Both the position numbers and the translations under genes were made by a program. From Pontibacter virosus (lineage in GTDB: Bacteria > Bacteroidota > Bacteroidia > Cytophagales > Hymenobacteraceae), in the NCBI RefSeq assembly GCF_003096355.1, contig NZ_QEKI01000001.1, positions 62,001 to 126,000 of the forward strand: a stretch of 64,000 nt of DNA, written 5' to 3'. Shown one piece after another: positions 1 through 64,000 of this stretch; positions within the stretch are counted from its first letter, which is position 1, and every line of letters begins with the position of its first letter. The notes under the pieces were generated by a model that was not told where the DNA came from, did not search any database, and worked only from the letters and a program-made list of their open reading frames with translations.

Positions 1-2
1 AT

Positions 3-905
3 GTTTCTGTTATTAAGCTTGAGGACAATCAGATTACGGAAACAGTAGCACTTAAAGATGCTCTCGCACCCCACCATATTTCCTTGAGCCCTGATAAAAG
101 CTTATTGGCAGTAGCTATTACCTCAACTGACCTAAGTGGTGGGCATGGCGGAGCACATGGAAATGGTTCCAGCTTTAAAGTCACTATCTTAGACGCTGTG
201 ACTGGCTTAACTAAGAAAACAATAGATCTGCCAAAAATGCCACATAATGCTGCTTTTAATGCCGAGGGTACGGAGCTATGGATTGGGCAGGCAGAAAGCA
301 ATTCGGGTACAGTAGCTGTTTATAGTACATCAGACTGGACGCTTAAAAATACAATCCCTGTAGGAAAGGGCCCTTCAGAGGTGACTTTTTCATCCAATGG
401 TGATTTGGCGTTTGTGGCCAATACCGGGGCAGCAACAGTTTCAGTCATAGATCCTGTTAACAAGCTTGTTAAAAAAACGCTAGGTGTTGGAGAGGATCCT
501 GTGGGCGCCTGGCCTGCAACGAACGGAAAGATGTATGTCGACAACGAAACATCACAAACTGTTAGCGTAATAGATGTGGCAACGGAGTCTGTTACTGAGA
601 CGCTTGCACTTGGTTTTAAACCAGGTTATGTTGCTTTCCAGGATAAAACAAACGAACTGTGGGTAAGCGACGCAACAAACGGCAAGGTTATCATATATCA
701 ACAAGATGGAGCTACCTGGGCTAAAAAGGCCGAAGTGCTGACAGGAAATGATGCCCATGCCATTGCTTTCAATGCCGAAAGAAGCTTGGCCTATATTACG
801 AATCAGGGAGCCAACACCGTGACAGTATTGGATGCAACAACGTTTGGGAAGATAAAAGAACTGTCTGTGGGCAGAATGCCGAATGGCATAGTCATAAGGC
901 AGTAA
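3..905 (+). CDS. YVTN-type beta-propeller protein (5' end outside window)
   Basis: The frame is open from base 3 to the stop at 903-905, so about 300 residues of a gene that begins before the window are visible. The sequence is made of about 40-residue repeats with the YVTN/lactonase-like pattern, for example AFVANTGAATVSVID and AYITNQGANTVTVLD, ending in GRMPNGIVI. Such repeats fold into a seven-bladed propeller, usually exported, used for binding rather than a single known reaction. A TTG at 84 could be read as a start, but the repeat pattern continues upstream of it, so truncation by the window edge is more likely. It sits before a His-rich membrane-associated protein and a metal-type regulator. 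A metal or redox-cofactor role is only inferred from context. Confidence 0.8.
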   Translation, partial: VSVIKLEDNQITETVALKDALAPHHISLSPDKSLLAVAITSTDLSGGHGGAHGNGSSFKVTILDAVTGLTKKTIDLPKMPHNAAFNAEGTELWIGQAESNSGTVAVYSTSDWTLKNTIPVGKGPSEVTFSSNGDLAFVANTGAATVSVIDPVNKLVKKTLGVGEDPVGAWPATNGKMYVDNETSQTVSVIDVATESVTETLALGFKPGYVAFQDKTNELWVSDATNGKVIIYQQDGATWAKKAEVLTGNDAHAIAFNAERSLAYITNQGANTVTVLDATTFGKIKELSVGRMPNGIVIRQ

Positions 906-1060
906 TTTTTAAATAACCAATCCACTAAGTCTGGCAAATAAGGCACTTGGCATAGGGGCAGGTTTTTCTTATCCTTATGTACATCCAGAGTTTGGTGTAT
1001 TTTTACTACATTTACCTATTTCGTATTGGTTGGCCTCTAACCGAAATGCTTGTTAGCTTA

Positions 1061-1528
1061 ATGAAAAAAACCACGTGTAACAAGACTGTTAACTTTGCGG
1101 GGCTGCTTTTACTGGCAGTCTTCGTAAACCTGTACCTTGTTCAGCTGGTTTGTAATCTGCCGCACCTGGTAGAGCGCCTGCAGCCTACAATTCAAAGCCA
1201 ACATCACGCAGGGCATAGTGATCATCATCACGGGACAGAGAGTGGGACCTCTACTAGCGGGCATCACCATGGCGAAGAACAGCATGATTCTTCGCCCGAA
1301 GATGGCGGCTGTTGTTCGGAGTTCGCTTATGCTCCTTTGTTTAAAAGCTCTCCTTCCGTGGAGTTGTCCTCACTTGTAAAAGAACAACTCAACTTCATGG
1401 GTAGCCTGTACCAGGCTGTACTGTGGTTTTTGCACAAAGTTCTAATCCTAGCGGTGTCGCAAGCGCCGCCCGACGTCCCTCCGAAAATACCGGATATCAG
1501 AATATTCCTGTGCTCTCTTACAATTTGA
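1061..1528 (+). CDS. Small His/Cys-rich membrane-anchored protein (HYC_CC_PP-like)
   Basis: About 155 residues from the ATG at 1061; an ATG at 977 is in frame but would add a poor leader before a good signal/anchor segment (AGLLLLAVFVNLYLVQLV). After the hydrophobic segment comes a stretch rich in His, including HAGHSDHHHG and SGHHHGEEQH, then a GGCC pair and a Pro-rich end (PPDVPPKIPDIRIFL). The order histidines, CC pair and PP tail resembles a small Bacteroidota family called HYC_CC_PP, whose function is unknown. The His clusters and position beside a CxxC-containing regulator suggest periplasmic metal binding, which is inference. The family match is from pattern recognition only. Confidence 0.6.
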   Translation: MKKTTCNKTVNFAGLLLLAVFVNLYLVQLVCNLPHLVERLQPTIQSQHHAGHSDHHHGTESGTSTSGHHHGEEQHDSSPEDGGCCSEFAYAPLFKSSPSVELSSLVKEQLNFMGSLYQAVLWFLHKVLILAVSQAPPDVPPKIPDIRIFLCSLTI

Positions 1529-1721
1529 TACACAAACCTGCTCCTGCCTGCCCCCGGGAAAGCTATGCCCTTTCAGGAGCAGTGTAGTTAACATTGTGCC
1601 CCTGCCCTGCATTAATTTCCAAGTATTCAGGTAGGCATAGTGCAAGCTTAAAAGTTTATGTGTCATATTAGGCGGTTTCATACTCATAAAGTACAAATCG
1701 CCATAATTCTATTTGTAAAAA

Positions 1722-2309
1722 ATGAGCACAGAGAGCCCGCATCAAAGGGTGCTTCATATTAAAAACATGGTGTGCCCTCGCTGCATCATGGTAGTGCGCG
1801 AGGAACTTGAAAAACTGGGCCTGCATGTACTGGAGGTAAAGCTAGGTACGGCTGTTGTAGTTGAAAGCGACGAAGTAGACGAAACAGCTATAAATGCAGC
1901 CATGACAAGCAAAGGTTTTGAGCTGCTACACGATAAGCTAGAAGAGCTTGTAGAAAGTATTAAAGTAGCTGTCTTAAACTTAATCTACAGCGACGAGATC
2001 TCATCCCTTGCTACTAATTTGTCTACATATCTGGCTGAGAAATTAGGGAAGGATTATTCTACAATCAGCACCGCTTTCAAAGCATCTGAAGGAATAGCCT
2101 TAAACAGATACATTGTGCTACAGAAAGTGGAGCGCGTCAAAGAGCTGCTTACTTACAATGAACTTCCTCTCAGCGCGATTGCGACCAAACTAGGATATAA
2201 GAGTCTGCAACATTTGTCAAGGCAGTTCAAGGAGGTCACAGGTACAACCCTTAACAAATACAAGAACCAAGGTGGTGCAGACCGCCACCCCATCGATAAC
2301 CTATACTAA
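1722..2309 (+). CDS. AraC-family regulator with N-terminal HMA-like CxxC domain
   Basis: 195 residues. Residues 1-70 resemble a heavy-metal-associated (HMA) ferredoxin-like fold with the metal motif M16-V-C18-P-R-C21. Residues about 85-185 form an AraC-type DNA-binding domain: the stretch LPLSAIATKLGYKSLQHLSR followed by FKEVTGTTLNKY is the typical second helix-turn-helix. There is no sugar-binding cupin, so the CxxC domain is probably the sensor, most simply for Cu(I) or a similar soft metal ion (inferred). The gene lies between the His-rich protein at 1061 and the DUF2231 gene at 2498, all on the plus strand, and is the only recognisable transcription regulator in the metal region. It is therefore the best candidate for control of the island's copper genes. 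Confidence 0.85.
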   Translation: MSTESPHQRVLHIKNMVCPRCIMVVREELEKLGLHVLEVKLGTAVVVESDEVDETAINAAMTSKGFELLHDKLEELVESIKVAVLNLIYSDEISSLATNLSTYLAEKLGKDYSTISTAFKASEGIALNRYIVLQKVERVKELLTYNELPLSAIATKLGYKSLQHLSRQFKEVTGTTLNKYKNQGGADRHPIDNLY

Positions 2310-2497
2310 ACTGGTTGTATTCCATTGATACATAATTATGCTCCAGAATCCTATAAAGCCTCTTTAATTGCGCATGCCTTTAAAGATTTGTTGCTCACAC
2401 AATGCAGGCAGCAGGGTTTAAGAGTAGATGTAGTAGTTAGGTGTCGTGGAAATGTACCAGTCCATTACTGTATAACCCTTAACTAATATTTTATAAA

Positions 2498-3205
2498 ATG
2501 AAAAACACCTATTTACTAACTCTATTGATGTTGATTTTCTGTGTTGCTACAGTAAGAATCTCCTATGCACACGGTGGCGAGAAGCACGAAAAGAAAAAAA
2601 CTGAAACCACTGTAGTAAAGGCAGAAACTGCTGATACAGCTCAAGTACCTCAAACAGCACAAGATACCGCCAAGGCACAACCACATGCACCAGCTGCAAC
2701 CGAGCATACGGAGGCACATGAGCATACCCCCAGCGAAGTGCATGCCTCGCTCAGTGATTTTCCGAACACACACCCGCTGATCGTGCATTTCCCTATCATG
2801 CTGCTGATGGTAGCTGCAGCTGTGCTGCTTGTCAACATCCGATTCCTGAGTAAAGAGCTGAATTGGGTTGCCACCGTTGCTACCTTGATAGGGTTTGGCA
2901 CTGCTTATCTGGCTGCTAATTATAACCACCCCCACACAAGCGGGCTGACAGCACATGCCCAGCTGGTGCTGGACCAGCACGACCTGTATGCTGAGTGGAC
3001 TGTGTACTTGGGTGCTGTCGGTGTGGTGGTGCAGTTACTGAGCCACTTCCTTTTTAAGGGTAAACGCTGGAGTGTGGCCGTGGCTGCACTTGTTTTAACT
3101 GGTTCGGCGTATGCGGTATCTATGGCAGGGCATTATGGCGCGCAGCTTGTGCACATAGAAGGCGTAGGCCCACAAGGCAAGTACCTGGAAGAGCATCACC
3201 ATTAG
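2498..3205 (+). CDS. DUF2231 membrane protein with His-rich periplasmic segment
   Basis: 235 residues. An N-terminal signal sequence (TLLMLIFCVATVRISYAHG) is followed by about 70 low-complexity residues rich in His, Glu, Thr and Ala (HGGEKHEKKK, ATEHTEAHEH). Then comes the DUF2231 signature HPLIVHFPIMLLMV and three or four membrane helices up to about residue 220, with a His-rich tail EEHHH. DUF2231 proteins are inner-membrane proteins of unsettled function; their conserved histidines have led to suggestions of heme or metal binding. The abundant histidines and the neighbours argue for a metal-handling role here, but this is inference. A rho-independent terminator follows at 3248-3298, so transcription probably ends with this gene. 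Confidence 0.8.
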   Translation: MKNTYLLTLLMLIFCVATVRISYAHGGEKHEKKKTETTVVKAETADTAQVPQTAQDTAKAQPHAPAATEHTEAHEHTPSEVHASLSDFPNTHPLIVHFPIMLLMVAAAVLLVNIRFLSKELNWVATVATLIGFGTAYLAANYNHPHTSGLTAHAQLVLDQHDLYAEWTVYLGAVGVVVQLLSHFLFKGKRWSVAVAALVLTGSAYAVSMAGHYGAQLVHIEGVGPQGKYLEEHHH

Positions 3206-3247
3206 TATGCCGCCCTAGAAAGTGAGTAGCTTACTCTGCAACATAAA

Positions 3248-3298
3248 CAAGAGGTTTCTTAATAATGCTTGAAAGCTTTAAGAAGCCTCTTGCTTTTT
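3248..3298 (+). terminator. Rho-independent terminator after the DUF2231 gene
   Basis: A 15-bp stem, 3248-3262 pairing with 3278-3292 (one G-T pair), is followed by a run of five T at 3294-3298. It lies 43 bases after the stop codon of the gene at 2498-3205, on the same strand. Confidence 0.85.
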
Positions 3299-3780
3299 GA
3301 CACGTATTGACAGTAGCAGGTAGGACTTAAGGTGAATGTTTGCAGTACCATGTACTCTGCTTCTATAAAGACGCATAAACGATTTGCTCTTTTACCAAGG
3401 TGTGCTAAGGAAATTAAGGGTCCTACTCAAAACAGTCACCTAAGTTATTTACTTAATAAATTAGCGCAAGAAGCATACTTGATCCTTATACTATTAGGCA
3501 CAGTTTCATTAGCATGCACAGATTGTAATAACAGGGGATTTTCAGGTGCATACCGATAAGGAGAATGAAGCAGGTTTCCGCTTTAGGTTCAACCGTTTCT
3601 TTTCGTTAAGTACCAGCTATGACAGCAATTACAAAGAGGTGCTGGTTTAACTTGTCATTATTAGTAAAAAATTGTAAATGTTTAATAAGAACATTATAAA
3701 TTTTATATACTGCTATTATTAATTTAGTATCTAGCTTTTTATAATTTCAGTTAACTCAATAAGTCTTTGTAGTTGTTTCC
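3299..3780. other. Gene-poor gap, AT-rich
   Basis: Between the terminator and the nuclease gene at 3781 I see no intact gene. A short open frame at 3332-3559 has no recognisable domain and no coding character. The only coding-like material is the possible gene remnant at 3537-3650. The last 120 bases are very AT-rich, which fits a promoter for the gene at 3781, but no convincing promoter boxes stand out. Confidence 0.5.
3537..3650 (+). pseudogene. Possible 3' remnant of an outer-membrane-type protein gene
   Basis: In the frame ending with TAA at 3648-3650 the bases from about 3537 read as a coding-like peptide: FQVHTDKENEAGFRFRFN, then RFFSLSTSYDSN and a final KEVLV. Alternation of aromatic, charged and small residues resembles the last strands of an outer-membrane barrel or a TamB-like tail. 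No start codon or upstream coding sequence in this frame is convincing, so if real it is a truncated remnant. Weak call, based on amino-acid pattern only. Confidence 0.3.
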
Positions 3781-5055
3781 ATGTATCAAGAAAAAATCGC
3801 CTCAGAAGAGACCCTCTTACAGCTTGTCAACCGCTATAAAACAGACGCAGAATCTGTCTATAACACGTGGTTTATCAACAACGATGACAGATTAAAAGCT
3901 TTCAGGACCATACGCCGGGGCGTCCACCAGGTAATTGCCGACATCAAGGCTGGCACCTTCGGGAACGATTTCAAAGGCTCTTCGCTTGAGTTTGTCTTGA
4001 GCTGCATTGCCGAGCAAAAACAGGTCTTTGTAGGGATTGCCCATCCTTTTTATTGGAAACCAAAGCTGAGAATACCTGATATTTATGAAAATGAGGCTAA
4101 CAAAAGGGCTTTTGGCCAATTCTTGCAAGCTTGTCTAACTGCAACAAAAGAAGAACAGCTTTTACGCGAAATAATCTTACTTGACCAGAAGAAGATTAAA
4201 GGGCTCGGGCCTGCTGTAGCAAGCATCCTTTATTTCCTGCATCCTACTCTCATACCTCCTTTTAACACTGCCATTGTCAATGGTTTCAATAAACTGTTTG
4301 GAGAGAATATCAAGCTTGGTTCCTGGAAAGAGTATCTCCGCATGCGAGAGCTTATCCTGCAAGTCAATAATAAGTTCCGACCTCACCTGTCTACTGATCT
4401 GGGAGCTATCGGGGGATTGTTATTTGATATTGGGGATATGAAAATACTTGCCACTGGGCAGCAGGCTATAGCAACAGAAGATATACTAAAGATAGAGCGG
4501 CAGCTCGCCAAAAGGCATAAGGAAGTGATGGATGAACAGCTGGAGGACAATCTTCACACCGAGATGCAGTATCATCTACTGAAAGTTGGGAGAGCCCTTG
4601 GCTATGATGTGTCATGCGCAAGCAATGACAAGAGCAAAAAGTTTCAGGATGATGCCTTTTCGTTCCTTTGCATGGGTACTATACCTGATTTGGGTATAGA
4701 TAAAGAGACACAGACTACAATCGGGCTGATTGACGTGCTTTGGTTTGAAAAGCACACAAATAAAGTTGCGGCTGCCTTTGAGGTGGAAAAAAGCACGTCG
4801 ATTTACTCGGGTATACTGAGGCTAACAGATTTGCACTATAGCCTCGGACACCACGTTACATCCCTTTACCTGATTGTGCCTGATAATCGGGAGAAAGAAG
4901 TTCGTTTACAACTCAGCAGGCCTTCCATTAGGAGCAGCTCTGCCTCATTCCACTACATCCTCTTCTCTGAGTTAAGGACACATTGCGATGCTATTTGTAA
5001 GTTTGGAGTAGACAAAGGGAGCCTGGTAAAGATTGCCTCCTCACTTGATTTTTAA
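3781..5055 (+). CDS. Solitary restriction-like nuclease (PD-(D/E)XK type) with HhH-like N-terminal part
   Basis: 424 residues. The C-terminal third contains D318 in LIDVLWFE and, after a beta-strand, E334-V-E336-K337 in AAFEVEKSTSIYSG, the layout of a PD-(D/E)XK nuclease core (with EVE in place of the usual ExK). It continues with a strand LYLIVPDNREKEV typical of restriction-type endonucleases. Residues about 136-170 read KIKGLGPAVASILYFLHP and PPFNTAIVNGF, resembling the helix-hairpin-helix and following loop of DNA glycosylases, which suggests a DNA-binding module. No methyltransferase gene flanks it. It may be a modification-dependent or solitary defence nuclease carried by the island, or a repair nuclease. 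The fold is fairly clear to me, the target is unknown. Confidence 0.65.
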   Translation: MYQEKIASEETLLQLVNRYKTDAESVYNTWFINNDDRLKAFRTIRRGVHQVIADIKAGTFGNDFKGSSLEFVLSCIAEQKQVFVGIAHPFYWKPKLRIPDIYENEANKRAFGQFLQACLTATKEEQLLREIILLDQKKIKGLGPAVASILYFLHPTLIPPFNTAIVNGFNKLFGENIKLGSWKEYLRMRELILQVNNKFRPHLSTDLGAIGGLLFDIGDMKILATGQQAIATEDILKIERQLAKRHKEVMDEQLEDNLHTEMQYHLLKVGRALGYDVSCASNDKSKKFQDDAFSFLCMGTIPDLGIDKETQTTIGLIDVLWFEKHTNKVAAAFEVEKSTSIYSGILRLTDLHYSLGHHVTSLYLIVPDNREKEVRLQLSRPSIRSSSASFHYILFSELRTHCDAICKFGVDKGSLVKIASSLDF

Positions 5056-5150
5056 CTTGGTGAACTGACACTGCACTGCAGTTACTACAAACACATTAGT
5101 GGCAGCATGTATGACAACAACTTTTTATTCTTCTAAACCTTAATATTTTA

Positions 5151-5624
5151 ATGATGAGAAAAAATACTTTTACCCTACTTCTGGCATTTGTAATGCTGCT
5201 CTTTATTAAACAATCATTTGCCCAGGCTACAGGCAATCCTGAATCTGAACAGGTAAAAAAAGTGCTAAGCTCTTACAAAGCAGCTATTGAGGCCTTGGAC
5301 GTCTCTAACACTACCCATCTCTTCGCAAAGGACTCTAAAGTATTTGAATCAGGCGGCGTAGAGGGGACCTATTCGCACTACCTGGACCACCACTTAGGAC
5401 CTGAACTTAAAGTGTTCAAGTCTTTTAACTACAGTGACTACAAGGTAGATGTGCAAGTAGATGGGCTTTACGCTTTTGCAACGGAGACTTACATCTATAC
5501 TATAGTGTTGGCAAAAGACGGTAGTACCATTAAAAAGAAAGGGGTGGCTACCTCTACGTTAAAAAATAACAATGGAAAATGGGAGATTGTAAGCTTACAC
5601 AGCTCCTCCAGAAACACAAAATAA
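5151..5624 (+). CDS. Exported SnoaL/NTF2-like protein
   Basis: 157 residues, starting at ATGATG (5151). A signal peptide of about 24 residues (LLLAFVMLLFIKQSFAQA) precedes a small alpha+beta domain of the nuclear-transport-factor-2 / DUF4440 kind: helix SEQVKKVLSSYKAAIEALD, then HLFAKDSKVFESGGVEGTY, and strands YAFATETYIYTI and GVATSTLKNNNGKWEIVSLH. These domains form a conical pocket and occur in enzymes and in proteins of unknown role. The conserved end of the form GKWKIVHLHSS is present. It follows the nuclease gene by 95 bases and is closed by a strong terminator at 5784. A metal-linked role is unproven. Confidence 0.75.
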   Translation: MMRKNTFTLLLAFVMLLFIKQSFAQATGNPESEQVKKVLSSYKAAIEALDVSNTTHLFAKDSKVFESGGVEGTYSHYLDHHLGPELKVFKSFNYSDYKVDVQVDGLYAFATETYIYTIVLAKDGSTIKKKGVATSTLKNNNGKWEIVSLHSSSRNTK

Positions 5625-6068
5625 ATTCTAAAGCATTGTTCTAGTTTCCGATATTTAGCTTAAGCAATGCAAGAGGCGCTCAAAGAAGCTAAGTGGTTTG
5701 TCAGAAGTAAATAAAGAAAACTGAGTTTGCACATTTCCGTTACGAACACGAATAGCTCAGATAAGAAAGCAGTCTTCCATTGCGTAAGTCCCTGTCCCAT
5801 AGCAGGGACTTACTTTTTTATCCATACCAGGAGCAAGTTTGATGAATCAGCCAGCTGAGTAACCGGTTTGGACAATTGACTTGAAGAAACTGCATCTGTG
5901 GAAAGGAGCTGCTTATTGTGATATATGTGGGCCTGCTGCTTTGTCACCCAAAATTAAGAAATTGAGCAACAGAACAGCATCTTGAAAACGGAGTGTTACC
6001 AATATGAGTATAAATAGAAATGCAAGCCTTGACTGCGCATTCTCATTCAATAATAGCCACGAATCGTT
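5625..6068. other. Intergenic region before the copper ATPase gene
   Basis: No gene is visible in these 444 bases apart from the terminator at 5784-5819. The segment 5820-6068 should hold the promoter of the copper ATPase gene at 6069. I could not assign promoter boxes or an operator with confidence. Confidence 0.5.
5784..5819 (+). terminator. Rho-independent terminator
   Basis: A perfect 11-bp stem (5784-5794 with 5803-5813), an 8-base loop and a run of six T directly after the stem. It closes the transcription unit of the exported NTF2-like gene at 5151-5624. Confidence 0.9.
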
Positions 6069-8213
6069 ATGAACCTCGACCCTCACTCTAATCAGAATAA
6101 TAGGCAGAGACACCACCATCACTCGCACCACGGGACACCTCAACGCCAGGAGGCCATGCAGCAAAAAGACCAGATAACGGAACGGCTGGAGGAGAAGACG
6201 CTGCACGGGCACGAGCACGCCATGCACGAAGACACCACCGGTCATCCACCGCACGGGGAGCACGGCCACGACCATCATCGCATGATGATCGCTGATTTTC
6301 GTAAAAGATTCTGGATATCGCTGGTGTTGTCTATCCCTGTGATCCTCCTGAGCCACATGGTGCAAAACATTCTGGGATATTCATTGCAGGTGCCGTATAG
6401 CCTACACATTTCTTTCATTCTTTCTTCCATCATCTACTTCTACGGCGGCTGGCCTTTCCTGACGGGGCTGGCCGAAGAAGTAAAGAAAAGCTCCCCGGGG
6501 ATGATGACCCTAATCGGCGTCGCCATCACAGTAGCTTACCTCTACAGTACTGCCATTGTGTTTGGGCTGGAGGGCATGGACTTCTTCTGGGAACTGGCCA
6601 CGCTGATCGTGATCATGTTGCTAGGGCACTGGATCGAGATGCGCTCGGTGCTCGGCGCCTCTAAGGCATTGGAGTTGCTGGTAAGCATGATGCCTGCCGA
6701 CGCCATGCTCATCAGGGATGGGGAAACCGTGCAGGTGCGGATCGAGGAGTTGCAGAAAGGCGACCTGATCCTGGTGAAGCCCGGCGAAAAGGTACCAGCC
6801 GATGGCGTGGTGGAAGACGGCGAAAGCTACCTCAACGAGAGTATGCTCACCGGCGAGAGCAAGCCGGTAAAAAAGAACAACAACGCCAAAGTGATCGGTG
6901 GATCCATTAACGGTAACGGGGCGCTACGGGTGCGGGTGGAATACACCGGCAAGGAAAGCTACCTCAACAAGGTGATTAAGCTGGTGCAGGACGCGCAGAA
7001 GACCAAATCGGAGACGCAGCGCTTGGCCGACCGCGCGGCCAAATGGCTCACCTACATTGCCCTCTTCGCCGGCTTTGGTACCCTGGCGGTTTGGCTGCTG
7101 CTGGGTCAGGAGTTTGCCTTTGCCCTAGAACGAATGGTAACGGTGATGGTGATCTCCTGTCCGCATGCGCTGGGGCTGGCGGTGCCTTTGGTCGTGGCGA
7201 TCTCCACGGCTGTCTCGGCCAACAACGGCCTGCTCATCCGCAACCGCACAGCATTCGAGAACTCCCGCCTCATCACCACCATCATCTTCGACAAGACCGG
7301 CACCCTCACCCAAGGCTCCCACGAGATAGCCTCGGTGGTCACATTCGACAAAGCTGTAGACAAGCAGGAAATGTTACGCTTAGCGGCTGGCGTGGAGCAG
7401 AACTCCGAGCACTTCATCTCGCAGAGCATACTCCGGAGAGTGAAAGAAGAAGGTATAGCGGTGCCTCCTTCCCAATCATTCAATTACCTGCCTGGCAAAG
7501 GACTCGAAGGTATGGTGGAGGGCAAAGATGTGAAAGTAGTGGGGCCCAACTACATCAAAGAATTTAACATACAAGTACCTTCAAGTGAGGCCGAAGAAGG
7601 CGTGGAAACGGTAGTCTATACCTTGGTTGACGGCCAGCCGGTGGGTTATATCACCATGCGCGACCAGATCCGCGAGGAGTCTGCCGAAGCCATACGGGTG
7701 CTGAAAGAGAACGGCATTAAAAACCTGCTGCTGACCGGCGACAACGAGCGGGTAGCCAAAAGTGTCAGCGACAAGCTGCAGATGGACGGCTACCTGGCCA
7801 ACGTACTGCCGCACCAGAAACAGGAAAAAGTAAAAGAGCTGCAGGACAAGGGCGAGTTTGTGGCCATGACGGGCGACGGTGTGAACGATGCCCCTGCCCT
7901 GGCCCAGGCCGATGTTGGGATTGCCGTCGGCTCCGGCACCGATGTGGCCGCCGAGACAGCCGACATCATCCTGGTGAACAGTAACCCGCAGGACATCGCC
8001 TCGCTCATCCTCTTCGGCAAGGCCACCTATCGCAAAATGATCCAGAATCTGATCTGGGCTACCGGCTACAACGTCATCGCGCTGCCCCTGGCTGCAGGTG
8101 TGCTATACCAGCAAGGTATTATGGTTTCACCAGCAGTGGGTGCCGCCCTAATGAGCCTAAGCACGGTGATTGTAGCCATCAACGCGCAGTTACTCAGGAG
8201 ACAGATAAGATAG
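6069..8213 (+). CDS. Copper-exporting P1B-type ATPase, CPH (CopB-like) class
   Basis: 714 residues. An unusually His-rich cytoplasmic N-terminus (residues 1-72, e.g. HHHHSHHG, HPPHGEHGHDHH) replaces the usual HMA domains. The core then has the transmembrane segments and these P-type signatures: TGES at 261-264 (actuator), S-C364-P-H366 in the membrane (ion path), D408-KTGT (phosphorylated Asp), and TGDGVND at 601-607. The CPH motif marks the P1B-3 (CopB) group, which exports Cu(I)/Cu(II), sometimes Ag(I), from the cytoplasm at the cost of ATP. Base composition is richer in G+C than the surrounding island genes. A DUF305 lipoprotein gene follows after 96 bases on the same strand and probably works with it in the periplasm. 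Confidence 0.95.
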   Translation: MNLDPHSNQNNRQRHHHHSHHGTPQRQEAMQQKDQITERLEEKTLHGHEHAMHEDTTGHPPHGEHGHDHHRMMIADFRKRFWISLVLSIPVILLSHMVQNILGYSLQVPYSLHISFILSSIIYFYGGWPFLTGLAEEVKKSSPGMMTLIGVAITVAYLYSTAIVFGLEGMDFFWELATLIVIMLLGHWIEMRSVLGASKALELLVSMMPADAMLIRDGETVQVRIEELQKGDLILVKPGEKVPADGVVEDGESYLNESMLTGESKPVKKNNNAKVIGGSINGNGALRVRVEYTGKESYLNKVIKLVQDAQKTKSETQRLADRAAKWLTYIALFAGFGTLAVWLLLGQEFAFALERMVTVMVISCPHALGLAVPLVVAISTAVSANNGLLIRNRTAFENSRLITTIIFDKTGTLTQGSHEIASVVTFDKAVDKQEMLRLAAGVEQNSEHFISQSILRRVKEEGIAVPPSQSFNYLPGKGLEGMVEGKDVKVVGPNYIKEFNIQVPSSEAEEGVETVVYTLVDGQPVGYITMRDQIREESAEAIRVLKENGIKNLLLTGDNERVAKSVSDKLQMDGYLANVLPHQKQEKVKELQDKGEFVAMTGDGVNDAPALAQADVGIAVGSGTDVAAETADIILVNSNPQDIASLILFGKATYRKMIQNLIWATGYNVIALPLAAGVLYQQGIMVSPAVGAALMSLSTVIVAINAQLLRRQIR

Positions 8214-8309
8214 AATATGTGAGTTAGTGCACACTACCGATTAAAAACAGCCACATTTATTACTTGTTTCTTTCAACAATCAGATGTAAAACAAAATAAA
8301 CTCAGAACT

Positions 8310-9014
8310 ATGGAAAAGATAAATAAGCAATTACCAATAAAAATGCTGTTTATAGGAGTAGTCCTCCTTCTTGCAGCCTGTAGCCAGGAAAGCAAGAGAG
8401 CAGAGACTGCCACAGCTACCGACGCCAAATCAGATACGAGGCTGGGTGAAGATCACACCCAGCACACTATGCAAGGGGGCGAGATGGCGGGCATGATGGC
8501 TCATATGCACCGGAATATGGAGGAAATGCAGGGCATGAGAAGTAAAGTCACAGGCGATCCTGACTATGACTTTGCTCAGATGATGAGCATGCACCACGAG
8601 GGAGCCATTCGCATGGCAGAAGAGGAAATAGCGAATGGCACAGATAGTGAGATGAAGGAAATGGCCCAGAAGACCAAAGAAATGAATCAGGCTGATATAC
8701 AAAAGCTGCAGGACTTTTTAGGAAGACATGCACCTACTGCAGGCGACACCACCACTACTATGCGCATGATGAAGCCGATGAAGTCTATGATGGATGACAT
8801 GCACCAGAACATGGGGCGCATGAATGGTAAGAACACTGACCAACACTTTGCCCAAATGATGATCTACCACCATGAAATGGGCAATGAGATGGCAAGTGAG
8901 TTTCTGAAGATGGGAAAGACTCAGGAAATGAAACAGATGGCTCAGAAAACCATTAACGAACAGGAAAAAGAAATTCAGGAACTAAAGAGTTGGCTGGATC
9001 AGAACAAAGAGTAA
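8310..9014 (+). CDS. DUF305 lipoprotein with two copper-binding-type repeats
   Basis: 234 residues. The leader ends in a lipobox LLLAAC (Cys near residue 24), so the mature protein is lipid-anchored. Two DUF305 units follow: the first holds QMMSMHHEGAIRMAEEE, the second QMMIYHHEMGNEMASE, each a four-helix unit rich in His and Met; between them are Met-rich stretches such as MRMMKPMKSMMDDM. DUF305 proteins, such as CopM of cyanobacteria, bind copper in the periplasm. Placed 96 bases behind the copper ATPase gene, it likely receives exported copper. It differs clearly from the DUF305 proteins encoded at 17673 and 23412, so it is not part of that duplication. Confidence 0.85.
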   Translation: MEKINKQLPIKMLFIGVVLLLAACSQESKRAETATATDAKSDTRLGEDHTQHTMQGGEMAGMMAHMHRNMEEMQGMRSKVTGDPDYDFAQMMSMHHEGAIRMAEEEIANGTDSEMKEMAQKTKEMNQADIQKLQDFLGRHAPTAGDTTTTMRMMKPMKSMMDDMHQNMGRMNGKNTDQHFAQMMIYHHEMGNEMASEFLKMGKTQEMKQMAQKTINEQEKEIQELKSWLDQNKE

Positions 9015-9027
9015 GTTTTGTGGCTTT

Positions 9028-9063
9028 CCAGATCATGGTGGTGACCCAGATCATGGTGGTGAC
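9028..9063. repeat. Two perfect tandem copies of an 18-bp unit
   Basis: The unit CCAGATCATGGTGGTGAC occurs at 9028-9045 and directly again at 9046-9063, just after the stop codon of the DUF305 gene. It encodes nothing obvious. It may be replication slippage or a pair of binding sites. Confidence 0.8.
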
Positions 9064-9096
9064 GCGGCCTGTTAAAGGAGCAGACGTGCCGTCAAC

Positions 9097-9276
9097 CTAT
9101 ACGTTACTGTCTACGAGCCCATAGCCGCTTTCTATACAATGCCCCATCAGCGCACAGGCTGTACTGTGTTCTTTGGCCGCTTCTCCTGTCTGGGCCGACG
9201 GAATGGTGCGGAGACAGGAGATGGCCACCACATTCCCTTCCAACGTTTCTTTTAAATGATCTGGTTTTGTTTCCAT
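9097..9276 (-). CDS. Small 59-residue Cys-containing protein
   Basis: A 59-residue frame on the minus strand starts at ATG 9276 and ends with TAG at 9097. It begins METKPDHLKETLEGNVVAIS and continues with CLRT, then EHSTACALMGHCIESGYGLV. The pattern G-x-V-V-x-x-x-C ... H-x-x-x-C-A-x-x-x-x-C-x-x-x-G-Y-G resembles the core of a family of small exported Bacteroidota proteins with spaced cysteines, but here there is no signal peptide and the protein stops soon after SGYGLV. It lies downstream of the multicopper oxidase gene, same strand, with 91 bases between them, so it may be co-transcribed. Cysteines at 21, 41 and 47 could bind a metal. Function unknown; it could also be a truncated copy of a longer protein. 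Confidence 0.6.
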   Translation of the reverse strand: METKPDHLKETLEGNVVAISCLRTIPSAQTGEAAKEHSTACALMGHCIESGYGLVDSNV

Positions 9277-9367
9277 AGCTGTTCTTTGTTAATCCTGACT
9301 CAATTCTTTTGTTGAAGAAGTGGTGGCTGATAAACGCAGAACTAAGCCACCAATGTAACAACAAGGC

Positions 9368-11944
9368 TTAGAACCTTACTGTCAGGCCACCGCCTGCCCC
9401 GAAGCGATTGTCGTAGCTGCCCATGAGCGAGAAAGCTTTTGACATGAGGTACTCCAGCCCTACGTTCCAAGTCGTTTCGCTTCGGTAGTTGTCTACTCTG
9501 CCCGTGCCTTCCTCCGGAGCGAAATCGTTTACCCAGCCGAAGTCCGCCTGGTACTCATACTCCCCGAACAGGAAGGTGCGCGGAAAAATCAGCACCTCGC
9601 GGCTTAGGCTGACCTGTGGTCGCAGTTTGTTGTCAAGGCGCACATCGAGGTTGAACATGTAGGGCGTGAGGTATCGGATACCGGCAATGGCTGTCGTTTC
9701 CACCTTCTCCATGCTGTCCTCCTTCTCGTTCTCCACGTTCACACCGACAAATACGTTCAGGTAATCGTACAGGAACCTGCCGTAGGTAAACTCTGCCTCC
9801 AGGTTCTTGTTCCAGCCATACTCTGTCGACAAGGTAAACTGGTTGCGCAAATTCGACAGCACCATCCTTGTCTCACCCATATGCGAGGCAGCGTCCACGG
9901 CACCCCAGAAAAAGAAATGGTTGCTTTTGTTCGTCAGGATGCGGAGCGGGTAGCCTTTCAGCCGTGGGTCGCGGATCGTATCATAGCTGAAGATGCGGGC
10001 CATACCGGCATCGAGATGGTAGAGGATGTGGCAATGGAAAAACCAGTCGCCGTACTCGTTGGCGTCAAACTCGATCACCACCTTCTGCATCGGCGCCACG
10101 TTCACCGTGTGCTTTAGCGGCGAGTACTCCCCATGCTCGTTTATTACCCGGAAAAAGTGCCCGTGCAGGTGCATGGGGTGGTGCATCATGGTCAGGTTGT
10201 TGAGCGTGATGCGAGCCACCTCGCCCTGCCTGATCTTGATCTTATCCGCTTCCTTCAGGGGCACACCGTTCATACTCCAGATGTAGCGCACCATGTTCCC
10301 TGTTAGGTTCAGCAGTATCTCCCTGGCAGGCTTTCCTTCGGCAAAGTCAGTTGGCTCGGGGGCTTTCAGGTAGTCATAGTTGTACTCCGCAAACATGTCC
10401 ATGCCGGGCATTCCCTCATGCTGCATCCCTATCCCCTTGCTGGCCTCCGGCTGATTCATCTGCGGCTTATCAGCAGCTTTATCATGCTTGCTATGGTCCA
10501 TTTTAGAATGATCCGTTTCCATGGCTGCGGCGGTGTCTTTTGGCATTTCCTTGCCGTGCATGGTTTGGTCCATTTTGGTGTGATCCATACCCTTTGCAGC
10601 AGTGGTGTCTTTTGCCATCTGCATCTCCCTTTTCTGCTCTTCCATCTGGTGGTTCATTTTGGAATGATCCATCTTTTCAGCACCCGCCGTATCCTGCTTC
10701 ATCTCCATGCCATGCGGGTGCATGTTCTGCTCTTCATGCTGTGGCTTGCCTTCTTTACCTTCCCCGTGCTCCGTATGGGTGCTGTCTCCCCCCATCTGCA
10801 TCTCACCGTCCATCTGCATGCCCCATTCCTTCATCATCTCATGAGGCTCCTCTTCGCTGGGGTTGAACTTGGTGGCCGGTGCACCCATCTTCATATCCAT
10901 GGCTGCCATCTGTTGCATCATGGCTATCTTATCAGGACGGGGCACATCGGGTGCAGGTATAACAGGTCCCTGGCCAAGCAGAGTAGAAGAATAGCCGGAG
11001 CCGTCCTGCGCGGTGGCTTTCATTTCCAGCTTCCCGTTCTGCGGAATGGTTACGATGAAGTCATACGTCTCGGCTACCGCGATAAAGGTCTTGTCGCGCC
11101 TGACGGGTACCACGTCCGGTCCATCGGCGGCGACCAGCAGTGGCGTGTCACCGCCAAAGGTCAGCCAGAACTGGCTGGAGGCGGCAGCGTTGATAACCCG
11201 CAGCCTTATCTTCTGCCCCGGCTTGAACTCCGGGTACTCCCGGACAGGCTGTCCGTTGCTCAGGAAAGCCGGATAATAGACATCGGCAATGTCGGCACCC
11301 TCCATGCGTTGCTTCCAGAAGTTGAGCTGCGCTCCCAGTGCTCCCCTGGCAATGACCCTGTTGAGCGGCACCGAGGTTCCCTTCTGGACATCGTATATTT
11401 CCAGCCCCCGCTTCAGCGTCTTCAGCACGTTTGTCGGCTTCTCGTGGGTCCAGTCCGAAAGCACCACCACCAGGTCGAAGTCATAGTCCAACTTTTGCTC
11501 CCTGTCCTCCACCACAATCGAGCCGTACACCCCCGACTGCTCCTGCAGGCCGGTATGCGAGTGATACCAGTAGGTACCGGTGTGCTTCATCTCAAACTCA
11601 TACCTGAAGGTGGTGCCCGGCGCAACGGGCGGCGTGGTCAGGTAAGGCACCCCGTCAAAAAAGTTCGGCAGCAGGATGCCGTGCCAATGGATAGAGGTCT
11701 CCTCATCCATGTTGTTGGTCACGTTTATCACCGCGTAGTCGCCCACCTGAAACCGAAGGGTCGGGCCTGGTATGGTGCCGTTGATGGTCATGCCCATGCT
11801 TTTCTTCCCGGCTATCTTCACCTGCTCCTGGTCAATGGTAATATTATAAACAACAGTATCGGGTTGTGCTGTAGTCTCATTGGGGAAGTATAAAAGAAGT
11901 GCGGTTATGATTAGAATAAGTATGTTGACGTGTGGATTTTTCAT
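9368..11944 (-). CDS. Multicopper oxidase (CopA type) fused to an outer-membrane barrel (CopB type)
   Basis: 858 residues. A signal peptide (1-27) precedes a three-cupredoxin multicopper oxidase with the copper ligands H86-W-H88, H128-S-H130, H589-P-M-H592-L-H594 and H637-C638-H639 ... H643 ... M648. Between domains two and three (about 342-520) lies a long Met/His-rich insert with recurring units such as MDHSKM and KDTAAA, like the copper-loading loops of PcoA/CopA. After residue 670 the chain continues into an about 190-residue beta-rich domain (TRMVLSNLRNQFTLSTEY, GAGGGLTVRF at the end) that looks like an outer-membrane barrel of the PcoB/CopB kind. The reaction would be oxidation of Cu(I) to Cu(II), probably at the outer membrane. 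Fusion of the two normally separate proteins is the notable feature. Confidence 0.9.
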   Translation of the reverse strand: MKNPHVNILILIITALLLYFPNETTAQPDTVVYNITIDQEQVKIAGKKSMGMTINGTIPGPTLRFQVGDYAVINVTNNMDEETSIHWHGILLPNFFDGVPYLTTPPVAPGTTFRYEFEMKHTGTYWYHSHTGLQEQSGVYGSIVVEDREQKLDYDFDLVVVLSDWTHEKPTNVLKTLKRGLEIYDVQKGTSVPLNRVIARGALGAQLNFWKQRMEGADIADVYYPAFLSNGQPVREYPEFKPGQKIRLRVINAAASSQFWLTFGGDTPLLVAADGPDVVPVRRDKTFIAVAETYDFIVTIPQNGKLEMKATAQDGSGYSSTLLGQGPVIPAPDVPRPDKIAMMQQMAAMDMKMGAPATKFNPSEEEPHEMMKEWGMQMDGEMQMGGDSTHTEHGEGKEGKPQHEEQNMHPHGMEMKQDTAGAEKMDHSKMNHQMEEQKREMQMAKDTTAAKGMDHTKMDQTMHGKEMPKDTAAAMETDHSKMDHSKHDKAADKPQMNQPEASKGIGMQHEGMPGMDMFAEYNYDYLKAPEPTDFAEGKPAREILLNLTGNMVRYIWSMNGVPLKEADKIKIRQGEVARITLNNLTMMHHPMHLHGHFFRVINEHGEYSPLKHTVNVAPMQKVVIEFDANEYGDWFFHCHILYHLDAGMARIFSYDTIRDPRLKGYPLRILTNKSNHFFFWGAVDAASHMGETRMVLSNLRNQFTLSTEYGWNKNLEAEFTYGRFLYDYLNVFVGVNVENEKEDSMEKVETTAIAGIRYLTPYMFNLDVRLDNKLRPQVSLSREVLIFPRTFLFGEYEYQADFGWVNDFAPEEGTGRVDNYRSETTWNVGLEYLMSKAFSLMGSYDNRFGAGGGLTVRF

Positions 11945-12447
11945 AATGTTTATCTCCTATATATTTGTCTTAAACTATTTTAGTACAAGGTTTTCGGAAC
12001 CTCATAATTATCAAGCGGTCAGGTCAACTTATACTCTTATACTTATTGGACTTACCACATGTTCTGAATCAAAGAAAATGTGGCTGAGGCTACATTCAAG
12101 GCTCTACGTCTATAGTAGTACAGTAGTACAGATACAGAACCTCACATAAGGCCTCCTAAGCCTGTCTACCCGTTTATATGAAAAGAAAAATTTTACTCTG
12201 TAAACTACCAATACTTGGTTCTGGGAGTTCTGCTTAATATGTTGACTATAATGGATCTGATCAAGATAACCTTTCTCCTCCAAAGACGGCGTCAGGATAA
12301 CTAGTAGAGTCTCCAAGGTACCTGAGAACTGTTTTCTGTTGCTTGGGTAAGAACGGCAAATCGAGGTAACTTCGCGACACAAGCCCTACTGTGCTGATCT
12401 TCATGCTCCTGGTACGGATCACCGGACTTTGGAGGCACTTGAGTTAC
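11945..12447. other. Intergenic region, no gene seen
   Basis: About 500 bases between the starts/ends of two minus-strand genes. Short open frames here have no domain and no coding character. The 80 bases next to 11944 should contain the promoter of the multicopper oxidase gene; a purine-rich AGGAGAT lies about 8 bases before its ATG (minus strand) and may act as a ribosome binding site. Confidence 0.5.
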
Positions 12448-13896
12448 TCAATAATTGTTAATGCAGTCAGACATGGTCTCTTTAATGGACTGCGGGTGAC
12501 ATTGTGATTCCACCTCTGCTTCCTTTTCCAGATTCATCCATGTACCCTTAGCAAACTTATAGGCCAAGACCCCTGCACGGGTCACAATGTCAATACCAAT
12601 GGCGATCCAGACACCAATAAGGCCCCAGCCCAGGGTGATTCCAAGGTAGTAGACCAGAACGGTGCGGATGGCCCACATACCAGCCGCCGTCAGGTACATG
12701 GGGAACTTCGTATTATTGGCAGCCTGGTACGCGCCTGTAAGCGTTAATAGGGCTGCCAGAAAAGGCTGAAACGCACCCGAAACCTTCAGGGCGTTCCCTA
12801 TTTTAGAGATTACCTCCGGGTCTTCGGAGAACAGACTGCCTGCCCACTCTCCCAGGAAGAAGAGCAGTAAGCCCAGCACTCCCATAATGCCTACAGCCAT
12901 CCAGGCCCCTATTTTTGTAAAAGAAATCGCCTCCTCTATTCTTCCTGCACCTATCTGCTGTCCGGCCAGTATAGTAACTGCTGTGGCAAAGCCATAACCT
13001 GCCATATAGGAGATTACCTCCACATTACCGGCAATCTGATGGGCGGCGAAGACGTTGGTTCCCAGCGAAACGATGAACCCGAAGTAGACGATCTGCCCTG
13101 CCCGCATAATGAGCACCTCACCGGCCGCAGGGCTGCCTAATGTAGCAAGCTCCTTCTGATGGCCCCAGTCAACAGACCAGAAGTCCTTCCGGAAGGCCAG
13201 CACCTCCGATCGCTGGATGTAGTAGACCAACAGAAGGGTCCCAAGTACACGGGAAGCAACTGTAGCCAAAGCAGCACCAGTAACTCCCATTTCAGGAAAA
13301 ATCCAGAAACCGAAAATAAGGGCATAGCCCAGGAGCGCATGGAAAATGTTGATGATAATGCTGACTTTCATGGGGGCCCGTGTATTACCTGAGCCCCGTA
13401 AATTGGCACTAAGCGCAAACATGAGCGACATAAATACGGATGGGATACCCACAACCCGGAAATAGTCCTCCCCAATATCCAGCACCTGCTCTTCCAGACC
13501 CATGAGCGTGAGCAGGGGGCGTGCAAAAAATAGCGTTACGATACCTGTTAGTATGCCAAAAAGGATGGAGAGGATGATGGCCTGCTGCGCGATATGCCGG
13601 GCCCTTTCGACTTGGTTCGCTCCCAAGGCATTTGCCACCCTTACGTTTGCTGCCACCCCGATAGCCATAAAGACGGCAAAGTAGATAGCCAGTACAGCAT
13701 TAGTGGCCCCTATGGCAGAAACCTCCGCTAGGCCTATCTTTGAGACGAAATAGACATCCACAAAGCCAATGAATGTCTGAAAGAAGTTCTCTACTACTGC
13801 CGGAAAAGCAAGGAGCAGGACAATCTTCATTTTATCGCGAAGAGTGGCAGTAACCGGTATGTCTACTTGCTCTTTGTTAGCTTCCATAGGCAACAT
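12448..13896 (-). CDS. MATE-family multidrug/cation efflux transporter
   Basis: 482 residues with about twelve hydrophobic helices. The first helices read IVLLLAFPAVVENFFQTFIG and FVDVYFVSKIGLAEVSAIGA, the standard MatE opening, and the second half repeats the pattern (AAGEVLIMRAGQIVYFGFIV). Members exchange Na+ or H+ for organic cations and drugs across the inner membrane. Substrate cannot be told from sequence. It lies 30 bases downstream of the His-rich protein gene at 13927-14625 on the same strand, so the two are probably one operon. Start: ATG at 13896; a second in-frame ATG is three codons later. Confidence 0.92.
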   Translation of the reverse strand: MLPMEANKEQVDIPVTATLRDKMKIVLLLAFPAVVENFFQTFIGFVDVYFVSKIGLAEVSAIGATNAVLAIYFAVFMAIGVAANVRVANALGANQVERARHIAQQAIILSILFGILTGIVTLFFARPLLTLMGLEEQVLDIGEDYFRVVGIPSVFMSLMFALSANLRGSGNTRAPMKVSIIINIFHALLGYALIFGFWIFPEMGVTGAALATVASRVLGTLLLVYYIQRSEVLAFRKDFWSVDWGHQKELATLGSPAAGEVLIMRAGQIVYFGFIVSLGTNVFAAHQIAGNVEVISYMAGYGFATAVTILAGQQIGAGRIEEAISFTKIGAWMAVGIMGVLGLLLFFLGEWAGSLFSEDPEVISKIGNALKVSGAFQPFLAALLTLTGAYQAANNTKFPMYLTAAGMWAIRTVLVYYLGITLGWGLIGVWIAIGIDIVTRAGVLAYKFAKGTWMNLEKEAEVESQCHPQSIKETMSDCINNY

Positions 13897-13926
13897 TGCG
13901 GTTTCTAAAGATTTATCCTGTTGCGT

Positions 13927-14625
13927 CTAGTGATGGTGCCCATGAAGCCCCTGCCCAGGAAGCTCAGCTACTTGCACAACATAATCCAGGGTATACAGTA
14001 GCCCGTTCAGCAGGAATTGAATCCACACCCGGTATAATCCCGTGGCAGTAAAAGCAGAGTGCAGCACCAACACCTCCTCGTGCACCATGGGGTGGACATG
14101 AAGGTATTCTTTTGTATCCACATTGATCATGACTACATGGGCCTTGGCACCCAGAAAATCACCTAATAAAGAGACCGGTATGGCAGCCTCACCCTGTTTC
14201 ATAGTAACGCGTATGGCATTAAGGTCCTGCACATCCAGTTGCACGCTTATATTGTCAACCGTTTTACTGAGCACATCCTGCTGGTAGCGCTGCACGTCTC
14301 TGCTATCACCGGCAACGTCCACCGATTTTCGGATAACAGCCGGTGCCGTATTCAGGGGCTTTACATCGCAGTAAAGCAGGAATTTGCCCCCAAAGGGAAA
14401 TATGAAGTCAACAGAGTATTCCTTGCCTGCCTTTTCCGGGTGCTCGTGGGCAAAGAAAGAAAGGTCTTCTGATACTATGATGAGGTGAATGTCCTTGGTA
14501 TGTACCTCTTCCAGTACAAGGGGAACACCGGAGGCCTCCTGGTTAACAGGTGTGAGAAGTAGTGTCACCTTTTCCTGTGCGCTTATAGCGGAAGGCTGAG
14601 AGCTTATTAAAACGTCAAACATCAA
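13927..14625 (-). CDS. YtkA/FixH-like protein with HxH motifs, unknown function
   Basis: 232 residues without a signal peptide. Two similar beta-sandwich-like halves are visible: the first has KDIHLIIVSEDLSFFAHEHP and a following YSVDFIFPFGGKFLLYCD; the second has AHVVMINVDTKEYLHVHPMV. The chain ends in GHHH. The pattern His-x-His-Pro after a hydrophobic strand is typical of YtkA-like and related proteins linked to copper handling. The paired HEHP and HVHP motifs could make a metal site. Directly upstream of the MATE gene (30-base gap), it may be a partner or a cytoplasmic metal-binding protein. The role is not known. Confidence 0.6.
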   Translation of the reverse strand: MMFDVLISSQPSAISAQEKVTLLLTPVNQEASGVPLVLEEVHTKDIHLIIVSEDLSFFAHEHPEKAGKEYSVDFIFPFGGKFLLYCDVKPLNTAPAVIRKSVDVAGDSRDVQRYQQDVLSKTVDNISVQLDVQDLNAIRVTMKQGEAAIPVSLLGDFLGAKAHVVMINVDTKEYLHVHPMVHEEVLVLHSAFTATGLYRVWIQFLLNGLLYTLDYVVQVAELPGQGLHGHHH

Positions 14626-14763
14626 TTAAGTTATTTAAATTGTTGTGCCCTGTAGGAGTTCATAGCCCCACTACAGCCTCAGAGCTATACGCTACATAAG
14701 TGACCACCTACCTCTCCAATATGGAAGGATATACCGTGTGCAGGCCGGCTTTATGAAGCGTAC

Positions 14764-14848
14764 TAGTTACAATCTGCTGCACATACTGCTTAAGCATTTA
14801 TCAAGGCACTGTTTCTATACTTAATGCTTACATAAGTCTTATGAAAGC
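14764..14848 (-). pseudogene. Decayed 5' remnant of a third four-helix copper-protein gene
   Basis: Read on the minus strand, bases around 14764-14785 (TGTGCAGCAGATTGTAACTA) match the segment encoding CAAACNY in the intact four-helix copper-protein gene (TGTGCAGCAGCCTGTAACTA). The distance from here to the shared upstream repeat starting near 14849 is about the same as in the intact copy. No open frame remains. Short match, so moderate confidence; it is supported by the much longer repeat next to it. Confidence 0.4.
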
Positions 14849-15116
14849 GTGCTTGGTTATACCTTTCCGTGCACCCTTCTGTTTTATATATTCATGAGTT
14901 GTTTTTATATAAATTAGCTTTTAGCACTAGCTTGAGTCCCTCTAAAACAGGCAACATCTACCCTGACAGTGATTCCAAGTCTAAACTTGCCGGGCTTCCT
15001 GACTCTGCCAGCCCTATGCTTTTTAACTCCTTATTTGTTATTGCGTTTAGAAGAACGTGCTAACTATTCGATAGTGTCTGCTTGGCTTTAGATGGTAAGC
15101 ACTCCTAATGGTAAGC
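14849..15116. repeat. Copy 1 of a repeated upstream region, with deletion junction
   Basis: 14849-15060 aligns along its whole length with 18905-19116: shared strings include GCTTGGTTATACC, GTTTTATATATTC and TTATTGCGTTTAGAAGAACG. In the other copy this region leads into the ion-channel gene. Here it jumps, at about 15061-15085, straight to sequence matching 20300-20320 (GGTAAGCACTCCTAA), so the channel gene has been deleted. A strong direct sign of segmental duplication followed by loss. Confidence 0.85.
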
Positions 15117-15151
15117 AAGTCTAAAAAATCCCAACAATTCCGACTATCGAT

Positions 15152-15391
15152 TTTCAAGTCCTTGCCACCGATGCCTACAACCCATATGATTTCAGCCTTG
15201 AATCCTGCTTGCTGCACCACATTTTCGATCCTGTGGGGATCAAGGTCTGTACCGGATACGCTTAACAGCTTGTCTTTACGTTCCGTATCAACGTGCCAGC
15301 GGCTTATACTTTCTTCTTTATCCAAGTAAGAAGCCACCTTTGTCAAGGCCTACTCGCTTTCGATGTTAGTTTTAAACTTGATTATTTCTAT
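15152..15391 (-). pseudogene. Broken copy of the HMA-like protein gene at 20349
   Basis: Translated on the minus strand from 15391, the sequence matches the intact 79-residue protein encoded at 20349-20588 almost residue for residue (EIIKFKTNIESE, then ALTKVASYLDKEESISRW, LSVSGTDLDPHRIENVVQQA, GIGGKDL). It carries three lesions: the start codon is ATA instead of ATG, codon 14 is a TAG stop, and the normal stop after GKDL has become AAA, so the frame runs on to 15047. Expression of a full product is therefore unlikely. A TTG at 15346 could start a shortened protein. Confidence 0.85.
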
Positions 15392-15504
15392 ACAAATAAG
15401 AACTAAGGTCCAAACTCATTGCTCCTTACACTTTTGCACAAAACAGCTGCAGACAACCATGTGAGAGCAGAGAAAGTTACCACCTTTTGCTATTACGTGC
15501 GGCT

Positions 15505-16305
15505 TCAGGATACGGTACCTTTCAGCACTTCCTCCAGTTCGCGCTCCGTTATACTTCCCCAGTACCTCCTGTATTCCGACTCGTCAGTTGTATGCTGCAC
15601 CGGTTCTAATTCAGGAGCCACCTGATAAAGTGCCGTCCGGAGCGCTACATAAGGTCTGTACCCGATGAGCAGCACGCCGTGGTCCCCTCCCTCGCGCCGG
15701 ATGGTAAGGGTTGGAAAACGGGTAATACCATGCAAGCGCACCTGTCTGAGGTCTTCCTCAAAAGCCTTACGCGCCTCTTCTCCTCCCAAGTCACGTTCAA
15801 ACACTTCTGCATTAAACACATCAGGTTGCGCCTCGGCTAAGCTACGTCCCACCTGCCGCAAAACATCCCGCCCGCCAATGTTCTGCCCCTGCAGCATTAC
15901 AGCTTCACGCACTTTACGCAGGTATGCTTCCGAGGCTACCGGCGACTGCAGCCCGGCAGCCTTAACAGCAATACATGCAGGAAAAGAAGACGCAGGCGGG
16001 TTTTCGTACCAGATTTTATCCCGTATGGGCATACCGGAAACATACTTTGCTTCCATCCAGAGCGGCCCCATCTGCAGCGGACGATTAACTACGTTCATCG
16101 GGTCGTTAAAGCTTTCCCAGTTGGCAATAAGCCCGCCCATGCGGTAGCGCCATTTTACCTTGCCGCTGTACTCAAAGCGTAGACGCCGCCATTGGGGCTC
16201 CAGAGACCAGCTCCAGCAACAAAGAGGGTCGGTGTAGTATTCTATCTCCACCGACCCTGCTTCCTTTTTATTATCTCGTTTGTTTTCTCTTTCAACCATT
16301 CTCAA
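15505..16305 (-). CDS. DsbA-family (FrnE-like) thioredoxin-fold protein
   Basis: 266 residues. The thioredoxin-like first strand and active-site turn are seen as VEIEYYTDPLCCWSW (C29-C30-W31-S32), followed by an all-helical insertion and the return of the thioredoxin fold with the cis-Pro loop ITRFPTLTI near residue 195. FrnE/DsbA-like proteins act as cytoplasmic disulfide oxidoreductases or bind glutathione-type thiols. Here the active site is CCWS rather than CxxC, so a classic dithiol exchange is not certain. The gene starts 13 bases after the stop codon of the manganese catalase gene on the same strand, so the two are most likely co-transcribed and act together against oxidative stress. 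Confidence 0.8.
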   Translation of the reverse strand: MRMVERENKRDNKKEAGSVEIEYYTDPLCCWSWSLEPQWRRLRFEYSGKVKWRYRMGGLIANWESFNDPMNVVNRPLQMGPLWMEAKYVSGMPIRDKIWYENPPASSFPACIAVKAAGLQSPVASEAYLRKVREAVMLQGQNIGGRDVLRQVGRSLAEAQPDVFNAEVFERDLGGEEARKAFEEDLRQVRLHGITRFPTLTIRREGGDHGVLLIGYRPYVALRTALYQVAPELEPVQHTTDESEYRRYWGSITERELEEVLKGTVS

Positions 16306-16318
16306 TTGTTTCTCCTGC

Positions 16319-17263
16319 TTACAGGCTAATCTGAGGGTACTTGCACCACTGGTTCTCCCCTTTAGGTACTGCCGCTTTGACTTTTTTGCTTCGTTCCTGG
16401 CTCAACGCCTTGTCCATTTTATCAACAGATTTCATTGTACGGTCAGTACCATTTGTTTTGTGGTCAATCATGCCGTTGGTTTCCACCACGTGCCGGAAGG
16501 GCTCTTCCACGTACTGCCAGGTCTCCCCAAGGCCGGGGCTCTTGCCTTCGTTCCAGGGCCCTTTTACATCAGGTCCATTCGACATGTTAAAGTAGTTGTT
16601 GCTGTAACGCGGATCGCCCTGCAGTACACCTGGCGGGAAGTTTGGCTGTATCGTTTCCAGTGCCGCCTCAAACATCTGGAAGTGCGCCACCTCACGTGTC
16701 ATCAGAAAACTCAGGGTTTCCTTTACATAAGGGTCATCTGTGAACTGCATCAGGTACTCGTATACAATTTTGGCCCTGGACTCAGCTGCTATGTTAGACC
16801 GGAGGTCAACGGTAGGATCTCCATTGGCATCCACATAAGAGCCATTCCACGGCACACCCTGGCTGTTGGTCAAAGTAGGGCCGCCGCCACTCAGCACGAA
16901 GAACTGCGGGTTGACCATGGCATTGTGGATGAAATCCTCTTTCTTCGCCTTCCCCTGTAGCAACTGCATGATCTCTGCCTCCTCGGCCGCGTTCTTTAAC
17001 TCACCGTTGATCGGCCCCAGTAGCATCTGGATAGTAGCTCCGACAATTTCGAGGTGACTGAATTCCTCTGTGGCAATATCCATCAGCATATCATACTGGT
17101 CCGGATAGGGTTGACGCACACTAAATGCCTGCACAAAATACTGCATCGCGGCTTTCAGCTCTCCGTTAGCACCCCCAAACTGTTCCAGCAGCAGGCTGGC
17201 AAAGGCTGGGTCAGGTTTCGATACACGCGCATTAAACTGTAGCTCCTTTACGTGATAAAACAT
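16319..17263 (-). CDS. Manganese (non-heme) catalase
   Basis: 314 residues, beginning MFYHVKELQFNARV like most members. The four-helix ferritin-like core has the di-manganese ligands in the expected order: E35 in GGANGELKAAMQYF, E67-x-x-H70 in IATEEFSHLE, a Glu in NIAAESRAKIVYEYL, and a Glu-His pair in MTREVAHFQMFE. The enzyme converts two H2O2 to water and oxygen in the cytoplasm without heme. The C-terminal tail (after about 235) is the usual lid region. It heads a two-gene unit with the DsbA-like gene. In a copper island it may deal with peroxide arising from copper redox cycling, which is inference from context. Confidence 0.95.
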   Translation of the reverse strand: MFYHVKELQFNARVSKPDPAFASLLLEQFGGANGELKAAMQYFVQAFSVRQPYPDQYDMLMDIATEEFSHLEIVGATIQMLLGPINGELKNAAEEAEIMQLLQGKAKKEDFIHNAMVNPQFFVLSGGGPTLTNSQGVPWNGSYVDANGDPTVDLRSNIAAESRAKIVYEYLMQFTDDPYVKETLSFLMTREVAHFQMFEAALETIQPNFPPGVLQGDPRYSNNYFNMSNGPDVKGPWNEGKSPGLGETWQYVEEPFRHVVETNGMIDHKTNGTDRTMKSVDKMDKALSQERSKKVKAAVPKGENQWCKYPQISL

Positions 17264-17585
17264 TTGTCCTCCTTTCTTAAATAAAACAAAAAATTGTCTT
17301 TTCTAAAACGGAGAGCAGAAAGGAGAGTTTGTAAAAATAAATTTTAATTATCTAGAATTTAATACTTTAGAAACGAACCTATACTGCCAGATAAGAACAG
17401 GTGTACGTAACTGAAGTGTAAAGGCAGGCTAGCAACAGGCACCCGAACTGTATATCAGAAACCTGAAACTTCCTATAGTACGGGTGTAAAACTGATCTTA
17501 GTAAAGTGAATATTACCTTTTGTTTCGTGCGGAAAAAACATAAGGCTGCAATGTTTACACTTTTGAAAAAAGGTATTAAGACAGG
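17264..17585. other. Intergenic region, no gene seen
   Basis: About 320 bases upstream of the manganese catalase gene. Its AT-rich first 110 bases (17264-17370) should hold that gene's promoter. No conserved domain or RNA gene is visible. Confidence 0.45.
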
Positions 17586-17620
17586 AAGCCTGGCTGCTAA
17601 CACTGTTAGCAGCCAGGCTT
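17586..17620 (-). terminator. Strong stem-loop after the DUF305 gene
   Basis: A perfect 16-bp stem, 17586-17601 with 17605-17620, loop of three bases. It lies 52 bases beyond the stop codon of the minus-strand DUF305 gene at 17673. On the minus strand the T-rich run is not immediate, so efficiency is uncertain; on the plus strand the stem is followed by TT. Confidence 0.65.
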
Positions 17621-17672
17621 TTAAATCTTCATTCGGTACAAAGCATACTACTACATATTACAAAGCATATTA

Positions 17673-18383
17673 CTACATATTATGATGTTTGGTAGGTATA
17701 CCGTGTTCATTCAGGAAAGCTGCCAGTTCCATTATTTCCTGCGACTGCTCTTCAATGATTAATCTGGCTTCTTCTAATGCCATTGCATCATCTCCCCACT
17801 TCAGCTCAGTTTCTGACATGGCTATCGCTCCCTGGTGGTGGCAGATCATGAGCTGGGCAAAGTCAACATCCGGATCAGGCGTATCCTTTACAGAACGCAT
17901 GCAGTGCATCATAGCCATCATGTCTTCCCGCATCTCCATCATAAACATCTTGCACTCTTCTTTTGAGAGCGGCTCTGCGCCCGGGTGTGAAGCTAAAAAA
18001 GCCTGCAATCTTTCTTTGCTTTCCATGTTGCCTATCTTCGTTTTCTCGGCCAACGCAAGCGCTTCCGGCTCATGCCCATATTGCAGTTCCAAGTCGGCCA
18101 TTTTAATTCCCATCTCGTGGTGCATGATCATCATGCTGGCAAAATCGATGTCGGGGTCGCAGGTCATCTCCATCTGGTTCATCATCTTCATCATGGAGTT
18201 GATGATATGCTGCATTTCCTTGTCAAAGGCTTTGTCATCTTCCCAGTAAGGACCCTTCGCAGCTTGCTCTGCAGTAGCACTTAATGGGGTTACAACATCC
18301 TGGTCCTTTTCGCAGCTACTGAACATAAAGACAGCAACTACCATAAGAGCAAAGCTCTTGATACTGATAAAACTAGTTTTCAT
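17673..18383 (-). CDS. DUF305 lipoprotein (intact copy of a duplicated gene)
   Basis: 236 residues. The leader ends in FMFSSC (C24), so it is a lipoprotein. Two DUF305 units follow: DIDFASMMIMHHEMGIKMADLEL and DVDFAQLMICHHQGAIAMSETEL, both with the HH and Met pattern of copper-binding DUF305 domains; linking helices are Met-rich (MFMMEMREDMMAMMHCM). A mature periplasmic or outer-membrane copper buffer is the likely role. A near-identical but frameshifted copy lies at 23412-24120. It is downstream of the four-helix copper protein gene (same strand, separated by a terminator), an order that is repeated in both copies. Confidence 0.88.
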   Translation of the reverse strand: MKTSFISIKSFALMVVAVFMFSSCEKDQDVVTPLSATAEQAAKGPYWEDDKAFDKEMQHIINSMMKMMNQMEMTCDPDIDFASMMIMHHEMGIKMADLELQYGHEPEALALAEKTKIGNMESKERLQAFLASHPGAEPLSKEECKMFMMEMREDMMAMMHCMRSVKDTPDPDVDFAQLMICHHQGAIAMSETELKWGDDAMALEEARLIIEEQSQEIMELAAFLNEHGIPTKHHNM

Positions 18384-18485
18384 ACATGATGGATTAAGTG
18401 GTTAAAAGTTGTGATCAGAAAAACAACTTACCTGCCTCTTTTTCTTACAGAAGCTTCTTTTTCTGCATTGTAATTGGGCTCAAGC

Positions 18486-18543
18486 AAAAACCACCCTGAC
18501 CGCTCTATCAGGTATAGAACAATCAGGGTGGTTCTTAGGTCTT
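18486..18543 (-). terminator. Rho-independent terminator after the four-helix copper protein gene
   Basis: An 11-bp stem, 18489-18499 with 18533-18543, followed on the minus strand by a run of five T (A run at 18486-18490 on the plus strand). The duplicated locus has the same hairpin at 24217-24264 with one base pair less, the change being matched on both arms, which supports a real structure. Confidence 0.88.
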
Positions 18544-18568
18544 GCATTGGGTCAGCACAGAGTAACAA

Positions 18569-18883
18569 CTACGCCTGCTGGCAAGCCTGCTCGCAACGGC
18601 GACAAGCCTCAGCGCACGTACGGCAGTGCTCCATGTGCGAATGCTTCTCACACTCTGCACCACATTCTCTACACACTCTGGCACACAGATCCAGCACTTC
18701 TCTGGAGAAGGTAGAATCCCGTGATACATAGTCCAGTGCCATTTTACAGATGGCTGCGCAATCCAAGTCAAGTCGGATGCAGCGTTCCATCATTTTCACA
18801 TCATCTTCCTGCAGGCAGGAAACTGCACAGTAGTTACAGGCTGCTGCACACTCAGCTAATGCGGTTATTAAGTCTTTATTCAT
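18569..18883 (-). CDS. Four-helix-bundle copper-storage protein (Csp-like)
   Basis: 104 residues with 16 cysteines placed along four helices: AECAAACNYCAVSC, RCIRLDLDCAAIC, LCARVCRECGAEC and HCRTCAEACRRCEQAC. This is the pattern of Csp proteins (PF03860-type), four-helix bundles whose core cysteines hold many Cu(I) ions. There is no signal peptide, so it should be the cytosolic (Csp3-like) kind, storing or buffering copper that escapes the ATPase. An almost identical paralogue lies at 24300-24614 and a decayed one near 14764. The gene is divergent from the ion-channel gene at 19124, the two being separated by the repeated 18905-19116 region. Confidence 0.93.
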   Translation of the reverse strand: MNKDLITALAECAAACNYCAVSCLQEDDVKMMERCIRLDLDCAAICKMALDYVSRDSTFSREVLDLCARVCRECGAECEKHSHMEHCRTCAEACRRCEQACQQA

Positions 18884-18904
18884 AATTATCTGGATTTTAA
18901 TGAA

Positions 18905-19116
18905 ACATATGCTTGGTTATACCCATCCGAAGCCCCTTCCGTTTTATATATTCTTGAACTATAATTATATATTTTTGGTGGCGGTACTACCTTAGGTGCT
19001 CTTTAAAACAGGTAAAATCAGCCCTAGCAGTGGCTGCAAGCTTACATTTGCCAGGGTCTGTCACCTCTATGCTGTTTAACTCCCTACCTGTTATTGCGTT
19101 TAGAAGAACGTGCTAA
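18905..19116. promoter_or_regulatory. Repeated divergent upstream region (copy 2, intact setting)
   Basis: This region separates the minus-strand copper-storage gene from the plus-strand channel gene. It matches 14849-15060 along its length, and its part next to the storage gene also matches 24652-24718. The best-kept blocks across all three are CTTGGTTATACC (short inverted GGT/ACC ends) and GTTTTATATATTC. Conservation of the non-coding bases, especially in all three copies next to the storage gene, suggests a promoter/operator shared by these genes. The regulator is unknown; the AraC-HMA protein encoded at 1722 is one candidate. Confidence 0.55.
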
Positions 19117-19123
19117 CGATGCG

Positions 19124-20146
19124 ATGTACTTTATGAATTTGCTGTATCTCTTCTTGGGAGCTCTTATTTTTACCTTAATTGCACTGGATATCATTAAGAC
19201 CACCTTTTCTTCTAGCGGAGGCGGTCGGATTACGGAATTAGTGTCTAGGGCGGTGTGGAAGACTTTCTTCTCTGTCTCAGGTAAAGAGGGGAAATCAAAA
19301 TTGCTTGAGTATGCGGGACCATCTATCCTTACCTGCACGCTTCTGACCTGGGTCCTTGGGCTATGGGCAGGACTGTTCCTGCTGCTGCTCTCTGATCCAG
19401 ACTCTGTTATAAACAGCACTACCTTATCCAGTGCCAGCCCTTTGGAGAAGCTCTACTATGCCGGCTTTACACTTTCCACTTTGGGAGTGGGAGACTATGT
19501 GGCATCGAATGATGTGTGGCGGATTATTACGAGTGTCACAGCTTTCTCAGGCTTAGCTTTCATCACTGCCTCCCTCACCTATTTTGTACAGGTACTATCT
19601 GCCGTAGGCTTGCAGAGCAAGCTCAGTCTTTACATTAACAGCATGGGTAAAACGCCACAGCAGATTCTGGTTAACAGCTGGGACGGGAAAGGCTTCTCCT
19701 CCTTTTTTGATAATGTGTCAGATATTTGCCAGATGCTCATGCAGCATACTGTTAACCACCATTCCTTTCCTGTGATTCATTACTTTCATAACTGTCAACC
19801 AAAGTTGTCTGTCGCGCCCGCCGTTGTGCTGCTGGATGAGGCACATCAGCTCCTGGAGCAAGCCGTTTCGCAGGATGTTATAAAGAGCGAAGTTAAAATG
19901 ACAATGCTACAAACGGCACTGGATTCGTATCTGGAGATGGTGAAAGGAAGTTTCCTGAAAAACACTTCTCCCCAGGAAGCTGCTCCTATACCTGATATAG
20001 GGAAAATGGAGGAGAAAGGAGTTCCAATTAAAAACAGGGAAGAAGTAGAACAAACTTTTAAACAGAACCTGAAGGACCGCCGGAGACTGCTATCTTCCCT
20101 TTTGGAAATGGACGGCTGGCCCTGGAAGGAAGTGTATCAATCGTAA
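19124..20146 (+). CDS. Two-helix-pore ion channel-like membrane protein
   Basis: 340 residues from the ATG at 19124 (a TTG at 19094 is also in frame but lies in the repeated non-coding region). Layout: an N-terminal helix (LLYLFLGALIFTLIALDII), a second at about 66-90, then a pore loop AGFTLSTLGVGDYVAS with the filter sequence T119-L-G-V-G-D124, close to the TVGYGD of potassium channels, and a third helix at 131-160. A soluble C-terminal domain of about 180 residues follows, with a His cluster (HTVNHHSFPVIHYFHNC). This is an Ion_trans_2-type protein. A K+ or other cation channel is likely; a link to copper is inferred only from its place in the duplicated copper module. Confidence 0.75.
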   Translation: MYFMNLLYLFLGALIFTLIALDIIKTTFSSSGGGRITELVSRAVWKTFFSVSGKEGKSKLLEYAGPSILTCTLLTWVLGLWAGLFLLLLSDPDSVINSTTLSSASPLEKLYYAGFTLSTLGVGDYVASNDVWRIITSVTAFSGLAFITASLTYFVQVLSAVGLQSKLSLYINSMGKTPQQILVNSWDGKGFSSFFDNVSDICQMLMQHTVNHHSFPVIHYFHNCQPKLSVAPAVVLLDEAHQLLEQAVSQDVIKSEVKMTMLQTALDSYLEMVKGSFLKNTSPQEAAPIPDIGKMEEKGVPIKNREEVEQTFKQNLKDRRRLLSSLLEMDGWPWKEVYQS

Positions 20147-20348
20147 GTCGAGCACTTTCACAACCTTGTGTAAGATTTTAGATTTTAGATGGAGGTGCAC
20201 TATTATTTATCTCTGCTTGGCTGAATTTAGGTTCCCGGATTAATTTAACACTAGTATCTCTTTCTATCAGCTGGGGTTTTACTAAAATCATTTTAGTGTA
20301 TGCCTGGTTTTAAATGGTAAGCACTCCTAACAGTTTCTGCTATCGGCT

Positions 20349-20588
20349 TTACAAGTCCTTGCCACCGATGCCTATAACCCGGATGATTTCAGCTTTGAAT
20401 CCTGCTTCCTGCTCCACATTTTCAATCCTTTGGGGATCAAGATCTGTACCGGAGACACTTAAAATATTTTCTGTGCTTCCAGTTTCCAGCTTCCACCTGC
20501 TGATACTTTCTTCTTTGTCCGGGTAAGGCGCTACCCTGGATATAGCTTCCTCATTCTCCACATTGGTTTTGAACTTGATTACTTCCAT
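20349..20588 (-). CDS. HMA-like ferredoxin-fold protein without cysteines
   Basis: 79 residues (MEVIKFKTNVENEEAISRV ... GIGGKDL). The beta-alpha-beta pattern KFKTNV / EEAISRVAPYPD / ESISRWKLE / NILSVSGTDLDPQRI / AEIIRVIGIG is that of heavy-metal-associated domain proteins common in Bacteroidota. However there is no cysteine at all, so the usual CxxC metal site is missing. It may bind a partner rather than a metal or use other ligands. It is convergent with the channel gene (202 bases apart). A broken copy at 15152-15391 keeps the same neighbouring sequence. Confidence 0.8.
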   Translation of the reverse strand: MEVIKFKTNVENEEAISRVAPYPDKEESISRWKLETGSTENILSVSGTDLDPQRIENVEQEAGFKAEIIRVIGIGGKDL

Positions 20589-20761
20589 AGCAACATGTGT
20601 TTTTGCTTAAAATGAACGCGACAGTTTACACCAGGTTGTGCAACGGCTACGCTTTACGGCCTGTATGTATTCATCAGGCATGTTCGCTTACCTGCCTTCA
20701 AGCGGAATCTTTCCAAAAATTCTCTTATCTTACAGTATACTTTGTCTTAAACTTGTAAAGA

Positions 20762-21823
20762 ATGAGGGCACCATTACAGCTTCTAACGTTTGTCTTGTTT
20801 CTGATTTTAAATACCTCCTGTAGCAAAACAGAACAAGAAACGACAAACACCCTGCTCCTGGCAGGTCGTCAGCCACAGATCGCAGTAGATACAAAAGGGA
20901 ATACCAGGGTAGTGTATGGCTTGGAAGACAGAATTTATTGCGTCACGTCCAAAGATAACGGACAAACCTTCTCAGAACCTCTACTGGTGGGGCAGCTGAA
21001 GGGCTTGTACCTGGGCATGTCCATGGGGCCTCAGATTGCCAGCTCCATGAATTACTCGGTGGTAACCGCCATAGATAAGCAGGGTAATATCCATACCTAC
21101 AGTCTGGACCATGATACAAATAAGTGGATAAAGGCAGCTGGTGTGAATGACATACCGGGCTCAGTGCCAGAAGGCCTGATGAGTATCGCCTCCGATGAAC
21201 AAGACACCTTCTATGCTGTGTGGCTGGATGTAAGAAACACCAAACAAAACAAGATCGTGTTTGCCTCCACTACAGGAAACGCCGCCGCATGGTCAGAAAA
21301 CAAGATAGTATACGTATCGCCAGACAGCACCGTGTGCGAATGCTGTAAGCCAAGTATAGATGTGGAAGGCAAACAGGTAATCCTGATGTTCAGAAACTGG
21401 GTAGATGGCTCCAGAGATTTTTACCTGACCAAATCAACTGACAACGGACAACACTTTTCTCAGCCACAGAAACTAGGGAATGGCACCTGGGAACTGGAAG
21501 GATGTCCCATGGACGGCGGGGGCATTGTACTGGATAGTAAGAATACGATTCACACTTCCTGGCAACGGGAAGGGAATATCTTCTATGCAAAGCCTGGCCA
21601 ACAGGAAGTGCAAATTGGCAGAGGCCGGAACTGCCGCATCAGCGGAAAAACAAATCCGGTTATTGCCTGGAAAGATGGTTCAGATCTAAAACTAAAATTC
21701 CTGAATGCAGATACGGAAACTGTGGTAGGGAAAGGCAGCTATATTGAAACTGCTGAAATGCCGGATAAAAAAACGCTTTGTGTCTGGGAAGATGAAAACA
21801 AGATCCATTTCAGGAAAATATAA
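20762..21823 (+). CDS. Sialidase-like (BNR-repeat) lipoprotein with CxCC motif
   Basis: 353 residues. The leader ends in NTSC (C20), a lipobox. The body has several Asp-box-like units, e.g. SKDNGQTFSEP and STDNGQHFSQP, which mark sialidase-type beta-propellers, plus strands of the form DKQGNIHTYSLDHDTNKW. A conserved cluster V-C192-E-C194-C195-K and a later ELEGCPMDGGG are not part of sialidase active sites and could hold a metal. The typical sialidase arginine triad is not evident, so enzymatic sialic-acid cleavage is unlikely. Proteins of this kind accompany copper genes in Bacteroidota, in my recollection. A terminator follows at 21887. Confidence 0.75.
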   Translation: MRAPLQLLTFVLFLILNTSCSKTEQETTNTLLLAGRQPQIAVDTKGNTRVVYGLEDRIYCVTSKDNGQTFSEPLLVGQLKGLYLGMSMGPQIASSMNYSVVTAIDKQGNIHTYSLDHDTNKWIKAAGVNDIPGSVPEGLMSIASDEQDTFYAVWLDVRNTKQNKIVFASTTGNAAAWSENKIVYVSPDSTVCECCKPSIDVEGKQVILMFRNWVDGSRDFYLTKSTDNGQHFSQPQKLGNGTWELEGCPMDGGGIVLDSKNTIHTSWQREGNIFYAKPGQQEVQIGRGRNCRISGKTNPVIAWKDGSDLKLKFLNADTETVVGKGSYIETAEMPDKKTLCVWEDENKIHFRKI

Positions 21824-21886
21824 CAGTAAAAACTTAACAGGTCTAAACTATTCTTTGGTTGTAAAATAGTCCACCTTATTATCAAA

Positions 21887-21923
21887 CGAAGCCGCCCCTC
21901 GGTAAAGAGGCGGCTTCGTTTTT
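21887..21923 (+). terminator. Rho-independent terminator
   Basis: A stem 21887-21900 pairing with 21907-21918 (two bulged C), very G+C-rich, followed by a run of five T from 21919. It ends the transcript of the sialidase-like lipoprotein gene. Confidence 0.88.
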
Positions 21924-21972
21924 ATACATGCATCACCAAGAATAAGATCCGGCCATGGATACAGTATAAGAT

Positions 21973-22420
21973 TTACCTCATTCTGGTTAGGATTGCCTTC
22001 ATTTCTGCTATTTCTTTTTCCTGAGATTCTATGATCTGCTCCGTTAGCCTCTTCACTTCGGGATCTTTTATGTTTGCTTCCTGGCTTACCAGAATGGCTG
22101 AAGAGTGATGCGGAATCATGGATTTTAGAAACTGTTTATCATCCACTAAGGCCTGTTTCCTTAGCATGAACAGTGAGCCGGCAAAAGCTACTACACCAAC
22201 AGCTACAATGATACTTCAGCTTCTTATTTGTATACATTCCCGACATAAACCCTAACATAACAAGCGCCATAGGCGCCACCATCAATAGGGCCATGTACAG
22301 CCTGTTCAGGTTCAGGTACACATGATCAAACTTATCGGCATTCAAATACATCACCCCGTACATGATCACAAACGATACGGCTAGCATCAACAAAAACTTC
22401 ATATAATTTCCCTTTTCCAT
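21973..22420 (-). pseudogene. Membrane-anchored single DUF305 protein, broken by a frameshift
   Basis: The first frame (start 22420) gives MEKGNYMKFLLMLAVSFVIM and further membrane segments (LYMALLMVAPMALVMLGFMS) up to YTNKKLK. The second frame, beginning near 22212, continues naturally with IIVAVGVVAFAGSLFMLRKQ, then DDKQFLKSMIPHHSSAILVS and a C-terminal helix to 21973. Together they form a typical about 145-residue protein with three membrane helices and one DUF305 unit. The frames are joined by an apparent one-base insertion at about 22213. Either the gene is dead or the base is a sequencing error; there is no homopolymer at the site, which favours a real lesion. Confidence 0.8.
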
Positions 22421-22530
22421 TTTTTTTAACTGTTAAAGTATAATTGTTTGCCTATAAGTCTTTTCAAGTAAGCAACGTTGCTTCTTGTTCAGGTATATCC
22501 ATATGGCTATACTCAGGTTCATCTATAAAT

Positions 22531-22570
22531 TCATAAAGCCACTCCAACAGCTGTCGGAGTGGCTTTATGA
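22531..22570 (-). terminator. Stem-loop after the DUF2911 gene
   Basis: A perfect 15-bp stem, 22531-22545 with 22556-22570, loop of ten bases, 26 bases beyond the stop codon of the minus-strand gene at 22596. The T run on the minus strand is weak (ATTTAT). Confidence 0.7.
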
Positions 22571-22595
22571 ATAAAAATATGCTTCTTGGCTACAC

Positions 22596-23225
22596 CTAAA
22601 TAGCAACGGGTACTGTTACTTTCAACTTGTCCCAGCTTATGTTAATGGCTCCTTTGCTATCAGCCTCTGACACGATCTGGTAACGAAGTCGCTCCTGTGG
22701 CTGCGCTGCTGCTTCAGGTTTTACGGTAACGCGCAATACGTCTTCCTTCTCCGTGTAATCGTCGGTCAGGTGCTGCTCCCAGTTTTTGTTGATGATGATA
22801 GTCCACTCCTCCTTTCCAGGAATGGTGAACAAGGCATACTTGCCTGCTGGCAGTAGCTTTTCTTCTATGGTGATATCTTTATCCGTTGTCAGGCTGGTGG
22901 CTGAGTGCGCTCCTGTCACCCATACCTGGTCGTAAGCTACCAGGCCGCCCCAGATGTTGCGTCCGCGCACGGCTGGTGAATGGTAATTGATGGTCAGGTG
23001 CGCATTGCCTACCATACCATGGGCTTCTGCTTTCAGACTGCCTCTTAATGTATCAGGTTCCGGTTGATCCTGTATAATGACAGCGCCTTCGCTCATTTTA
23101 GGGGTATGATTGGCGTGCTGTGTTTCTTCTGCTGGTACTTCCAGTTCTTTAGCGGTTTGATTGCAATAGGACAGGGAGGCGCAAAATATAAGAGCAAAAA
23201 AGCTGTTTGTAATTTTGGGGTTCAT
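22596..23225 (-). CDS. DUF2911 lipoprotein
   Basis: 209 residues. The leader ends in SLSYC (C21), a lipobox-like site. The body matches DUF2911: AHLTINYHSPAVRGRNIWGGL, VWVTGAHSATSLTTDKDITI, LLPAGKYALFTIPGKEEWTI and IINKNWEQH are the usual conserved strings. DUF2911 proteins are exported proteins of unknown function, frequent in Bacteroidota. A short His/Glu-containing spacer (EETQHANHTPKMSEG) links the lipid anchor to the domain. No metal site is evident beyond the histidines, and its role in the island is unknown. Confidence 0.88.
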   Translation of the reverse strand: MNPKITNSFFALIFCASLSYCNQTAKELEVPAEETQHANHTPKMSEGAVIIQDQPEPDTLRGSLKAEAHGMVGNAHLTINYHSPAVRGRNIWGGLVAYDQVWVTGAHSATSLTTDKDITIEEKLLPAGKYALFTIPGKEEWTIIINKNWEQHLTDDYTEKEDVLRVTVKPEAAAQPQERLRYQIVSEADSKGAINISWDKLKVTVPVAI

Positions 23226-23350
23226 GGTGTAAGGGTTGTAGTATGGGTATTAAACCGGCTTTGACAAGGTAAGCAATACCTATTGTTTGATGTAAATGAA
23301 GGCTAAAACTACAAATTTTATACTCCGGATGAAACGGCATTTAACTAAAG

Positions 23351-23380
23351 AGCCCGGCTGACGTTTCCAGTAGCCGGGCT
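23351..23380 (-). terminator. Stem-loop after the broken DUF305 gene
   Basis: A 9-bp G+C-rich stem, 23351-23359 with 23372-23380, with CTTT on the minus strand side. It lies where the intact DUF305 gene copy has its stem-loop (17586-17620). Confidence 0.65.
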
Positions 23381-23411
23381 TGTAAATCTTAAGTCAGATC
23401 ATGCTGACTTA

Positions 23412-24120
23412 CTACATGTTATGGTGCTTGGTCGGTATACCGTGCTCATTTAAGAATGCGGCTAGCTCCATTATTTCCTGCGCTTGCTCTTCAATGATCA
23501 TTTCAGCCTCCTCCAAGGCCATTTCATCATCCCCCCACTTCAATTCTGTGTTTGACATGGCAAGGGCTCCTTCGTGATGACAGATCATCAGCTGGGCAAA
23601 ATCAACATCCGGATCAGGTGTGTCCATTACAGAACGCATGCAGTGCATCATAGCCATCATGTCCTCTCGCATCTCCATCATAAACATCTTGCACTCCTCC
23701 TTCGAGAGTGGTTCCGCCCCTGGATGCGATGCCAGCAATGCTTCAAGACGTACTTTACTTTCCATGTTGCCTATCTTCGTTTTCTCGGCCAGTTCCAGTG
23801 CCTCGGGCTCATGCCCATACTGGAGTTCCAGGTCGGCCATTTTAATACCCATTTCGTGGTGCATGATCATCATGTTGGCAAAATCAATGTCGGGGTCGCA
23901 GGTCATCTCCATCTGGTTCATCATCTTCATCATGGAGTTGATGATCTGCTGCATTTCCTTGTCAAATGCTTTGTCGCCCCCCAGTAAGGACCTTTCGTCG
24001 CTTTCTCTGCGCTGGTACTTAACGGGCTAACAACATCTTGGTCATTTTCGCAGCTGCTGAACACAAAGACGGCAATTAGCATAAGAGCAAAGCTTCTGAT
24101 ACTGATAAAATTTTTTTCAT
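23412..24120 (-). pseudogene. Frameshifted duplicate of the DUF305 lipoprotein gene
   Basis: Compared with the intact copy at 17673-18383, this copy matches from the signal sequence (FALMLIAVFVFSSCENDQD) to the identical C-terminus (FLNEHGIPTKHHNM). Two single-base losses break it: one in an A run right after the start codon (ATG at 24118-24120 followed by seven A; eight are needed to keep frame), and one in a run of six G on the coding strand (plus-strand C run 23977-23982; seven would restore frame). The last 180 residues remain open from an internal ATG at 23954. Both lesions are in homopolymers, so slippage, phase variation or sequencing error must all be considered. Confidence 0.85.
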
Positions 24121-24216
24121 AGATTATGTGGTTAAAAAATGTGACCAAAATTCACTTACTAAGCCTCTTAATTTTATGGGGACTTCTATCGGTGCACTGT
24201 AATTCACGTCCACGCC

Positions 24217-24264
24217 AAAAAACACCCTGACCGCTCTAGCAGGTATAGAACAATCAGGGTGTTT
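24217..24264 (-). terminator. Rho-independent terminator after the second copper-storage gene
   Basis: Stem 24221-24230 with 24254-24263, followed on the minus strand by six T (A run 24217-24222). It corresponds to the hairpin at 18486-18543; the lost base pair is missing from both arms, as expected of a selected structure. Confidence 0.88.
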
Positions 24265-24299
24265 CTTAGGTCTTGCATTTGACCAACTTGTAATAACAA

Positions 24300-24614
24300 C
24301 TACGCCTGCTGGCAAGCCTGCTCGCAACGACGGCAAGCCTCAGCGCACATACGGCAGTGCTCCATGTGCGAATGCTTTTCACATTCCGCACCGCACTCGC
24401 GACACACTCTGGCGCACAGGTCCAGCACGTCTCGCTTCATAGTCGAATCACGGGATACATAATCCAGCGCCATTTTACAGATAGCGGCACAGTCCAGATC
24501 GAGGCGGATACAGCGCTCCATCATTTTCACATCGTCTTCCTGCAGACAGGAGACAGCACAGTAGTTACAGGCTGCGGCACATTCTGCCAACACTGAAACT
24601 AGTTCTCTATTCAT
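24300..24614 (-). CDS. Four-helix-bundle copper-storage protein (Csp-like), second copy
   Basis: 104 residues from the ATG at 24614 (an ATG four codons upstream, 24626, is also possible). The sequence differs from the copy at 18569 at about ten positions, mostly near the N-terminus and in the turn DSTMKRDV, while all 16 cysteines are kept. The role is the same: cytosolic Cu(I) binding by core cysteines of a four-helix bundle. Conservation of every cysteine, while the adjacent DUF305 copy has decayed, suggests this copy is still under selection. It is followed by a matching terminator and then by the broken DUF305 gene. Confidence 0.92.
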   Translation of the reverse strand: MNRELVSVLAECAAACNYCAVSCLQEDDVKMMERCIRLDLDCAAICKMALDYVSRDSTMKRDVLDLCARVCRECGAECEKHSHMEHCRMCAEACRRCEQACQQA

Positions 24615-24651
24615 CGTTATGTTCATAGTTTGTTTTGTTTGGTTATAAGTC

Positions 24652-24718
24652 CTTAGTTATACCCATCCCTTACCGTGATAGTTTTATACATTCCCAGCTG
24701 ATTTTTATATAATTATGA
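24652..24718. promoter_or_regulatory. Upstream region of the second copper-storage gene (repeat copy 3)
   Basis: The strings CTTAGTTATACCCATCC and GTTTTATACATTC here match the blocks at 18910-18953 and 14850-14893. Similarity ends near 24720. Only the part nearest the copper-storage gene is kept, which suggests that this part drives that gene. Confidence 0.5.
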
Positions 24719-24720
24719 AT

Positions 24721-25432
24721 ACCCCTTGTTGGTTGCCTGAGCAATACAGTGTTTTAATAATTATATTTATAGGGTATATTTGCAGGAATATACTAATGCT
24801 TGGGCTGCAGGGCGCCATTGTTAGGAAGAGTCTAATGCTCAAGGCTTCTACTCCATTACTGGAACTGCTTCACAAAAACTTTTAATGCGGGGCTCTTAAG
24901 TTAGAATGCGCAAAATATTGGCCTTGCCAATATGGGTATATACCTCACATGCCTCTCCGGTATATTCAGTTGTCGCGACAATCATAGAAAATTTTCCAGG
25001 ACTATGGACCTACACTACAAGTTAAAGGCATAAACACCTCGTGACGATAATAGAGGATTAAAGGCCAATCTCAATTACGCTGTATGTAAATTGGGCTGCT
25101 ACCATGAAGATGATCTCTTCCTTACATAAAAATGTAAGGAAATAAAAAAAGTCACCTGACGACCTTACTCAAAAGAAGCTGATCCTAAAGCTAGATTACC
25201 TGAAATTGAACTAGACTCCTACTCATTATGAGACTTAATGTACCTAAATTTAGAGTATTTGAACCGCCTTTGCCCTGTACTCTACAATAGTAGTCAGCTT
25301 ATTGTCAAGGCCAGTCAAATACATGACAACCTTCCCTCCAATATTCATCGCTATCTATTATTATAGGCGCATAGTGTATTATGGTCCCTTGTTTATTTCC
25401 ACAGCAGAATCGTATTAACTATTAATTAAACC
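24721..25432. other. AT-rich gap without genes next to the integrase
   Basis: About 700 bases with no domain-bearing frame. Small structures only: an 8-bp inverted repeat at 24915-24933 (ATATTGGC/GCCAATAT) and a 9-bp hairpin at 25119-25140. The low coding content and its position downstream of an integrase gene fit a degenerate island edge. Confidence 0.5.
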
Positions 25433-26740
25433 TCACTCGCTAATCATATTAAATGCTGTTAACCGTGCAGCGTACTGCTTCTTCACGTCGTTTTCAAAGC
25501 TATCCAAGTAGCTTTCGGTCGTCTTCAGGTTAGAGTGCCCAAGGGATTCAGATATAAGCTCTATCGGTGCCCCTGCTCGCTTGAGGACTGTAGAGAAGGA
25601 ATGCCGGGCCGTGTACGTGCTTATATTCTTTTCAATGCCAACCGCGGAGGCAACACGCTTGATGTACTTGTTTATAGTCTTGGTGGCATGCTGAATCTTT
25701 GCCCGTTCTCTTTCCGCAGACAACCCTGGTTCAAGCAAGGGGAACACATAATCTTCACTGTAAGCGGGTTTATTACCCCATCTCTCGATGATCTCATCAA
25801 TTTCCTGCGTCCGCATGGCCGTAATGACCTTGATATTCTGGCGGCTGGTCCGCTCCGTCTTGGCCCTGACAAAGGTGATCCTCTCCTGGTCAAGCTGCTT
25901 GTACTTCAGACGGGCGATGTCCTTCACGTTTATCCCGTTGCACAGGTAGGAGAAGATCCACAGGTCCCGCGCACGCCCTTCGTTCTCGGTGGCAGGCTTA
26001 TAGGAGAATATCTTTTCAATGTCTGCCAGCGTCAGGGCTTTCTTCACATTCCGGCCGGAGGGTATCTGGTACTTTCTCTTGCCGAACGGGTAGAGGTCGG
26101 CGTTCACCTCCCCTGCCGCGATGGCGTTGTTGTAGATGGCGCGAAGCGCCCGCAGGTAGATGCCTATGGTGGTGATCGAGTGGCCGTGCTGAAGCATCCA
26201 TTTCTCGTACCCCATCAGGAAATCAACAGTTATAGCGGCATAAGCCAGAGGCTTGCGTTTCTTCAGCAGGTTTTCCCTCTTCTCGGTTGCTTTAGCTCTA
26301 GATAAGCCCTTATTTCTGGTAAGGGGTTCTTTCTGAATAAAGGATAGCAAGGAGAGGCTGGCGCTCTCGTAGCTGCTGGCCGTGCCTACCCTGCCTTCCT
26401 CAACCAGTCTTGTGACTTGCTGCTCAAATGCTGTAAAGACATCGTTCTTAACTGCAGTGTTCAGGTACTTCTTCTCGAACTGCTCAAAAGTGAAGGTTTC
26501 AAGGTTACGGATGATGCCTATAGCCTTCTGCTCTATTGCCTGAAAAGCTATCTGAAGCTCTTTGTACTTTCCTTTCGGCTTTTCCGCTTGAACCTTAAAG
26601 AATTCTGCCTCGCTCAAAGAGTAGCTCGTATTATAGTATTTGCGCTGTCTTTGGAAGGTGAGCCTCAACCTTACCGGGAATGAGCCATCTTTCAGAGCCC
26701 TTCTGGTATCCAGCATGACGGAAGTAAGTACGGGTATCAT
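25433..26740 (-). CDS. Tyrosine recombinase / integrase of the island
   Basis: 435 residues from the ATG at 26740 (VLTSVMLDTRRALKDGSFPV is the usual start of Bacteroidota integrases; a longer frame from 26779 overlaps an inverted repeat). It has an N-terminal arm-binding domain, a SAM-like core-binding domain at about 95-220, and a C-terminal catalytic domain with KTERTSR (Lys), ARHSFSTVL (Arg), SLGHSNLKTTESYLDSF (His and the nucleophile Tyr). The first catalytic Arg region reads CNGINVKDIARLKY, as in integrases of conjugative elements that lack the standard Arg there. Its 5' end lies 154 bases from a tRNA-Arg fragment, so it most likely inserted this island. Confidence 0.9.
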   Translation of the reverse strand: MIPVLTSVMLDTRRALKDGSFPVRLRLTFQRQRKYYNTSYSLSEAEFFKVQAEKPKGKYKELQIAFQAIEQKAIGIIRNLETFTFEQFEKKYLNTAVKNDVFTAFEQQVTRLVEEGRVGTASSYESASLSLLSFIQKEPLTRNKGLSRAKATEKRENLLKKRKPLAYAAITVDFLMGYEKWMLQHGHSITTIGIYLRALRAIYNNAIAAGEVNADLYPFGKRKYQIPSGRNVKKALTLADIEKIFSYKPATENEGRARDLWIFSYLCNGINVKDIARLKYKQLDQERITFVRAKTERTSRQNIKVITAMRTQEIDEIIERWGNKPAYSEDYVFPLLEPGLSAERERAKIQHATKTINKYIKRVASAVGIEKNISTYTARHSFSTVLKRAGAPIELISESLGHSNLKTTESYLDSFENDVKKQYAARLTAFNMISE

Positions 26741-26741
26741 G

Positions 26742-26780
26742 TGTGTGCAAATTATTTCCTGTACACACAATTTGCACACA
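26742..26780. promoter_or_regulatory. Inverted repeat just upstream of the integrase start
   Basis: A perfect 12-bp inverted repeat: TGTGTGCAAATT at 26742-26753 and AATTTGCACACA at 26769-26780, 15 bases between. Its position immediately before the ATG at 26740 suggests an operator or a recombinase/accessory-factor site. The related string ACAATTTGCA occurs at 26767-26776 and again at 26992-27001, on the other side of the tRNA fragment. Confidence 0.6.
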
Positions 26781-26893
26781 AACCGTCAAAAAGTCAAGTA
26801 ATATTACTAAACAAGGAGAAACAAAAATTGCTTAATTTGGCTAAAAAGACGGTTTTTACTAATATATAATACTAGCAATAAAGGCTATCGTCA

Positions 26894-26938
26894 TGACTAC
26901 GAATCAGAAGGTTAGGGGTTCGACTCCCTTCGCGACCA
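26894..26938 (+). other. 3' half of a tRNA-Arg gene: attachment-site footprint of the island
   Basis: These 45 bases hold an anticodon loop CTACGAA (anticodon ACG, Arg), its 3' stem, a variable region, the T arm with loop TTCGACT, and the acceptor 3' strand CGCGACC plus the discriminator A. There is no matching 5' half upstream: no D arm and no GGTCGCG partner strand is seen in 26780-26893. A partial tRNA beside an integrase gene is the standard result of insertion at a tRNA 3' end, with the complete tRNA at the other island border, which would be left of this window. It is not a functional tRNA here. Confidence 0.85.
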
Positions 26939-26942
26939 CTTA

Positions 26943-26983
26943 AAAAAAGCCACTTACGAGTAAAATCGTAAAGTGGCTTTTTT
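26943..26983 (+). terminator. Terminator behind the tRNA-Arg fragment
   Basis: Stem 26943-26959 with 26966-26983 (one bulged A), ending in six T. It sits 5 bases after the tRNA fragment, so it was probably the terminator of the original tRNA-Arg gene. Confidence 0.88.
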
Positions 26984-27206
26984 GTTTGCATACAATTTGC
27001 ATTTTTTAGCCGCTTCTTCATTCAAGGAAATACCGCCTTTGCGTGTCTTTAGTCTGGCCTGATACTCACCTTAATGTCTTTTCGAAGTTCAACCTGGCTG
27101 TAAAACAATAGAGTGGTTTTTGCTTTGCAGTATTAATAGCCAAGTCGCTTTGTATTAATATCTGTTTAAGAATTGTCAAATCAATGATGTTGGTATGAGG
27201 AGTTTG

Positions 27207-29597
27207 TCATTCCTTGTTCGCGAACTTGCTTATGTTAACAGTAACTGTTTGGCCGGCCACAACGGGGATTGTCCGTATTTCTCCGTTGTAGGAGATAATG
27301 CATTCCCCTGTGCTATCTGCTTTGATGATAGCCCTCTTCAGCCTTCCCTCTTTCCATATCACGTCTACCGTGTAGCCTCCTCTGGCACGCAACCCCTTTA
27401 CCTCTCCCGTCAACCACACCGATGGCAAAGCAGGCAACAGCTCCAGAAAGCCGGCATGTGACTGCAGCAGCATCTCGGCCACTCCTGCGGTAGCTCCCAT
27501 GTTGCCATCCAACTGAAAGGGCGGGTGCGCGTCCAGCAGATTGGCATAAGAGCCGGAGCCATTGGTGAAGGACTCTGCATTCGATTTTCCTCCAGCTGGC
27601 TTTAGCACCATCCTGTAAAGTTTGTGCGCCCGGTCCCCGTCCCGCAAACGTGACCAGAAATTAATTTTCCAGGCCAGTGACCAGCCGGTGCCCTCATCGC
27701 CACGAGCCTCAAGACTCACCTGCGCCGCTCTGGCCAGTTCGGGTGTTTCGTGAGGAGAAATTTGACTGCCCGGATGCAGGGCAAACAGGTGAGAAACGTG
27801 TCGGTGCCTGCTCTCAGGGTCATCCACGTCTTCTTTCCACTCTTGCAGCTGTCCCCAGCGCCCAATTTGCGGCGGCATGATCTTATCACGAACCTGCCGG
27901 GCTTCTGACGCAAAAGCTTCGTCAATCCCCAATACTTCGGCGGCCTTAATACAATTGTTTAGCACGTCCCAGGCAAGCTGGTGGTCCATGGAGCTGCCTC
28001 CCGATATGCCACCATGCTCTGGTGAGTACGAGGGAGAGGACACCAGAAAGCCGCTGCTGTCGGGTGTAAGATAGTCCATCCAGAACAGGGCGGCCTCTCT
28101 CATGACAGGGTAAGCCTGTAGCGAGAGGTAGCTCTTATCTTGCGAAAAGGCATAATGCTCCCAGAGGTGTTGTGCCAGCCACGCTGCTCCCCCCGGAAAG
28201 AAGCCCCAGGGCACCTCCCAGCCGGGCGCTGTATAGCCGTAGGCATTGTTCATGGTATTCACTATCCAGCCACGGGCGTTGAAAAACTCCTTTGCGCTCT
28301 GTCTGCCGGGTGCTACCAAAGCGGAAGTATAATCCAATAAGGGCGTATGGCACTCGGACAGATTTGTTACCTCTGCAGGCCAGTAAAGCATTTGCAGGTT
28401 GATGTTGGTGTGGTAGTCTGCGGCCCAGGGTGGGCTAGTGCTATTGTTCCATTTGCCCTGCAGGTGCATGGGCAAAGTGCCGGGCCGCGAAGCCGAGATC
28501 ATCAGGTAGCGGCCATATTGGAAGTAAAGCACCTCCAGCCCCTGGTCCTCTGCGCCCGAGAAGTAATTATGCTGCCGCATGTTGGTTGGCAGGTTGTGTA
28601 AGCTGTTCCCAGACAGCTTTAGTGTTACGCGGTTGAATAGTGCAGTATAGTCCCGGGTATGTTCTTTCAGAAGCTTGTTCAAGTTCAGGGGTTTAACCGC
28701 TTCAAGGCGCTGGGCGACAATCGCTTTGTAATCATTGCCCCTGTATGTGGGGTAATCCCAAAGATAATCGGTGGCGGCAGTATGCACCAGCTGCACATAC
28801 GTGGCACCGCTGACCTGCATGGTTCCCCCGCTATACCTGAGTTGGCCATCAGTGCTGATGCGGTAGGCCATTTCAAACTCCTGCCCATTGTCGCTGACAT
28901 GCCCTCCAAACGAATACACCCCGTTTTCAAAGCGCTCGTAATCTTTTGCGTGAGGCGTTTTGTAGACAATGGTATAATTTTCGGGACGGCTCGAGCTAAA
29001 GCTATAGACCATAACCCCTTTGGGGTAATTGCCAAAGTAGAGACGCTTATATTTTGTGCTACCAATCTGATAGCTTACGCTCCCGGTGCCATTGTTTAAG
29101 TTTAATTCGCGGCGGTAGTTTTGCGGGGTTACTTCTCCGTGCCCAAGCGCGACATACAGGTCACCCATGGTTTGCTGCGCACCGTAGTCACCCCAATCGG
29201 TACTGTTTTCCAGTTTTGCAGGCGCTTTGCCCGTCAGGTGACGCTGCACCAGCCTGTCAGCCTCCCTGAGCTTCCCTTCGCTAATCAACTGCCTGATTTG
29301 GGGCAGGTACTGCCAGGCGCCTGCTTTGTTTCCGTAGGTATAGGCCGGAGTTGAATGCGGACCGCCTGACCACAGCGAACCCTCCGAGAACTGCAGCTGC
29401 TCCTCCCCCACACCACCGAAAAACATCACGCCCATGTAGCCGTTGCCGATCGGCAGCGCCTCCCGCATCCAGTCAGTTGCCGGCTTGTCATACCACAGGG
29501 CCAGCGCCTGGTCCTGTGCTTTTGCGGGCAGCAGCTGTACCAGGAGAAAAAATACCAGGAGAGGATACTTCTTCAGAATCGGGATCGGGCATAACAT
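27207..29597 (-). CDS. GH95 alpha-L-fucosidase, exported
   Basis: 796 residues with a signal peptide (LLVFFLLVQLLPAKAQ). The opening ALWYDKPATDWMREALPIGN, then GYMGVMFFGGVGEEQLQFSE and SLWSGGP is the classic N-terminus of GH95, and the (alpha/alpha)6 catalytic part contains NINLQMLYWPAEVTNLSECH and DGNMGATAGVAEMLLQSH. GH95 enzymes are inverting alpha-1,2-L-fucosidases (some act on L-galactose) with an Asn-activated water. The product, L-fucose, matches the complete fucose pathway encoded at 48355-55396. The gene is 71 bases downstream of the sulfatase gene's stop on the same strand, probably one operon. Confidence 0.95.
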   Translation of the reverse strand: MLCPIPILKKYPLLVFFLLVQLLPAKAQDQALALWYDKPATDWMREALPIGNGYMGVMFFGGVGEEQLQFSEGSLWSGGPHSTPAYTYGNKAGAWQYLPQIRQLISEGKLREADRLVQRHLTGKAPAKLENSTDWGDYGAQQTMGDLYVALGHGEVTPQNYRRELNLNNGTGSVSYQIGSTKYKRLYFGNYPKGVMVYSFSSSRPENYTIVYKTPHAKDYERFENGVYSFGGHVSDNGQEFEMAYRISTDGQLRYSGGTMQVSGATYVQLVHTAATDYLWDYPTYRGNDYKAIVAQRLEAVKPLNLNKLLKEHTRDYTALFNRVTLKLSGNSLHNLPTNMRQHNYFSGAEDQGLEVLYFQYGRYLMISASRPGTLPMHLQGKWNNSTSPPWAADYHTNINLQMLYWPAEVTNLSECHTPLLDYTSALVAPGRQSAKEFFNARGWIVNTMNNAYGYTAPGWEVPWGFFPGGAAWLAQHLWEHYAFSQDKSYLSLQAYPVMREAALFWMDYLTPDSSGFLVSSPSYSPEHGGISGGSSMDHQLAWDVLNNCIKAAEVLGIDEAFASEARQVRDKIMPPQIGRWGQLQEWKEDVDDPESRHRHVSHLFALHPGSQISPHETPELARAAQVSLEARGDEGTGWSLAWKINFWSRLRDGDRAHKLYRMVLKPAGGKSNAESFTNGSGSYANLLDAHPPFQLDGNMGATAGVAEMLLQSHAGFLELLPALPSVWLTGEVKGLRARGGYTVDVIWKEGRLKRAIIKADSTGECIISYNGEIRTIPVVAGQTVTVNISKFANKE

Positions 29598-29668
29598 ATC
29601 AGTGCGGTGGTTATAGATGGGAATCAGGTATAGGAAAGCCTGGCGCTATGCTCTCTCTCGCAAAATCA

Positions 29669-31087
29669 TTATTGGATACGGAATAAGGGGTGTTCAGACG
29701 GGCTGCGCATCCGGTCCATCAACTGCTCCAGCTCCTCCACTTTCGCGGGATCCTCGGCAACCAGATCATTTTTCTCACCGGGGTCTTTGTCAAGCCGGTA
29801 AAGCTCTGTGCGTTCAGGCTTCCCTTTCCTGTAAAACCGGATGGCCTTCCAATCCCCTTTTCTGACCGCCTGTTTGAACCCTCCTTCGCCGAACTCCCAG
29901 TACAGGGCCTCATGCTGCTCCTGCCCATCCTGGCTGAGCAGGTCGGGTCTGAAGGACAGCCCGTCTATACCTGCAGGTGTGTCAGCTTCGGCCAAAACTG
30001 CAAAGGTGGGCAGGATGTCCCAGAAGGCACCGATATGGTTGCTTGTTGTGCCAGGCTTTATCTGCCCTTTCCAATAGGCGATGAACGGCACCCGAATGCC
30101 ACCCTCATAGAGGTCTCGTTTCACCCCGCGCAATGTTCCACTGCTCTGGTGCACCTCCAGGGCATCGGCAAGTTTTCTGCCGCCCTCTAGGTGCGTGCCA
30201 TTGTCGCTGGCAAAGATCACAAGGGTGTTTTCAGCCAGCCCCTGCTCCTCCAGTTTTCGCATAATCTGCCCCACATAGTCGTCTATCGCTGTTACCATGC
30301 CTGCGTAGGCTGCTTTCGGGTAGGGCTGCGGACGGTACCAGCTGCCATCTGGCTGTGCAGTCTCAGGGGCAAAAATGCTTTCGCCCTCCTCGGTAAGGTA
30401 TGGCTGCATGTACTTGTCCTGCACTTTCAGATCAGCGTGCGGCAGGGTATAGGACACGTAGAGGAAGAACGGATTCTGCCTTTGATTCTGAATAAAAGAC
30501 AAGGCTTCCTGTGTAAAGATGTCGTTCAAGAAACTGCCTTGCGGCACCGGCATTCTGGTGCTTTCGCCGTTGGCCAGCCGCCACAAAGAGTCACCCTGTT
30601 GCCTGTGCCCTTCCAGATGGTGCAGGTGCCCGGTAAAGAAGTCCCACCCCTGTCTTTCAGGAATACCGGTGGTGCCTTGCAGCCCCAGCCCCCATTTGCC
30701 CACCATACCGGTGGTATAGCCGTTCTGCTGCAAGAGCTTCGCCAGCGAGGTATCAGTGGCGCGCATCGGTACTTCGCCATTGCCCCTGATGTAGGTATGG
30801 CCCGTGTGCTGACCGGTCATCAGGGCAGCTCTGGAAGGAGCGCAAACTGTGGAACCTGCGTAGAACTGCGTATAGCGCCTCCCCTGCCCTGCCATTGCAG
30901 TAAGGTGGGGCGTCTGGATTTTGGTCTGCCCGTATGGCGCAATGTCCCCGTAGCCCAGGTCATCGGCCAGGATAAAGACAATGTTCGGTTTAGCAGCGAC
31001 TGCATTCCCTTTCTGCTCCCCATCTGTCGCCTTACAGGAGAAGGTGAGGAACAGTAGAAGAAGCATGGTATTCCGTTTCAGTTTCAT
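29669..31087 (-). CDS. Sulfatase (formylglycine-dependent), lipoprotein
   Basis: 472 residues from the ATG at 31087, chosen because it gives a lipoprotein leader ending in LTFSC (C18); a longer frame from 31180 adds an unlikely leader. The metal-binding ILADDLGYGD (D42, D43) and the maturation motif C82-A-P-S-R86 mark a type I sulfatase whose Cys is converted to formylglycine. The residues KWGLG, PHADLK and ASDNGTHLEGG fit the active-site order. It removes sulfate esters from glycans; the exact sugar cannot be read from sequence. The modifying enzyme is encoded nearby at 34726. The gene is divergent from the beta-galactosidase gene, with a LacI-type palindrome between them. Confidence 0.95.
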   Translation of the reverse strand: MKLKRNTMLLLLFLTFSCKATDGEQKGNAVAAKPNIVFILADDLGYGDIAPYGQTKIQTPHLTAMAGQGRRYTQFYAGSTVCAPSRAALMTGQHTGHTYIRGNGEVPMRATDTSLAKLLQQNGYTTGMVGKWGLGLQGTTGIPERQGWDFFTGHLHHLEGHRQQGDSLWRLANGESTRMPVPQGSFLNDIFTQEALSFIQNQRQNPFFLYVSYTLPHADLKVQDKYMQPYLTEEGESIFAPETAQPDGSWYRPQPYPKAAYAGMVTAIDDYVGQIMRKLEEQGLAENTLVIFASDNGTHLEGGRKLADALEVHQSSGTLRGVKRDLYEGGIRVPFIAYWKGQIKPGTTSNHIGAFWDILPTFAVLAEADTPAGIDGLSFRPDLLSQDGQEQHEALYWEFGEGGFKQAVRKGDWKAIRFYRKGKPERTELYRLDKDPGEKNDLVAEDPAKVEELEQLMDRMRSPSEHPLFRIQ

Positions 31088-31394
31088 GGGATAAGGAGAC
31101 AGAGGTTGAAGAAAAGCTACAGCATGTTGAGCGCAGTAGCTACGGGTAAAATCTTTGAGCAGGTTGGGAGGCTCGCCCAATGATACTGAAATATAGGAAG
31201 ACTGGGAAAGAGAATAAAATCAGAAAGCAACACAAACGTTTGCACTAAATTATTCTTTAGAAACCATCCCGTTTTTTTATACTTTCATCTGCCAGACAGG
31301 AAAAATGATCGCTACAGCTACCTGTTTTCTAATTTTAAACACGACAATTTCCTTCGCATTATTTTAAGAAAGTGCTCTACGCACCCTGAACACC
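31088..31394. other. Divergent promoter region (sulfatase / beta-galactosidase)
   Basis: 307 bases between two divergent enzyme genes, holding the palindrome at 31233-31242. The rest is AT-rich and no gene is visible. Confidence 0.6.
31233..31242. promoter_or_regulatory. Candidate LacI-family operator CAAACGTTTG
   Basis: A perfect 10-bp palindrome with central CG, typical of LacI-family operators. It lies in the divergent region and could control both the sulfatase-fucosidase unit and the beta-galactosidase gene. The same palindrome is found at 34652-34661 and 56628-56637. Confidence 0.7.
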
Positions 31395-34300
31395 ATGCAT
31401 AAAACCATCGCCCTCATTTACACCCTGCTTCTTGTTTTTTCGGCTCAGGCCCAGCAACTTCCCAGCGAGCTGCTCACACCCCAGGTAGTGGAACTCAATC
31501 GCATGCCCATGCGGGCAGTGTCGTTCGCCTACGAAAACAGGGCCCTGGCCGAGCAGCAGCAAAAAGAGAAGTCGCAGTACTTTCTCTCGCTGAACGGCAC
31601 CTGGAAGTTCAACTGGGTGCAGGACCCGAGAAAGCGCCCGACAGACTTCTACAAAACTGACTTTAACGACACAGGTTGGGACAACTTTAAGGTGCCGGCC
31701 AACTGGGAAGTGAACGGCTACGGACTGCCGATCTATGTAAACCACCCCTACGAGTTTACCGGTCACGCCAAGAAAGGCGCCAAACTCAACCCGCCACACG
31801 ACATTCCGGAGGACAACAACCCGGTGGGTTCTTACCGCAAAAAATTCACCCTGCCTGAGAGCTGGGACGGGCGTCAGGTGTTCATCCACCTGGGCGCGGT
31901 AAAGTCTGCCTTCTATATATGGGTGAACGGGGAGAAAGTTGGCTACAACGAGGACAGCAAACTGGCCGCAGAATTTGATATAACACCTTACGTGAAACCG
32001 GGCGAGAACCTGGTGGCGCTGCAGGTATACCGCTGGAGCACTGGCAGCTACCTGGAGGCACAGGACATGTGGCGTATCTCGGGCATTGAGCGGGATGTAT
32101 ACCTCTACTCCACGCCCAAGCTCGACATCCGTGACTTTAAGGTAATGGCCACGCTGGACGAGAGTTACACCAACGGTGTGTTTGACCTGACTGCTGAGAT
32201 CAGCAGCTACAAGATCGACCAGAAAACACTGCACAGCAGGCCCGACACATTCGCCATCGAGATTGAACTGGTAGATGCCGCCGGCAAAACCGTTTTCACC
32301 GACAAGACGCAGGACGTGCAACGTGTGCTGGGCAATTACAAAAAGGAGGTGAAGTTCCAGAAGTCCGTCCCGAACGTGAGAACCTGGTCGGCTGAGATAC
32401 CCTACCTCTATACCCTGTACATCGCCCTGAAAGACAAAGACGGCAAGACGCTGGAAGTGGTGCCGCAACGTGTCGGCTTCCGCTCGGTAGAGATAAACGA
32501 CAAGAATTTCCTGGTGAACGGCAAGCGGGTGTTTCTGAAAGGAGTGAACCGCCATGAGCACAACGCCACCAAGGGCCACGTGCTGAGCAAGGAAGACATG
32601 CGCAAGGATATGGAGATGATGAAGAAGCTGAACGTGAACGCCGTGCGCCACTCCCACTACCCGCCTGACCCCTACTGGCTGGAGCTTTGCGACGAGTATG
32701 GCCTGTATGTGGTGGAGGAGGCCAACATTGAGTCGCATGGCCGGGGCTACGACCTGGCCTATACCTTCGGCAACGACAAAGTATGGCGCAACCCACACTT
32801 CGACCGCATCCAGCGCATGTATGAGCGCAGCAAAAACTATACATCGGTCGTGACTTGGTCGCTGGGCAACGAGGCTGGTAACGGCACTAACTTCTACGAA
32901 GCGTACGACTGGATGAAAACCCAGGACTTCCGCCCGGTGCAGTATGAGCGGGCCGAATGGGACTACAACACCGACATCATCGTACCGCAGTACCCGCACC
33001 CTAACTGGCTGAAAAAATATGCAGCGGGCAACCCGGACCGTCCTCTGATTATGAGCGAGTACGCCCACATCATGGGTAACAGCCTGGGCAACTTCCAGGA
33101 GTACTGGGATGTGATCGAGACGCAGCCATACCTGCAGGGCGGCTTCATCTGGGAATGGATCGACCAGGCCATCGACACGGTGAAAAACGGCAAGCGCATC
33201 ATGGCATACGGAGGCGACTTCCCACTGGAAGGACCTGTTGACCACAACATCAGCGACAACAACTTCAACATCAAGGGAGTGGTAACAGCGTACCGCGGTC
33301 TGACACCTATGGCCATTGAGGTAAAGAAGGTATACCAGCACATCAAGAGCAGGTATAGCGGCAACAACAACCTGGAGGTGCGCAATGGCTACTTCTTCCG
33401 CGACCTGGCCAACTACCAGCTGAACTGGGAAGTACTGGAAAACGGCAAAGTGGTAGAGAAAGGAATTATAAAAGATCTGAACGTGGCGCCACAGCAAAGT
33501 ATAGCAGTGACCTTACCGATCAAAAAGCAACAAAAAGCGGGCAACGAGTATTTCCTGAACGTGCGCTATACCCTGAAGGAGGCAGAGCCTTTCCTGGCAA
33601 AAGGCTACGAGATCGCCAACGAGCAGTTTGCACTGAGTCCGGCAATACAGCCAACCACCGTGGCCGCCGGCGGAAAAGGCTCCCTGAAAGTAAGTGATAA
33701 CGGAGACAAACTGGTGCTGACCGGCAAGGACTTTACCGTGAGCTTTGACAAGAAGAACGGCATCCTGAGCGGCTATACCCTGAAAGGTGAAATGATGCTG
33801 CAGCAGGGCCCTAAACCGAGCTTCTGGCGTGCCCCAACCGACAACGACATCGGGGCAGGCTACAACAAGTCGAAACGCATGTGGCGCGAGGCTTACGACT
33901 CTGGCAAACTGACCAATGCCAGGCATAGCCAGACAGCCAACGGCTACGAGGTGAGGTTTGAGAAGGAGCTGGTGAACGGCGACGCTGCCACCTCGCAGGT
34001 GTTCACGGTATACAACGACGGCACATTGAAGGTAGACAACAGCATCAAGCCGATCAAAGGTGACCACAAGATACTGTTGCGCGTGGGCAATGACCTGCAA
34101 CTAAGCAAGTCGCTGGACAACATCGCGTATTATGGCCGTGGTCCCTGGGAAAACTACTGGGACCGCAAGACTGCTTCTTTTATAGGCCTTTACAAGCAGA
34201 AGCTGGATGAGCAGTACTTCCCGTACGCCCGTCCGCAGGAAAGCGGCAACAAGTCGGATGTGCGCTGGGTAAACCTGACCAACAGAAAAGGCAAGGGCCT

Positions 34301-34553
34301 GCGCTTTGAGTTTGCCGACAGCCTGCTAAGCTTCGCTGCCCTGCCTTACAGCCTGGACGACCTGGATCCGGAGCAGGACAAAAAGCAGTACCATTCTGGC
34401 GAGCTCGAAGAGCGCGACCGTATTTACCTGCACGTAGACCTGCAGCAAACCGGCATGCAAGGTATGGACAGCTGGGGCAGTCAGCCACTGGAGCAGTACC
34501 GTATACCTTACAAAGAGCAGCAGTACAGTTACTGGATCAGGCCGCTCAGATAA
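31395..34553 (+). CDS. GH2 beta-galactosidase (large, exported)
   Basis: 1052 residues with a signal peptide (ALIYTLLLVFSAQAQQ). Domain order is that of LacZ: sugar-binding jelly roll (FNWVQDPRKRPTDFY), Ig-like domain, TIM barrel, second Ig-like domain and the large C-terminal domain 4 (RAPTDNDIGAGYNKS, GRGPWENYWDRK). The TIM barrel shows NRHEHNATKGHVLSKEDM, the acid/base E493 in WSLGNEAGNG and the nucleophile E555 in IMSEYAHIMGN. It would cleave terminal beta-galactose from glycans in the periplasm. It is transcribed away from the sulfatase gene and probably shares its operator at 31233. Confidence 0.95.
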   Translation: MHKTIALIYTLLLVFSAQAQQLPSELLTPQVVELNRMPMRAVSFAYENRALAEQQQKEKSQYFLSLNGTWKFNWVQDPRKRPTDFYKTDFNDTGWDNFKVPANWEVNGYGLPIYVNHPYEFTGHAKKGAKLNPPHDIPEDNNPVGSYRKKFTLPESWDGRQVFIHLGAVKSAFYIWVNGEKVGYNEDSKLAAEFDITPYVKPGENLVALQVYRWSTGSYLEAQDMWRISGIERDVYLYSTPKLDIRDFKVMATLDESYTNGVFDLTAEISSYKIDQKTLHSRPDTFAIEIELVDAAGKTVFTDKTQDVQRVLGNYKKEVKFQKSVPNVRTWSAEIPYLYTLYIALKDKDGKTLEVVPQRVGFRSVEINDKNFLVNGKRVFLKGVNRHEHNATKGHVLSKEDMRKDMEMMKKLNVNAVRHSHYPPDPYWLELCDEYGLYVVEEANIESHGRGYDLAYTFGNDKVWRNPHFDRIQRMYERSKNYTSVVTWSLGNEAGNGTNFYEAYDWMKTQDFRPVQYERAEWDYNTDIIVPQYPHPNWLKKYAAGNPDRPLIMSEYAHIMGNSLGNFQEYWDVIETQPYLQGGFIWEWIDQAIDTVKNGKRIMAYGGDFPLEGPVDHNISDNNFNIKGVVTAYRGLTPMAIEVKKVYQHIKSRYSGNNNLEVRNGYFFRDLANYQLNWEVLENGKVVEKGIIKDLNVAPQQSIAVTLPIKKQQKAGNEYFLNVRYTLKEAEPFLAKGYEIANEQFALSPAIQPTTVAAGGKGSLKVSDNGDKLVLTGKDFTVSFDKKNGILSGYTLKGEMMLQQGPKPSFWRAPTDNDIGAGYNKSKRMWREAYDSGKLTNARHSQTANGYEVRFEKELVNGDAATSQVFTVYNDGTLKVDNSIKPIKGDHKILLRVGNDLQLSKSLDNIAYYGRGPWENYWDRKTASFIGLYKQKLDEQYFPYARPQESGNKSDVRWVNLTNRKGKGLRFEFADSLLSFAALPYSLDDLDPEQDKKQYHSGELEERDRIYLHVDLQQTGMQGMDSWGSQPLEQYRIPYKEQQYSYWIRPLR

Positions 34554-34565
34554 GCTCTGAATTGC

Positions 34566-34621
34566 CTCCAAACAACAAGAGCCGAAGCATGGGACCATGC
34601 TTCGGCTCTTGTTGTTTGGAG
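34566..34621. repeat. Perfect 27-bp inverted repeat after the beta-galactosidase gene
   Basis: Bases 34566-34592 are exactly complementary to 34595-34621, with only two bases between (effective hairpin loop of at least four). It starts 13 bases after the beta-galactosidase stop codon. No T run follows on either side, so it is not a standard terminator, though it could end or protect transcripts in both directions. Confidence 0.85.
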
Positions 34622-34651
34622 ACCACCTTTTGCCAATACAGCAACCAGATT

Positions 34652-34661
34652 CAAACGTTTG
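34652..34661. promoter_or_regulatory. Candidate LacI-family operator CAAACGTTTG
   Basis: A second copy of the palindrome, 64 bases before the start of the formylglycine-generating enzyme gene. The surrounding 14 bases TCAAACGTTTGCGC are identical, in opposite orientation, to those around the site at 56628. Confidence 0.7.
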
Positions 34662-34725
34662 CGCATGGATTGCACGCAATAAAGTTGTAAGTTCGACTTA
34701 TCAGCGTCCAGCAAAAAATTCCCGT

Positions 34726-35856
34726 ATGAAGTACCTCTCTTTACCAATACTTACCGTTATAGCAGCGCTATCCTGCTGCACCCAGAAGAACGACGACATT
34801 TCCTCAGACGCCAAGAACACTGCAAGGCAAAGCGAAGAACTGGCTTCCTGCTGCACATCAGCTATTCCTTCCCGGTTTGCCGCCACCGATACACAGGCTA
34901 CAGTGCAGCCATCGGAAAACCTGCAACACGAGGGCATGGTTTGGATAGAGGGCGGAACCTTTATGATGGGGGCGAGCGATCAGCAAGCCCGGCCGGACGA
35001 GCTGCCGAAACACAAGGTAACTGTAGATGGCTTTTGGATGGACGCGACAGAGGTAACGAACGCCGAATTTGCCAGATTTGTAGAGGCTACCGGCTATGTG
35101 ACCACCGCTGAGAAAAAGCCTGACTGGGCGGAGCTAAAAAAACAATTGCCACCTGGCACCCCAAAACCGGACGAGAGTGTACTTGTACCTGCCTCACTGG
35201 TATTTCAGCCTCCCGCAGGCCGGGTCAATATACAGGACTTTACCAGTTGGTGGACCTGGAAAGAAGGCGCTAACTGGCGACAGCCTCAAGGCCCTGGCAG
35301 CAGCATAGCGGGGAAAGAGGATCACCCGGTGGTGCATATTTCCTGGTACGATGCACAAGCGTATTGTACGTGGGCAGGCAAAAGGCTGCCTACGGAAGCG
35401 GAGTGGGAATGGGCCGCACGAGGCGGGCTGGAAGACAAAACCTATCCTTGGGGCAATGAACCCATCAACTCCAGCAAAGCCAACACCTGGCAGGGAAGTT
35501 TCCCGACACGAAACACCGAACAGGACGGCTTTTACCGTACCGCCCCGGTCAGGTCTTTTGCTCCGAATGGCTACGGCTTGTATGATATGGCTGGCAATGT
35601 GTGGGAATGGTGCTCCGACTTCTACCACAACCGCTACTATAGCATGAGCCATGCTGCTGGGGGTATCAGGAATCCTGCCGGACCAACAGTAAGCCACGAT
35701 CCGGATGAGCCTCTTGCAAAGAAAAGGGTGATCAGGGGCGGTTCATTCCTCTGCAATGACAGTTACTGCTCTGGTTTCAGGGTATCGAGCAAAATGAAAA
35801 GCACCGAAGATAGCGGCATGGAGCACGTGGGATTCAGGTGCTTGAAAAATGAATAA
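34726..35856 (+). CDS. Formylglycine-generating enzyme (sulfatase-activating)
   Basis: 376 residues from the ATG at 34726; a frame from 34597 is longer but begins inside the palindrome. A leader with ALSCC suggests a lipoprotein. The SUMF1/FGE domain has WIEGGTFMMGASDQQARPDE, PTEAEWEWAARGG, YDMAGNVWEWCSDFYHNRYY and the catalytic pair C343 and C348 in RGGSFLCNDSYCSGFRV, as in true FGEs that bind copper and use oxygen. It oxidises the CxPSR cysteine of sulfatases to formylglycine, and so should activate the sulfatase encoded at 29669. Export together with the sulfatase would require the reaction to occur outside the cytoplasm, which is plausible for an aerobe. Confidence 0.93.
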   Translation: MKYLSLPILTVIAALSCCTQKNDDISSDAKNTARQSEELASCCTSAIPSRFAATDTQATVQPSENLQHEGMVWIEGGTFMMGASDQQARPDELPKHKVTVDGFWMDATEVTNAEFARFVEATGYVTTAEKKPDWAELKKQLPPGTPKPDESVLVPASLVFQPPAGRVNIQDFTSWWTWKEGANWRQPQGPGSSIAGKEDHPVVHISWYDAQAYCTWAGKRLPTEAEWEWAARGGLEDKTYPWGNEPINSSKANTWQGSFPTRNTEQDGFYRTAPVRSFAPNGYGLYDMAGNVWEWCSDFYHNRYYSMSHAAGGIRNPAGPTVSHDPDEPLAKKRVIRGGSFLCNDSYCSGFRVSSKMKSTEDSGMEHVGFRCLKNE

Positions 35857-35859
35857 AAA

Positions 35860-35887
35860 AATTGCCTCTGCAAATGCAGAGGCAATT
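35860..35887. terminator. Hairpin after the FGE gene
   Basis: A perfect 13-bp stem (35860-35872 with 35875-35887), three bases after the stop codon. The A run lies on the 5' side (35855-35860), so it resembles a terminator better on the minus strand; on the plus strand the following bases are ACTT. Confidence 0.6.
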
Positions 35888-36080
35888 ACTTACCTAAATC
35901 AATCTACTATAATCTATTTACAACGCGCTTACTTACTTCAAATATACTAAATGTGTTCGAACACACAAGAAAATTCATCTTTTTTTCTATTTTTGGTATC
36001 ATAAACCCCTGCACGGTTTGTAATCTTTTAAATATCTGTACATTATCTGTCTTTCTATAAGACATCAATGCTGCTGCCAT

Positions 36081-37124
36081 ATGACAGGAAAGCCGATCAC
36101 CATCAAGGAAATTGCAAAGATCTTAAACATATCCCCATCCACTGTTTCCAGGGCGCTGCATGGCCATCCTAGTATAGGTATAGCTACTAGCCAACGCGTT
36201 AAACAGCTGGCAAAGGAATTAAACTACGAGCGAAACCAAACCGCTGTCTTCTTTCAGCAGGGCAAAACCTACACCATAGGGGTTATACTTCCTGAACTTT
36301 CAGAAGCTTTCTTCTCCTCAGCCATCAGTGCCATTGAGGACACCGCCTACAAAAGGAATTACACGGTACTTTTGGCACAATCGCATGATGATGAGCAAAA
36401 AGAAAGGCAGCTGGTAGAAAAAATGAAGCATCACCGGGTTGACGGCCTGCTGGTCTCCGTGGCCAAAACTACCTCGTCCTTTGAGCATTTCAGCAGTCTC
36501 AGCCAATATAATATACCTGTTGTGTTCTTTGACCGCATTCCACACTTGACCGACATCCACTCCGTTTCCTGTACCATGACCACCGGAACCGTGGACGCTG
36601 TCACCTATCTTCTCAAAAGGGGGCATCGGGCCATTGGCATGATCAATGGCCCTGAAACGCTCTATGCCAGCACTGAGAGGAGGGAAGGTTACATCAAAGC
36701 CATACTGAAAAACAGACTGAAGTTTGACCCTACTCTGGTCGTTAACTGCGATTTAACAGAGGCAGGCTCTCAGGCGGCACTGGAGAAGCTATTGGCCAAC
36801 AAGCGTAAGGTAACGGCCATCGTCACCTTCAACGACTACGTATGGCTCTATACTTTAAAACACGCCAGGCGCCTTAGAAGTAGTGCCGAAGAAGAGCTAG
36901 AGTTTGTAAGCTATGCCAATCTTCCCATGCTGGAATACATGAACCACATGCCGCTGGCTTCTGTCGAGCAGTTTCCTTACGAGCAGGGACAGAAAGCCAC
37001 TGAGATACTCCTGGACATTTTAAATTCAAGAGACCTGAAAGGCCAGGACAAACAGGCATATTATAAAGTCACAGTAGATTCGCAGCTGATAGAAAATCAC
37101 CCGAGCTGTAGCAACAGCCATTAA
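36081..37124 (+). CDS. LacI-family transcription regulator
   Basis: 347 residues. The N-terminal helix-turn-helix is ITIKEIAKILNISPSTVSRA with the hinge LAKELNYERNQTA, and the ligand domain follows (YTIGVILPELSEAFFSSAIS, VDGLLVSVAKT, NIPVVFFDRIP, RGHRAIGMINGP, EQGQKATEILLDIL). Such proteins bind CG-centred palindromes and sense a sugar or sugar phosphate. The gene precedes the kinase/nucleotidyltransferase - CBM9 - GH109 operon. It is one of two candidates (with 41987) for the protein that reads the CAAACGTTTG sites. The ligand is unknown. Confidence 0.92.
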   Translation: MTGKPITIKEIAKILNISPSTVSRALHGHPSIGIATSQRVKQLAKELNYERNQTAVFFQQGKTYTIGVILPELSEAFFSSAISAIEDTAYKRNYTVLLAQSHDDEQKERQLVEKMKHHRVDGLLVSVAKTTSSFEHFSSLSQYNIPVVFFDRIPHLTDIHSVSCTMTTGTVDAVTYLLKRGHRAIGMINGPETLYASTERREGYIKAILKNRLKFDPTLVVNCDLTEAGSQAALEKLLANKRKVTAIVTFNDYVWLYTLKHARRLRSSAEEELEFVSYANLPMLEYMNHMPLASVEQFPYEQGQKATEILLDILNSRDLKGQDKQAYYKVTVDSQLIENHPSCSNSH

Positions 37125-37472
37125 GTGAGGCCGGTTTGGCTGCCCCTACCCCTATACATGTTGGGCTCAGCTGGACGCATACCCCCTCTGATGGTGTATG
37201 ATTCCGTCGCTTCAAGCAACGCACAAACCTGGAGCATAGTCTCATAAAAGCTTGCGTGTTCGTAAACATTAATACGCTGTTTTCTTGTTTCATAATTTTC
37301 ATGTCTCTATTTTTAACAACCATTGCCTGCTTTCTGCTTCACTTAACATTGTTTTACAGGGACACATACGTGTTTAACCATCGAAAAACATGTAAAGCTA
37401 CCTGTGGCAGAAGCTCCACAGCAATTGTGACCATTTTTGATATAAGACGCCATCAGTATCAATATTTAAAGT
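37125..37472. other. Intergenic region before the kinase operon
   Basis: About 350 bases, AT-rich, no gene seen. It should contain the promoter of the operon starting at 37473. The CAAACGTTTG palindrome is absent. Confidence 0.5.
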
Positions 37473-39548
37473 ATGCATAAAAACCCGACCCTTTTGGTCC
37501 TGGCAGCAGGCATGGCCACACGCTATGGCAGCCTGAAACAGCTGGATGGCTTTGGCCCTAATGGCGAAACAATTATTGAGTACTCTGTCCACGACGCGGT
37601 AAAAGCTGGTTTTGGCAAAGTTGTTTTCGTGGTGCGGGAGGAGATCCTGGCGGACTTTACAGCGGCCATGCAGGGCCGGCTGCCTGACTCTGTGGAAGTT
37701 GACTATGTAGCGCAGGAACTGGATATGCTTCCTGCAGGGTATAAAGTACCGGCAGGAAGAACAAAGCCCTGGGGAACAGGGCATGCGGTATGGGTGGCCT
37801 CAGCCAAAATAAACGAGCCTTTTGCGGTTATCAATGCCGACGACTTTTACGGGTATGCATCCTTCAAACTGGCAGCTGATTTTTTAAAGTCCAGCTCCGA
37901 TGACAGTGAATCCGGCCTGGTAGGCTTCGAACTGGCCAATACCCTCTCTGAGCACGGCAGTGTATCCCGCGGTATCTGCGCATTCGACGAGGCACAAACC
38001 CTCCTTTCGTTAACAGAACTTACCAAAATTGTGCGTACCGACAGCGGTGACATTCTGGTACAGGATGAAGAGGTGCAGCACACCCACCTCGATGGTAAGG
38101 AGGTTGTATCCATGAACCTGATGGCCTTTAAACCAACCGTATTTCCCTACTTTGAGAAGTACCTGAAGGAGTTTCTGTCCAGAAATCAACACGAATTGAA
38201 GGCTGAGTTTTATCTGCCAACTGTGGTGAATGAAATGATAGCGGCCGGAGAGACCAGCGTGAAGGTGATGCAGACCCCAGAAAAATGGTTTGGCGTGACA
38301 TATCCAGAAGACAAAGCAACTGCCATACAACGTATTGATGACCTGATAAAGGGAAATAGTTACCCCAAAAACTTACAAAGCCTGACTGGTCCGGAAGACA
38401 TTGAAACGACTGCCCACAAGGCGCAGGATATCCAGGAGATTGTCTCGCACTTTGCCATTCAGGGCCATACCGCAGGGGGAACACCATATGGTTCCGGCCA
38501 CATACATGATACTTACTATATAAAGAACCTGCAGGCGGACTGCCCCGATTACCTGTTGCAGCGCATCAACCACCAGGTTTTCAAAAACGTGCCCCTGCTG
38601 ATGGAGAATATTGAGCAGGTCACGGCGCACCTTCGCTCCAAGCTGGAAAATATACCCGGAGCTGAACCGGATAAGGAAGTCCTGACTTTAGTGCCAACGC
38701 GACACCAGGCCAGCTATTACCAGGACGAAGCGGGCAACTTCTGGCGGCTATACCTGCTGCTGCAAGGCACACGGAGTTACGACCTGGTAGAAAGCCCGCA
38801 ACAGGCCTATGAAGGCGGAAAAGCCTTTGGCAGATTTCAGGCGCTTCTGGCAGACATGGATGCCTCGCTGCTGCACGAGTCTATACCTGATTTCCATAAC
38901 GTAGAACACCGCCTGAGGCAATTTACACAGGCGATAAAGCACAACCAGAAGGATAGGGTGAAGCACGTGCAGCCTGAAATAGACTTTGTGATGCAACGCG
39001 CTCAACTTATGTCCACGATCTGCCGCTTGGGCCGTGAAGGGAAACTACCGCTCCGGATCACGCACAACGACACAAAGTTCAACAACGTGCTACTCGACAG
39101 CCAGGATAAGGCGCAATGCGTGATTGACCTGGACACTGTGATGCCGGGATATGTGGCCTACGACTACGGTGATGCCATTCGCACCACAGCCGCTACCGCA
39201 GCCGAAGATGAGAAAGACCTAAGTAAAATAGATATTGACCTGAACTTGTTCAGAGGTTTCACCCAGGGATTTCTGGAAGAGACTTGCGCCTCGCTGACAG
39301 ATGAGGAGATCGGTTCCCTGTCACTTGGGATTACCCTGCTGCCCTTTATCATGGGACTCCGCTTCCTGACCGATTACATAGACGGCGACCATTACTACAA
39401 GATTCATTTCCCGGAGCATAACCTGCAGCGGGCACAGGCCCAGTTCCGGCTGGTAGAAGTGCTTGAAGACAAGCTCGAGTTGCTGCAGGGCATTATCGAA
39501 GAGATATCGGCAGCCTGCCATCAAGCTACTACAAAGCAAACAAAATAA
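37473..39548 (+). CDS. Fused nucleotidyltransferase and N-acetylhexosamine 1-kinase-like protein
   Basis: 691 residues, two enzymes in one chain. Residues 1-300 are a sugar-phosphate nucleotidyltransferase: TLLVLAAGMATRYGSLKQLD (nucleotide loop), KPWGTGHAVWVA, and VINADDFYGYASF (metal Asp). Residues about 325-680 are a kinase of the aminoglycoside-phosphotransferase fold closest to NahK: HIHDTYYI, LLQRINHQVF, the catalytic T-H531-N-D533-T-K-F-N-N and metal-binding VIDLDTVMPG, YDYGDAIR. Together they could turn free GalNAc or GlcNAc into the 1-phosphate and then an NDP-sugar, as FKP does for fucose. The gene lies four bases before the CBM9-like gene and in one operon with the GH109 enzyme, which releases GalNAc. 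Substrate is inferred from family and context. Confidence 0.88.
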   Translation: MHKNPTLLVLAAGMATRYGSLKQLDGFGPNGETIIEYSVHDAVKAGFGKVVFVVREEILADFTAAMQGRLPDSVEVDYVAQELDMLPAGYKVPAGRTKPWGTGHAVWVASAKINEPFAVINADDFYGYASFKLAADFLKSSSDDSESGLVGFELANTLSEHGSVSRGICAFDEAQTLLSLTELTKIVRTDSGDILVQDEEVQHTHLDGKEVVSMNLMAFKPTVFPYFEKYLKEFLSRNQHELKAEFYLPTVVNEMIAAGETSVKVMQTPEKWFGVTYPEDKATAIQRIDDLIKGNSYPKNLQSLTGPEDIETTAHKAQDIQEIVSHFAIQGHTAGGTPYGSGHIHDTYYIKNLQADCPDYLLQRINHQVFKNVPLLMENIEQVTAHLRSKLENIPGAEPDKEVLTLVPTRHQASYYQDEAGNFWRLYLLLQGTRSYDLVESPQQAYEGGKAFGRFQALLADMDASLLHESIPDFHNVEHRLRQFTQAIKHNQKDRVKHVQPEIDFVMQRAQLMSTICRLGREGKLPLRITHNDTKFNNVLLDSQDKAQCVIDLDTVMPGYVAYDYGDAIRTTAATAAEDEKDLSKIDIDLNLFRGFTQGFLEETCASLTDEEIGSLSLGITLLPFIMGLRFLTDYIDGDHYYKIHFPEHNLQRAQAQFRLVEVLEDKLELLQGIIEEISAACHQATTKQTK

Positions 39549-39552
39549 AACT

Positions 39553-40248
39553 ATGCGTCATTTAGAACTCCCCCTCCTGCCCCATGTTAAGAAAGACAGT
39601 CCTTTCCTGCTTATCGACAGTGAACTGGATAAACTGCCTACGCAGCTGATCAGCAATGCTCCCTGGGCTACAACGCAGGAAAAACCGGAAGTTGAGTTTG
39701 TGATGGCACACAGCGGCGACTGCCTGTTTTTGAAATACTATGTCACAGAGCAGCATGTACTGGCCCGGTACCGCCAACCTAATGACCCGGTTTACAAAGA
39801 CAGTTGCGTAGAGCTTTTTATTTCCTTTCAGAATGACCCAGCTTACTACAATATTGAGTTCAACTGCCTGGGCACCTGCCGCATCGGATTTGGGCCTGAA
39901 CGACACAACCGGAAACTCCTGCCGCCAGCTACTATAGCCAAGATCAGAAGCTCAGGTACTCTTCGGGCAGGCAACAGTGCGTCTCACAAAAAAGCCTGGC
40001 AGCTCACACTGGTCATACCTATCAGTATATTTTCGGAGCATCAGCTCGCAAGCTTAGAATCAGAAGAACACGCCAGGGTAAATTTCTGTAAGTGCGGCGA
40101 CGAATTGCCGGAGCCCCATTTTCTTACATGGAATATGATCCAGGCTCCTGAGCCCAATTTCCATTTGCCAGAATTCTTTGGAACTGTAAAATTCCTCTCT
40201 TCCCGTCCACAGCCAGCAGAGCATGCCTCTGTCGGCCATTCACGCTAA
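39553..40248 (+). CDS. CBM9/DOMON-like carbohydrate-binding protein
   Basis: 231 residues from the ATG at 39553, four bases after the stop of the kinase fusion gene; a frame from 39463 would overlap that gene. It has no signal peptide. The strands VEFVMAHSGDCLFLKYYVTE, KDSCVELFISFQNDPAYYNI, EFNCLGTCRIGFG and FLTWNMIQAPEPNFHLPEFF follow the pattern of the carbohydrate-binding family 9-like proteins frequent in Bacteroidota sugar loci. Its role is probably binding of a sugar or glycan fragment; the lack of an export signal is odd for a glycan binder. Same operon as the kinase fusion and GH109. Confidence 0.8.
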   Translation: MRHLELPLLPHVKKDSPFLLIDSELDKLPTQLISNAPWATTQEKPEVEFVMAHSGDCLFLKYYVTEQHVLARYRQPNDPVYKDSCVELFISFQNDPAYYNIEFNCLGTCRIGFGPERHNRKLLPPATIAKIRSSGTLRAGNSASHKKAWQLTLVIPISIFSEHQLASLESEEHARVNFCKCGDELPEPHFLTWNMIQAPEPNFHLPEFFGTVKFLSSRPQPAEHASVGHSR

Positions 40249-40295
40249 AACCTTGAACTCCATATAACTCACCTTCCAGACTTAACTAATTCGCC

Positions 40296-41729
40296 ATGAG
40301 CAACAATCGAAGAGATTTCCTGAAACTTACCGGCCTGGCTGGTATTAGCCTGGCCGGAACCGGGCTCCTGAGCAGCTGCACAACTGCAGCTACGCAAGCC
40401 ACTACTGACCAAACGCAGAAGCAGGCAGCTCGCTCCTACACACAGCAGTTCAACATGTCAGGCTACCGGGCCCCCAGGCTTGACAAGGTGCGCGTAGGCT
40501 ACATTGGCCTGGGCATGCGGGGCCCAGGAGCGGTTATGCGCATGAACCGCATAGAGGGTGTTGAAATAAAAGGCCTCTGCGACCTGGTGCCTGCAAAAGC
40601 ACAGGCAGTAGAAAAGAAGTTGGCTGAAGCCAACCCAGAGCACAAGCCCACCTTGTACACAGACAGTGAGGATGCCTGGAAGAAAATGTGCGAACGCGAT
40701 GACATTGACCTCATCTACATCGCAACACCATGGTCTACGCATGCCCCTATGGCCATCTATGCCATGGAGCATGGCAAGCATGTTGCCGTTGAGGTGCCGG
40801 CCGCCAGTACCATAGAAGAATGCTGGCAGCTGGTCGAGACCTCTGAGCGCACGAAAAAGCATTGCATGATGCTGGAGAACTGCTGCTATGACTTCTTTGA
40901 GATGCTCACCCTGAACATGGCACGCCAGGGCTTCTTCGGAGAGATCATTCACGGGGAGGGCGCCTATATACACCAGTTGCTTGACCTGAACTTCGACAAA
41001 AACGGCTATGAGGGCATGTGGCGCCTGAAGGAAAACATGACCCGCAATGGCAGCCTGTACCCCACGCACGGTTTGGGCCCTATTTGCCAGATTATGAACA
41101 TCAACCGGGGCGACCTGATGGATTACCTGGTGTCGGTGTCTACCAACGACTTCCAGATGTACGAAGAAGCCAAGCGACTGGCAGCAACTGATTCCTTCTA
41201 CAAGCCTTTCGTGCAGGAGACGTACCGCGGCAACATGAACACAACCACCATCCGCACCAAAAAAGGCAAAACCATCATGATCCAGCATGATGTCACTACT
41301 CCACGACCTTACTCCCGCATCCACCTGGTGAGCGGCACAAAAGCCATTGCCCGGAAATGGCCGGAAAGAAAGATCGCTACCAGCCACAACGGCTGGCTCA
41401 AGCCAGAGGAGTTTAAGGCTGTGGAAGAGCAATACACACCTGAGATCATTAAAAAACTGGGCGAAATGGCCAAGAAGATTGGAGGGCACGGCGGCATGGA
41501 CTTCCTGATGGAGTGGCGCCTGATCGACTGCCTGCGCAACGGCCTGCCGCTGGACCAGGATGTGTACGACGCAGCCTCCTGGACTTCTGTGGGCCTCCTT
41601 AGTGAATGGTCAGTAGCGAACCGATCCAATTCCATCGATGTGCCTGATTTCACAGCGGGTGCGTGGCAAAAGAACGCCCCTGTTGATATCTCACTGCAGG
41701 GTGCCGGCACAACCAATGTCAGAATCTAG
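40296..41729 (+). CDS. GH109 alpha-N-acetylgalactosaminidase (NAD-dependent), Tat-exported
   Basis: 477 residues. A twin-arginine signal N-R5-R6-DFLK, then GLLSSC, suggests folded export, possibly as a lipoprotein. The NAD-binding fold begins VRVGYIGLGMRGPGAVMRMN. The strings IATPWSTHAPMAIYAMEHGK, VEVPAASTIEECWQLVE, LENCCYDFFEMLTLNM, LYPTHGLGPICQIMNINRG and GHGGMDFLMEWRLIDCL follow the characterised GH109 enzymes closely. They cleave terminal alpha-GalNAc by a redox mechanism with bound NAD+. The substrate is typically blood-group A or mucin-type structures. It is the last gene of the kinase fusion - CBM9 unit, so released GalNAc could be activated by the first gene's product. Confidence 0.9.
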   Translation: MSNNRRDFLKLTGLAGISLAGTGLLSSCTTAATQATTDQTQKQAARSYTQQFNMSGYRAPRLDKVRVGYIGLGMRGPGAVMRMNRIEGVEIKGLCDLVPAKAQAVEKKLAEANPEHKPTLYTDSEDAWKKMCERDDIDLIYIATPWSTHAPMAIYAMEHGKHVAVEVPAASTIEECWQLVETSERTKKHCMMLENCCYDFFEMLTLNMARQGFFGEIIHGEGAYIHQLLDLNFDKNGYEGMWRLKENMTRNGSLYPTHGLGPICQIMNINRGDLMDYLVSVSTNDFQMYEEAKRLAATDSFYKPFVQETYRGNMNTTTIRTKKGKTIMIQHDVTTPRPYSRIHLVSGTKAIARKWPERKIATSHNGWLKPEEFKAVEEQYTPEIIKKLGEMAKKIGGHGGMDFLMEWRLIDCLRNGLPLDQDVYDAASWTSVGLLSEWSVANRSNSIDVPDFTAGAWQKNAPVDISLQGAGTTNVRI

Positions 41730-41781
41730 TATCCTGATGACCCGGTCTGCAGATTAACTCATGCTACAAAATAGATAGACG

Positions 41782-41815
41782 CCAATGCCCCGCTCTTAAG
41801 GAGTCGGGGCATTGG
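41782..41815 (+). terminator. Terminator-like hairpin after the GH109 gene
   Basis: An 11-bp G+C-rich stem, 41782-41792 with 41805-41815 (partly extended by CTC/GAG), 52 bases after the stop codon. No strong T run follows directly. Confidence 0.7.
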
Positions 41816-41986
41816 AGTTCTGGGTGCTTTCTTCTCCAAGATTTTTTTAACTATCCCGGCAACCCAACATACACGTAGTATTAGATTTAATTAATATTTT
41901 TGGAATCCCCCAGTTACATAGAGCGCCTGGGCATTGTAATACAGAAATTAAGTCGCGGTAGATCGGGCTACGAGATAGAGAACAAC

Positions 41987-43054
41987 GTGAATAAACAGAT
42001 AGTCAGAATAAAAGATATAGCGGAGAAAGCCAACGTGTCGGCAGGAACAGTGGACAGGGTACTGCATAACCGGGGACGTGTGGCGGAAGACGTGCGCCAA
42101 CGGGTACTAAAGATTGCGGAAGAGCTGAATTACACCCCCAACATCCTGGCGAGGGCCCTGGTAACCAACAAGGTGTACAATATAGCGGCTTTGATACCGG
42201 ACCCGACAGCAGACCAGTACTGGCAGGCGCCAAAAGCAGGTATAGAGAAGGCCGAGGCAGAGCTCAGGCAGTACGGCATACGGGTCACCCAGTATATATT
42301 CGACCCCTTCCATGCAGCCTCTTTTCAAAAAGAAGCGGACAAGGTGGCGGCTATCAAGTATGATGGTATTCTGATAGCCCCGATCTTTTACCGGCAGTCC
42401 TTGTCCTTCTTCACCAAGTGGCGAAGGGATGGCATACCTTTCGTGCTCTTTAACACCCACATACCGGACTACGAACCGCTTATGTACATTGGCCAGGACT
42501 CTTACCAGAGTGGCATGCTCGCAGCCAAGCTAATGCACTATGGCTGCAGAGAAGAAGCCACTTTTGTAGTTGCCCACGTGGAGGAAGACATTCAGAACTC
42601 CTCTCACCTGATCCACAAAGAGCAGGGCTTTGTAGACTATTTTTCCAGAAATAACCTGGATGGCTACTACAACATCATCCAGAAAGACCTGCAAAGCAGT
42701 TCCCAGGTTTCCATGGTGCAGCAACTGGATCAGCTGTTCGAAGAGACACCTGGCATCAAAGGTATTTTTGTCACAAACTCAAAGTCAAACATCATAGCCG
42801 AATACATGCAGCAGAAAAAAATGCAGCATATTAACCTGATAGGCTATGACCTCCTGGAGAAGAACCTCCATTACCTCAACAATGGCGTGATCGATTTCCT
42901 TATCAACCAGAACCCAAAAGGACAGGGATACTGGGGTATACAGGGCTTGGCAGATCACCTGGTGTTTCAGAAGAAAAACAACCCGATCAAATACCTGCCA
43001 CTGGACATTATCACGAAAGAAAACCTGCACTACTACATAGAGGCTGACCAGTGA
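41987..43054 (+). CDS. LacI-family transcription regulator (GTG start)
   Basis: 355 residues from the GTG at 41987, chosen because the helix-turn-helix IVRIKDIAEKANVSAGTVDR then begins at residue 5, as in other LacI proteins; a TTG at 41900 would add 29 unrelated residues. The hinge LNYTPNILARALVTN and the periplasmic-binding-protein-like ligand domain follow (YNIAALIPDPTADQYWQAPK, GIKGIFVTNSKSNIIAEYM). The VDRVLHNRG variant of the recognition helix differs from that of the regulator at 36081, so the two probably bind different operators. It is convergent with the SGNH-GH20 gene, 15 bases apart. Confidence 0.88.
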   Translation: MNKQIVRIKDIAEKANVSAGTVDRVLHNRGRVAEDVRQRVLKIAEELNYTPNILARALVTNKVYNIAALIPDPTADQYWQAPKAGIEKAEAELRQYGIRVTQYIFDPFHAASFQKEADKVAAIKYDGILIAPIFYRQSLSFFTKWRRDGIPFVLFNTHIPDYEPLMYIGQDSYQSGMLAAKLMHYGCREEATFVVAHVEEDIQNSSHLIHKEQGFVDYFSRNNLDGYYNIIQKDLQSSSQVSMVQQLDQLFEETPGIKGIFVTNSKSNIIAEYMQQKKMQHINLIGYDLLEKNLHYLNNGVIDFLINQNPKGQGYWGIQGLADHLVFQKKNNPIKYLPLDIITKENLHYYIEADQ

Positions 43055-43069
43055 TTTGCAGGCGGCGGC

Positions 43070-45673
43070 CTACTGGAGGGTGCCGCCTGAATCTATCCTG
43101 TTGTTGTCCTGGCTTTCCACAGTAATCGGCACAAAGGTGAACATCCATTTTGTCGGGTTCTGCCAGTCTTTCCCTTTGAAGCTACCTACCGGCAGCTTCA
43201 CCAGAACCGTGTTCCATCCTTTGCGAACGGGCATCGCTACGGGTGTTCTGTACTCGTACCCTTCATCGAGAAGCGGAATCTCGGAATTGCCTTTCTGGCC
43301 GGCCCGCTTCCACTTGGGTGGTGCTACCAGCTGCCCGTTCAGGTATACGGCGCTGCCCCTGTCGTCCCAGGTGCCGGGCGCGGGGGAGTCGGAATTGTAA
43401 GAACGCGACAGGTTCTGAAAACCGGTCCAGAAATGACCGGTGGTATCCGCATCGCTCCAGAATTGGGTGGTGGCATACCAGGTAGTGTTCTCTTGCGGGT
43501 TCGGCAGTACGCCTTTTGCCAGCGGATGCCAGAAGTGGCGTAACACTACGGTGCCGCCCACTACCTCCATGGCCGGTTTGCTGGTTTTGAAGTTTTTCTT
43601 CTCAGGTGCAAAGGAAGCCTTCAAATCTCCCTTGTTTTTATACGGACCGAACAGTTTCCATTTTATACCTGCCTGTGCGACATACGGAAAGGGAAGCCCC
43701 TCAAAGTCCAGCTTTTGCTGATCCAGCAGGCGGTTCTCAAACTCCTGAAACTCCTGCAGTCGTTCGGGCTGGTTGGCCGGGATGTTCGTGAGCCAGCCAT
43801 CGTGACCGCCGCCCTTCCAGCTGCGTTCTGCGAAGGCCAGTATACCCGGGTATACCGGATTCATGTGCAGCACGTCCTCCTGCCGCAGCACATTGCGGTC
43901 GTGCCACAGGCAAAGGGTAGCACCCATTACGCTACTGTCACCCTTCACCCGGTCACCGATGCGACGGCTGAAAATAGTATTCACAGCCTCCAGCGGATCC
44001 ATGTGGTTAAGGTACAGGTGCCGCGACTCAATGTATTTGGATTTGGGATTGACAGCCCCGTCTTTCATCCAGAGTTGACGGATCGTGGCTTCATCCAGGT
44101 TCCCTCCGGGGTCCCAGCCGATCGTCTTTTTGCCTCTGTCGTGCAGCCACTGGGTAACCTTGGGCAGAAACTTCTCGTTCGTGATCTCCACTTCATCCCC
44201 CCCGATATGCACGTAGGGCACATCGTAAGTGTCAGCGAAATCAGACAGGATGTTCTTTAGTATAGCCAGCCCCTCTTCGCTCTGCATATCCACTCCCATG
44301 GCCCGGGTGAAAGCGGCGCTGTGCCCCGGCATATCGATCTCAGGCACTAAGGTGATGTGGCGGTCCTTGCAATACTGGATGAGCTCCTGCATTTCGGACA
44401 CGGTGTAGTAGGCGCCTTTGTTGCGCGTCATGTGCTCTGGCGCCGTCAGTTGCGGGTACCGGGGCACCTCCAGCCGCCAGGCAATGTCTTCGGTCAGGTG
44501 GAAATGAAAAATGTTGAGCTTATACTTTGCCATCACATCGATCTGCTGCCTAAGCATGTCCATCGACTGATAATTTCTGCCTACATCCACCATGTAGCCT
44601 CTCCAGCCAAAGGCGGGCCAGTCACGGATTTCGCAACCAGGTATAAACACCCCATCGCGCATCAGCTGGTCGAGCGTCTGCACGGCATTGAAGATGCCAT
44701 GCGCCGTGTTAGCCTTAAGCTGTACTCTGTTCCCGTTCACTGATAAGGTATAGGCTTCGTCGGTATGCTGGGGCGCGTCTGTCTTTTCCAGCGCCAGTGT
44801 GAAGTGTGGCTCGTTTTGCGCCGCCTTTTCTTTTATTTGCACCGCCAGCCCTTTCCGGGCAAGTAGCTGCCTGAGGCGTACTGCCTCCGCTCTCAAAGCG
44901 GGATCACGTACTACAATTGCTTTTGCCTGGTAAAGCGGGAATGCATCATGCTTCCACTCCAATTGCTGGGGCACAGGCAGGATGGCAGGCTTTTGCTGCA
45001 GGTCAAATACTTTGTCGTAGATCAGATGTTTCCAGAAGGTATAGCCGTCTCCGTTCAGGTGCAGGCCATCGTTGGTATACCTGGCGTCGAGCCTGCCGGT
45101 ATGATCTGAAAAAGGGGTGTGCAGGTCAAGATAGGTATAGGCCTGCTTCGCAGCATTTTCCCGCAGCTGCTCGTTCACTTTTTTGATAAGTTCGGCCTTG
45201 CTGGTGTGGCCTCCAAACTTATTGAACTGCTCATTTACCGGCAGAATGCTCTGCACATACAGTTGTGTCGACGGGGACTTTGCCTTCAGATAGGTTGCTA
45301 TCCAGGACATGTTCTTCAGCAGGCTGTCTGCCGATATGTTTTGGGCCAGGTCATTGGTGCCAATCAGCAGAAAAACCTTTGCTGGCTTCCGCTGCGCCAC
45401 CTCTTCAATGCGATGCATCACACCAGCAGAAATATCTCCGCTTATGCCCCGATTTTTTAGCCTGCTGTCGGCAAACAGCTCACTCCATTCCCCTCCGTCG
45501 CTGATGCTATTGCCCAGAAAGATGATGTCGCCGTTGGTGTGTGGCAAATTCTTAAACAAGCTTGCCCGCTGGTGATAATAGGTAGAAAACAGATTGTCTG
45601 CCAGTTGCACCGGCTTTACCTGGGCAGTTGCGGTACTGATCAGGAACATCAACAGGAGCGTGAGTCTTGTCAT
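43070..45673 (-). CDS. SGNH esterase fused to GH20 beta-N-acetylhexosaminidase
   Basis: 867 residues with a signal peptide. Residues 25-225 are an SGNH/GDSL esterase: FLGNSISDGGEW (S56), GTND (N107), and YTNDGLHLNGDGY (D202, H205). Residues 232-350 are the GH20 N-terminal domain and 350-640 the GH20 barrel with FHFHLTEDIAWRLEV, EIDMPGH and the catalytic HIGGD493-E494. The last 220 residues form a beta-rich domain with WYATTQFW and GRNTVLVKLP-like patterns (here GWNTVLVKLP). The esterase part probably removes acetyl groups and the GH20 part a terminal beta-GlcNAc or GalNAc from the same glycan. Such coupling is inferred; the individual domain assignments are clear. Confidence 0.9.
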   Translation of the reverse strand: MTRLTLLLMFLISTATAQVKPVQLADNLFSTYYHQRASLFKNLPHTNGDIIFLGNSISDGGEWSELFADSRLKNRGISGDISAGVMHRIEEVAQRKPAKVFLLIGTNDLAQNISADSLLKNMSWIATYLKAKSPSTQLYVQSILPVNEQFNKFGGHTSKAELIKKVNEQLRENAAKQAYTYLDLHTPFSDHTGRLDARYTNDGLHLNGDGYTFWKHLIYDKVFDLQQKPAILPVPQQLEWKHDAFPLYQAKAIVVRDPALRAEAVRLRQLLARKGLAVQIKEKAAQNEPHFTLALEKTDAPQHTDEAYTLSVNGNRVQLKANTAHGIFNAVQTLDQLMRDGVFIPGCEIRDWPAFGWRGYMVDVGRNYQSMDMLRQQIDVMAKYKLNIFHFHLTEDIAWRLEVPRYPQLTAPEHMTRNKGAYYTVSEMQELIQYCKDRHITLVPEIDMPGHSAAFTRAMGVDMQSEEGLAILKNILSDFADTYDVPYVHIGGDEVEITNEKFLPKVTQWLHDRGKKTIGWDPGGNLDEATIRQLWMKDGAVNPKSKYIESRHLYLNHMDPLEAVNTIFSRRIGDRVKGDSSVMGATLCLWHDRNVLRQEDVLHMNPVYPGILAFAERSWKGGGHDGWLTNIPANQPERLQEFQEFENRLLDQQKLDFEGLPFPYVAQAGIKWKLFGPYKNKGDLKASFAPEKKNFKTSKPAMEVVGGTVVLRHFWHPLAKGVLPNPQENTTWYATTQFWSDADTTGHFWTGFQNLSRSYNSDSPAPGTWDDRGSAVYLNGQLVAPPKWKRAGQKGNSEIPLLDEGYEYRTPVAMPVRKGWNTVLVKLPVGSFKGKDWQNPTKWMFTFVPITVESQDNNRIDSGGTLQ

Positions 45674-45930
45674 ATCTATAAAGTAAATCTCTTATGCCAA
45701 AGCACAAAGTACAGGGTACGGTTAATCACACCCAATGTATTAGGTATGACATATACTTATAAAGATAGCTATTTAAGTCAGGAACAACCAAATCTCTTAC
45801 CACTAAATATCACCAGTTTTAGGAGGGGAAGGCATAAAATGAGGTAGGTGACCAACTCAGGCTGGCACACCTACCTCCTAAATCCGGTTGATTGATCCTC
45901 AGCCGTACATAAACTCAATTGTGTATCAGC

Positions 45931-48219
45931 TTATTTCTCCCTGGACAGGGAGTAAGGATAGGCTCCTTCTTTTGTACCTCTTTGCTTATTCGGGCTATTC
46001 GTCATTTGAAAATCGATTGCTGCTCCTTTTAAGAGCTCACTGTGGCTCAGCCAGTTCTTGTCGTAGGATTTGCCGTTGAGGCGCATGCTGTTAATGTACT
46101 TATTATCGGCACTGTTCTCCGGTGCGCTGATGACCAGTTGCTTTCCGTTTTCCAGCTGCAGCGTCGCTTTCTTGAACAAAGGGGCTCCCAGTACATACTG
46201 GTCTGTGGCCGGGGTGACCGGATAGAATCCGAGCGCAGAGAATACATACCAGGCGGAGGTCTGCCCATTGTCTTCGTCGCCACAGTAGCCGTCCGGTGCA
46301 GGCGTATACATGCGGTCCATGGTTTCGCGCACCCAATACTGCGCCTTCCAGGGCTCTCCGGCATAATTGTAAAGGTAGATCATGTGCTGGATGGGCTGGT
46401 TACCGTGTGCATACTGGCCCATGTTGGCAATCTGCATTTCGCGTATCTCATGGATCACGGCGCCATAATAGCTCTCATCATACACAGGAGGCAGGGTAAA
46501 CACAGAATCCAGCTTGGCAGTGAAGTTGGTTTTGCCGCCCATCAGGTCGATCAGCCCCTGCACATCATGGAACACAGACCAGCTGTAGTGCCAGCTGTTG
46601 CCCTCCGTAAAGGCATCGCCCCACTTAAAGGGATTGAACGGCGACTGAAAGGTTCCGTCCTGATTCTTGCCGCGCATCAGTCCGGTGGCAGGGTCGTATA
46701 GGTTGCGGTAATTGAGCGCCCGTTTCGCGTACAGGTTAATCTCTTTCTTAGGACGCTTCAGGGCCTTGGCCAGCTGGTAAATGGCAAAGTCATCGTAGGC
46801 GTATTCGAGCGTACGGGCGGCATTCTCGTTAATCTTCACATCATAGGGCACATAACCCAGTTTGTTGTAATAGGCTGCACCGGCACGGCCCACTGCCGTC
46901 AGCGGCCCTTCGTTGTTGGCCCCCTTGAGCACGCCTTCGTAAAGCGCTTTAATATCCTGCCCCCGCACCCCTTTCAGGTAGGCGTCTGCCACGACCGAGG
47001 CAGAGTTGTTGCCCACCATCACGTTGCGATAGCCCGGACTCGCCCACTCCGGCAGCCATCCTCCTTCCTTGTAAGTGTTCGCCAGCCCCTCCTGGATTTC
47101 AGCGTTCACGGACGGGTACATCAGGTTCAGGAAAGGAAAGAGCGCCCGGAACGTATCCCAGAAGCCGGTGTCGGTGTACATAAATCCCGGTAACACCTTG
47201 CCGTTGTAGGGGCTGTAATGCATCACGTTCCCTGCCGCGTCTAATTCATAGAACTTGCGGGGGAAGAGCAGGGTACGGTAGAGACAGGAGTAGAAAGTGC
47301 GCATCTGCTCTGGGGTGCCGCCCTCCACGGCAATGCGGCTTAGCTCTTTATTCCATGCCTGTTTCCCTTTTTCCTTTACCGTTTCAAAGTCATCGTTGCC
47401 GATCTCTTTCAGGTTCAATTCGGCTTGTTCGGGGCTGATGAAAGAAGAGGCAACGCGGGCGTGCACCTGCTCTCCCTTGCGGGTCTTAAAACCGACTGCA
47501 GCGCCAACGTGATTATCCTGCAGCTCCAGCACCTTTGCCTGCAGCTTATCCCCGCTCCAGGTCGCCGTGCTTGCGAAGGGCTTGTCAAAGACGATCACAA
47601 AGTAGTTTTTAAAGTTCTCTGGCACGCCGCCACTGTTTTTGGTGGTGTAGCCGATGATCTTGTTTTCGTTGGGTATGATCTTGATGTATGAGCCTTTGTC
47701 AAACGCGTCGATCACCACATAAGCGCTCTCAGTTTCAGGAAACGTAAAGCGGAAACTGGCAGCGCGTTCGGTAGGGGCCAGTTCGGTGGTTACGTCGTGG
47801 TCGGCCAGGTATACGCTGTAGTAGTAGGGTTTGGCCACTTCGGATTTGTGGGAAAACCAGCTGGCACGGTCCTCTTCGTTGAACTTCAGCTTTCCTGTCA
47901 CAGGCATGATGGCAAATTGCCCGTAGTCGTTCATCCAGGGCGAAGGCTGGTGGGTCTGTTTGAAGCCCCGGATCTTGTCGGCGCTGTACAAGTAGCCCCA
48001 GCCGTCCCCCATCTTGCCGGTCTGTGGCATCCAGAAGTTCATCCCCCAGGGCAGTGCGACAGCCGGATAGGTATTGCCATTGGAAAGGCTGTGCTTTGAA
48101 TCAGTGCCCATCAGCGGATTCACCCACTCTACCGGGTCTGTTACTTTATCAACCAGTACGGTTTGCCCGGATACAGAGAGCGTAGCAAAGGCAAAAAAAA
48201 GGAGTAAGAGTTTTTTCAT
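45931..48219 (-). CDS. GH92 alpha-mannosidase, exported
   Basis: 762 residues with a signal peptide (LLLLFFAFATLSVSGQ). Family strings include VNPLMGTDSKHSLSNGNTYP, ALPWGMNFWMPQTG, FYSCLYRTLLFPRKFYELDA, YTDTGFWDTFRALFPFLNLM, GNQPIQHMIYLYNYAGEPWK and CGDEDNGQTSAWYVFSALGF. GH92 enzymes are Ca2+-dependent inverting exo-alpha-mannosidases, mostly acting on the mannose branches of N-glycans. It lies upstream of the SGNH-GH20 gene on the same strand (257 bases apart). The second GH92 protein, encoded at 62268, belongs to a clearly different branch, so they may cut different linkages. Confidence 0.95.
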   Translation of the reverse strand: MKKLLLLFFAFATLSVSGQTVLVDKVTDPVEWVNPLMGTDSKHSLSNGNTYPAVALPWGMNFWMPQTGKMGDGWGYLYSADKIRGFKQTHQPSPWMNDYGQFAIMPVTGKLKFNEEDRASWFSHKSEVAKPYYYSVYLADHDVTTELAPTERAASFRFTFPETESAYVVIDAFDKGSYIKIIPNENKIIGYTTKNSGGVPENFKNYFVIVFDKPFASTATWSGDKLQAKVLELQDNHVGAAVGFKTRKGEQVHARVASSFISPEQAELNLKEIGNDDFETVKEKGKQAWNKELSRIAVEGGTPEQMRTFYSCLYRTLLFPRKFYELDAAGNVMHYSPYNGKVLPGFMYTDTGFWDTFRALFPFLNLMYPSVNAEIQEGLANTYKEGGWLPEWASPGYRNVMVGNNSASVVADAYLKGVRGQDIKALYEGVLKGANNEGPLTAVGRAGAAYYNKLGYVPYDVKINENAARTLEYAYDDFAIYQLAKALKRPKKEINLYAKRALNYRNLYDPATGLMRGKNQDGTFQSPFNPFKWGDAFTEGNSWHYSWSVFHDVQGLIDLMGGKTNFTAKLDSVFTLPPVYDESYYGAVIHEIREMQIANMGQYAHGNQPIQHMIYLYNYAGEPWKAQYWVRETMDRMYTPAPDGYCGDEDNGQTSAWYVFSALGFYPVTPATDQYVLGAPLFKKATLQLENGKQLVISAPENSADNKYINSMRLNGKSYDKNWLSHSELLKGAAIDFQMTNSPNKQRGTKEGAYPYSLSREK

Positions 48220-48354
48220 AATTGGCTTTGGAACTAGGTGATAGCGTATGCTGCGCTGCTCTATACAGCGGCATTTTTACCATGCTTCAAGTATACAATT
48301 TTTTATATAAAGGAAAAGAAAAAACTACTCTCCCCGAACAGGCCATTATACCTG

Positions 48355-49134
48355 TTACAGCGCCCGATCCAGGTGCACATAGCCTCCATCCACATGCACG
48401 AGCTGTCCGGTGGTGTGGCTGGATCTTGGGGAGAGCAGAAACGCCACCGTATTGGCGATCTCGGCGGTAGTGGTCATGCGCTGCTCCAGCGGGATCTTCT
48501 GCGTGATGGCTTCCAGCTTGCGCTCCGGTTCTTCAAAGGTACTGATCCAGGAAGCATACAGTGGCGTCCAGGCTTCGGCCACGATCACGGCATTAACCCG
48601 AATGCTATAAGGCAGCAACTCGACGGCCCACTCCCGCGTGAGGGCATTGCGTGCTCCGTTGGCGGCAGCATAGGCGGATGTGCCACCCTGCCCGGTTTCG
48701 GCTGTTTTGGACCCGATGTTCACAATGGCGCCTTTCGAGGCTTTCAAGGCTGGCAGAGAATGGTGCGCCATCAGGTAATAATGCACCACGTTTTTGTGAA
48801 GCGAAGCCATGAATGCTTCGTAGCTACCCTGTTCCAGGCCCACGCCATCGTTCACGCCGGCATTGTTCACCAGGCCATCGATCCGCCCATACTGCTGCAT
48901 GACCGCCTGCACCGCTTGCTCGCATGCTGCCGGTTCTGTCAGTTCGGCGACTACCTGGAATGCCTGCCCTCCGGCAGCTTCTACCTCTGCCACAGTTTTC
49001 TGGTTGTCCTCCCCAGACCTGCCCACAATGACAGGTATAGCACCCTCGGCAGCCAGCACTTTCACGATACCTTCTCCTATACCTTTGGCACCGCCCGTCA
49101 CAATGATCACTTTATCTCTTAGCTCTAAATCCAT
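48355..49134 (-). CDS. SDR oxidoreductase, probable L-fucose dehydrogenase
   Basis: 259 residues. Rossmann motif T13-G-G-A-K-G-I-G20, NNAG at 90-93, and Y155 in the active site. The usual YxxxK is Y155-AAA-N159 here, so the catalytic Lys is Asn; the surrounding NALTREWAVELLPYSIRVNA and IPLEQRMTTTAEIANTVAFL are otherwise typical of the dehydrogenases in L-fucose operons. It would oxidise L-fucose to L-fucono-lactone with NAD(P)+. It is the last gene of the minus-strand fucose unit, 12 bases after the lactonase gene. Assignment to the first step rests on context and overall similarity; roles of the two SDR genes could be exchanged. Confidence 0.82.
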   Translation of the reverse strand: MDLELRDKVIIVTGGAKGIGEGIVKVLAAEGAIPVIVGRSGEDNQKTVAEVEAAGGQAFQVVAELTEPAACEQAVQAVMQQYGRIDGLVNNAGVNDGVGLEQGSYEAFMASLHKNVVHYYLMAHHSLPALKASKGAIVNIGSKTAETGQGGTSAYAAANGARNALTREWAVELLPYSIRVNAVIVAEAWTPLYASWISTFEEPERKLEAITQKIPLEQRMTTTAEIANTVAFLLSPRSSHTTGQLVHVDGGYVHLDRAL

Positions 49135-49146
49135 TGTAGCTTTGAT

Positions 49147-49980
49147 TTAAGTCAGGTTGTAAAATTTGGCTGCGTTCCCTCCAAAAAAAGCCGCCTGTTC
49201 TGTCTTGCTGAAAGAAGAGAAGTACTCCTCCACAATGCCCAGCATGTCGGCATAGCTGGCCGCCACCAGGCACACCGGCCAGTCGGAGCCAAATAGAATG
49301 CGGTCTGTTCCGAAGGCTTCTACCGCAGTGTCCAGATAAGGTTTAAAGTCTTCTTTTTTCCAGTTATCCCAGTCTGCTTCCGTCACCATGCCCGATAGTT
49401 TGCAGTATGTATTTTCATGAACGGCCAACGCTTTTATATCTTTCTGCCAAGCGTTTAACCCCTGGTTTCGGATATCCGGTTTGGCCAGGTGGTCGAGCAC
49501 GAAAGGCTGACCCGGAAAACGGGCTACCAGCTGCTCCGCATATGCAAGCTGGTCCGGGTAAATCAGGATATCATAGGTATAGCCATACCGGGCGAGCTTG
49601 CCAATACCCCGCATAAAGTCAGGCCGGAGCATCAGGGCCTTGTCTGGCTGCCCCTGCAAAATGTACCGGAAACCCTTTAATTTCGGAAACTGCCTGTAAT
49701 AATCCAGCCGTTCATCCAGGCTTTCGTCCTGCAGCTCTACCCAGCCCACTACTCCTTTTACAAAGTCATGCGCCTGTGCCTGCTCCAACAGAAACCGGTT
49801 CTCCGTTTCAGGTTGCGCCGACTGCACCAGTACACAGCCATCAAAGCCATGCTGCCGTAACGGCGGTTCCAGATCCGATGGCAGAAAATCCCTTCTAATC
49901 ACTGCCATTTCATCGGTAATCCAGTTGTCACGCTCCGGGCTATACTGCCAGAAGTGCTGGTGCGCGTCTATTTTAAGCAT
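49147..49980 (-). CDS. Amidohydrolase, probable L-fuconolactonase
   Basis: 277 residues of the amidohydrolase_2 family: the metal motif D-A-H-Q-H-F at 5-10, the strands DGCVLVQSAQPETENRFLLE and KGFRYILQG, a barrel His in PFVLDHLAKPDI and the final metal Asp in FGSDWPVC. These features match L-fucono/L-rhamnono-lactonases. The reaction is opening of L-fucono-1,5-lactone to L-fuconate in the cytoplasm. The start codon overlaps the end of the FAH-family gene by eight bases, and the SDR gene follows after 12 bases, so the three are translationally linked. Confidence 0.9.
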   Translation of the reverse strand: MLKIDAHQHFWQYSPERDNWITDEMAVIRRDFLPSDLEPPLRQHGFDGCVLVQSAQPETENRFLLEQAQAHDFVKGVVGWVELQDESLDERLDYYRQFPKLKGFRYILQGQPDKALMLRPDFMRGIGKLARYGYTYDILIYPDQLAYAEQLVARFPGQPFVLDHLAKPDIRNQGLNAWQKDIKALAVHENTYCKLSGMVTEADWDNWKKEDFKPYLDTAVEAFGTDRILFGSDWPVCLVAASYADMLGIVEEYFSSFSKTEQAAFFGGNAAKFYNLT

Positions 49981-50824
49981 AGGCTCTTACGGTCTGTTTA
50001 GACGAGCCCAAGCCGTCTATACCTAACTCCACCACATCGCCTTCCTGCAGGTATACCTGCGGATTCATACCTAAGCCGACACCGGCGGGAGTGCCTGTCG
50101 TAATCATATCGCCGGGCAGCAGCGTCATGAATTGGCTCAGGTAAGAGACAAGGAAAGGTATCTTGAAGATCAGGTTGGCTGTGGTACCGTCCTGCATGGT
50201 TTTACCGTTCACGGTCAGCCAGAGGCGCAGGTTATTTATGTCGCCCACTTCATCGGTCGTGGCCAGAAATGGGCCGACCGGTGCGAAGGTGTCGTTGCTT
50301 TTGCCTTTCACCCACTGTCCGCCACGCTCGAGCTGAAACTCGCGCTCGCTGTAGTCGTTGTGCAAGGTATAGCCCGCCACAAAATCCAGCGCTTCGGACT
50401 CCGGCACATAGCTGGCTTTTTTGCCGATCACTACGGCCAGTTCCACTTCCCAGTCCAGTTTTTTTGAGTTCTTCGGTATTACCACGTCATCGTTAGGCCC
50501 GCAGAGTGCCGTAGTCGCTTTAAAGAAAACGATCGGTTCCTGCGGTATGGCAGCGTTTGTCTCCCGGGCATGGTCGGCATAGTTCAGGCCAATGCAGACG
50601 ATCTTGGAGGGACGGGCAATCGCCGAGCCGAACCGCACACCGTCTGGTATCAGGGGCAGTTTCCCCTCGTTCTGCTGTACAAATGCTTTTAACCGTTCAA
50701 GGCCATTGCGTTCAAAGAACTGTTCGTTGTAATCTTCTCCAAAGGCGGATACATCATATTTTACATCGTTCAAAATCACGCCGGCTTTCTCCTGGCCCGG
50801 CTCTCCGAATCTGAATAGTTTCAT
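49973..50824 (-). CDS. FAH-family hydrolase, probable 2,4-diketo-3-deoxy-L-fuconate hydrolase
   Basis: 283 residues from the ATG at 50824, chosen because MKLFRFGEPGQEKAGVILND is the usual start; a frame from 50878 adds 18 residues. The fumarylacetoacetate-hydrolase fold shows IVCIGLNYADHARE, EPIVFFKATTALCGPNDDV, the metal-binding DWEVELAVVIGK and DMITTGTPAGVGLGM. In fucose pathways this family splits 2,4-diketo-3-deoxy-L-fuconate into pyruvate and L-lactate, the last step. It is separated from the next upstream gene (51151) by 326 bases holding an inverted repeat, so it may have its own promoter. Confidence 0.88.
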   Translation of the reverse strand: MKLFRFGEPGQEKAGVILNDVKYDVSAFGEDYNEQFFERNGLERLKAFVQQNEGKLPLIPDGVRFGSAIARPSKIVCIGLNYADHARETNAAIPQEPIVFFKATTALCGPNDDVVIPKNSKKLDWEVELAVVIGKKASYVPESEALDFVAGYTLHNDYSEREFQLERGGQWVKGKSNDTFAPVGPFLATTDEVGDINNLRLWLTVNGKTMQDGTTANLIFKIPFLVSYLSQFMTLLPGDMITTGTPAGVGLGMNPQVYLQEGDVVELGIDGLGSSKQTVRAYA

Positions 50825-50933
50825 GGTAATTGCTTGTAAGTATAAATTTCGCTCCGCGCTTGTGCTGGAGCGGTTCATTTTAGATTTAGAGCGTGTACCC
50901 CCGATCGGGGCGGCTCGGTTCTTTTTATTTCTT

Positions 50934-51030
50934 TGTCATCCTGTAAGGATCCTGGCAGCAAATAAAATGGGCTAATCCTCCCGGGGGTTGGGGCCACTCT
51001 TTCTCAACCAGGATCCTTAACAGAATGACA
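50934..51030. repeat. MITE-like inverted repeat inside the fucose gene set
   Basis: The ends are inverted repeats of about 22 bases: 50934-50955 (TGTCATCCTGTAAGGATCCT plus GG) against 51008-51030, with a perfect core TAAGGATCCTGG/CCAGGATCCTTA of 12 bp and about 52 bases between. The interior is not coding. Such short elements with GGATCCT cores occur as scattered intergenic repeats in related genomes, as far as I recall. It splits the fucose genes into two parts. Confidence 0.75.
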
Positions 51031-51150
51031 GGGGAATCCCAAACTTATATTCTCGGAATCAATCAGCTCTATCATAGAATGAAAAAGGTCCTCTGTCGAG
51101 TATCATGCCCCTACCACCCCCGATGGGGGACTTCTCTCAGAGTTGTTTCT

Positions 51151-51915
51151 CTAGTTGTTCAGTTTGATAAAACCCCCGTCGATCGGATAGTCGCAGCCGG
51201 TAATAAAACCTGCTTCGTCGGAGCACAGGAAAAGGGCGAGCGCCGCTACCTCCTCCGGTCTGGCCATCCGTCCGATAGGCTGGGTTTTGGAGAGTTTCTC
51301 AAACATCTCCTCCTCCCTGCCCGGATAGTTCTTCGCTATAAAGCCATCTACAAAAGGGGTATGGACGCGGGCCGGGGATACGCTGTTGCACCTGATGTTG
51401 GCACCCAGATAATCCTTTGCGACAGACAAAGTCATGGCATGTACGGCCCCTTTGCTCATGGAATAGGCGAACCGGTCTGGTATGCCGACGTGGGCAACAA
51501 TAGACGCCAGGTTCAGGATCGCCCCTCCCCCCTTTTTCTTCATCTGGATGACAGCAGCCTGCAGGCAGTTATAAGCACCCTTCACGTTTACCTGGTAGAT
51601 TCTGTCCAGGTCAGCTTCGGAAGTATTTTCCAGGTTGCCCACATGCGCTATACCTGCATTGTTCACCAGAATGTCTACCTCCCCAATGGCTTCGAATACT
51701 TCGTTCACCTGGTCCTGCCGGCTCACATCGCAGCTATGAATAAGGGCGCGACCACCAGCGGCTTCAATTTCTGCTACTGTTTCATGGGCCGCCGCTTCGT
51801 GCAGTTCCACCACGTGCACCTCGGCACCTTGTCTTGCAAATACCAGTGCGATGGCTTTCCCGATGCCACTTCCGCCGCCGGTCACAACCGCTTTCTTTCC
51901 TGCTAACTTAAACAT
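51151..51915 (-). CDS. SDR dehydrogenase, probable 2-keto-3-deoxy-L-fuconate dehydrogenase
   Basis: 254 residues of the classical SDR type: TGGGSGIGKAIAL, VDILVNNAGIAH, a Ser in LNLASIVAHVG, Y-S-M-S-K in the active site, and the C-terminal FITGCDYPIDGGFI. In non-phosphorylative L-fucose degradation such an enzyme oxidises 2-keto-3-deoxy-L-fuconate to the 2,4-diketo compound that the FAH hydrolase then splits. It follows the dehydratase gene (52045) by 129 bases on the same strand. Assignment comes from family plus context; it keeps the catalytic Lys that the other SDR lacks. Confidence 0.85.
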   Translation of the reverse strand: MFKLAGKKAVVTGGGSGIGKAIALVFARQGAEVHVVELHEAAAHETVAEIEAAGGRALIHSCDVSRQDQVNEVFEAIGEVDILVNNAGIAHVGNLENTSEADLDRIYQVNVKGAYNCLQAAVIQMKKKGGGAILNLASIVAHVGIPDRFAYSMSKGAVHAMTLSVAKDYLGANIRCNSVSPARVHTPFVDGFIAKNYPGREEEMFEKLSKTQPIGRMARPEEVAALALFLCSDEAGFITGCDYPIDGGFIKLNN

Positions 51916-52044
51916 TTCGTTTGTTGATTGTTAGTTGTTACTTGTTTTGGGTGGTAGATGGTCAGGCTGGCTATGTTAATCGCGATGTTTCAAAAAAAAC
52001 AGTCATAAAAACAATCGACTTTCAGCAATTAACAACCTACATCT

Positions 52045-53703
52045 TTAGAGCGATACGCCGCGTTTCCAGAAGATAAAATCATCCTGCCCCAGTTCCATTG
52101 CCCGGGTATCGTATTCCCCGCTGGCCAGCCCAATAATGTATTCCAACATCTCCTCGCCCAATTCTTCGATCGTTTTTTCCCCACTGATCACAGGGCCGGC
52201 GTCCAGATCAATCATGTCGGGCAGCCTTCTGGCGAGATTGGTATTGCTGGCAATTTTAACCACAGGAGAAACAGGATTTCCGGTTGGAGTGCCCAGGCCT
52301 GTGGTGAACAGCTGCACCGTACAGCCTGCCCCTGCCATGGCTGTTGTGCTTTCCACATCATTACCCGGCGTACACAGCAGTGTCAGTCCGCTTTTGCGCA
52401 CGTACTGCCCATACCCGAGTACATCCCTCACCGGTGAGGTACCACCTTTTTTGGCAGCCCCTGCCGACTTGATGGCGTCTGTGATCAGGCCGTCGCGGAT
52501 GTTGCCCGGCGAGGGATTCATATCAAAGCCTGAACCTACCGCCTCTGCACGGGCAGCGTAATCCCGCATAAGCCTTACAAAACGCTCCGCTGTTTCTTCG
52601 TCTGCACACCTGTTTATCAGTTCCTGTTCTACGCCGCACAGCTCCGGAAATTCGCTCAGCACGATCTTACCGCCCAGAGCCGCTACCAGATCTGCCGTAT
52701 AGCCCACCACCGGGTTAGCCGATATACCTGAGAAACCATCCGAGCCACCGCATTCCACCCCGATCACCAGTTTGTCAAGCGTGGCCGGCTGTCGTTCGCA
52801 GCGGTTGGCCTCAGCCATACCTTTAAAAGTCTGCAAAATGGCCTCCGACAGCATGGCAGACTCTGAGGCGGCTTTCTGTTGTTCGAAAACCAGCAGCGGT
52901 TTGGCAAAAGCCGGGTTCCGCTCCCGGATCTTTTCCTGCAAAATGTCGACCTGCGCATGCTGGCAACCTAGGCTCAGCACCGTAATACCGGCCACATTCG
53001 GGTTGACACAGTAGCCGGCCAGCAGCGCGCACAGGTTGTCCGAGTCTTCGCGGGTACCGCCGCAGCCACCGTCGTGCGCAATAAACTTGATCCCATCCAA
53101 ATTGGGGAAGAGGCGGTTTTGAGAAGAATAAACAGGCATCTCGGCCAGGTCAATTTCCCGCAGGTCTTTGCCCTGGCGGTAAAGATTGGCGAGCTCCCGC
53201 ACCTGCGCCTGGTATCTGTCCGGCGCGGCATAACCCAACTCTTTCAGGAAGGCGTGCTTCAGCGTCTCTATGTTCCGGTTCTCGCAGAACACCAGCGGCA
53301 GTACCAGCCAGTAGTTGCGGGTGCCCACCTGCCTGTCGGCGCGGTGGTAGCCCCTGAACGTGCGCTGCTTCCACTTGCTCACATTCGGTCCCTGCCAGGT
53401 ATACGTCACGTTTTTCTGCGAAAACCCTTCTGCGGCGTGTTTTAAATTTTCGGTCGTAAGCAAACTCCCCACCGGCAGAAAACAGGTCGTTTTACCGACC
53501 AGCACACCGTACATGTATATCTCAGCTCCGGCGGCCAAGTCCGTTATGGTGAACTTGTGCTTGGCTGGCACGGGATCTTTCAAGGTAAGCTCCAGCCCAT
53601 CAAAGAAAATACGGTTGCCCGCCTGCTGGTCCTGCAGGGCCACCAGCACATTGTCTTTGGGGTGGATCCGGAGGTATGTTTGTCTGTTTGTCTTTTTCAT
53701 CAT
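52045..53703 (-). CDS. UxaA-family dehydratase, probable L-fuconate dehydratase
   Basis: 552 residues. An N-terminal SAF domain (YLRIHPKDNVLVALQDQQAG, about 1-95) is joined to the altronate/galactarate dehydratase core: FRGYHRADRQVGTRNYWLVL, GCGGTREDSDNLCALLAGY, LVIGVECGGSDGFSGISANP, VGYTADLVAALGG and FTTGLGTPTGNP. UxaA-type enzymes are Fe-dependent sugar-acid dehydratases. Within this gene set the substrate should be L-fuconate, giving 2-keto-3-deoxy-L-fuconate, a step done in other organisms by an unrelated enolase-superfamily enzyme. It is five bases from the mutarotase gene, so they form one unit. Confidence 0.88.
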   Translation of the reverse strand: MMKKTNRQTYLRIHPKDNVLVALQDQQAGNRIFFDGLELTLKDPVPAKHKFTITDLAAGAEIYMYGVLVGKTTCFLPVGSLLTTENLKHAAEGFSQKNVTYTWQGPNVSKWKQRTFRGYHRADRQVGTRNYWLVLPLVFCENRNIETLKHAFLKELGYAAPDRYQAQVRELANLYRQGKDLREIDLAEMPVYSSQNRLFPNLDGIKFIAHDGGCGGTREDSDNLCALLAGYCVNPNVAGITVLSLGCQHAQVDILQEKIRERNPAFAKPLLVFEQQKAASESAMLSEAILQTFKGMAEANRCERQPATLDKLVIGVECGGSDGFSGISANPVVGYTADLVAALGGKIVLSEFPELCGVEQELINRCADEETAERFVRLMRDYAARAEAVGSGFDMNPSPGNIRDGLITDAIKSAGAAKKGGTSPVRDVLGYGQYVRKSGLTLLCTPGNDVESTTAMAGAGCTVQLFTTGLGTPTGNPVSPVVKIASNTNLARRLPDMIDLDAGPVISGEKTIEELGEEMLEYIIGLASGEYDTRAMELGQDDFIFWKRGVSL

Positions 53704-53708
53704 CGTGC

Positions 53709-54038
53709 TTACAAAGCAAATAGCTTATTCATCGGCTGCCACTTCTCACCGGCTGCTGCGCCGGGCAATCTCTGCTGGTATTTCCACATTAGTTCTTCCC
53801 ACTCCTGCACTTTGGGATTGGCAGCATCCATAGCTGCTTTCCGCTCAAAGCAAAACGTATCCTTCACTTCAATGATCATAAACAGCCGGTTCGCCCACCG
53901 GTATATCTCCATATGGTCTATACCCGCATACCGGATACTGGCGATGATCTCGGGCCATACTTTCCTATGCCAGGCTTCGTATTCGGCGATTAGGGTTGGG
54001 TCATCTTTCAGGTCGAGCGTAAAACAGTGGCGAGGCAT
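53709..54038 (-). CDS. L-rhamnose mutarotase-family protein (L-fucose mutarotase role)
   Basis: 109 residues of the RhaM family, a dimeric alpha-beta barrel: CFTLDLKDDPTLIAEYEAWH, KVWPEIIASIRYAGIDHMEI and YRWANRLFMIIEVKDTF. The family interconverts alpha and beta anomers of 6-deoxy sugars. Placed between the permease gene and the dehydratase gene, the substrate is most likely L-fucose, providing the anomer used by the dehydrogenase. The stop codon lies five bases from the start of the dehydratase gene and the start lies 29 bases from the end of fucP. Confidence 0.9.
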   Translation of the reverse strand: MPRHCFTLDLKDDPTLIAEYEAWHRKVWPEIIASIRYAGIDHMEIYRWANRLFMIIEVKDTFCFERKAAMDAANPKVQEWEELMWKYQQRLPGAAAGEKWQPMNKLFAL

Positions 54039-54067
54039 AAAATTGGCTTAAGGTTGAATGGGAAAAG

Positions 54068-55396
54068 CTAAAGGGCACTTGTTACAGGTTGCGTTACCAA
54101 CGCAGCACCGTCTTTTTTATGGGTTGCTATTTCCGGCTTCTCAGCCACAAAGGCATACAGCGCAATCACCAGAAAACACAGGAGTGGCACATAAAACGCC
54201 AGCCCAACATCTCCCGTCAGATCAGAGACATAACCCTGAACGGAAGTCAGGATTGCGCCGCCCAGTATGGCCATGATCAGGCCTGAGCCGCCAATCTTTG
54301 CATCTTCTCCCAGGCCCCTTATACCTAATCCGTAAATGGTGGGGAACATCAGGGACATACATCCGGATATACCGATGAGCGCATATACTCCTGCCAGGCC
54401 GCTACCGTAGATCACGACAAGGGTAAGCGCCGCTGCGGTTATGGCCGTAACCAACAGCAGGGTCTTCGGCTTAATGTACTTCATCAGGACTGTGAACACG
54501 AACCTGCTTGCCATGAAGAGCACCAGTGAGGCCATGTAGTAAGTGGAGGCATCGCTTTCGTTCAGCCTGAGTTCCTGCATGACGTAGCGGATCGTAAAAG
54601 ACCATACGCCGATCTGCGCCCCCACATAAAAGAACTGCGCCACGACAGCCCAAACATAGTTAGGCGTTTTGGCCAACCTGCTGAACGTTGCAGACAGATC
54701 TACCTTCGAATCGGTGTCGGAGGCTTTCGGCATTTTTGTAAAATAGAGTACTCCCCACAGCAGAACCAGGAAAAGGGCGATTCCCACGTAAGGGCCCATC
54801 ACAGCGGTCAGTTCCTCAGATTGCACAGCCGCCAGCTCGTCGGTGTTCAGCACAGCCCGCTCATCCGCGTTCAGCTGGTTGAGTTGCGACAGGATAAATA
54901 CTTTGCTGAGCAGCACTCCCGAAATAGACCCGATCGGGTTAAAAGACTGGGCCAGGTTCAGGCGCCTTGTCCCGGATTCCTCTGGCCCCATAGCCACGAT
55001 ATATGGGTTGGCTGCCGTTTCCAGAATGGATAGTCCGCCGGCCAGCACATAGAGCGCCACAAGGAAGTAACCGTAGGACAGCGTGAGGCTGGCCGGATAG
55101 AACAGCAGTGCCCCCAGGATAAACAACCCCAATCCTACCAGTATACCTGTCTTATAGGTGTATTTTTTTATCAGGATAGCAGCAGGCAAGGCCAGGCAGA
55201 AATAGGCTCCATAAAAAGCCATCTGGATCCAGGAGGTCTGGAAGTCAGACATGCTCATGATTCGCTTGAAGGCAGCCAGCAGGGTGTCTGTCATGTTATT
55301 GGCCAGCCCCCATAAGAAAAACAGGCTTGTGACAAGGATAAAGGGTGCTAAAGTGCCCGGTGCTAAAAGAAAACGTTTTTTGGGAGCTGTATGCAT
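54068..55396 (-). CDS. fucP: L-fucose:H+ symporter FucP
   Basis: 442 residues with twelve membrane helices, major facilitator superfamily. The opening LAPFILVTSLFFLWGLANNM followed by TDTLLAAFKRIM is diagnostic of the FucP group, as are AFYGAYFCLALPAAILIKKY, ILETAANPYIVAMGPEESGT and RLNLAQSFNPIGSISG. It imports L-fucose with protons across the inner membrane. It is the first gene of the minus-strand fucose unit, and the AraC regulator gene at 55687 is transcribed in the opposite direction 290 bases away, a typical arrangement for a fucose-responsive promoter pair. Confidence 0.95.
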   Translation of the reverse strand: MHTAPKKRFLLAPGTLAPFILVTSLFFLWGLANNMTDTLLAAFKRIMSMSDFQTSWIQMAFYGAYFCLALPAAILIKKYTYKTGILVGLGLFILGALLFYPASLTLSYGYFLVALYVLAGGLSILETAANPYIVAMGPEESGTRRLNLAQSFNPIGSISGVLLSKVFILSQLNQLNADERAVLNTDELAAVQSEELTAVMGPYVGIALFLVLLWGVLYFTKMPKASDTDSKVDLSATFSRLAKTPNYVWAVVAQFFYVGAQIGVWSFTIRYVMQELRLNESDASTYYMASLVLFMASRFVFTVLMKYIKPKTLLLVTAITAAALTLVVIYGSGLAGVYALIGISGCMSLMFPTIYGLGIRGLGEDAKIGGSGLIMAILGGAILTSVQGYVSDLTGDVGLAFYVPLLCFLVIALYAFVAEKPEIATHKKDGAALVTQPVTSAL

Positions 55397-55686
55397 GATC
55401 TTGGCTAGTTAGACAAAAACGGATGTTCGTAAGAAATTGCAGGTACAGGAACTCTCTGATAGGGTAAGTGACCTTCCCGGAAGCCGCCGCACCACTTATT
55501 CACAGGCTAAAACCACGGTGCTATTTCAGGCAACTACTACAAAGTAAATCAATTACACTTACCGGAACAGTCATGAGATTAACCAATTAATAAACTATTT
55601 TGGCATAATTACTACCTACTATTGCTAAATTCCAACCAACATAACATATTAGATGTGTCTATACCGCACCTGCTGTTTCCATCACC

Positions 55687-56559
55687 ATGAAGTCACACCT
55701 GGTAAAAATTTCGACTACCCCAACGCAGTCCTTCAGCACCCGGCAGGATAAGGTGCCCTTCATCAATAACAGGTGGCACTACCACCCGGAACTGGAATTG
55801 ATTCACATTAAGCAGGGAGAAGGTTTGCAATTCGTAGGGGATAGTATTCAGCGCTTCTCCTCCGGCGACCTGCTGCTTATTGGCTCAAACTTATCGCACT
55901 ACTGGCGCTTTGATGATGTTTATTTCGGTGATGCCCCAACAGTAAGAGCGGATGTGCGCGTGACGCACTTCTGTGAAAACTTCTGGGGAGAGACGTTTAT
56001 CAACCTACCAGAAAACAAGCTTATTAAAGCGACACTGGAGAAAGCGAAGCTGGGGATGCAGATAACAGGCCAGACAAGGCAAACGGTAGGCCACTTGCTG
56101 GACGAAAGCCTCCGGGCAGAAGGCGCCAGAAGGATCATTCTGCTTCTGGAAATACTGGATCTGATATCCAGAAGTGACCAAACGCAGGTACTTTCTTCCA
56201 TAGGCTTCAAGATGAAACATGAAAAGGCAGAAGAGGAACGGATCGGCAGGATATACGAATATTCCCTGGCCAACTTCAGGAGCAAGATAGAACTTCAAGA
56301 GATCGCGGCTGTCGCATACCTGAGCCATAACTCCTTCTGCCGCTATTTTAAATCAAAAACCAGAAAGACTTACTCTCAGTTTCTGATTGAAATCAGAGTA
56401 GGGCAGGCCTGTAAACTTATCATGGAAAACAGTCTCGACATGAAGCAGGTCTGTTATGAAAGCGGCTTCAACAACTTAACCAGTTTTTATAAATGCTTTA
56501 AAAAGATAACCGGTAAAAGCCCCCTGCTCTATCAAAAAGAATTCCTGCATAGCAGGTAA
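55687..56559 (+). CDS. AraC-family regulator of the fucose genes (probable)
   Basis: 290 residues. An N-terminal cupin-type sensor (INNRWHYHPELELIHIKQGE, GDLLLIGSNLSHYWRFDD) is followed by a two-part AraC DNA-binding domain at about 190-285: IELQEIAAVAYLSHNSFCRY, then FKSKTRKTYSQFLIEIR and VCYESGFNNLTSFYKCFKKI with TGKSPLLYQKEF. Divergent transcription from fucP indicates that it controls the fucose operon, presumably responding to L-fucose or an intermediate. The 290 bases between the two genes should hold its sites; I could not define them. Confidence 0.9.
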   Translation: MKSHLVKISTTPTQSFSTRQDKVPFINNRWHYHPELELIHIKQGEGLQFVGDSIQRFSSGDLLLIGSNLSHYWRFDDVYFGDAPTVRADVRVTHFCENFWGETFINLPENKLIKATLEKAKLGMQITGQTRQTVGHLLDESLRAEGARRIILLLEILDLISRSDQTQVLSSIGFKMKHEKAEEERIGRIYEYSLANFRSKIELQEIAAVAYLSHNSFCRYFKSKTRKTYSQFLIEIRVGQACKLIMENSLDMKQVCYESGFNNLTSFYKCFKKITGKSPLLYQKEFLHSR

Positions 56560-56899
56560 CACAGCCAGGTGCTTTCAGAGCGGCTTATACATTTTAAACA
56601 TAAATAATATTTTGAGTTATCTGAGCGCAAACGTTTGATATGCTTTATCCTGATACCTACCTGCCGGGGGCCGGTTCAGACAAGCATTTTTTTACTAACT
56701 TAAGCCTGTTAAATGTAAATCATACGCCTGATCAGGCATCTTTTTTGGGCCATTGGCAGTGTTGAAAGGATCCGGCGCCAGCCTATTACTTATACCTGCA
56801 GCACTATAAAATTAACAGCTTGAACTGAATTTGAACCGGCCATGTGTCGTCTAAATAAATAATACATAATACATCTCTAAAGCACTAATACAGTTTGAT
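56560..56899. other. Upstream region of the GH20 gene
   Basis: 340 bases with no gene, containing the candidate operator at 56628-56637 and an AT-rich stretch next to the GH20 start. No other structure is evident. Confidence 0.6.
56628..56637. promoter_or_regulatory. Candidate LacI-family operator CAAACGTTTG
   Basis: Third copy of the palindrome, about 260 bases before the GH20 gene at 56900. Fourteen bases around it are identical, inverted, to those around the site at 34652. Confidence 0.65.
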
Positions 56900-59254
56900 A
56901 TGAATCTACGCTTCAGGAAGAAAATTGTCAGTATTGCCGCCGCATGCGCCCTGGCAGGTATGGCTGCCCCGTTTACAGTCGCCCAGGGTCAGCAGAAAAC
57001 AAGCTCACAACAGACCGTCTCGATCATTCCGCAGCCGGTAAAAATGACTCAACAAAGTGGCAGCTTTGCGCTGGGGAAAGACACCCGAATTTTTGTCGAC
57101 CCCAAAAATGACGAGCTCCGCAAAATCGGGGAATATCTGGCCAAGAGCCTGCAGGAAACGACTGGCCTACAGCCGGCCGTGCTCCAGAAAGCGCCCGACA
57201 AAAACAGTGGCAATCACATCTACCTGACGCTTTCAAGCCCAGTGGACACACTGGGCGCGGAGGGCTATACCCTTAAAGTGCAGCCGACACAGGTGGTGCT
57301 GGCTGCCAAAGAACCAAATGGCCTTTTCCTGGGCACGCAAACGATCCGGCAGCTACTCCCGACTTCCAAGACAACCGCTCCGGTTACCCTACCTGCACTG
57401 GAGATCGTGGACAAGCCCCGTTACCAATGGCGCGGCATGCACCTCGACATCGCCCGTCACTTCCAGCCCGTGGAGTTTGTGAAGCAGTACATCGACTACC
57501 TGGCCATGCACAAGATGAACAACTTTCACTGGCACCTCACCGACGACCAGGGCTGGCGCATCGAGATCAAGAAATACCCAAAATTGACAGAAGAAGGCGC
57601 TTGGCGAAACGGTACTCTGATCGGTCACTACAGTGACCAGCCACACCAATTCACCAACGAGCGCCACGGCGGTTACTATACCCAGGAGCAGATCAAAGAT
57701 GTAGTGAAATACGCGCAGGAGCGCTATATCAACGTGGTGCCGGAAATAGAGATGCCGGGCCATGCGTTAGCCGCACTCACGGCTTATCCGGAGCTCTCCT
57801 GCACCGGCGGTCCGTTTGAGGTAGAGAAAAAGTGGGGTGTGTTTGACGATGTGTTCTGTGCCGGCAACGAGCAGACCTTTTCTTTTTTGGAAGACGTGAT
57901 GACGGAAGTCATGGCTTTGTTTCCGAGCAAAATCCTGCACATTGGTGGCGACGAATCCCCGAAGACCCGCTGGGAAAAATGCCCGAAATGCCAGAAGCGC
58001 ATTGCCAATGAAGGCCTGAAGGACGAGCACGAGCTTCAGAGCTATTTTATCCAGCGCATGGAGAAATTCCTGAACGCCAAAGGCCGCACCATCATCGGCT
58101 GGGACGAAATATTGGAAGGCGGCCTGGCACCGAACGCTTATGTGATGTCATGGCGCGGTACCGAGGGCGGAATTGCGGCAGCCAAGCAGCATCATTACGT
58201 AGTGATGACGCCGGGTTCACACGTGTACTTCGACCACTACCAGGGCGAGCCTAGTCTGGAACCAACCGCCATCGGCGGCCTGACCACACTACAAAAAGTG
58301 TATTCGTTTGAACCGACGCCAGCAGAGTTGTCGGCTGAAGAGAAAAAATACATTCTGGGAGCGCAGGCCAACGTCTGGACTGAGTACATACACACCACTG
58401 AACATATAGAGTACATGGTCTTCCCGCGTATTTCCGCTTTGTCGGAAGTGCTGTGGACACCTGCCGCCCAGAAGGACTGGAACGACTTTCAGGTTCGCAT
58501 GCAGCAGCAGTACAAGCGCTACGACGCCATGGGCATCAATTACGCCCGCAGCACCTTTAACGTGAAACAGCAGATACAGGTAGACCCAGCCAAAAGCGTG
58601 GCTAACGTGAACCTGAGCACCGGCGCCAAAGGCACGCAAATCTTTTACACCCTGGACGGCTCAGAACCGACAACTGCGTCACAGGCTTACCAGGGCCCTG
58701 TTCAACTGACCAACTCTGCCGTGATAAAGGCCGCCTCCTTTGACGAAAAAGGAGAGCAGTTGAGTAAGGTAAGTACAAAAGAACTGGACGTACACAAAGC
58801 CTTTGCGCAAACTGTGGAGTTGAAGAACCCGTCGCACCGTAACTATACCGCCGCCGGTCCTACCACGCTGGTAGACGGGCAGCTGGCCACCAACAGCTTT
58901 ACCAATGGGCAGTGGCTTGGCTTCCTGGGTACGGACATGGAAGCGGTGATCGACTTGAAAAAGAAGCAGCGGATCAACAGCATCACCAGCTCTTACCTGC
59001 AAACCAAAAACGATGGCATCCATCTGCCGGAACAGGTGGAATTTGCGATCTCAAATGATGGCAAGAAGTACAAAACCGTGAAGGTTGTTACAGAAATAAC
59101 CGATAAACCAGGTGTGTTTAAAGAAGTGCTGACAGCGGAGGTGCCGAATAAAAAAGCCCGCTATATAAAAGTAACAGCCAAAAATCCCCGTCCGGGATCA
59201 AAGCCGGAAGACAGAAGAGCCTGGCTCTTTGCAGACGAAATTATTGTAAAATAG
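56900..59254 (+). CDS. GH20 beta-N-acetylhexosaminidase with C-terminal binding domains
   Basis: 784 residues with a signal peptide. The GH20 N-terminal domain spans about 40-170. The barrel shows RYQWRGMHLDIARHFQPVEF, NNFHWHLTDDQGWRIEI, VVPEIEMPGH and the catalytic HIGGD351-E352, followed by IIGWDEILEGGLAPNAYVMS and a WTEY motif. After about 540 comes a chitobiase-type Ig-like domain (YTLDGSEPTTASQAYQGPV), then an F5/8 type C (CBM32-like) domain at about 640-784 (LVDGQLATNSFTNGQWLGFL). It removes terminal GlcNAc or GalNAc from glycans and stays bound by its C-terminal module. Tandem with the GH2 and GH92 genes on the same strand, it probably starts a three-gene set. Confidence 0.95.
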   Translation: MNLRFRKKIVSIAAACALAGMAAPFTVAQGQQKTSSQQTVSIIPQPVKMTQQSGSFALGKDTRIFVDPKNDELRKIGEYLAKSLQETTGLQPAVLQKAPDKNSGNHIYLTLSSPVDTLGAEGYTLKVQPTQVVLAAKEPNGLFLGTQTIRQLLPTSKTTAPVTLPALEIVDKPRYQWRGMHLDIARHFQPVEFVKQYIDYLAMHKMNNFHWHLTDDQGWRIEIKKYPKLTEEGAWRNGTLIGHYSDQPHQFTNERHGGYYTQEQIKDVVKYAQERYINVVPEIEMPGHALAALTAYPELSCTGGPFEVEKKWGVFDDVFCAGNEQTFSFLEDVMTEVMALFPSKILHIGGDESPKTRWEKCPKCQKRIANEGLKDEHELQSYFIQRMEKFLNAKGRTIIGWDEILEGGLAPNAYVMSWRGTEGGIAAAKQHHYVVMTPGSHVYFDHYQGEPSLEPTAIGGLTTLQKVYSFEPTPAELSAEEKKYILGAQANVWTEYIHTTEHIEYMVFPRISALSEVLWTPAAQKDWNDFQVRMQQQYKRYDAMGINYARSTFNVKQQIQVDPAKSVANVNLSTGAKGTQIFYTLDGSEPTTASQAYQGPVQLTNSAVIKAASFDEKGEQLSKVSTKELDVHKAFAQTVELKNPSHRNYTAAGPTTLVDGQLATNSFTNGQWLGFLGTDMEAVIDLKKKQRINSITSSYLQTKNDGIHLPEQVEFAISNDGKKYKTVKVVTEITDKPGVFKEVLTAEVPNKKARYIKVTAKNPRPGSKPEDRRAWLFADEIIVK

Positions 59255-59279
59255 CAGAATTCGCCTGCCGTAAGCTTAA

Positions 59280-59320
59280 AAGGCAGGCCTTATCATTAGC
59301 GCATAAGGCCTGCCTTCTTT
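59280..59320 (+). terminator. Terminator after the GH20 gene
   Basis: A perfect 14-bp stem, 59280-59293 with 59303-59316, followed by CTTTAT. It would at least partly separate the GH20 gene from the GH2 gene at 59421. Confidence 0.82.
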
Positions 59321-59420
59321 ATATGCATGGAACGGCTTGCAAATCGCTTATTTCTGCTTTATTTTCATCCACCTGATACGTATGTCCTCACCCGTAAATC
59401 CCCTTGAAAGCTTCCCGATC

Positions 59421-62102
59421 ATGAAGTATAGACTACAGTTCCTACTCTCGTTCATCCTCTGTACGCTCCTTAGCCATACGCTGCTTGCTCAAAACCAGTA
59501 CGAGCTGAACGCCGGGTGGAAGAGCAGGCCCATCTCCGACATAAAAGAAAAAGGCGAGGTCATCTCCACCCCCTCTTACTCTACAGCAGGCTGGGCCGCT
59601 GCGGTGGTGCCAGGCACCGTGCTCACCACACAGCTACAGAACAAGCAGATTCCCGACCCCTTCTACGGGATGAACAACGAGCGCATACCTGACATCTACG
59701 ATACGGGCAGAGAATACTATACCTATTGGTTTGCGAAAGACTTCCAGGAAAGTGCCCCACAAAAAGGAGAACAGGTATGGCTGCACCTGCGCGGCGTCAA
59801 CTACAGCAGCGATGTATACCTGAACGGCCAGAGGCTGAACGAGAAAACGCACCACGGTATGTTCCTGCGCCAGACCTACAACATCACCCCATACCTGGCC
59901 AAAGACGGCAACAACCGTCTGGCTGTGATAGTATACCCGCCGGACCCGGTGGGCAAGCCGAACGGCGGGCAGGGCGGTGACGGAACCATCGCCAAAAACG
60001 TAACGCACCAGTATGTGGCCGGCTGGGACTGGATTCAGCCCATACGTGACCGCAACACCGGCATCTGGGACAAGGTAATCATTGAGAAAACAAGACAGGT
60101 AAACCTGAAGAACCCGCATGTAGTTACACGCGTGCCGGGCAAGCGCAAGCCGGAAGGGCCACAGCAACCAGCCACTGTTAAGGTATCGGCTGAGTTAGAA
60201 AACCCTACTTCAGAAAAAATAAGAGGCGTTCTAAGGTATACCCTCGATGGCCAGACCGTTTCAAAGAAAGTAACGCTAGCGGCCAATAGCACGCAAAAGG
60301 TTGCCTTGGATGACTTTGTACTACAAAACCCCAAACTCTGGTGGCCACACATGTACGGTCCGCAGAACCTGTACCAACTCAAACTGCAGTTCCTGGTAAA
60401 CGGCAAAACTGTGTCAGACGAAGAGAATGTGCAGGTGGGTCTACGTGAGATTCAGACCGTGTGGAACGAGCGTACCCGCAGCATGCAGATAGATGTGAAC
60501 GGTCAGCCTATTTTTATCAAGGGTGGTAACTGGATTATCTCTGATGCCATGCTTCGTTTTACTGATGCCCGCTACGATGCCGAGGTGCGCTACCATCGCG
60601 ACATGAACCTGAATCTCATACGTATCTGGGGTGGTGCCCTTGTGGAGCGGCCTGAGTTTTACGAGGCCTGCGACAAGTATGGCCTGCTCGTGATACAGGA
60701 TTTCTGGATGACCGGCGATGCCAATGGCCGCTGGGTAGACCCGCTGAAAGCAGACGACCAGTGGACGCGCCGCAAGTACCCCGATGACCACGGCTTGTTC
60801 CTGCGCTCCGCCGCTGACCAGGTGAAAATGATTCGCAACTACCCGTCGCTGGCCATGTGGTGCGGCGGCAACGAAATCACTCCGCCCGCCGGTATCCTCA
60901 ATGCCCTCCAGGACTCTATACTTCCGGAGCTGGACGGCACCCGCTGGTTTATCCCTTACTCCAACGCCGACAGCATGTCGTTCAATACTATTGGCGGTAA
61001 CGGTGACGGACCTTATACCATACAACCGATCAGCCAGTTCTGGGCCTACCGCACCTGGCCATTTAACTCAGAAGTAGGCTCGGTAGGCGTAGGCGATTTG
61101 GAATCGCTGGAGCGCTTTATCCCGAAAGAAAACCTGGTGGCCCCGCAGTATCTGGGAAAAGACCACAAGCCGTCGGAAAAAGTGGACTCGGTGTGGACCT
61201 ACCATACCTACACCGGAGTGGGCTACGAGCAGCACATCCTACCTTACGGAGCCCCTACCGATATCAAAGACTTTACCCGCAAGGCGCAGCTCGTGAACTA
61301 TGACCAGTACCGGGCTCTGATGGAGGGCTTCAGTTCGCACATGTGGGATTGGTATACCGGCACTATCATCTGGAAAACACAGAACCCCTGGACCTCTATG
61401 CGCGGCCAGATGTACGACTACTATCTCGACCCGAACGCTGCTCTCTTTGGTTTGCGCAACGGGGGCGAGCCGCTCCACGTGATGTTCGACCCGGTGGACA
61501 GCATGGTGATGGCCGTGAACAACAGTTTTGAGATGAAGCGCGACATGATGCTGGTCGCTACCGCCTACGACATGGCAGGCAAGAGCACGTCGCTGGGGCA
61601 GTTGATAGTGGAGATTAACCCATCCACGGCAAAAAAATACTTCCCCCTGAAGGGTAACCTCAGGCGCCTCGGAAGTGACAAAGGCGTCTTCCTCTCCCTT
61701 CGTTTGCTCGACCTGGACCAGAACGTAATCAGCAATAACTTTTACTGGCTACCAAACGCAGCAGGCAATTATACTGGCCTGAACGAACTGGCGCAGGCGA
61801 AGGTGCAGGTAGAGGCAAAGCAGATCGGTGCCGGGAAAGTGGAGGTGACGCTCAGCAACCCGGCTACCAACACAGTCGCTTTCTTCAACCGCGTTTCGCT
61901 GGTGGACCCAAAAACGGACGAGCGCATCCTGCCCGCTTTCTACAGCGACAACTACATCTCTGTGCCCCCGGGAGAGAAGCAGACTATCACAATAGAGTAT
62001 ACCCCTGCCGATGGTGCGGCCACACCGGTCATCACCGTGGAAGGCTGGAACGTGGAAAAGCTGACACAGCCTGTGACTACTACTGGTTCAGCAGGCCGCT
62101 GA
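59421..62102 (+). CDS. GH2 beta-mannosidase / exo-beta-glucosaminidase-like enzyme
   Basis: 893 residues from the ATG at 59421, which gives a good signal peptide (FLLSFILCTLLSHTLLAQ); a frame from 59337 is longer. GH2 domains: jelly roll (WLHLRGVNYSSDVYLNGQRL), Ig-like, then a barrel with FIKGGNWIISDAMLRF, NLNLIRIWGGALVERPEFYE, the acid/base E485 in MWCGGNEITPP and the nucleophile E551 in FNSEVGS, then SHMWDWYTGTIIWKTQNPW. The GGN-W and W-x-GGNE patterns place it with mannosylglycoprotein endo-beta-mannosidases and exo-beta-D-glucosaminidases rather than with beta-galactosidases. Next to two alpha-mannosidase-type genes in the region, the core mannose of N-glycans is a plausible target. Confidence 0.88.
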   Translation: MKYRLQFLLSFILCTLLSHTLLAQNQYELNAGWKSRPISDIKEKGEVISTPSYSTAGWAAAVVPGTVLTTQLQNKQIPDPFYGMNNERIPDIYDTGREYYTYWFAKDFQESAPQKGEQVWLHLRGVNYSSDVYLNGQRLNEKTHHGMFLRQTYNITPYLAKDGNNRLAVIVYPPDPVGKPNGGQGGDGTIAKNVTHQYVAGWDWIQPIRDRNTGIWDKVIIEKTRQVNLKNPHVVTRVPGKRKPEGPQQPATVKVSAELENPTSEKIRGVLRYTLDGQTVSKKVTLAANSTQKVALDDFVLQNPKLWWPHMYGPQNLYQLKLQFLVNGKTVSDEENVQVGLREIQTVWNERTRSMQIDVNGQPIFIKGGNWIISDAMLRFTDARYDAEVRYHRDMNLNLIRIWGGALVERPEFYEACDKYGLLVIQDFWMTGDANGRWVDPLKADDQWTRRKYPDDHGLFLRSAADQVKMIRNYPSLAMWCGGNEITPPAGILNALQDSILPELDGTRWFIPYSNADSMSFNTIGGNGDGPYTIQPISQFWAYRTWPFNSEVGSVGVGDLESLERFIPKENLVAPQYLGKDHKPSEKVDSVWTYHTYTGVGYEQHILPYGAPTDIKDFTRKAQLVNYDQYRALMEGFSSHMWDWYTGTIIWKTQNPWTSMRGQMYDYYLDPNAALFGLRNGGEPLHVMFDPVDSMVMAVNNSFEMKRDMMLVATAYDMAGKSTSLGQLIVEINPSTAKKYFPLKGNLRRLGSDKGVFLSLRLLDLDQNVISNNFYWLPNAAGNYTGLNELAQAKVQVEAKQIGAGKVEVTLSNPATNTVAFFNRVSLVDPKTDERILPAFYSDNYISVPPGEKQTITIEYTPADGAATPVITVEGWNVEKLTQPVTTTGSAGR

Positions 62103-62267
62103 TCCAGTAACCGCTACGCCTTTATACTGCCATCCGGAGAGTCGCAAATGCTGAACTTGTTTGGAGAACTTGTAGAAGAAACGATGGCGGCAATACGTTT
62201 CGCCCGCTATACTGCCGGGGTAAAATAAAATTTATACTTTAACGACCTTATCCATAAAACGAACCTG

Positions 62268-64000
62268 ATGTACCTGAAAGCTTTCTCCAAACTCAAAGCA
62301 GCGCTCGTGCTGCTGGCGTGCATCTCCGCAGCTTGCACAACCACCCACCAGCAGGACAATCCCGCTGCCACCGCTTCCCTCACCCGGTTCGTGGACCCTT
62401 ACATTGGCAGCAGTTACCACGGGCACGTGTTTGTGGGCGCCAATGTGCCGTTTGGAGCAGTGCAACTGGGCCCGACCAACATCACACAGGGCTGGGACTG
62501 GTGCTCCGGCTACCACTACTCCGACTCCACCATCGTGGGCTTTGCGCACACCCACCTGAGCGGCACCGGCATCGGTGACCTCGGCGACATTGCGGTGATG
62601 CCTGTTACCGGGCAGGTGGAGCTGGTAAAGGGAAGCATCAAAAACCCGGGCAGCGGCTACTATTCCCTGTTCTCGCATGACGAGGAAACCGTGCGGCCCG
62701 GCTACTACGCCGTTAGGTTGAAGCGCTACGACATTGCCGCCGAACTGACCGCCACCGAGCGTGTGGGATTCCACCAGTATACCTTCCCGGCTTCAGAGGA
62801 GGCGGGCATCATCATCGACCTGAAGGAGGGCATTGGCTGGGACGCCCCTACCGAAACTTTTATCGAGCAGATAAACGACAGCACGCTGGCCGGCTACCGT
62901 TTTTCCAAAGGCTGGGCCAACGACCAGCGCGTCTACTTCGCTGCTGTGTTCTCCAAGCCAATCGACAAGTTTGAGAGCTTCCAGGTATACGACACGGCTG
63001 CTACTTCGCCAACGCCTGCCTCCAAAGGCAACCGCATCAAGGGAATAGCCCGCTTCCAGACGCAACAGGGTGAAAAGATAAAGCTGAAAGTAGGACTCTC
63101 ACCAGTGAGCGCCGAAAATGCGCTGGCAAACATACAGGCCGAGTTACCGCACTGGAACTTTGATAAGGTCGTGACGGATGCCGATGCCGCCTGGAACAGG
63201 GAGCTGCAAAAAGTGCGTATCGAAGCCCTGGATTCAGCGCAGCTCCGCACCTTCTATACCGCTCTCTACCATACTCTGATTGCCCCGTCTATCTTCAACG
63301 ACCACAACGGCGACTACCGCGGTACCGACAAAAAGGTATACAGAAACGCTGCCTTCACCAACCTCACCACCTTCTCACTTTGGGACACCTACCGTGCCGC
63401 GCACCCGCTGTACACTATCCTGCAGGCTGACCGTGTGAACGATATGATTAACTCCATGCTGGCCATCTACCAGCAGCAGGGCAAACTGCCTGTCTGGCAC
63501 CTGATGGGCAACGAAACCAACACCATGGTGGGCTACAGCGGCGTACAAGTGGTGGCCGATGCCGTCCTGAAGGGCTTCGACGGGTTTGACCACGCCCTCG
63601 CCTACGAGGCCATGAAAGCCACCGCCATGGGCGACGAGTTCGGGCTAACCTGGGTAAAGAAGCAGGGCTTTATACCTGCCGATGAGGAGGTGGAGAGCGT
63701 GGCTAAGGGGCTGGAATACGCCATCGCTGACTGGAGCATTGCGCAGGTAGCCAAAAAGATGGGTAAAGAAGAGGACTATCAATACTTCAGCAAGCGGGGC
63801 AAGTATTACGAGAACTACTTTGACAAGCAGACCGGATTTATGCGCGGCAGAGTATCCCAGAACGAATGGCGCACGCCCTTTGACCCGTTCAGGTCCGAGC
63901 ACCGGAAAGACGACTACGCAGAAGGCAACGCCTGGCAGTATACCTGGCTGGTACCGCAGGATGTGGAGGGATTAATCAATTTGCTGGGTGGAGAAGAAGC
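62268..64000 (+). CDS. GH92 alpha-mannosidase, second type (3' end outside window)
   Basis: 577 residues are visible from the ATG at 62268; the frame is open to the window end. The leader LVLLACISAAC suggests a lipoprotein. Family strings are FVDPYIGSSYHGHVFVGANV, PFGAVQLGPTNITQGWDWCS, GYHYSDSTIVGFAHTHLSGT, FYTALYHTLIAPSIFNDHNG, FTNLTTFSLWDTYRAAHPLY and LPVWHLMGNETNTMVGYSGV. This is GH92, Ca2+-dependent exo-alpha-mannosidase. The opening with GHVFVGANVPFGAVQLGP is the branch different from the gene at 45931. It follows the GH2 beta-mannosidase-like gene by 165 bases on the same strand, so the pair may be co-expressed. Confidence 0.94.
   Translation, partial: MYLKAFSKLKAALVLLACISAACTTTHQQDNPAATASLTRFVDPYIGSSYHGHVFVGANVPFGAVQLGPTNITQGWDWCSGYHYSDSTIVGFAHTHLSGTGIGDLGDIAVMPVTGQVELVKGSIKNPGSGYYSLFSHDEETVRPGYYAVRLKRYDIAAELTATERVGFHQYTFPASEEAGIIIDLKEGIGWDAPTETFIEQINDSTLAGYRFSKGWANDQRVYFAAVFSKPIDKFESFQVYDTAATSPTPASKGNRIKGIARFQTQQGEKIKLKVGLSPVSAENALANIQAELPHWNFDKVVTDADAAWNRELQKVRIEALDSAQLRTFYTALYHTLIAPSIFNDHNGDYRGTDKKVYRNAAFTNLTTFSLWDTYRAAHPLYTILQADRVNDMINSMLAIYQQQGKLPVWHLMGNETNTMVGYSGVQVVADAVLKGFDGFDHALAYEAMKATAMGDEFGLTWVKKQGFIPADEEVESVAKGLEYAIADWSIAQVAKKMGKEEDYQYFSKRGKYYENYFDKQTGFMRGRVSQNEWRTPFDPFRSEHRKDDYAEGNAWQYTWLVPQDVEGLINLLGGEE

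Follow-up and report, generated by a model that had tools for sequence, protein, structure and literature searches.

We consider it rather likely that the copper locus of Pontibacter virosus described here, carried on a mobile island, was built by recombination from older pieces and is marked by a conserved operator-like box. The window, which is the whole stretch of 64,000 nucleotides that was analysed, corresponds to positions 62001-126000 of contig C1 in a Pontibacter genome (4.88 Mb) assembled into 42 contigs. A sequence-only reading had seen in it a module of copper-storage (csp), channel and HMA-like genes, amplified to three copies and then trimmed. The observation is confirmed and the interpretation partly supported: the repeats among the copper genes are genuine, with self-alignment matches far beyond chance, and comparison with relatives bears out that neighbouring related gene sets lost parts in stages, but a recent amplification of one csp-channel-HMA unit did not hold, as csp2 and csp3, and likewise HMA1 and HMA2, are old and present independently in other species.

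In the self-alignment of the window, 17670-18889 pairs with 23409-24620 over csp and DUF305 (1223 columns, 82%, E=0). The similarities formerly proposed between 14849-15060 and 18905-19116 and between 15152-15391 and 20349-20588 were both recovered, as alignments of the upstream region (14850-15072 with 18910-19125, 73%, E=2e-32) and of the HMA gene (15129-15392 with 20325-20589, 77%, E=4e-54). Copy 1 has the make-up that was claimed for it, namely a 42-bp csp1 remnant on the minus strand (14764-14805), a retained upstream region P1 (14850-15072) and an HMA-like pseudogene, HMA1 (minus strand, 15151-15392), broken in three ways. The remnant covers about csp codons 5-18, matches 18831-18872 with a score of 34 against 26 for the best of 300 dinucleotide shuffles, and is also found in P. 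amylolyticus, genome G002, Pontibacter sp. FD36 and P. vulgaris. Called against the intact orthologues of P. amylolyticus (G048) and G002, the HMA1 lesions are a start codon changed from ATG to ATA, an in-frame TAG (codon 14) and loss of the stop through a 1-bp deletion; a truncated product may be made from an internal TTG (ORF 15047-15346). No channel was found by the self-alignment between 15072 and the HMA1 3′ flank, and P1 is joined to that flank at 15072/15073. The 37-bp stretch past this junction (15072-15108, 89% to 20294-20330, E=2e-7) was tried as a channel 3′ flank and rejected; it is contiguous with HMA in genome G041 and thus belongs to the HMA 3′ flank.

Beyond HMA1, the minus strand carries a DsbA/Thioredoxin_5 family gene (15505-16305, Pfam 6.8e-30), a manganese catalase (MnCat) family gene (16319-17263, Pfam 3.1e-74), an intact DUF305/CopM gene, copy 2 (DUF305_2, 17673-18383), and the copper storage gene csp2 (18569-18883). 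The divergent upstream region P2 (18884-19123, 100% to P. mucosus) lies between csp2 and the plus-strand ion channel gene (19124-20146), which is followed by the intact HMA2 on the minus strand (20349-20588) and by a plus-strand gene for a BNR-repeat-like lipoprotein (20762-21823, BNR_2 1.7e-7, just under the cut-off). On the minus strand then come a membrane DUF305-like gene (mDUF305, 21973-22420), broken by a 2-bp deletion when aligned with the intact copy of locus L098, a DUF2911 gene (22596-23225, Pfam 1.9e-50), DUF305 copy 3 (DUF305_3, 23412-24120) and csp3 (24300-24626), which is 91% identical to csp2 and falls in its own clade. The two DUF305 copies noticed earlier at 17673 and 23412 are indeed homologous, but the latter is not an intact gene: in the alignment, two 1-bp deletions place its signal peptide and its domain in different reading frames. 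Both this gene and the broken membrane DUF305-like gene are located in DNA that is identical across three species. For copy 3 (24300-24718), csp3 proved intact as stated, but the upstream likeness is weak: 24650-24718 scores 29 against P2 and 40 against P1, with shuffle maxima of 26 and 35, and it is mainly the operator-like box common to csp promoters that is alike. The idea that copy 3 is a full module, trimmed and deprived of its channel, was also considered and rejected; csp3-type genes have no channel directly upstream in P. ruber, P. roseus, G018, G008, G011 and on contig C3 of the window's genome, and so give no sign of a channel loss.

The related genes of the window share order and orientation at a spacing of about 5.2-5.7 kb, and csp3 stands intact beside the broken DUF305_3 and mDUF305, both of which would fit a csp-channel-HMA module amplified in place to three copies and decaying afterwards, with csp and its near promoter kept longest. 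However, in the gene trees csp2 clusters with P. mucosus, P. amylolyticus and G002, the csp3 clade takes in P. roseus, FD36, P. ruber and others, and HMA1 and HMA2 are likewise split, each clade having orthologues from other species; there is no mixing between the csp groups or between the HMA groups, though some inner nodes are weakly supported. Synonymous divergence is high, with a dS of 1.26 (dN/dS 0.04) for csp2-csp3 and of about 0.75 (dN/dS 0.20) for HMA1-HMA2. Separate clades with orthologues elsewhere argue for old paralogues or xenologues instead of a recent three-fold amplification, and taken with the high dS values they indicate that the copies came together by assembly and do not stem from fresh amplification. 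The MnCat-DsbA-HMA run of which HMA1 is part also occurs on its own, with neither csp nor channel (P. actiniarum, L099), and the separate run that csp3 heads has no channel beside it (P. ruber L086, G018 L089); this too speaks against amplification of a unit, as do the sibling islands, where whole blocks are present or absent. In copy 1 it was csp that went first, so that the storage gene was kept longest in copy 3 only. Taken together, we regard amplification in place as improbable.

Three arrangements of the locus are found among the relatives. Type I (FD36, P. vulgaris) consists of the CopC-position gene, the csp remnant, P1 and the channel; Type II (P. mucosus, P. actiniarum) of the CopC-position gene, DUF305, csp, a P2-type region and the channel; and Type III (the window, P. 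amylolyticus, G002) of the CopC-position gene, the csp remnant and P1 without a channel, after which follow HMA1, DsbA, MnCat, DUF305_2, csp2, P2 and the channel. The csp loss of copy 1 is common to FD36 and P. vulgaris, both still with the channel; the copy-1 channel is absent in P. amylolyticus and G002, both still with an intact HMA1; and the HMA1 lesions occur only in the window. This distribution suggests that copy 1 lost csp first, then the channel, which was either lost or displaced by a block insertion, and that HMA1 was broken last. The earlier claim of a clean channel deletion is therefore upheld as regards the absence, whereas deletion itself has a rival, in which HMA1-DsbA-MnCat-DUF305_2-csp2-P2 entered as a block at the point between P1 and the channel start; the channel would then never have stood beside HMA1, and copy 1 would not have lost one. 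P1 is joined to the channel in FD36, P. vulgaris and P. roseus, and in P. amylolyticus the block lies exactly between the two, with a 68-bp channel leader at both edges. The channel gene is moreover a mosaic: that of the window follows P. mucosus, and the 3′ half of the P. amylolyticus gene equals that of FD36 (92-100% from about 19558, about the last 600 bp). But the channel is followed by a convergent DsbA-MnCat pair in G011 (L096) and by a DsbA remnant in G001 (L092), which suggests that it once adjoined that run, and after a single crossover there would be an additional copy of the channel, which then had to be lost. We take block insertion as a serious though not the favoured possibility.

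The reading we prefer remains assembly from older pieces, which would be the csp-channel divergent pair, the MnCat-DsbA-HMA run and a csp-DUF305-DUF2911-mDUF305-BNR-HMA run. Common stretches of channel and promoter would supply the homology for exchange, gain and loss of blocks between islands and plasmids, and a related locus is found on the P. actiniarum plasmid NZ_CP021236 (G020). P. amylolyticus and FD36 carry islands that are 99.3-99.4% identical on both sides of the copper locus. The ~4-kb csp2-to-HMA1 block, bounded by the 68-bp channel-leader repeat, stands in the former and is missing from the latter; gain or loss of this block would fit the two observed states equally, and the direction of recombination is what we infer from present-day sequences.

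The window is the right, cargo end of a genomic island of ~100 kb in tRNA-Arg(ACG), with an integrase and a relaxase. Its right end is a 3′ fragment of tRNA-Arg(ACG) (26892-26939, plus strand), where the shared sequence of three species stops, and the island integrase, a tyrosine recombinase (25433-26779, minus strand, Phage_integrase 3e-18), lies about 110 bp from this fragment. The distance between the tRNA-Arg end repeats is 100 kb in P. amylolyticus (C4:250189 and 350307) and 106 kb in FD36 (G005, C11:79153 and 185434), and in both the far copy completes the tRNA-Arg(ACG). In the window's genome the second copy, which completes the tRNA, is on contig C4, and the island is split over C1 and C4. 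From about the channel gene end to the island end (~20311-26939), the window, FD36 and P. amylolyticus are 100% identical. A relaxase lies inside the island in all three (G048:C4:311382, G005:C11:143128 and C1:20434 in the window's genome). A search for the TraG-D_C coupling protein, covering the PF12696 family only, found no match in the P. amylolyticus genome, and the matches of FD36 and of the window's genome sit on other contigs; given its absence from P. amylolyticus, the island looks mobilisable rather than proven conjugative. It resembles known tRNA-integrated metal-resistance islands in the tRNA-Arg 3′ end repeat, the tyrosine recombinase, the copper cargo and the relaxase, and differs from them in being seen without a complete transfer machinery, as far as the TraG-D_C search goes.

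The operator-like box was derived by aligning csp upstream regions, with a model trained on csp promoters of the genus Pontibacter, and pairs the half-site ATnTATAA with a second one, AAATnTGTAAAAC, at a spacing of about 22 bp. Its best matches in the window are those of P3 (24677-24716, score 40.3), P2 (18937-18976, 37.7) and P1 (14877-14916, 31.0; outside the training set, yet homologous to P2), all on the minus strand, followed by 2464-2503 on the plus strand (22.9) at the start of a DUF2231-like membrane gene; ten shuffles scored 10.9 or less. The box also precedes csp in other loci and the DUF2231-like gene in L084, L090 and L166, and hits outside the training set lie upstream of MnCat, DUF2231-like, CopP and DUF305 genes as well as in the gap separating MCO from channel, although this enrichment beside copper genes is partly built in, because most scanned loci were chosen for holding copper genes and the model was trained on csp. 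The only box test free of locus choice is a genome pattern search, which at 0-1 mismatch found four places in the window's genome, all of them csp-type promoters, three in the window (P1 with one mismatch) and one on contig C3. With up to two mismatches, 11 genomes gave 80 hits versus 44 for the reversed pattern, so that weak matches are mostly chance. The open-licence papers searched contained no description of the box.

One shared box in csp-type promoters, probably a switch that turns copper genes on, suggests that each csp, and probably the divergent channel too, would answer the same copper signal. Spacing and neighbourhood point to an HMA-AraC regulator (1722-2309, plus strand) as most likely paired with the box and as the candidate reader of this common signal. 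It combines an HTH_18/AraC domain (Pfam HTH_18 3e-14) with an N-terminal HMA-like domain carrying MVCPRC (HMA 0.0047, below the cut-off), and its close orthologues lie in copper regions of other species.

In P1 the box lies about 252 bp from the CopC-position gene (called CopC-like; 13927-14625, minus strand), csp and DUF305 being gone between them, and this gene, which has no Pfam or NCBIfam match, is now the first to face P1, followed by a MATE transporter gene (12448-13896, minus strand, Pfam MatE 2.6e-62). A co-directional run of csp, DUF305, CopC-position gene and MATE, in that order, is present in P. mucosus, P. actiniarum and P. populi. As the P1 box faces a run once behind csp, the simplest reading is that the promoter was handed down: the box survives, and the CopC-position gene and MATE probably have P1 as their promoter region. 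P1 might instead be a relic without present use that persists because the loss of its neighbours is recent, and the little difference among Type III genomes means that little time may have passed, but the box is retained within P1 in six genomes, and the co-directional genes in front of it are ones that stand behind csp in other species; we find a mere relic somewhat unlikely.

The channel has an Ion_trans_2 domain (4e-10; 39.8 bits, cut-off 22.5) and the filter TLGVGD, and a filter of K+ type (TxGxGD) is read as TLG[VI]GD in 28/28 aligned members. Residues C202, H208, H212, H219 and H222 are invariant among 28 relatives; in the distant paralogues compared, a comparison that left out a few channel sequences, Cys never occupies the C202 position and most filters read GNGD. 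A Foldseek search gave no match under E 0.001 for the whole model, and KirBac-like matches with probability above 0.9 covering about 115 columns. A start at the TTG at 19094 is also possible: the 30 nt before the ATG are conserved with the TTG in frame in close relatives, and distant channels align from the ATG region only. Gene order often puts the channel in a divergent pair with copper genes: csp is its divergent neighbour in half of the same-genus channel loci (15/30), and a csp, MCO or CopC-position gene is divergent within 900 bp in 18/31 loci of the named set, where two loci are one sequence under two names. The csp-channel pair was not found described in the open-licence papers searched. 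In Acidithiobacillus ferrivorans, a species of a different phylum, a potassium-channel gene, kch, is reported in the company of genes for copper P-type ATPase and chaperones (PMC7463520); the Fig. 2 legend of that paper does not name csp, and the likeness is one of gene context.

The csp2 product is a Cys-rich DUF326 protein related to known Csp3, with 16 Cys in 104 aa. It matches solved structures of the cytosolic Csp3 at 5e-20 and likewise has many Cys; in its sequence, which starts with MNKDLITALAECAAACNYC, no export signal is evident by eye. It differs in that a mobile island encodes it, with an ion channel gene as divergent neighbour and an operator-like box upstream. The two DUF305 copies score 101.3 (copy 2) and 97.6 bits against NCBIfam CopM (cut-off 90), and like CopM/DUF305 metallochaperones, a putative function here, their gene follows csp, but copy 3 of the window is broken. 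HMA2 is predicted to adopt the ferredoxin-like HMA fold and its Foldseek matches are HMA domains, with no Pfam HMA match. It thereby resembles CCS domain I, Ccc2a, PacS and the ATP7B repeats, from which its family differs in having no CxxC in 18/18 members, so that the usual Cys-pair Cu(I) site is missing; the family is under purifying selection (dN/dS 0.04-0.20).

In such a locus, Csp would store copper in the cytosol, DUF305/CopM proteins would bind it outside the cytosol, a P-type ATPase would export it and a multicopper oxidase would contribute oxidation, while the channel may adjust K+ flux or membrane potential under copper stress. A bolder joint reading makes a copper-responsive K+ channel the standard partner of copper storage in Pontibacter and relatives: the divergent csp-channel pair would stand under the HMA-AraC-controlled box, the Cys/His cluster (C202, H208, H212, H219, H222) would sense copper and gate K+ flux, and the Cys-less HMA protein would serve as partner or adaptor. 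As a whole we hold this to be doubtful.

What the locus illustrates is a copper-resistance gene set rebuilt by exchange between islands and plasmids within one genus while a small control site stays constant, and a case where a first gene that is lost would leave its promoter region to the gene behind it. Two further leads come from it: an ion channel that often belongs to copper gene sets, and a conserved HMA-fold protein without metal-binding cysteines.

A second copper cluster of the window's genome is located on contig C3 (G000:C3:78465-83720; loci L098 and L172) and comprises a channel paralogue, CopP, csp, a multicopper oxidase gene and a paralogue of HMA-AraC, the candidate regulator type with an N-terminal HMA-like domain. 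The csp gene here carries the box, an operator-like pair of half-sites, and the HMA-AraC paralogue is oriented divergently to it. Most channel paralogues away from csp (L172-L191) have a GNGD selectivity filter, not GVGD, and none of the distant paralogues compared within this set holds a cysteine at position 202.

In the window, the multicopper oxidase at 9368-11944 has a Met/His-rich insert that contains a short direct repeat (10485-10618), and an inverted repeat (22520-22581; 31-nt arms, 84% complementary, zero loop), possibly a terminator, adjoins DUF2911. Separately, Contig_20 of Amaricoccus solimangrovi HB172011 and Contig_15 of Pontibacter mangrovi HB172049 (L209, L210) are each 92608 bp and identical over the 15005-bp stretches compared, thus one of these public assemblies is likely cross-contaminated.

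A genome pattern search also revealed a two-mismatch match to the box at G000:C5:254164. Since this site has an HMA-AraC paralogue (C5:249060) on one side and an HMA gene (C5:256526) on the other, the box may serve another chromosomal copper cluster as well.

Follow-up and report, generated by a model that had tools for sequence, protein, structure and literature searches.

A predicted K+-superfamily channel encoded beside copper-storage and copper-export genes in Pontibacter virosus, other bacteria and haloarchaea

The window analyzed here, a 64,000-nt stretch of the P. virosus genome (contig NZ_QEKI01000001.1, positions 62,001 to 126,000), contains a gene for a putative ion channel that is transcribed divergently from a gene for a predicted copper-storage protein (Csp). 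We read this channel as a component of copper-handling loci and not as an accidental neighbor, because it is inherited beside Csp, has a common control region with it, and belongs to a family whose members in Bacteroidota, one alphaproteobacterium, and haloarchaea lie next to genes for copper P-type ATPases, Csp, multicopper oxidases or azurins. The channel would be a tetrameric, copper-induced member of the K+ channel superfamily gated via its cytosolic domain; with the copper role deduced from its neighbors, we give this reading a probability of roughly 0.45. The sequence-only reading had described three ORFs here (a Csp, a channel with the filter TLGVGD, and an HMA-like protein without Cys), all of which were found at or near where it had placed them. 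Along the window, the features discussed are:

1722–2309, (+), HMA-AraC type regulator of the same island (Pfam HTH_18 and HMA)
6069–8213, (+), copper-translocating P-type ATPase with a CPH motif, CopB type (TIGR01511, 3e-177)
14850–15072, (+), relic of the Csp-channel intergenic region (74% match), with the channel gene mostly deleted
15155–15391, (−), older copy of the HMA-like gene (70% match), with an in-frame stop
17673–18383, (−), DUF305 lipoprotein-like gene adjoining csp (Pfam DUF305, 6e-30)
18569–18883, (−), csp, predicted cytosolic copper-storage protein of the Csp3 type, 104 aa, 16 Cys
18917–18948, (−), Csp box TATAAAAC-N17-GGTATAA, 33 nt upstream of the csp ATG, within the Csp-channel intergenic region
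19077–19103, (+), promoter-like channel start element TAACY-N15-CGTTTAG, just upstream of the channel ATG
19124–20146, (+), channel, 340 aa (N-terminal helix, slide helix, M1-P-M2, and cytosolic domain)
19478–19495, (+), selectivity filter TLGVGD (T119–D124; family filter T-x-G-[V/N/I/M]-G-D)
19610–20143, (+), C-terminal cytosolic domain, residues 163–340 (178 residues), with C202, H208, H212, H213, P216, H219, and H222
20349–20588, (−), Cys-less HMA-like protein, 79 aa, convergent with the channel; optional neighbor
23412–24626, (−), second copy of the DUF305 and csp block

The csp product matched Pfam DUF326 (2e-11) and, in a phmmer search, solved cytosolic Csp3 chains (5e-20); its N-terminus, MNKDLITALAECAAAC, is by inspection without a hydrophobic leader. 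Like the Csp3 proteins already known, as are CopB systems (PMC5171941, PMC6747150), it is a four-helix, Cys-rich sequence with 16 Cys and no signal peptide, and by these sequence features it is a cytosolic Csp3-type copper-storage protein, for which Cu(I) binding is predicted; its gene adjoins an ion channel gene. In the duplicated block, the second csp (24300–24626) encodes a 91% identical protein and has its own Csp box (24657–24688). The same 25 kb also holds a multicopper oxidase gene, the two DUF305 genes adjoining the Csp copies, and genes for a Mn catalase and a DsbA/thioredoxin-fold protein. The CopB-type ATPase is a recurrent neighbor of the channel, and homologues of the HMA-AraC regulator adjoin channels in other genera. 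Window and relatives have the neighbors expected of copper islands (CopB-type ATPase, multicopper oxidase, Csp, and regulator), but the window island includes in addition a dedicated ion channel, whose gene has a conserved start element of its own. A tyrosine-recombinase-like ORF (25433–26779, minus strand) flanks the island and fits mobility. Elsewhere in the window, a 56-nt near-perfect palindrome (34566–34621) lies between two genes.

Conserved elements were identified on both sides of the Csp-channel intergenic region. The Csp box, which is 32 bp in the window and has the general form TATAAAAC-N16/17-GGTATAA, lies 30–49 nt before the csp ATG; 29 exact matches were found in 50 genomes, as compared to none for the reversed control. 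These matches were located at csp genes (16), at channels or relics without csp (7), 1.3 kb from a channel (1), and elsewhere (5), and the box is kept beside channels that lost Csp. On the channel side, AACY-N16/17-CGTTT precedes the conserved MN start by 50–58 nt in 27 of 31 distinct Pontibacter/Botryobacter upstream regions. The AAC/CGT spacing of this element resembles that of ECF promoters; TAACY-N15/16-CGTTTAG was nevertheless no commoner genome-wide than its reversed control, so a genome-wide (ECF) regulon was rejected and the element is best regarded as promoter-like and channel-specific. Short intergenic boxes are conserved even between channels that are 60–70% identical. To judge from these conserved elements, Csp and the channel have a common intergenic control region.

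The relic bears on the earlier claim that the three genes had travelled together in an older copy, which stood in part: the intergenic region, the HMA-like gene with its stop, and a weak channel fragment were recognized, but no Csp gene was, and no csp remnant was found at the relic (14850–15391). The relic retains both a Csp box (14857–14888) and a channel start element (15024–15050), suggesting that the order Csp-channel-HMA probably once existed there. Intact homologues of the older HMA-like copy are present in two related genomes. The weak channel fragment (12325–12441, plus strand), which corresponds to residues 56–94 at 41% identity and contains one stop, is located downstream of a MATE gene, apart from the other relic.

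A survey of 50 Pontibacter genomes identified 33 channels at least 58% identical to the window channel (the window clade); a conserved paralogue clade in the same genomes (23 channels, 33–37% identity) provided an internal control. A divergent, adjacent Csp (<2 kb) was present at nearly constant spacing in 19 of the 33 window-clade channels, as compared to none of the 23 paralogues, confirming the co-occurrence that the sequence-only reading had proposed to look for among channel homologues. Within wider limits, Csp was found <10 kb from 25/33 window-clade channels and CopB <12 kb from 24/33, with 0/23 paralogues in both cases. Relatedness among the species and the recent transfer of some blocks make these counts non-independent; close relatives share large blocks at 97–100% identity, indicating recent transfer. 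Mapped on a tree (a quick one, with labels assigned by hand), Csp adjacency nevertheless requires at least seven changes. Several other neighbors were observed in these surveys. A gene with HxHP motifs and no Pfam match (13927–14625, minus strand, in the window; positions 13560–14354 of locus L125) is the divergent channel neighbor in P. vulgaris and FD36; a distant, weakly YtkA-like relative adjoins CopB and the channel in Natrinema salsiterrestre. The paralogue clade at 40% identity adjoins an ArsR-type regulator and an arsenite-methyltransferase-like gene in several Pontibacter (four loci, around positions 11100–12400), and three loci contain CusB-like heavy-metal efflux genes and a DUF3347-like gene upstream of the channel.

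The association extends beyond the genus. Members of the channel family were found in genome contigs of Rufibacter, Algoriphagus, Christiangramia, Cesiribacter, Pseudomonas/Stutzerimonas, Bacillota, and haloarchaea, and channels only about 30% identical still adjoin Csp or copper P-type ATPases, in differing gene orders, in one alphaproteobacterium and several haloarchaea. Christiangramia aestuarii presents the row HMA-AraC, channel, Csp, P-type ATPase, while a plasmid of the alphaproteobacterium Indioceanicola profundi carries the same set as the window (DUF305, P-type ATPase, Csp, channel, and Mn catalase) with a channel that is 31% identical. Among haloarchaea, Csp lies about 140 nt upstream of the channel in Halorubrum xinjiangense; the P-type ATPase lies some 20–50 nt upstream in Halomontanus, Haloterrigena, and Natrinema pellirubrum, the Halomontanus order being Csp...P-type ATPase-channel with about 20 nt between the last two; and in Halorussus, Halobaculum, and Natrinema zhouii the channel is followed directly by a copper P-type ATPase. 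As descriptive counts, 9 of 20 non-Pontibacter plasmid homologues inspected had a P-type ATPase or Csp gene within 5 kb, and 14 of 20 had a P-type ATPase, Csp, multicopper oxidase, azurin/cupredoxin, or HMA gene within that distance; copper genes were absent near the remaining 6/20. Members without copper context include a haloarchaeal topoisomerase-linked group, the Stutzerimonas group, and some Bacillota. The Pseudomonas/Stutzerimonas channel (nine loci), 47–57% identical and outside copper context, probably reflects an old interphylum transfer. A small SHOCT-domain gene is located just downstream of the channel in many haloarchaea, with five plasmid loci as examples, and is possibly a second conserved partner.

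The HMA-like protein had been proposed as the partner of the channel and as part of a heritable three-gene unit. It has no Pfam match by itself; its homology to HMA domains is established through Cys-bearing relatives with CGGC or CGSC found near copper genes in Rufibacter and Cesiribacter, since the Rufibacter homologue matches Pfam HMA (4e-7) and the same profile recovers the Cys-bearing proteins. It thus resembles CopZ/HMA metallochaperones in homology, but differs from them in lacking the CxxC metal-binding motif, as it has no Cys, in having a conserved C-terminal extension, and in often being unlinked to copper genes; the Cys-less subfamily is itself conserved. In Rufibacter and at about ten Pontibacter loci, the gene and Csp both occur ≤10 kb from the channel. 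Only a minority of window-clade channels have it as a neighbor; in other genera it mostly stands apart from the channel and from any copper genes. An obligate partnership was therefore rejected, and the protein is a frequent yet dispensable neighbor. For this reason the three-gene unit is only partly supported: Csp and the channel, which recur together beyond the genus and have the common control region, hold up as a heritable unit, and the HMA-like gene does not hold up as its third obligate part.

The channel ORF spans 19094–20146 on the plus strand; its start was revised from TTG 19094 to ATG 19124 because homologues begin there. The protein matched Pfam Ion_trans_2 (4e-10), and its profile matched Kv4.2, NaK, and K2P pores at around 1e-5. 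It contains the M1-pore helix-filter-M2 module of the K+ channel pore superfamily. The full-length AlphaFold2 model (pLDDT 93.4, pTM 0.88) places an N-terminal helix at residues 6–28, an amphipathic helix at 35–51, M1 at 59–89, a pore helix at 106–119, and M2 at 130–174, followed by a helical C-terminal domain; where the earlier description had a two-helix-pore channel, the model has three membrane helices plus a pore helix. The modelled pore aligned with KirBac-type channels with Z 9.8 and rmsd 2.3 over 100 residues. While the slide helix, M1, pore helix, filter, and M2 are in common with KirBac and NaK channels, the window channel has an extra N-terminal helix, a C-terminal domain that is all-helical and has no clear counterpart in the PDB, and the filter TLGVGD in place of their TxGYGD. 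This filter departs from canonical TxG[Y/F]GD; in 79 relatives the filter is mostly T-x-G-[V/N/I/M]-G-D, with the usual Tyr in only one. Because the usual Tyr/Phe is missing, K+ selectivity is not assured; from sequence and model together, the protein is probably a monovalent-cation channel, with K+ the probable ion and both gating and selectivity predicted.

Modelled alone, the C-terminal cytosolic domain is again all-helical (pLDDT 90.0). In the PDB fold search, the best hit (Z 6.9) was within the noise level of the tool; no clear match, to a Kir immunoglobulin-like or RCK gating domain or otherwise, was obtained, which by itself does not prove a new fold. The domain carries a family-wide motif, H-x3-P-x2-H, in which H212 and P216 are invariant and H219 is nearly so. 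C202 and H208 are both present in 31/31 members of the copper-linked Bacteroidota clade to which the window channel belongs; C202 and usually H213 mark this clade, and H208 occurs also in some other relatives. Arg or Ser takes the place of C202 in the Pseudomonas/Stutzerimonas subclade, where copper context is absent. Copper sensing by C202 and the His residues is nonetheless a guess, because H-x3-P-x2-H is equally conserved in members without copper neighbors and copper-linked haloarchaeal channels lack C202. Cys202 as a copper ligand for the whole family was rejected on the latter ground.

A mechanism can be proposed in which the channel would be made when copper rises, or under copper or redox stress, and would assemble as a tetrameric monovalent-cation channel of the K+ channel superfamily. 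Copper, or thiol oxidation driven by it, may act on the cytosolic helical domain to open or close the pore, in the window clade possibly through a cluster of Cys202, His208, His212, His213, His219, and His222. The resulting K+ flux could reset the membrane potential or compensate for the charge that the electrogenic Cu+ ATPase carries across; Csp would meanwhile buffer cytosolic Cu(I), and the Cys-less HMA-like protein would be an optional accessory. That the family amounts to an unrecognized electrical arm of prokaryotic copper homeostasis, a copper- or redox-gated set of cation channels in bacteria and archaea made with storage and export proteins and controlling K+ flux and membrane potential, is a more ambitious proposal that we regard as speculative and rather unlikely.

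Against a copper-specific reading stands the nature of the loci, many of which are multi-stress or plasmid-borne islands that co-inherit unrelated genes. The channel may accordingly serve general envelope or oxidative stress and be retained in mobile multi-stress islands in which copper genes just happen to be frequent; we consider this a real rival with a serious chance of being correct. It is favored by neighbors such as Mn catalase, DUF305, universal stress proteins, and ArsR/ArsM-like genes, by the plasmid location in P. akesuensis and many haloarchaea, and by members located at topoisomerase VI loci or next to antiporters without copper genes. It accounts less well for direct adjacency to Csp or a Cu ATPase, seen in several arrangements and in both bacteria and archaea, or for the common Csp box and the complete lack of Csp beside the 23 paralogues of the same genomes. 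A further possibility, that adjacency reflects nothing more than common descent of linked genes on Pontibacter plasmids, without functional meaning, draws on the nearly identical blocks recently transferred among close relatives, but is very improbable given that the arrangement recurs in different orders at about 30% identity in Alphaproteobacteria and haloarchaea and that the short intergenic boxes are kept between well-diverged channels.

The sequence-only reading had also raised the possibility that the channel itself passes a metal ion. Uptake or release of Cu+, Ag+, or another divalent through the pore would fit the non-canonical filter found across the family (T-x-G-[V/N/I]-G-D) and the adjacent metal transport genes; however, no Cys, Met, or His was found in or next to the filter of the window channel, which disfavors copper passage, and in both sequence and fold the pore module matches K+/Na+ channels. 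Carbonyl-lined filters favor alkali ions, which also counts against a metal-ion pore. We judge such a pore improbable, copper permeation being the least likely of the functional readings, and retain the reading of the channel as a K+-superfamily component of copper-handling loci.

Described copper systems store, chaperone, oxidize, or export the metal. In the open-access literature, we found no paper joining Csp or a copper ATPase to an ion channel; this is weak evidence because subscription journals were mostly outside the search. An ion channel gene neighbor is likewise unmentioned in one paper on Csp3 that was checked. From the recurrence of relatives of the Csp-channel pair in distant bacteria and archaea, it seems that cells facing copper also produce a dedicated ion channel, the function of which is apparently undescribed. 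If so, detoxification of the metal would be coupled to membrane potential and K+ balance by a dedicated channel encoded alongside storage and export genes. The protein also offers a testable candidate for channel gating by metal or redox state, through a domain of unfamiliar type.

Follow-up and report, generated by a model that had tools for sequence, protein, structure and literature searches.

A displaced tRNA-Arg(ACG) 3' half in Pontibacter virosus as the probable joint between a metal-resistance island and older imported DNA

Islands in tRNA genes are mapped by Islander from an intact tRNA gene together with its displaced fragment (PMC4383910), and that paper counts 125 tandems of two or more among 3919 islands. 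NBU1-type integrative and mobilizable elements of Bacteroidetes are treated in a review (PMC5704250); the terms accretion and cis-mobilizable elements occur there and in PMC7563491. Tandem tRNA islands and tRNA-targeted mobilizable elements are already known, and an island of Pontibacter virosus, here called A, would join them by sequence criteria. The interesting parts of the locus are an apparently relocated block of glycan-use genes, here called B, and the cassettes at the island ends. Searches on Pontibacter islands and tRNA genes, on integrative or mobilizable elements, and on glycan-locus transfer at tRNA sites gave no published account of these Pontibacter islands.

Like the islands described in PMC4383910, A has a tyrosine integrase and a 3' fragment downstream of an intact tRNA gene in the same orientation. 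Unlike the tandems described there, the second member of the present array has a left end alone, so that a fragment-based rule would set the chromosome edge 100 kb too early. With NBU1, as portrayed in PMC5704250, A shares a tyrosine integrase, a relaxase and a target at the 3' end of a tRNA gene, and no conjugation ATPase of its own was found in A. It differs from NBU1 in its target, which is tRNA-Arg(ACG) and not tRNA-Leu, in its size (about 116 kb) and in its large metal and defence cargo.

The window is a 64-kb stretch of DNA, positions 62,001-126,000 of contig C1 (NZ_QEKI01000001.1) in the draft assembly of P. virosus (G000; 42 contigs, 4,884,877 bases). The 3' half of a tRNA-Arg without its 5' half is found at 26,894-26,938 of the window, as the first-pass annotation had read it, and no complete tRNA-Arg gene overlies it, since ARAGORN detected zero tRNAs in the whole window. 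When up to 3 mismatches are allowed, the 45-mer of the fragment has exactly two sites in the genome, C1:88,894 (in the window) and C4:409,575, both with 0 mismatches; the reversed control pattern gave 0 matches across the 4,884,877 bases. The second perfect copy, in direct orientation, closes the intact tRNA-Arg(ACG) gene found at C4:409,546-409,620. The annotation had predicted such a gene with an identical 3' half at the other island end, and this was borne out; the gene lies on C4, however, and not to the left on C1 where the 45-base match was to be sought. Read by eye from both copies, the exact direct repeat is 48 bp long and covers 26,894-26,941 (forward strand) in the window. It is very probable that this fragment is attR of island A and that the locus is a tandem accretion of at least two imports, A and then an older remnant with B. 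C4 runs another 27.4 kb past the intact tRNA gene to the contig end, an orientation that fits an island which begins at the tRNA, crosses from C4 to the beginning of C1 and reaches as far as the fragment.

The tyrosine integrase of A is encoded on the reverse strand at 25,433-26,740. Its reading frame is open over 25,433-26,779 from a GTG, with the first ATG at about 26,740; with that ATG the gap of 154 bases to the fragment given in the annotation is obtained. The protein has Phage_integrase, SAM-like and Arm-DNA-binding domains in Pfam (PF00589, PF13102, PF17293). Its identity to the integrases of Pontibacter sp. FD36 and P. amylolyticus is 100%, and to those in other Pontibacter records 89-92%. 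A probable integrase arm site, ACACAATTTGCACACA, lies at 26,765-26,780 on the forward strand and is an exact copy of the site at C4:409,673-409,688, which stands behind the intact tRNA-Arg(ACG). A probable inverted copy with 2 mismatches to ACACAATTTGCACACA is found at 26,742-26,757 on the reverse strand, and this inverted site is retained in 5 of the 10 related ends compared. The arm sites are presumed to be bound by the integrase.

The right-hand part of A, with metal and redox cargo, occupies positions 1-26,893 of the window, as indicated by Pfam matches and by collinearity with an island of FD36. From there A would extend left through C1:1 into C4:409,621-436,991, a length of 27,371 + 88,893 = 116,264 bases to which the contig gap must be added. 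For the stretch between C4:409,879 and C1:88,779, the encoded proteins have counterparts in the FD36 island whose order is largely conserved, and many are 100% identical; C1:36.7-49 kb, among other parts of A, is without an FD36 match. In FD36 the island lies on a single contig, with the intact tRNA at C11:185,434 and the fragment at C11:79,153, about 106 kb apart, and the native flank stands directly at the fragment. This collinearity points to the adjacency of C4 and C1, but between the closest gene pairs on either side of the break about 10 kb in FD36 and 18.6 kb in G000 have no partner. G000, FD36 and P. amylolyticus share the same 220 bases in front of the fragment, and the sequence after it differs in all three. 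Since the same island end meets different DNA in three species, the fragment is the exact end of A. Relatives that lack the island, a comparison the annotation had proposed, are also available: in G015 the tRNA runs directly into the native terminator and flank, and in G004, G006 and G008 the native terminator and flank follow with short inserts.

At least 116 kb long, A is a candidate mobilizable island. It encodes a MobA/VirD2-type relaxase (PF03432, E 7.9e-35, C1:20,386-21,333) and a Toprim/CHC2 primase. The Bacteroidetes conjugation ATPase TraG (TIGR03783) is found in G000 only on C6 and C17, and no conjugation families were detected among the A proteins scanned, a subset of those encoded on the C1 and C4 parts. 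With a relaxase in A and TraG only on C6 and C17, A is best described as a candidate integrative and mobilizable element, one that presumably moves with help from a conjugation system encoded elsewhere. Metal, redox and defence cargo with duplications had been reported to the left of the integrase, and the copper oxidase, P-type ATPase, RND efflux parts, MATE, Mn-catalase and duplicated genes seen there agree with this. Over the whole of A, the metal cargo includes RND metal efflux, P-type ATPases, multicopper oxidase and Mn-catalase; candidate defence genes include ThiF and JAB proteins, MmeI, SIR2, AbiEii and Schlafen. A DUF305 gene and a small neighbour form a pair that is duplicated within A (window 17,673-18,883 and 23,412-24,626). 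At C1:12,475-16,853 genes for ThiF-family and JAB proteins are lined up with genes for DUF1508 and a YhcG nuclease; all of them have 100% identical counterparts in FD36, and the row is a possible defence cassette. Near the left end of A (C4:412,372-432,881) are two very long DUF6443 proteins of 2181 and 2060 amino acids, the second with RHS repeats and a C-terminal Ntox44 domain.

What follows the fragment is an island-type left end. A terminator hairpin at 26,949-26,977 with its T run (26,949-26,983, forward strand) appears to be the left end of a second, older island, and behind it lies a decayed arm site of the CATA class at 26,989-27,002 (forward strand). A tRNA-type terminator had been noted here in the annotation; a terminator is indeed present, but its type is island-borne, not chromosomal. 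In FD36 and others, by contrast, the native terminator stands behind the fragment. A first search covered 24 genomes of the same genus, and the tRNA-Arg(ACG) locus was obtained in 23 (not in G007). In 12 of these 23, an island-type end follows the tRNA, namely the hairpin GCCACTTAC...GTGGC, a T run and a site like CACACAATTTGCACACA. Other sequence follows it in the remaining 11, most of which have the native terminator; one of them, G024, has a different hairpin but an arm-like site. A conserved series of genes, PurD and RecQ among them, lies past the native terminator, either immediately or with short inserts in between. A later search of 50 genomes matched the fragment plus island end in at least 24, G000 included. 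In 13 distinct versions of the hairpin (20 rows) all 10 pairs hold, and two pairs are changed on both sides, changes that may be one event because the sequences belong to one family; judged from this pairing, the hairpin looks selected.

Arm sites can be sorted into classes. Both ends were fetched for 13 islands (G000, G002, G005, which is FD36, G009, G012, G016, G020, G021, G022, G041, G044, G045 and G050), and in 13 of 13 the class behind the tRNA is the class beside the integrase: CACA in 7, CATA in 5 and CATACG in 1, with single-base departures in G012, G020 and G050. The probability of this under random pairing is 7!5!1!/13!, about 1e-4 by hand arithmetic, and is only a guide because the islands are related. 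With this pairing, island ends on separate contigs can be matched from sequence alone; in G009 and G016, for example, the two ends are on different contigs. In the window the arm site behind the fragment is of a decayed CATA type, whereas the resident integrase goes with the CACA class. Four of the 13 (G000, G020, G041 and G045) have an island-island joint that carries the same hairpin, and the distal arm site is decayed in all 4. Another hairpin with an arm-like site stands behind the fragment in G002. Comparison across the genus suggests a rule, by which a native terminator after the fragment marks the chromosome edge and an island-borne terminator with an arm site marks an island-island joint.

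Glycan-use genes do lie to the right of the fragment, as the annotation had it (GH95, sulfatase, GH2, GH109, GH20 and GH92 are present). They form block B, of which the first 37 kb of 100 kb fall in the window (27,207-64,000); the block continues to C1:189,001, so that B is C1:89,207-189,001, with a GH95 gene and a GntR/FCD regulator at its edges. The native flank (a 118-aa gene, PurD, RecQ and onward) starts in the same orientation only at C1:189,068, 100 kb to the right of the fragment and about 63 kb outside the window. The entire 64-kb window therefore lies between the tRNA and its native neighbour, inside an occupied hotspot. In relatives with both on one contig, the interval from tRNA to flank is 0 to about 106 kb. 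An island-type left end precedes B, whose right edge is without an attachment site, and B is thus not a complete island. No third tRNA fragment or native terminator was found at that edge (about 189 kb), and C1 holds no other integrase related to that of A, so neither an integrase of its own nor a far-end fragment accompanies B.

The likely course of events is as follows. An older island at tRNA-Arg(ACG) would have decayed first, and A would have integrated later at the same 3' end, pushing the remnant to the right. In that second event the tyrosine integrase of A would have mediated recombination between the chromosomal gene and a copy of the tRNA-Arg(ACG) 3' half carried by the island. The tRNA would thereby have been rebuilt at the left end (C4) with the island-borne terminator behind it, and the older 3' half would have been shifted rightward to its place next to the integrase gene. 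Beyond the displaced half would then stand the left-end remnant (terminator and decayed arm site), B, and the native PurD/RecQ neighbourhood. With the remnant and B between the displaced 3' half and PurD/RecQ, the locus reads as tandem accretion at a tRNA-Arg(ACG) hotspot used across the genus. Accretion describes the stacking, at one tRNA end, of elements with a related attachment type. A cis-mobilizable element has attachment sites on both sides, unlike B, which has a left end only. An older island followed by A is the best supported order, and for B, arrival as cargo of the older island and separate arrival carry about equal weight.

B is collinear with G015 C3:159,158-244,154 (44 reciprocal best matches among 56 ORFs, median 85.0%) and with G021 C1:2,670,805-2,779,645 (43 of 56 ORFs, median 80.8%), and in none of the relatives compared does it stand at tRNA-Arg(ACG). 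Its regulator edge is 0.4 kb from tRNA-Arg(UCU) in G015, 5 kb in G014 and 14 kb in G021. Of the 11 relatives examined, 3 thus have B in this neighbourhood, since no tRNA-Arg(UCU) occurs around the regulator edge in the stretches fetched from the other eight (G012, G013, G019, G024, G044, G050, G052 and G060). The tRNA-Arg(UCU) of G000 itself is on C14, without B in the 19.5 kb between the tRNA and the contig end. Over 32 gene trios, the identity of B is 83.0% for G000-G015, 82.1% for G000-G021 and 81.5% for G015-G021, counting reciprocal matches with >45% identity and >70% coverage; for the flanking core genes, which come from one locus, the medians in the same order are 96.4% (10 genes), 80.3% (10) and 80.2% (9). 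With B identity so far below core identity, G000 and G015 did not inherit B jointly from a recent ancestor, and divergence far above that of core genes between such close relatives indicates that B was acquired separately.

B may have reached the decayed ACG locus through recombination with transferred DNA, whether homologous or illegitimate, or through relocation within the chromosome, and a probability a little short of even is given to this. The edges of B, which lie just past the stop codons of its outer genes and are without repeats or att sites, fit such an entry, as does the GH95-side flank, which differs among species except between G014 and G021; the donor molecule or recombination track that it calls for was, however, not found. 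The GH95-side flank of G015 was considered as the ancestral neighbour of B and set aside; it is on C2 in G000 and does not stand beside B in the other matched genomes. A simple inversion between the two tRNA-Arg loci is rejected because the left-end remnant and the native flank are still on either side of B.

Only slightly less probable is that B was cargo of the older island, which entered site-specifically at tRNA-Arg(ACG) and later lost its integrase end. The remnant lies within about 200 bp of B, and an ACG-site island of about 47 kb in G044 (C15:135,889-183,360) carries a GH95 gene 79% identical to that of B, both of which favour this origin; the right edge without integrase or fragment speaks against it, as does the opposite direction of B relative to tRNA-Arg(UCU) in G015, G014 and G021. 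The G044 island also carries an RND metal-efflux protein 81% identical to that of A.

More doubtful is the idea that the block of about 100 kb might itself be mobile, carried almost intact by tRNA-site islands from one tRNA-Arg neighbourhood to another. It is suggested by the position of B, which is next to tRNA-Arg(UCU) in three species but downstream of tRNA-Arg(ACG) here, by its conserved edges, and by divergence that does not follow the core. In G019, G024 and G050 the GntR regulator is followed within 0.4-0.7 kb by the GH2 gene that is near the other edge in G000, a juxtaposition that a joined-ends form of B would give. If true, non-gut Bacteroidota would provide a large example of mobile glycan metabolism, a carbohydrate-use block of 100 kb whose tRNA neighbourhood changes between species.

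That the fragment at 26,894-26,938 is the boundary of foreign and resident DNA, with the glycan region resident at its ancestral place, as the first-pass annotation proposed, is very improbable. The block is common to a minority of the genus as a collinear unit and its GC (0.521) is near that of the core (0.507-0.509), which would suit residence; but an island left end stands directly behind the fragment, B is found at other places in relatives with divergence out of step with the core, and the native flank of tRNA-Arg(ACG) 100 kb further right on the same contig contradicts the proposal. Base composition as a test of island origin is not decisive (A has a GC of 0.493 in its C1 part and 0.532 in its C4 part, beside the values for B and core). 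A single tRNA fragment as criterion would have labelled 100 kb of probably imported glycan genes as resident. Sequencing reads are usually longer than 48 bp, and misassembly of C1 as a chimera joined at the repeat or at 189 kb, which a 42-contig draft with an exact 48-bp repeat invites, is just as improbable given a repeat below read length, different sequence after its two copies, and the same kind of island-island joint in G020, G041 and G045.

Ends of this kind are found at other tRNA genes as well. Behind tRNA-Arg(UCU), a hairpin of this type and an arm-like site are present in G000, G015, G018, G019, G020 and G021, and weaker matches have been seen at tRNA-Met and tRNA-Asn in other genomes. 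A single island family may use many tRNA genes, with terminators tailored to them. G000 has a second island of the same build at an intact tRNA-Ala(GGC) (C2:463,422-484,599). There the tRNA has an island-type hairpin with a CATACGATTTGCATACA site behind it, and at a distance of 21 kb stands a tRNA-Ala 3' half, equal in 46 of 47 bases, beside an integrase 40% identical to that of the window. Shorter tRNA fragments, from base 32 of the 45-base 3' half and followed by a native-type terminator, occur at G011 C2:378,219 and G012 C3:344,800, and hint at a second island class with a crossover nearer the acceptor end.
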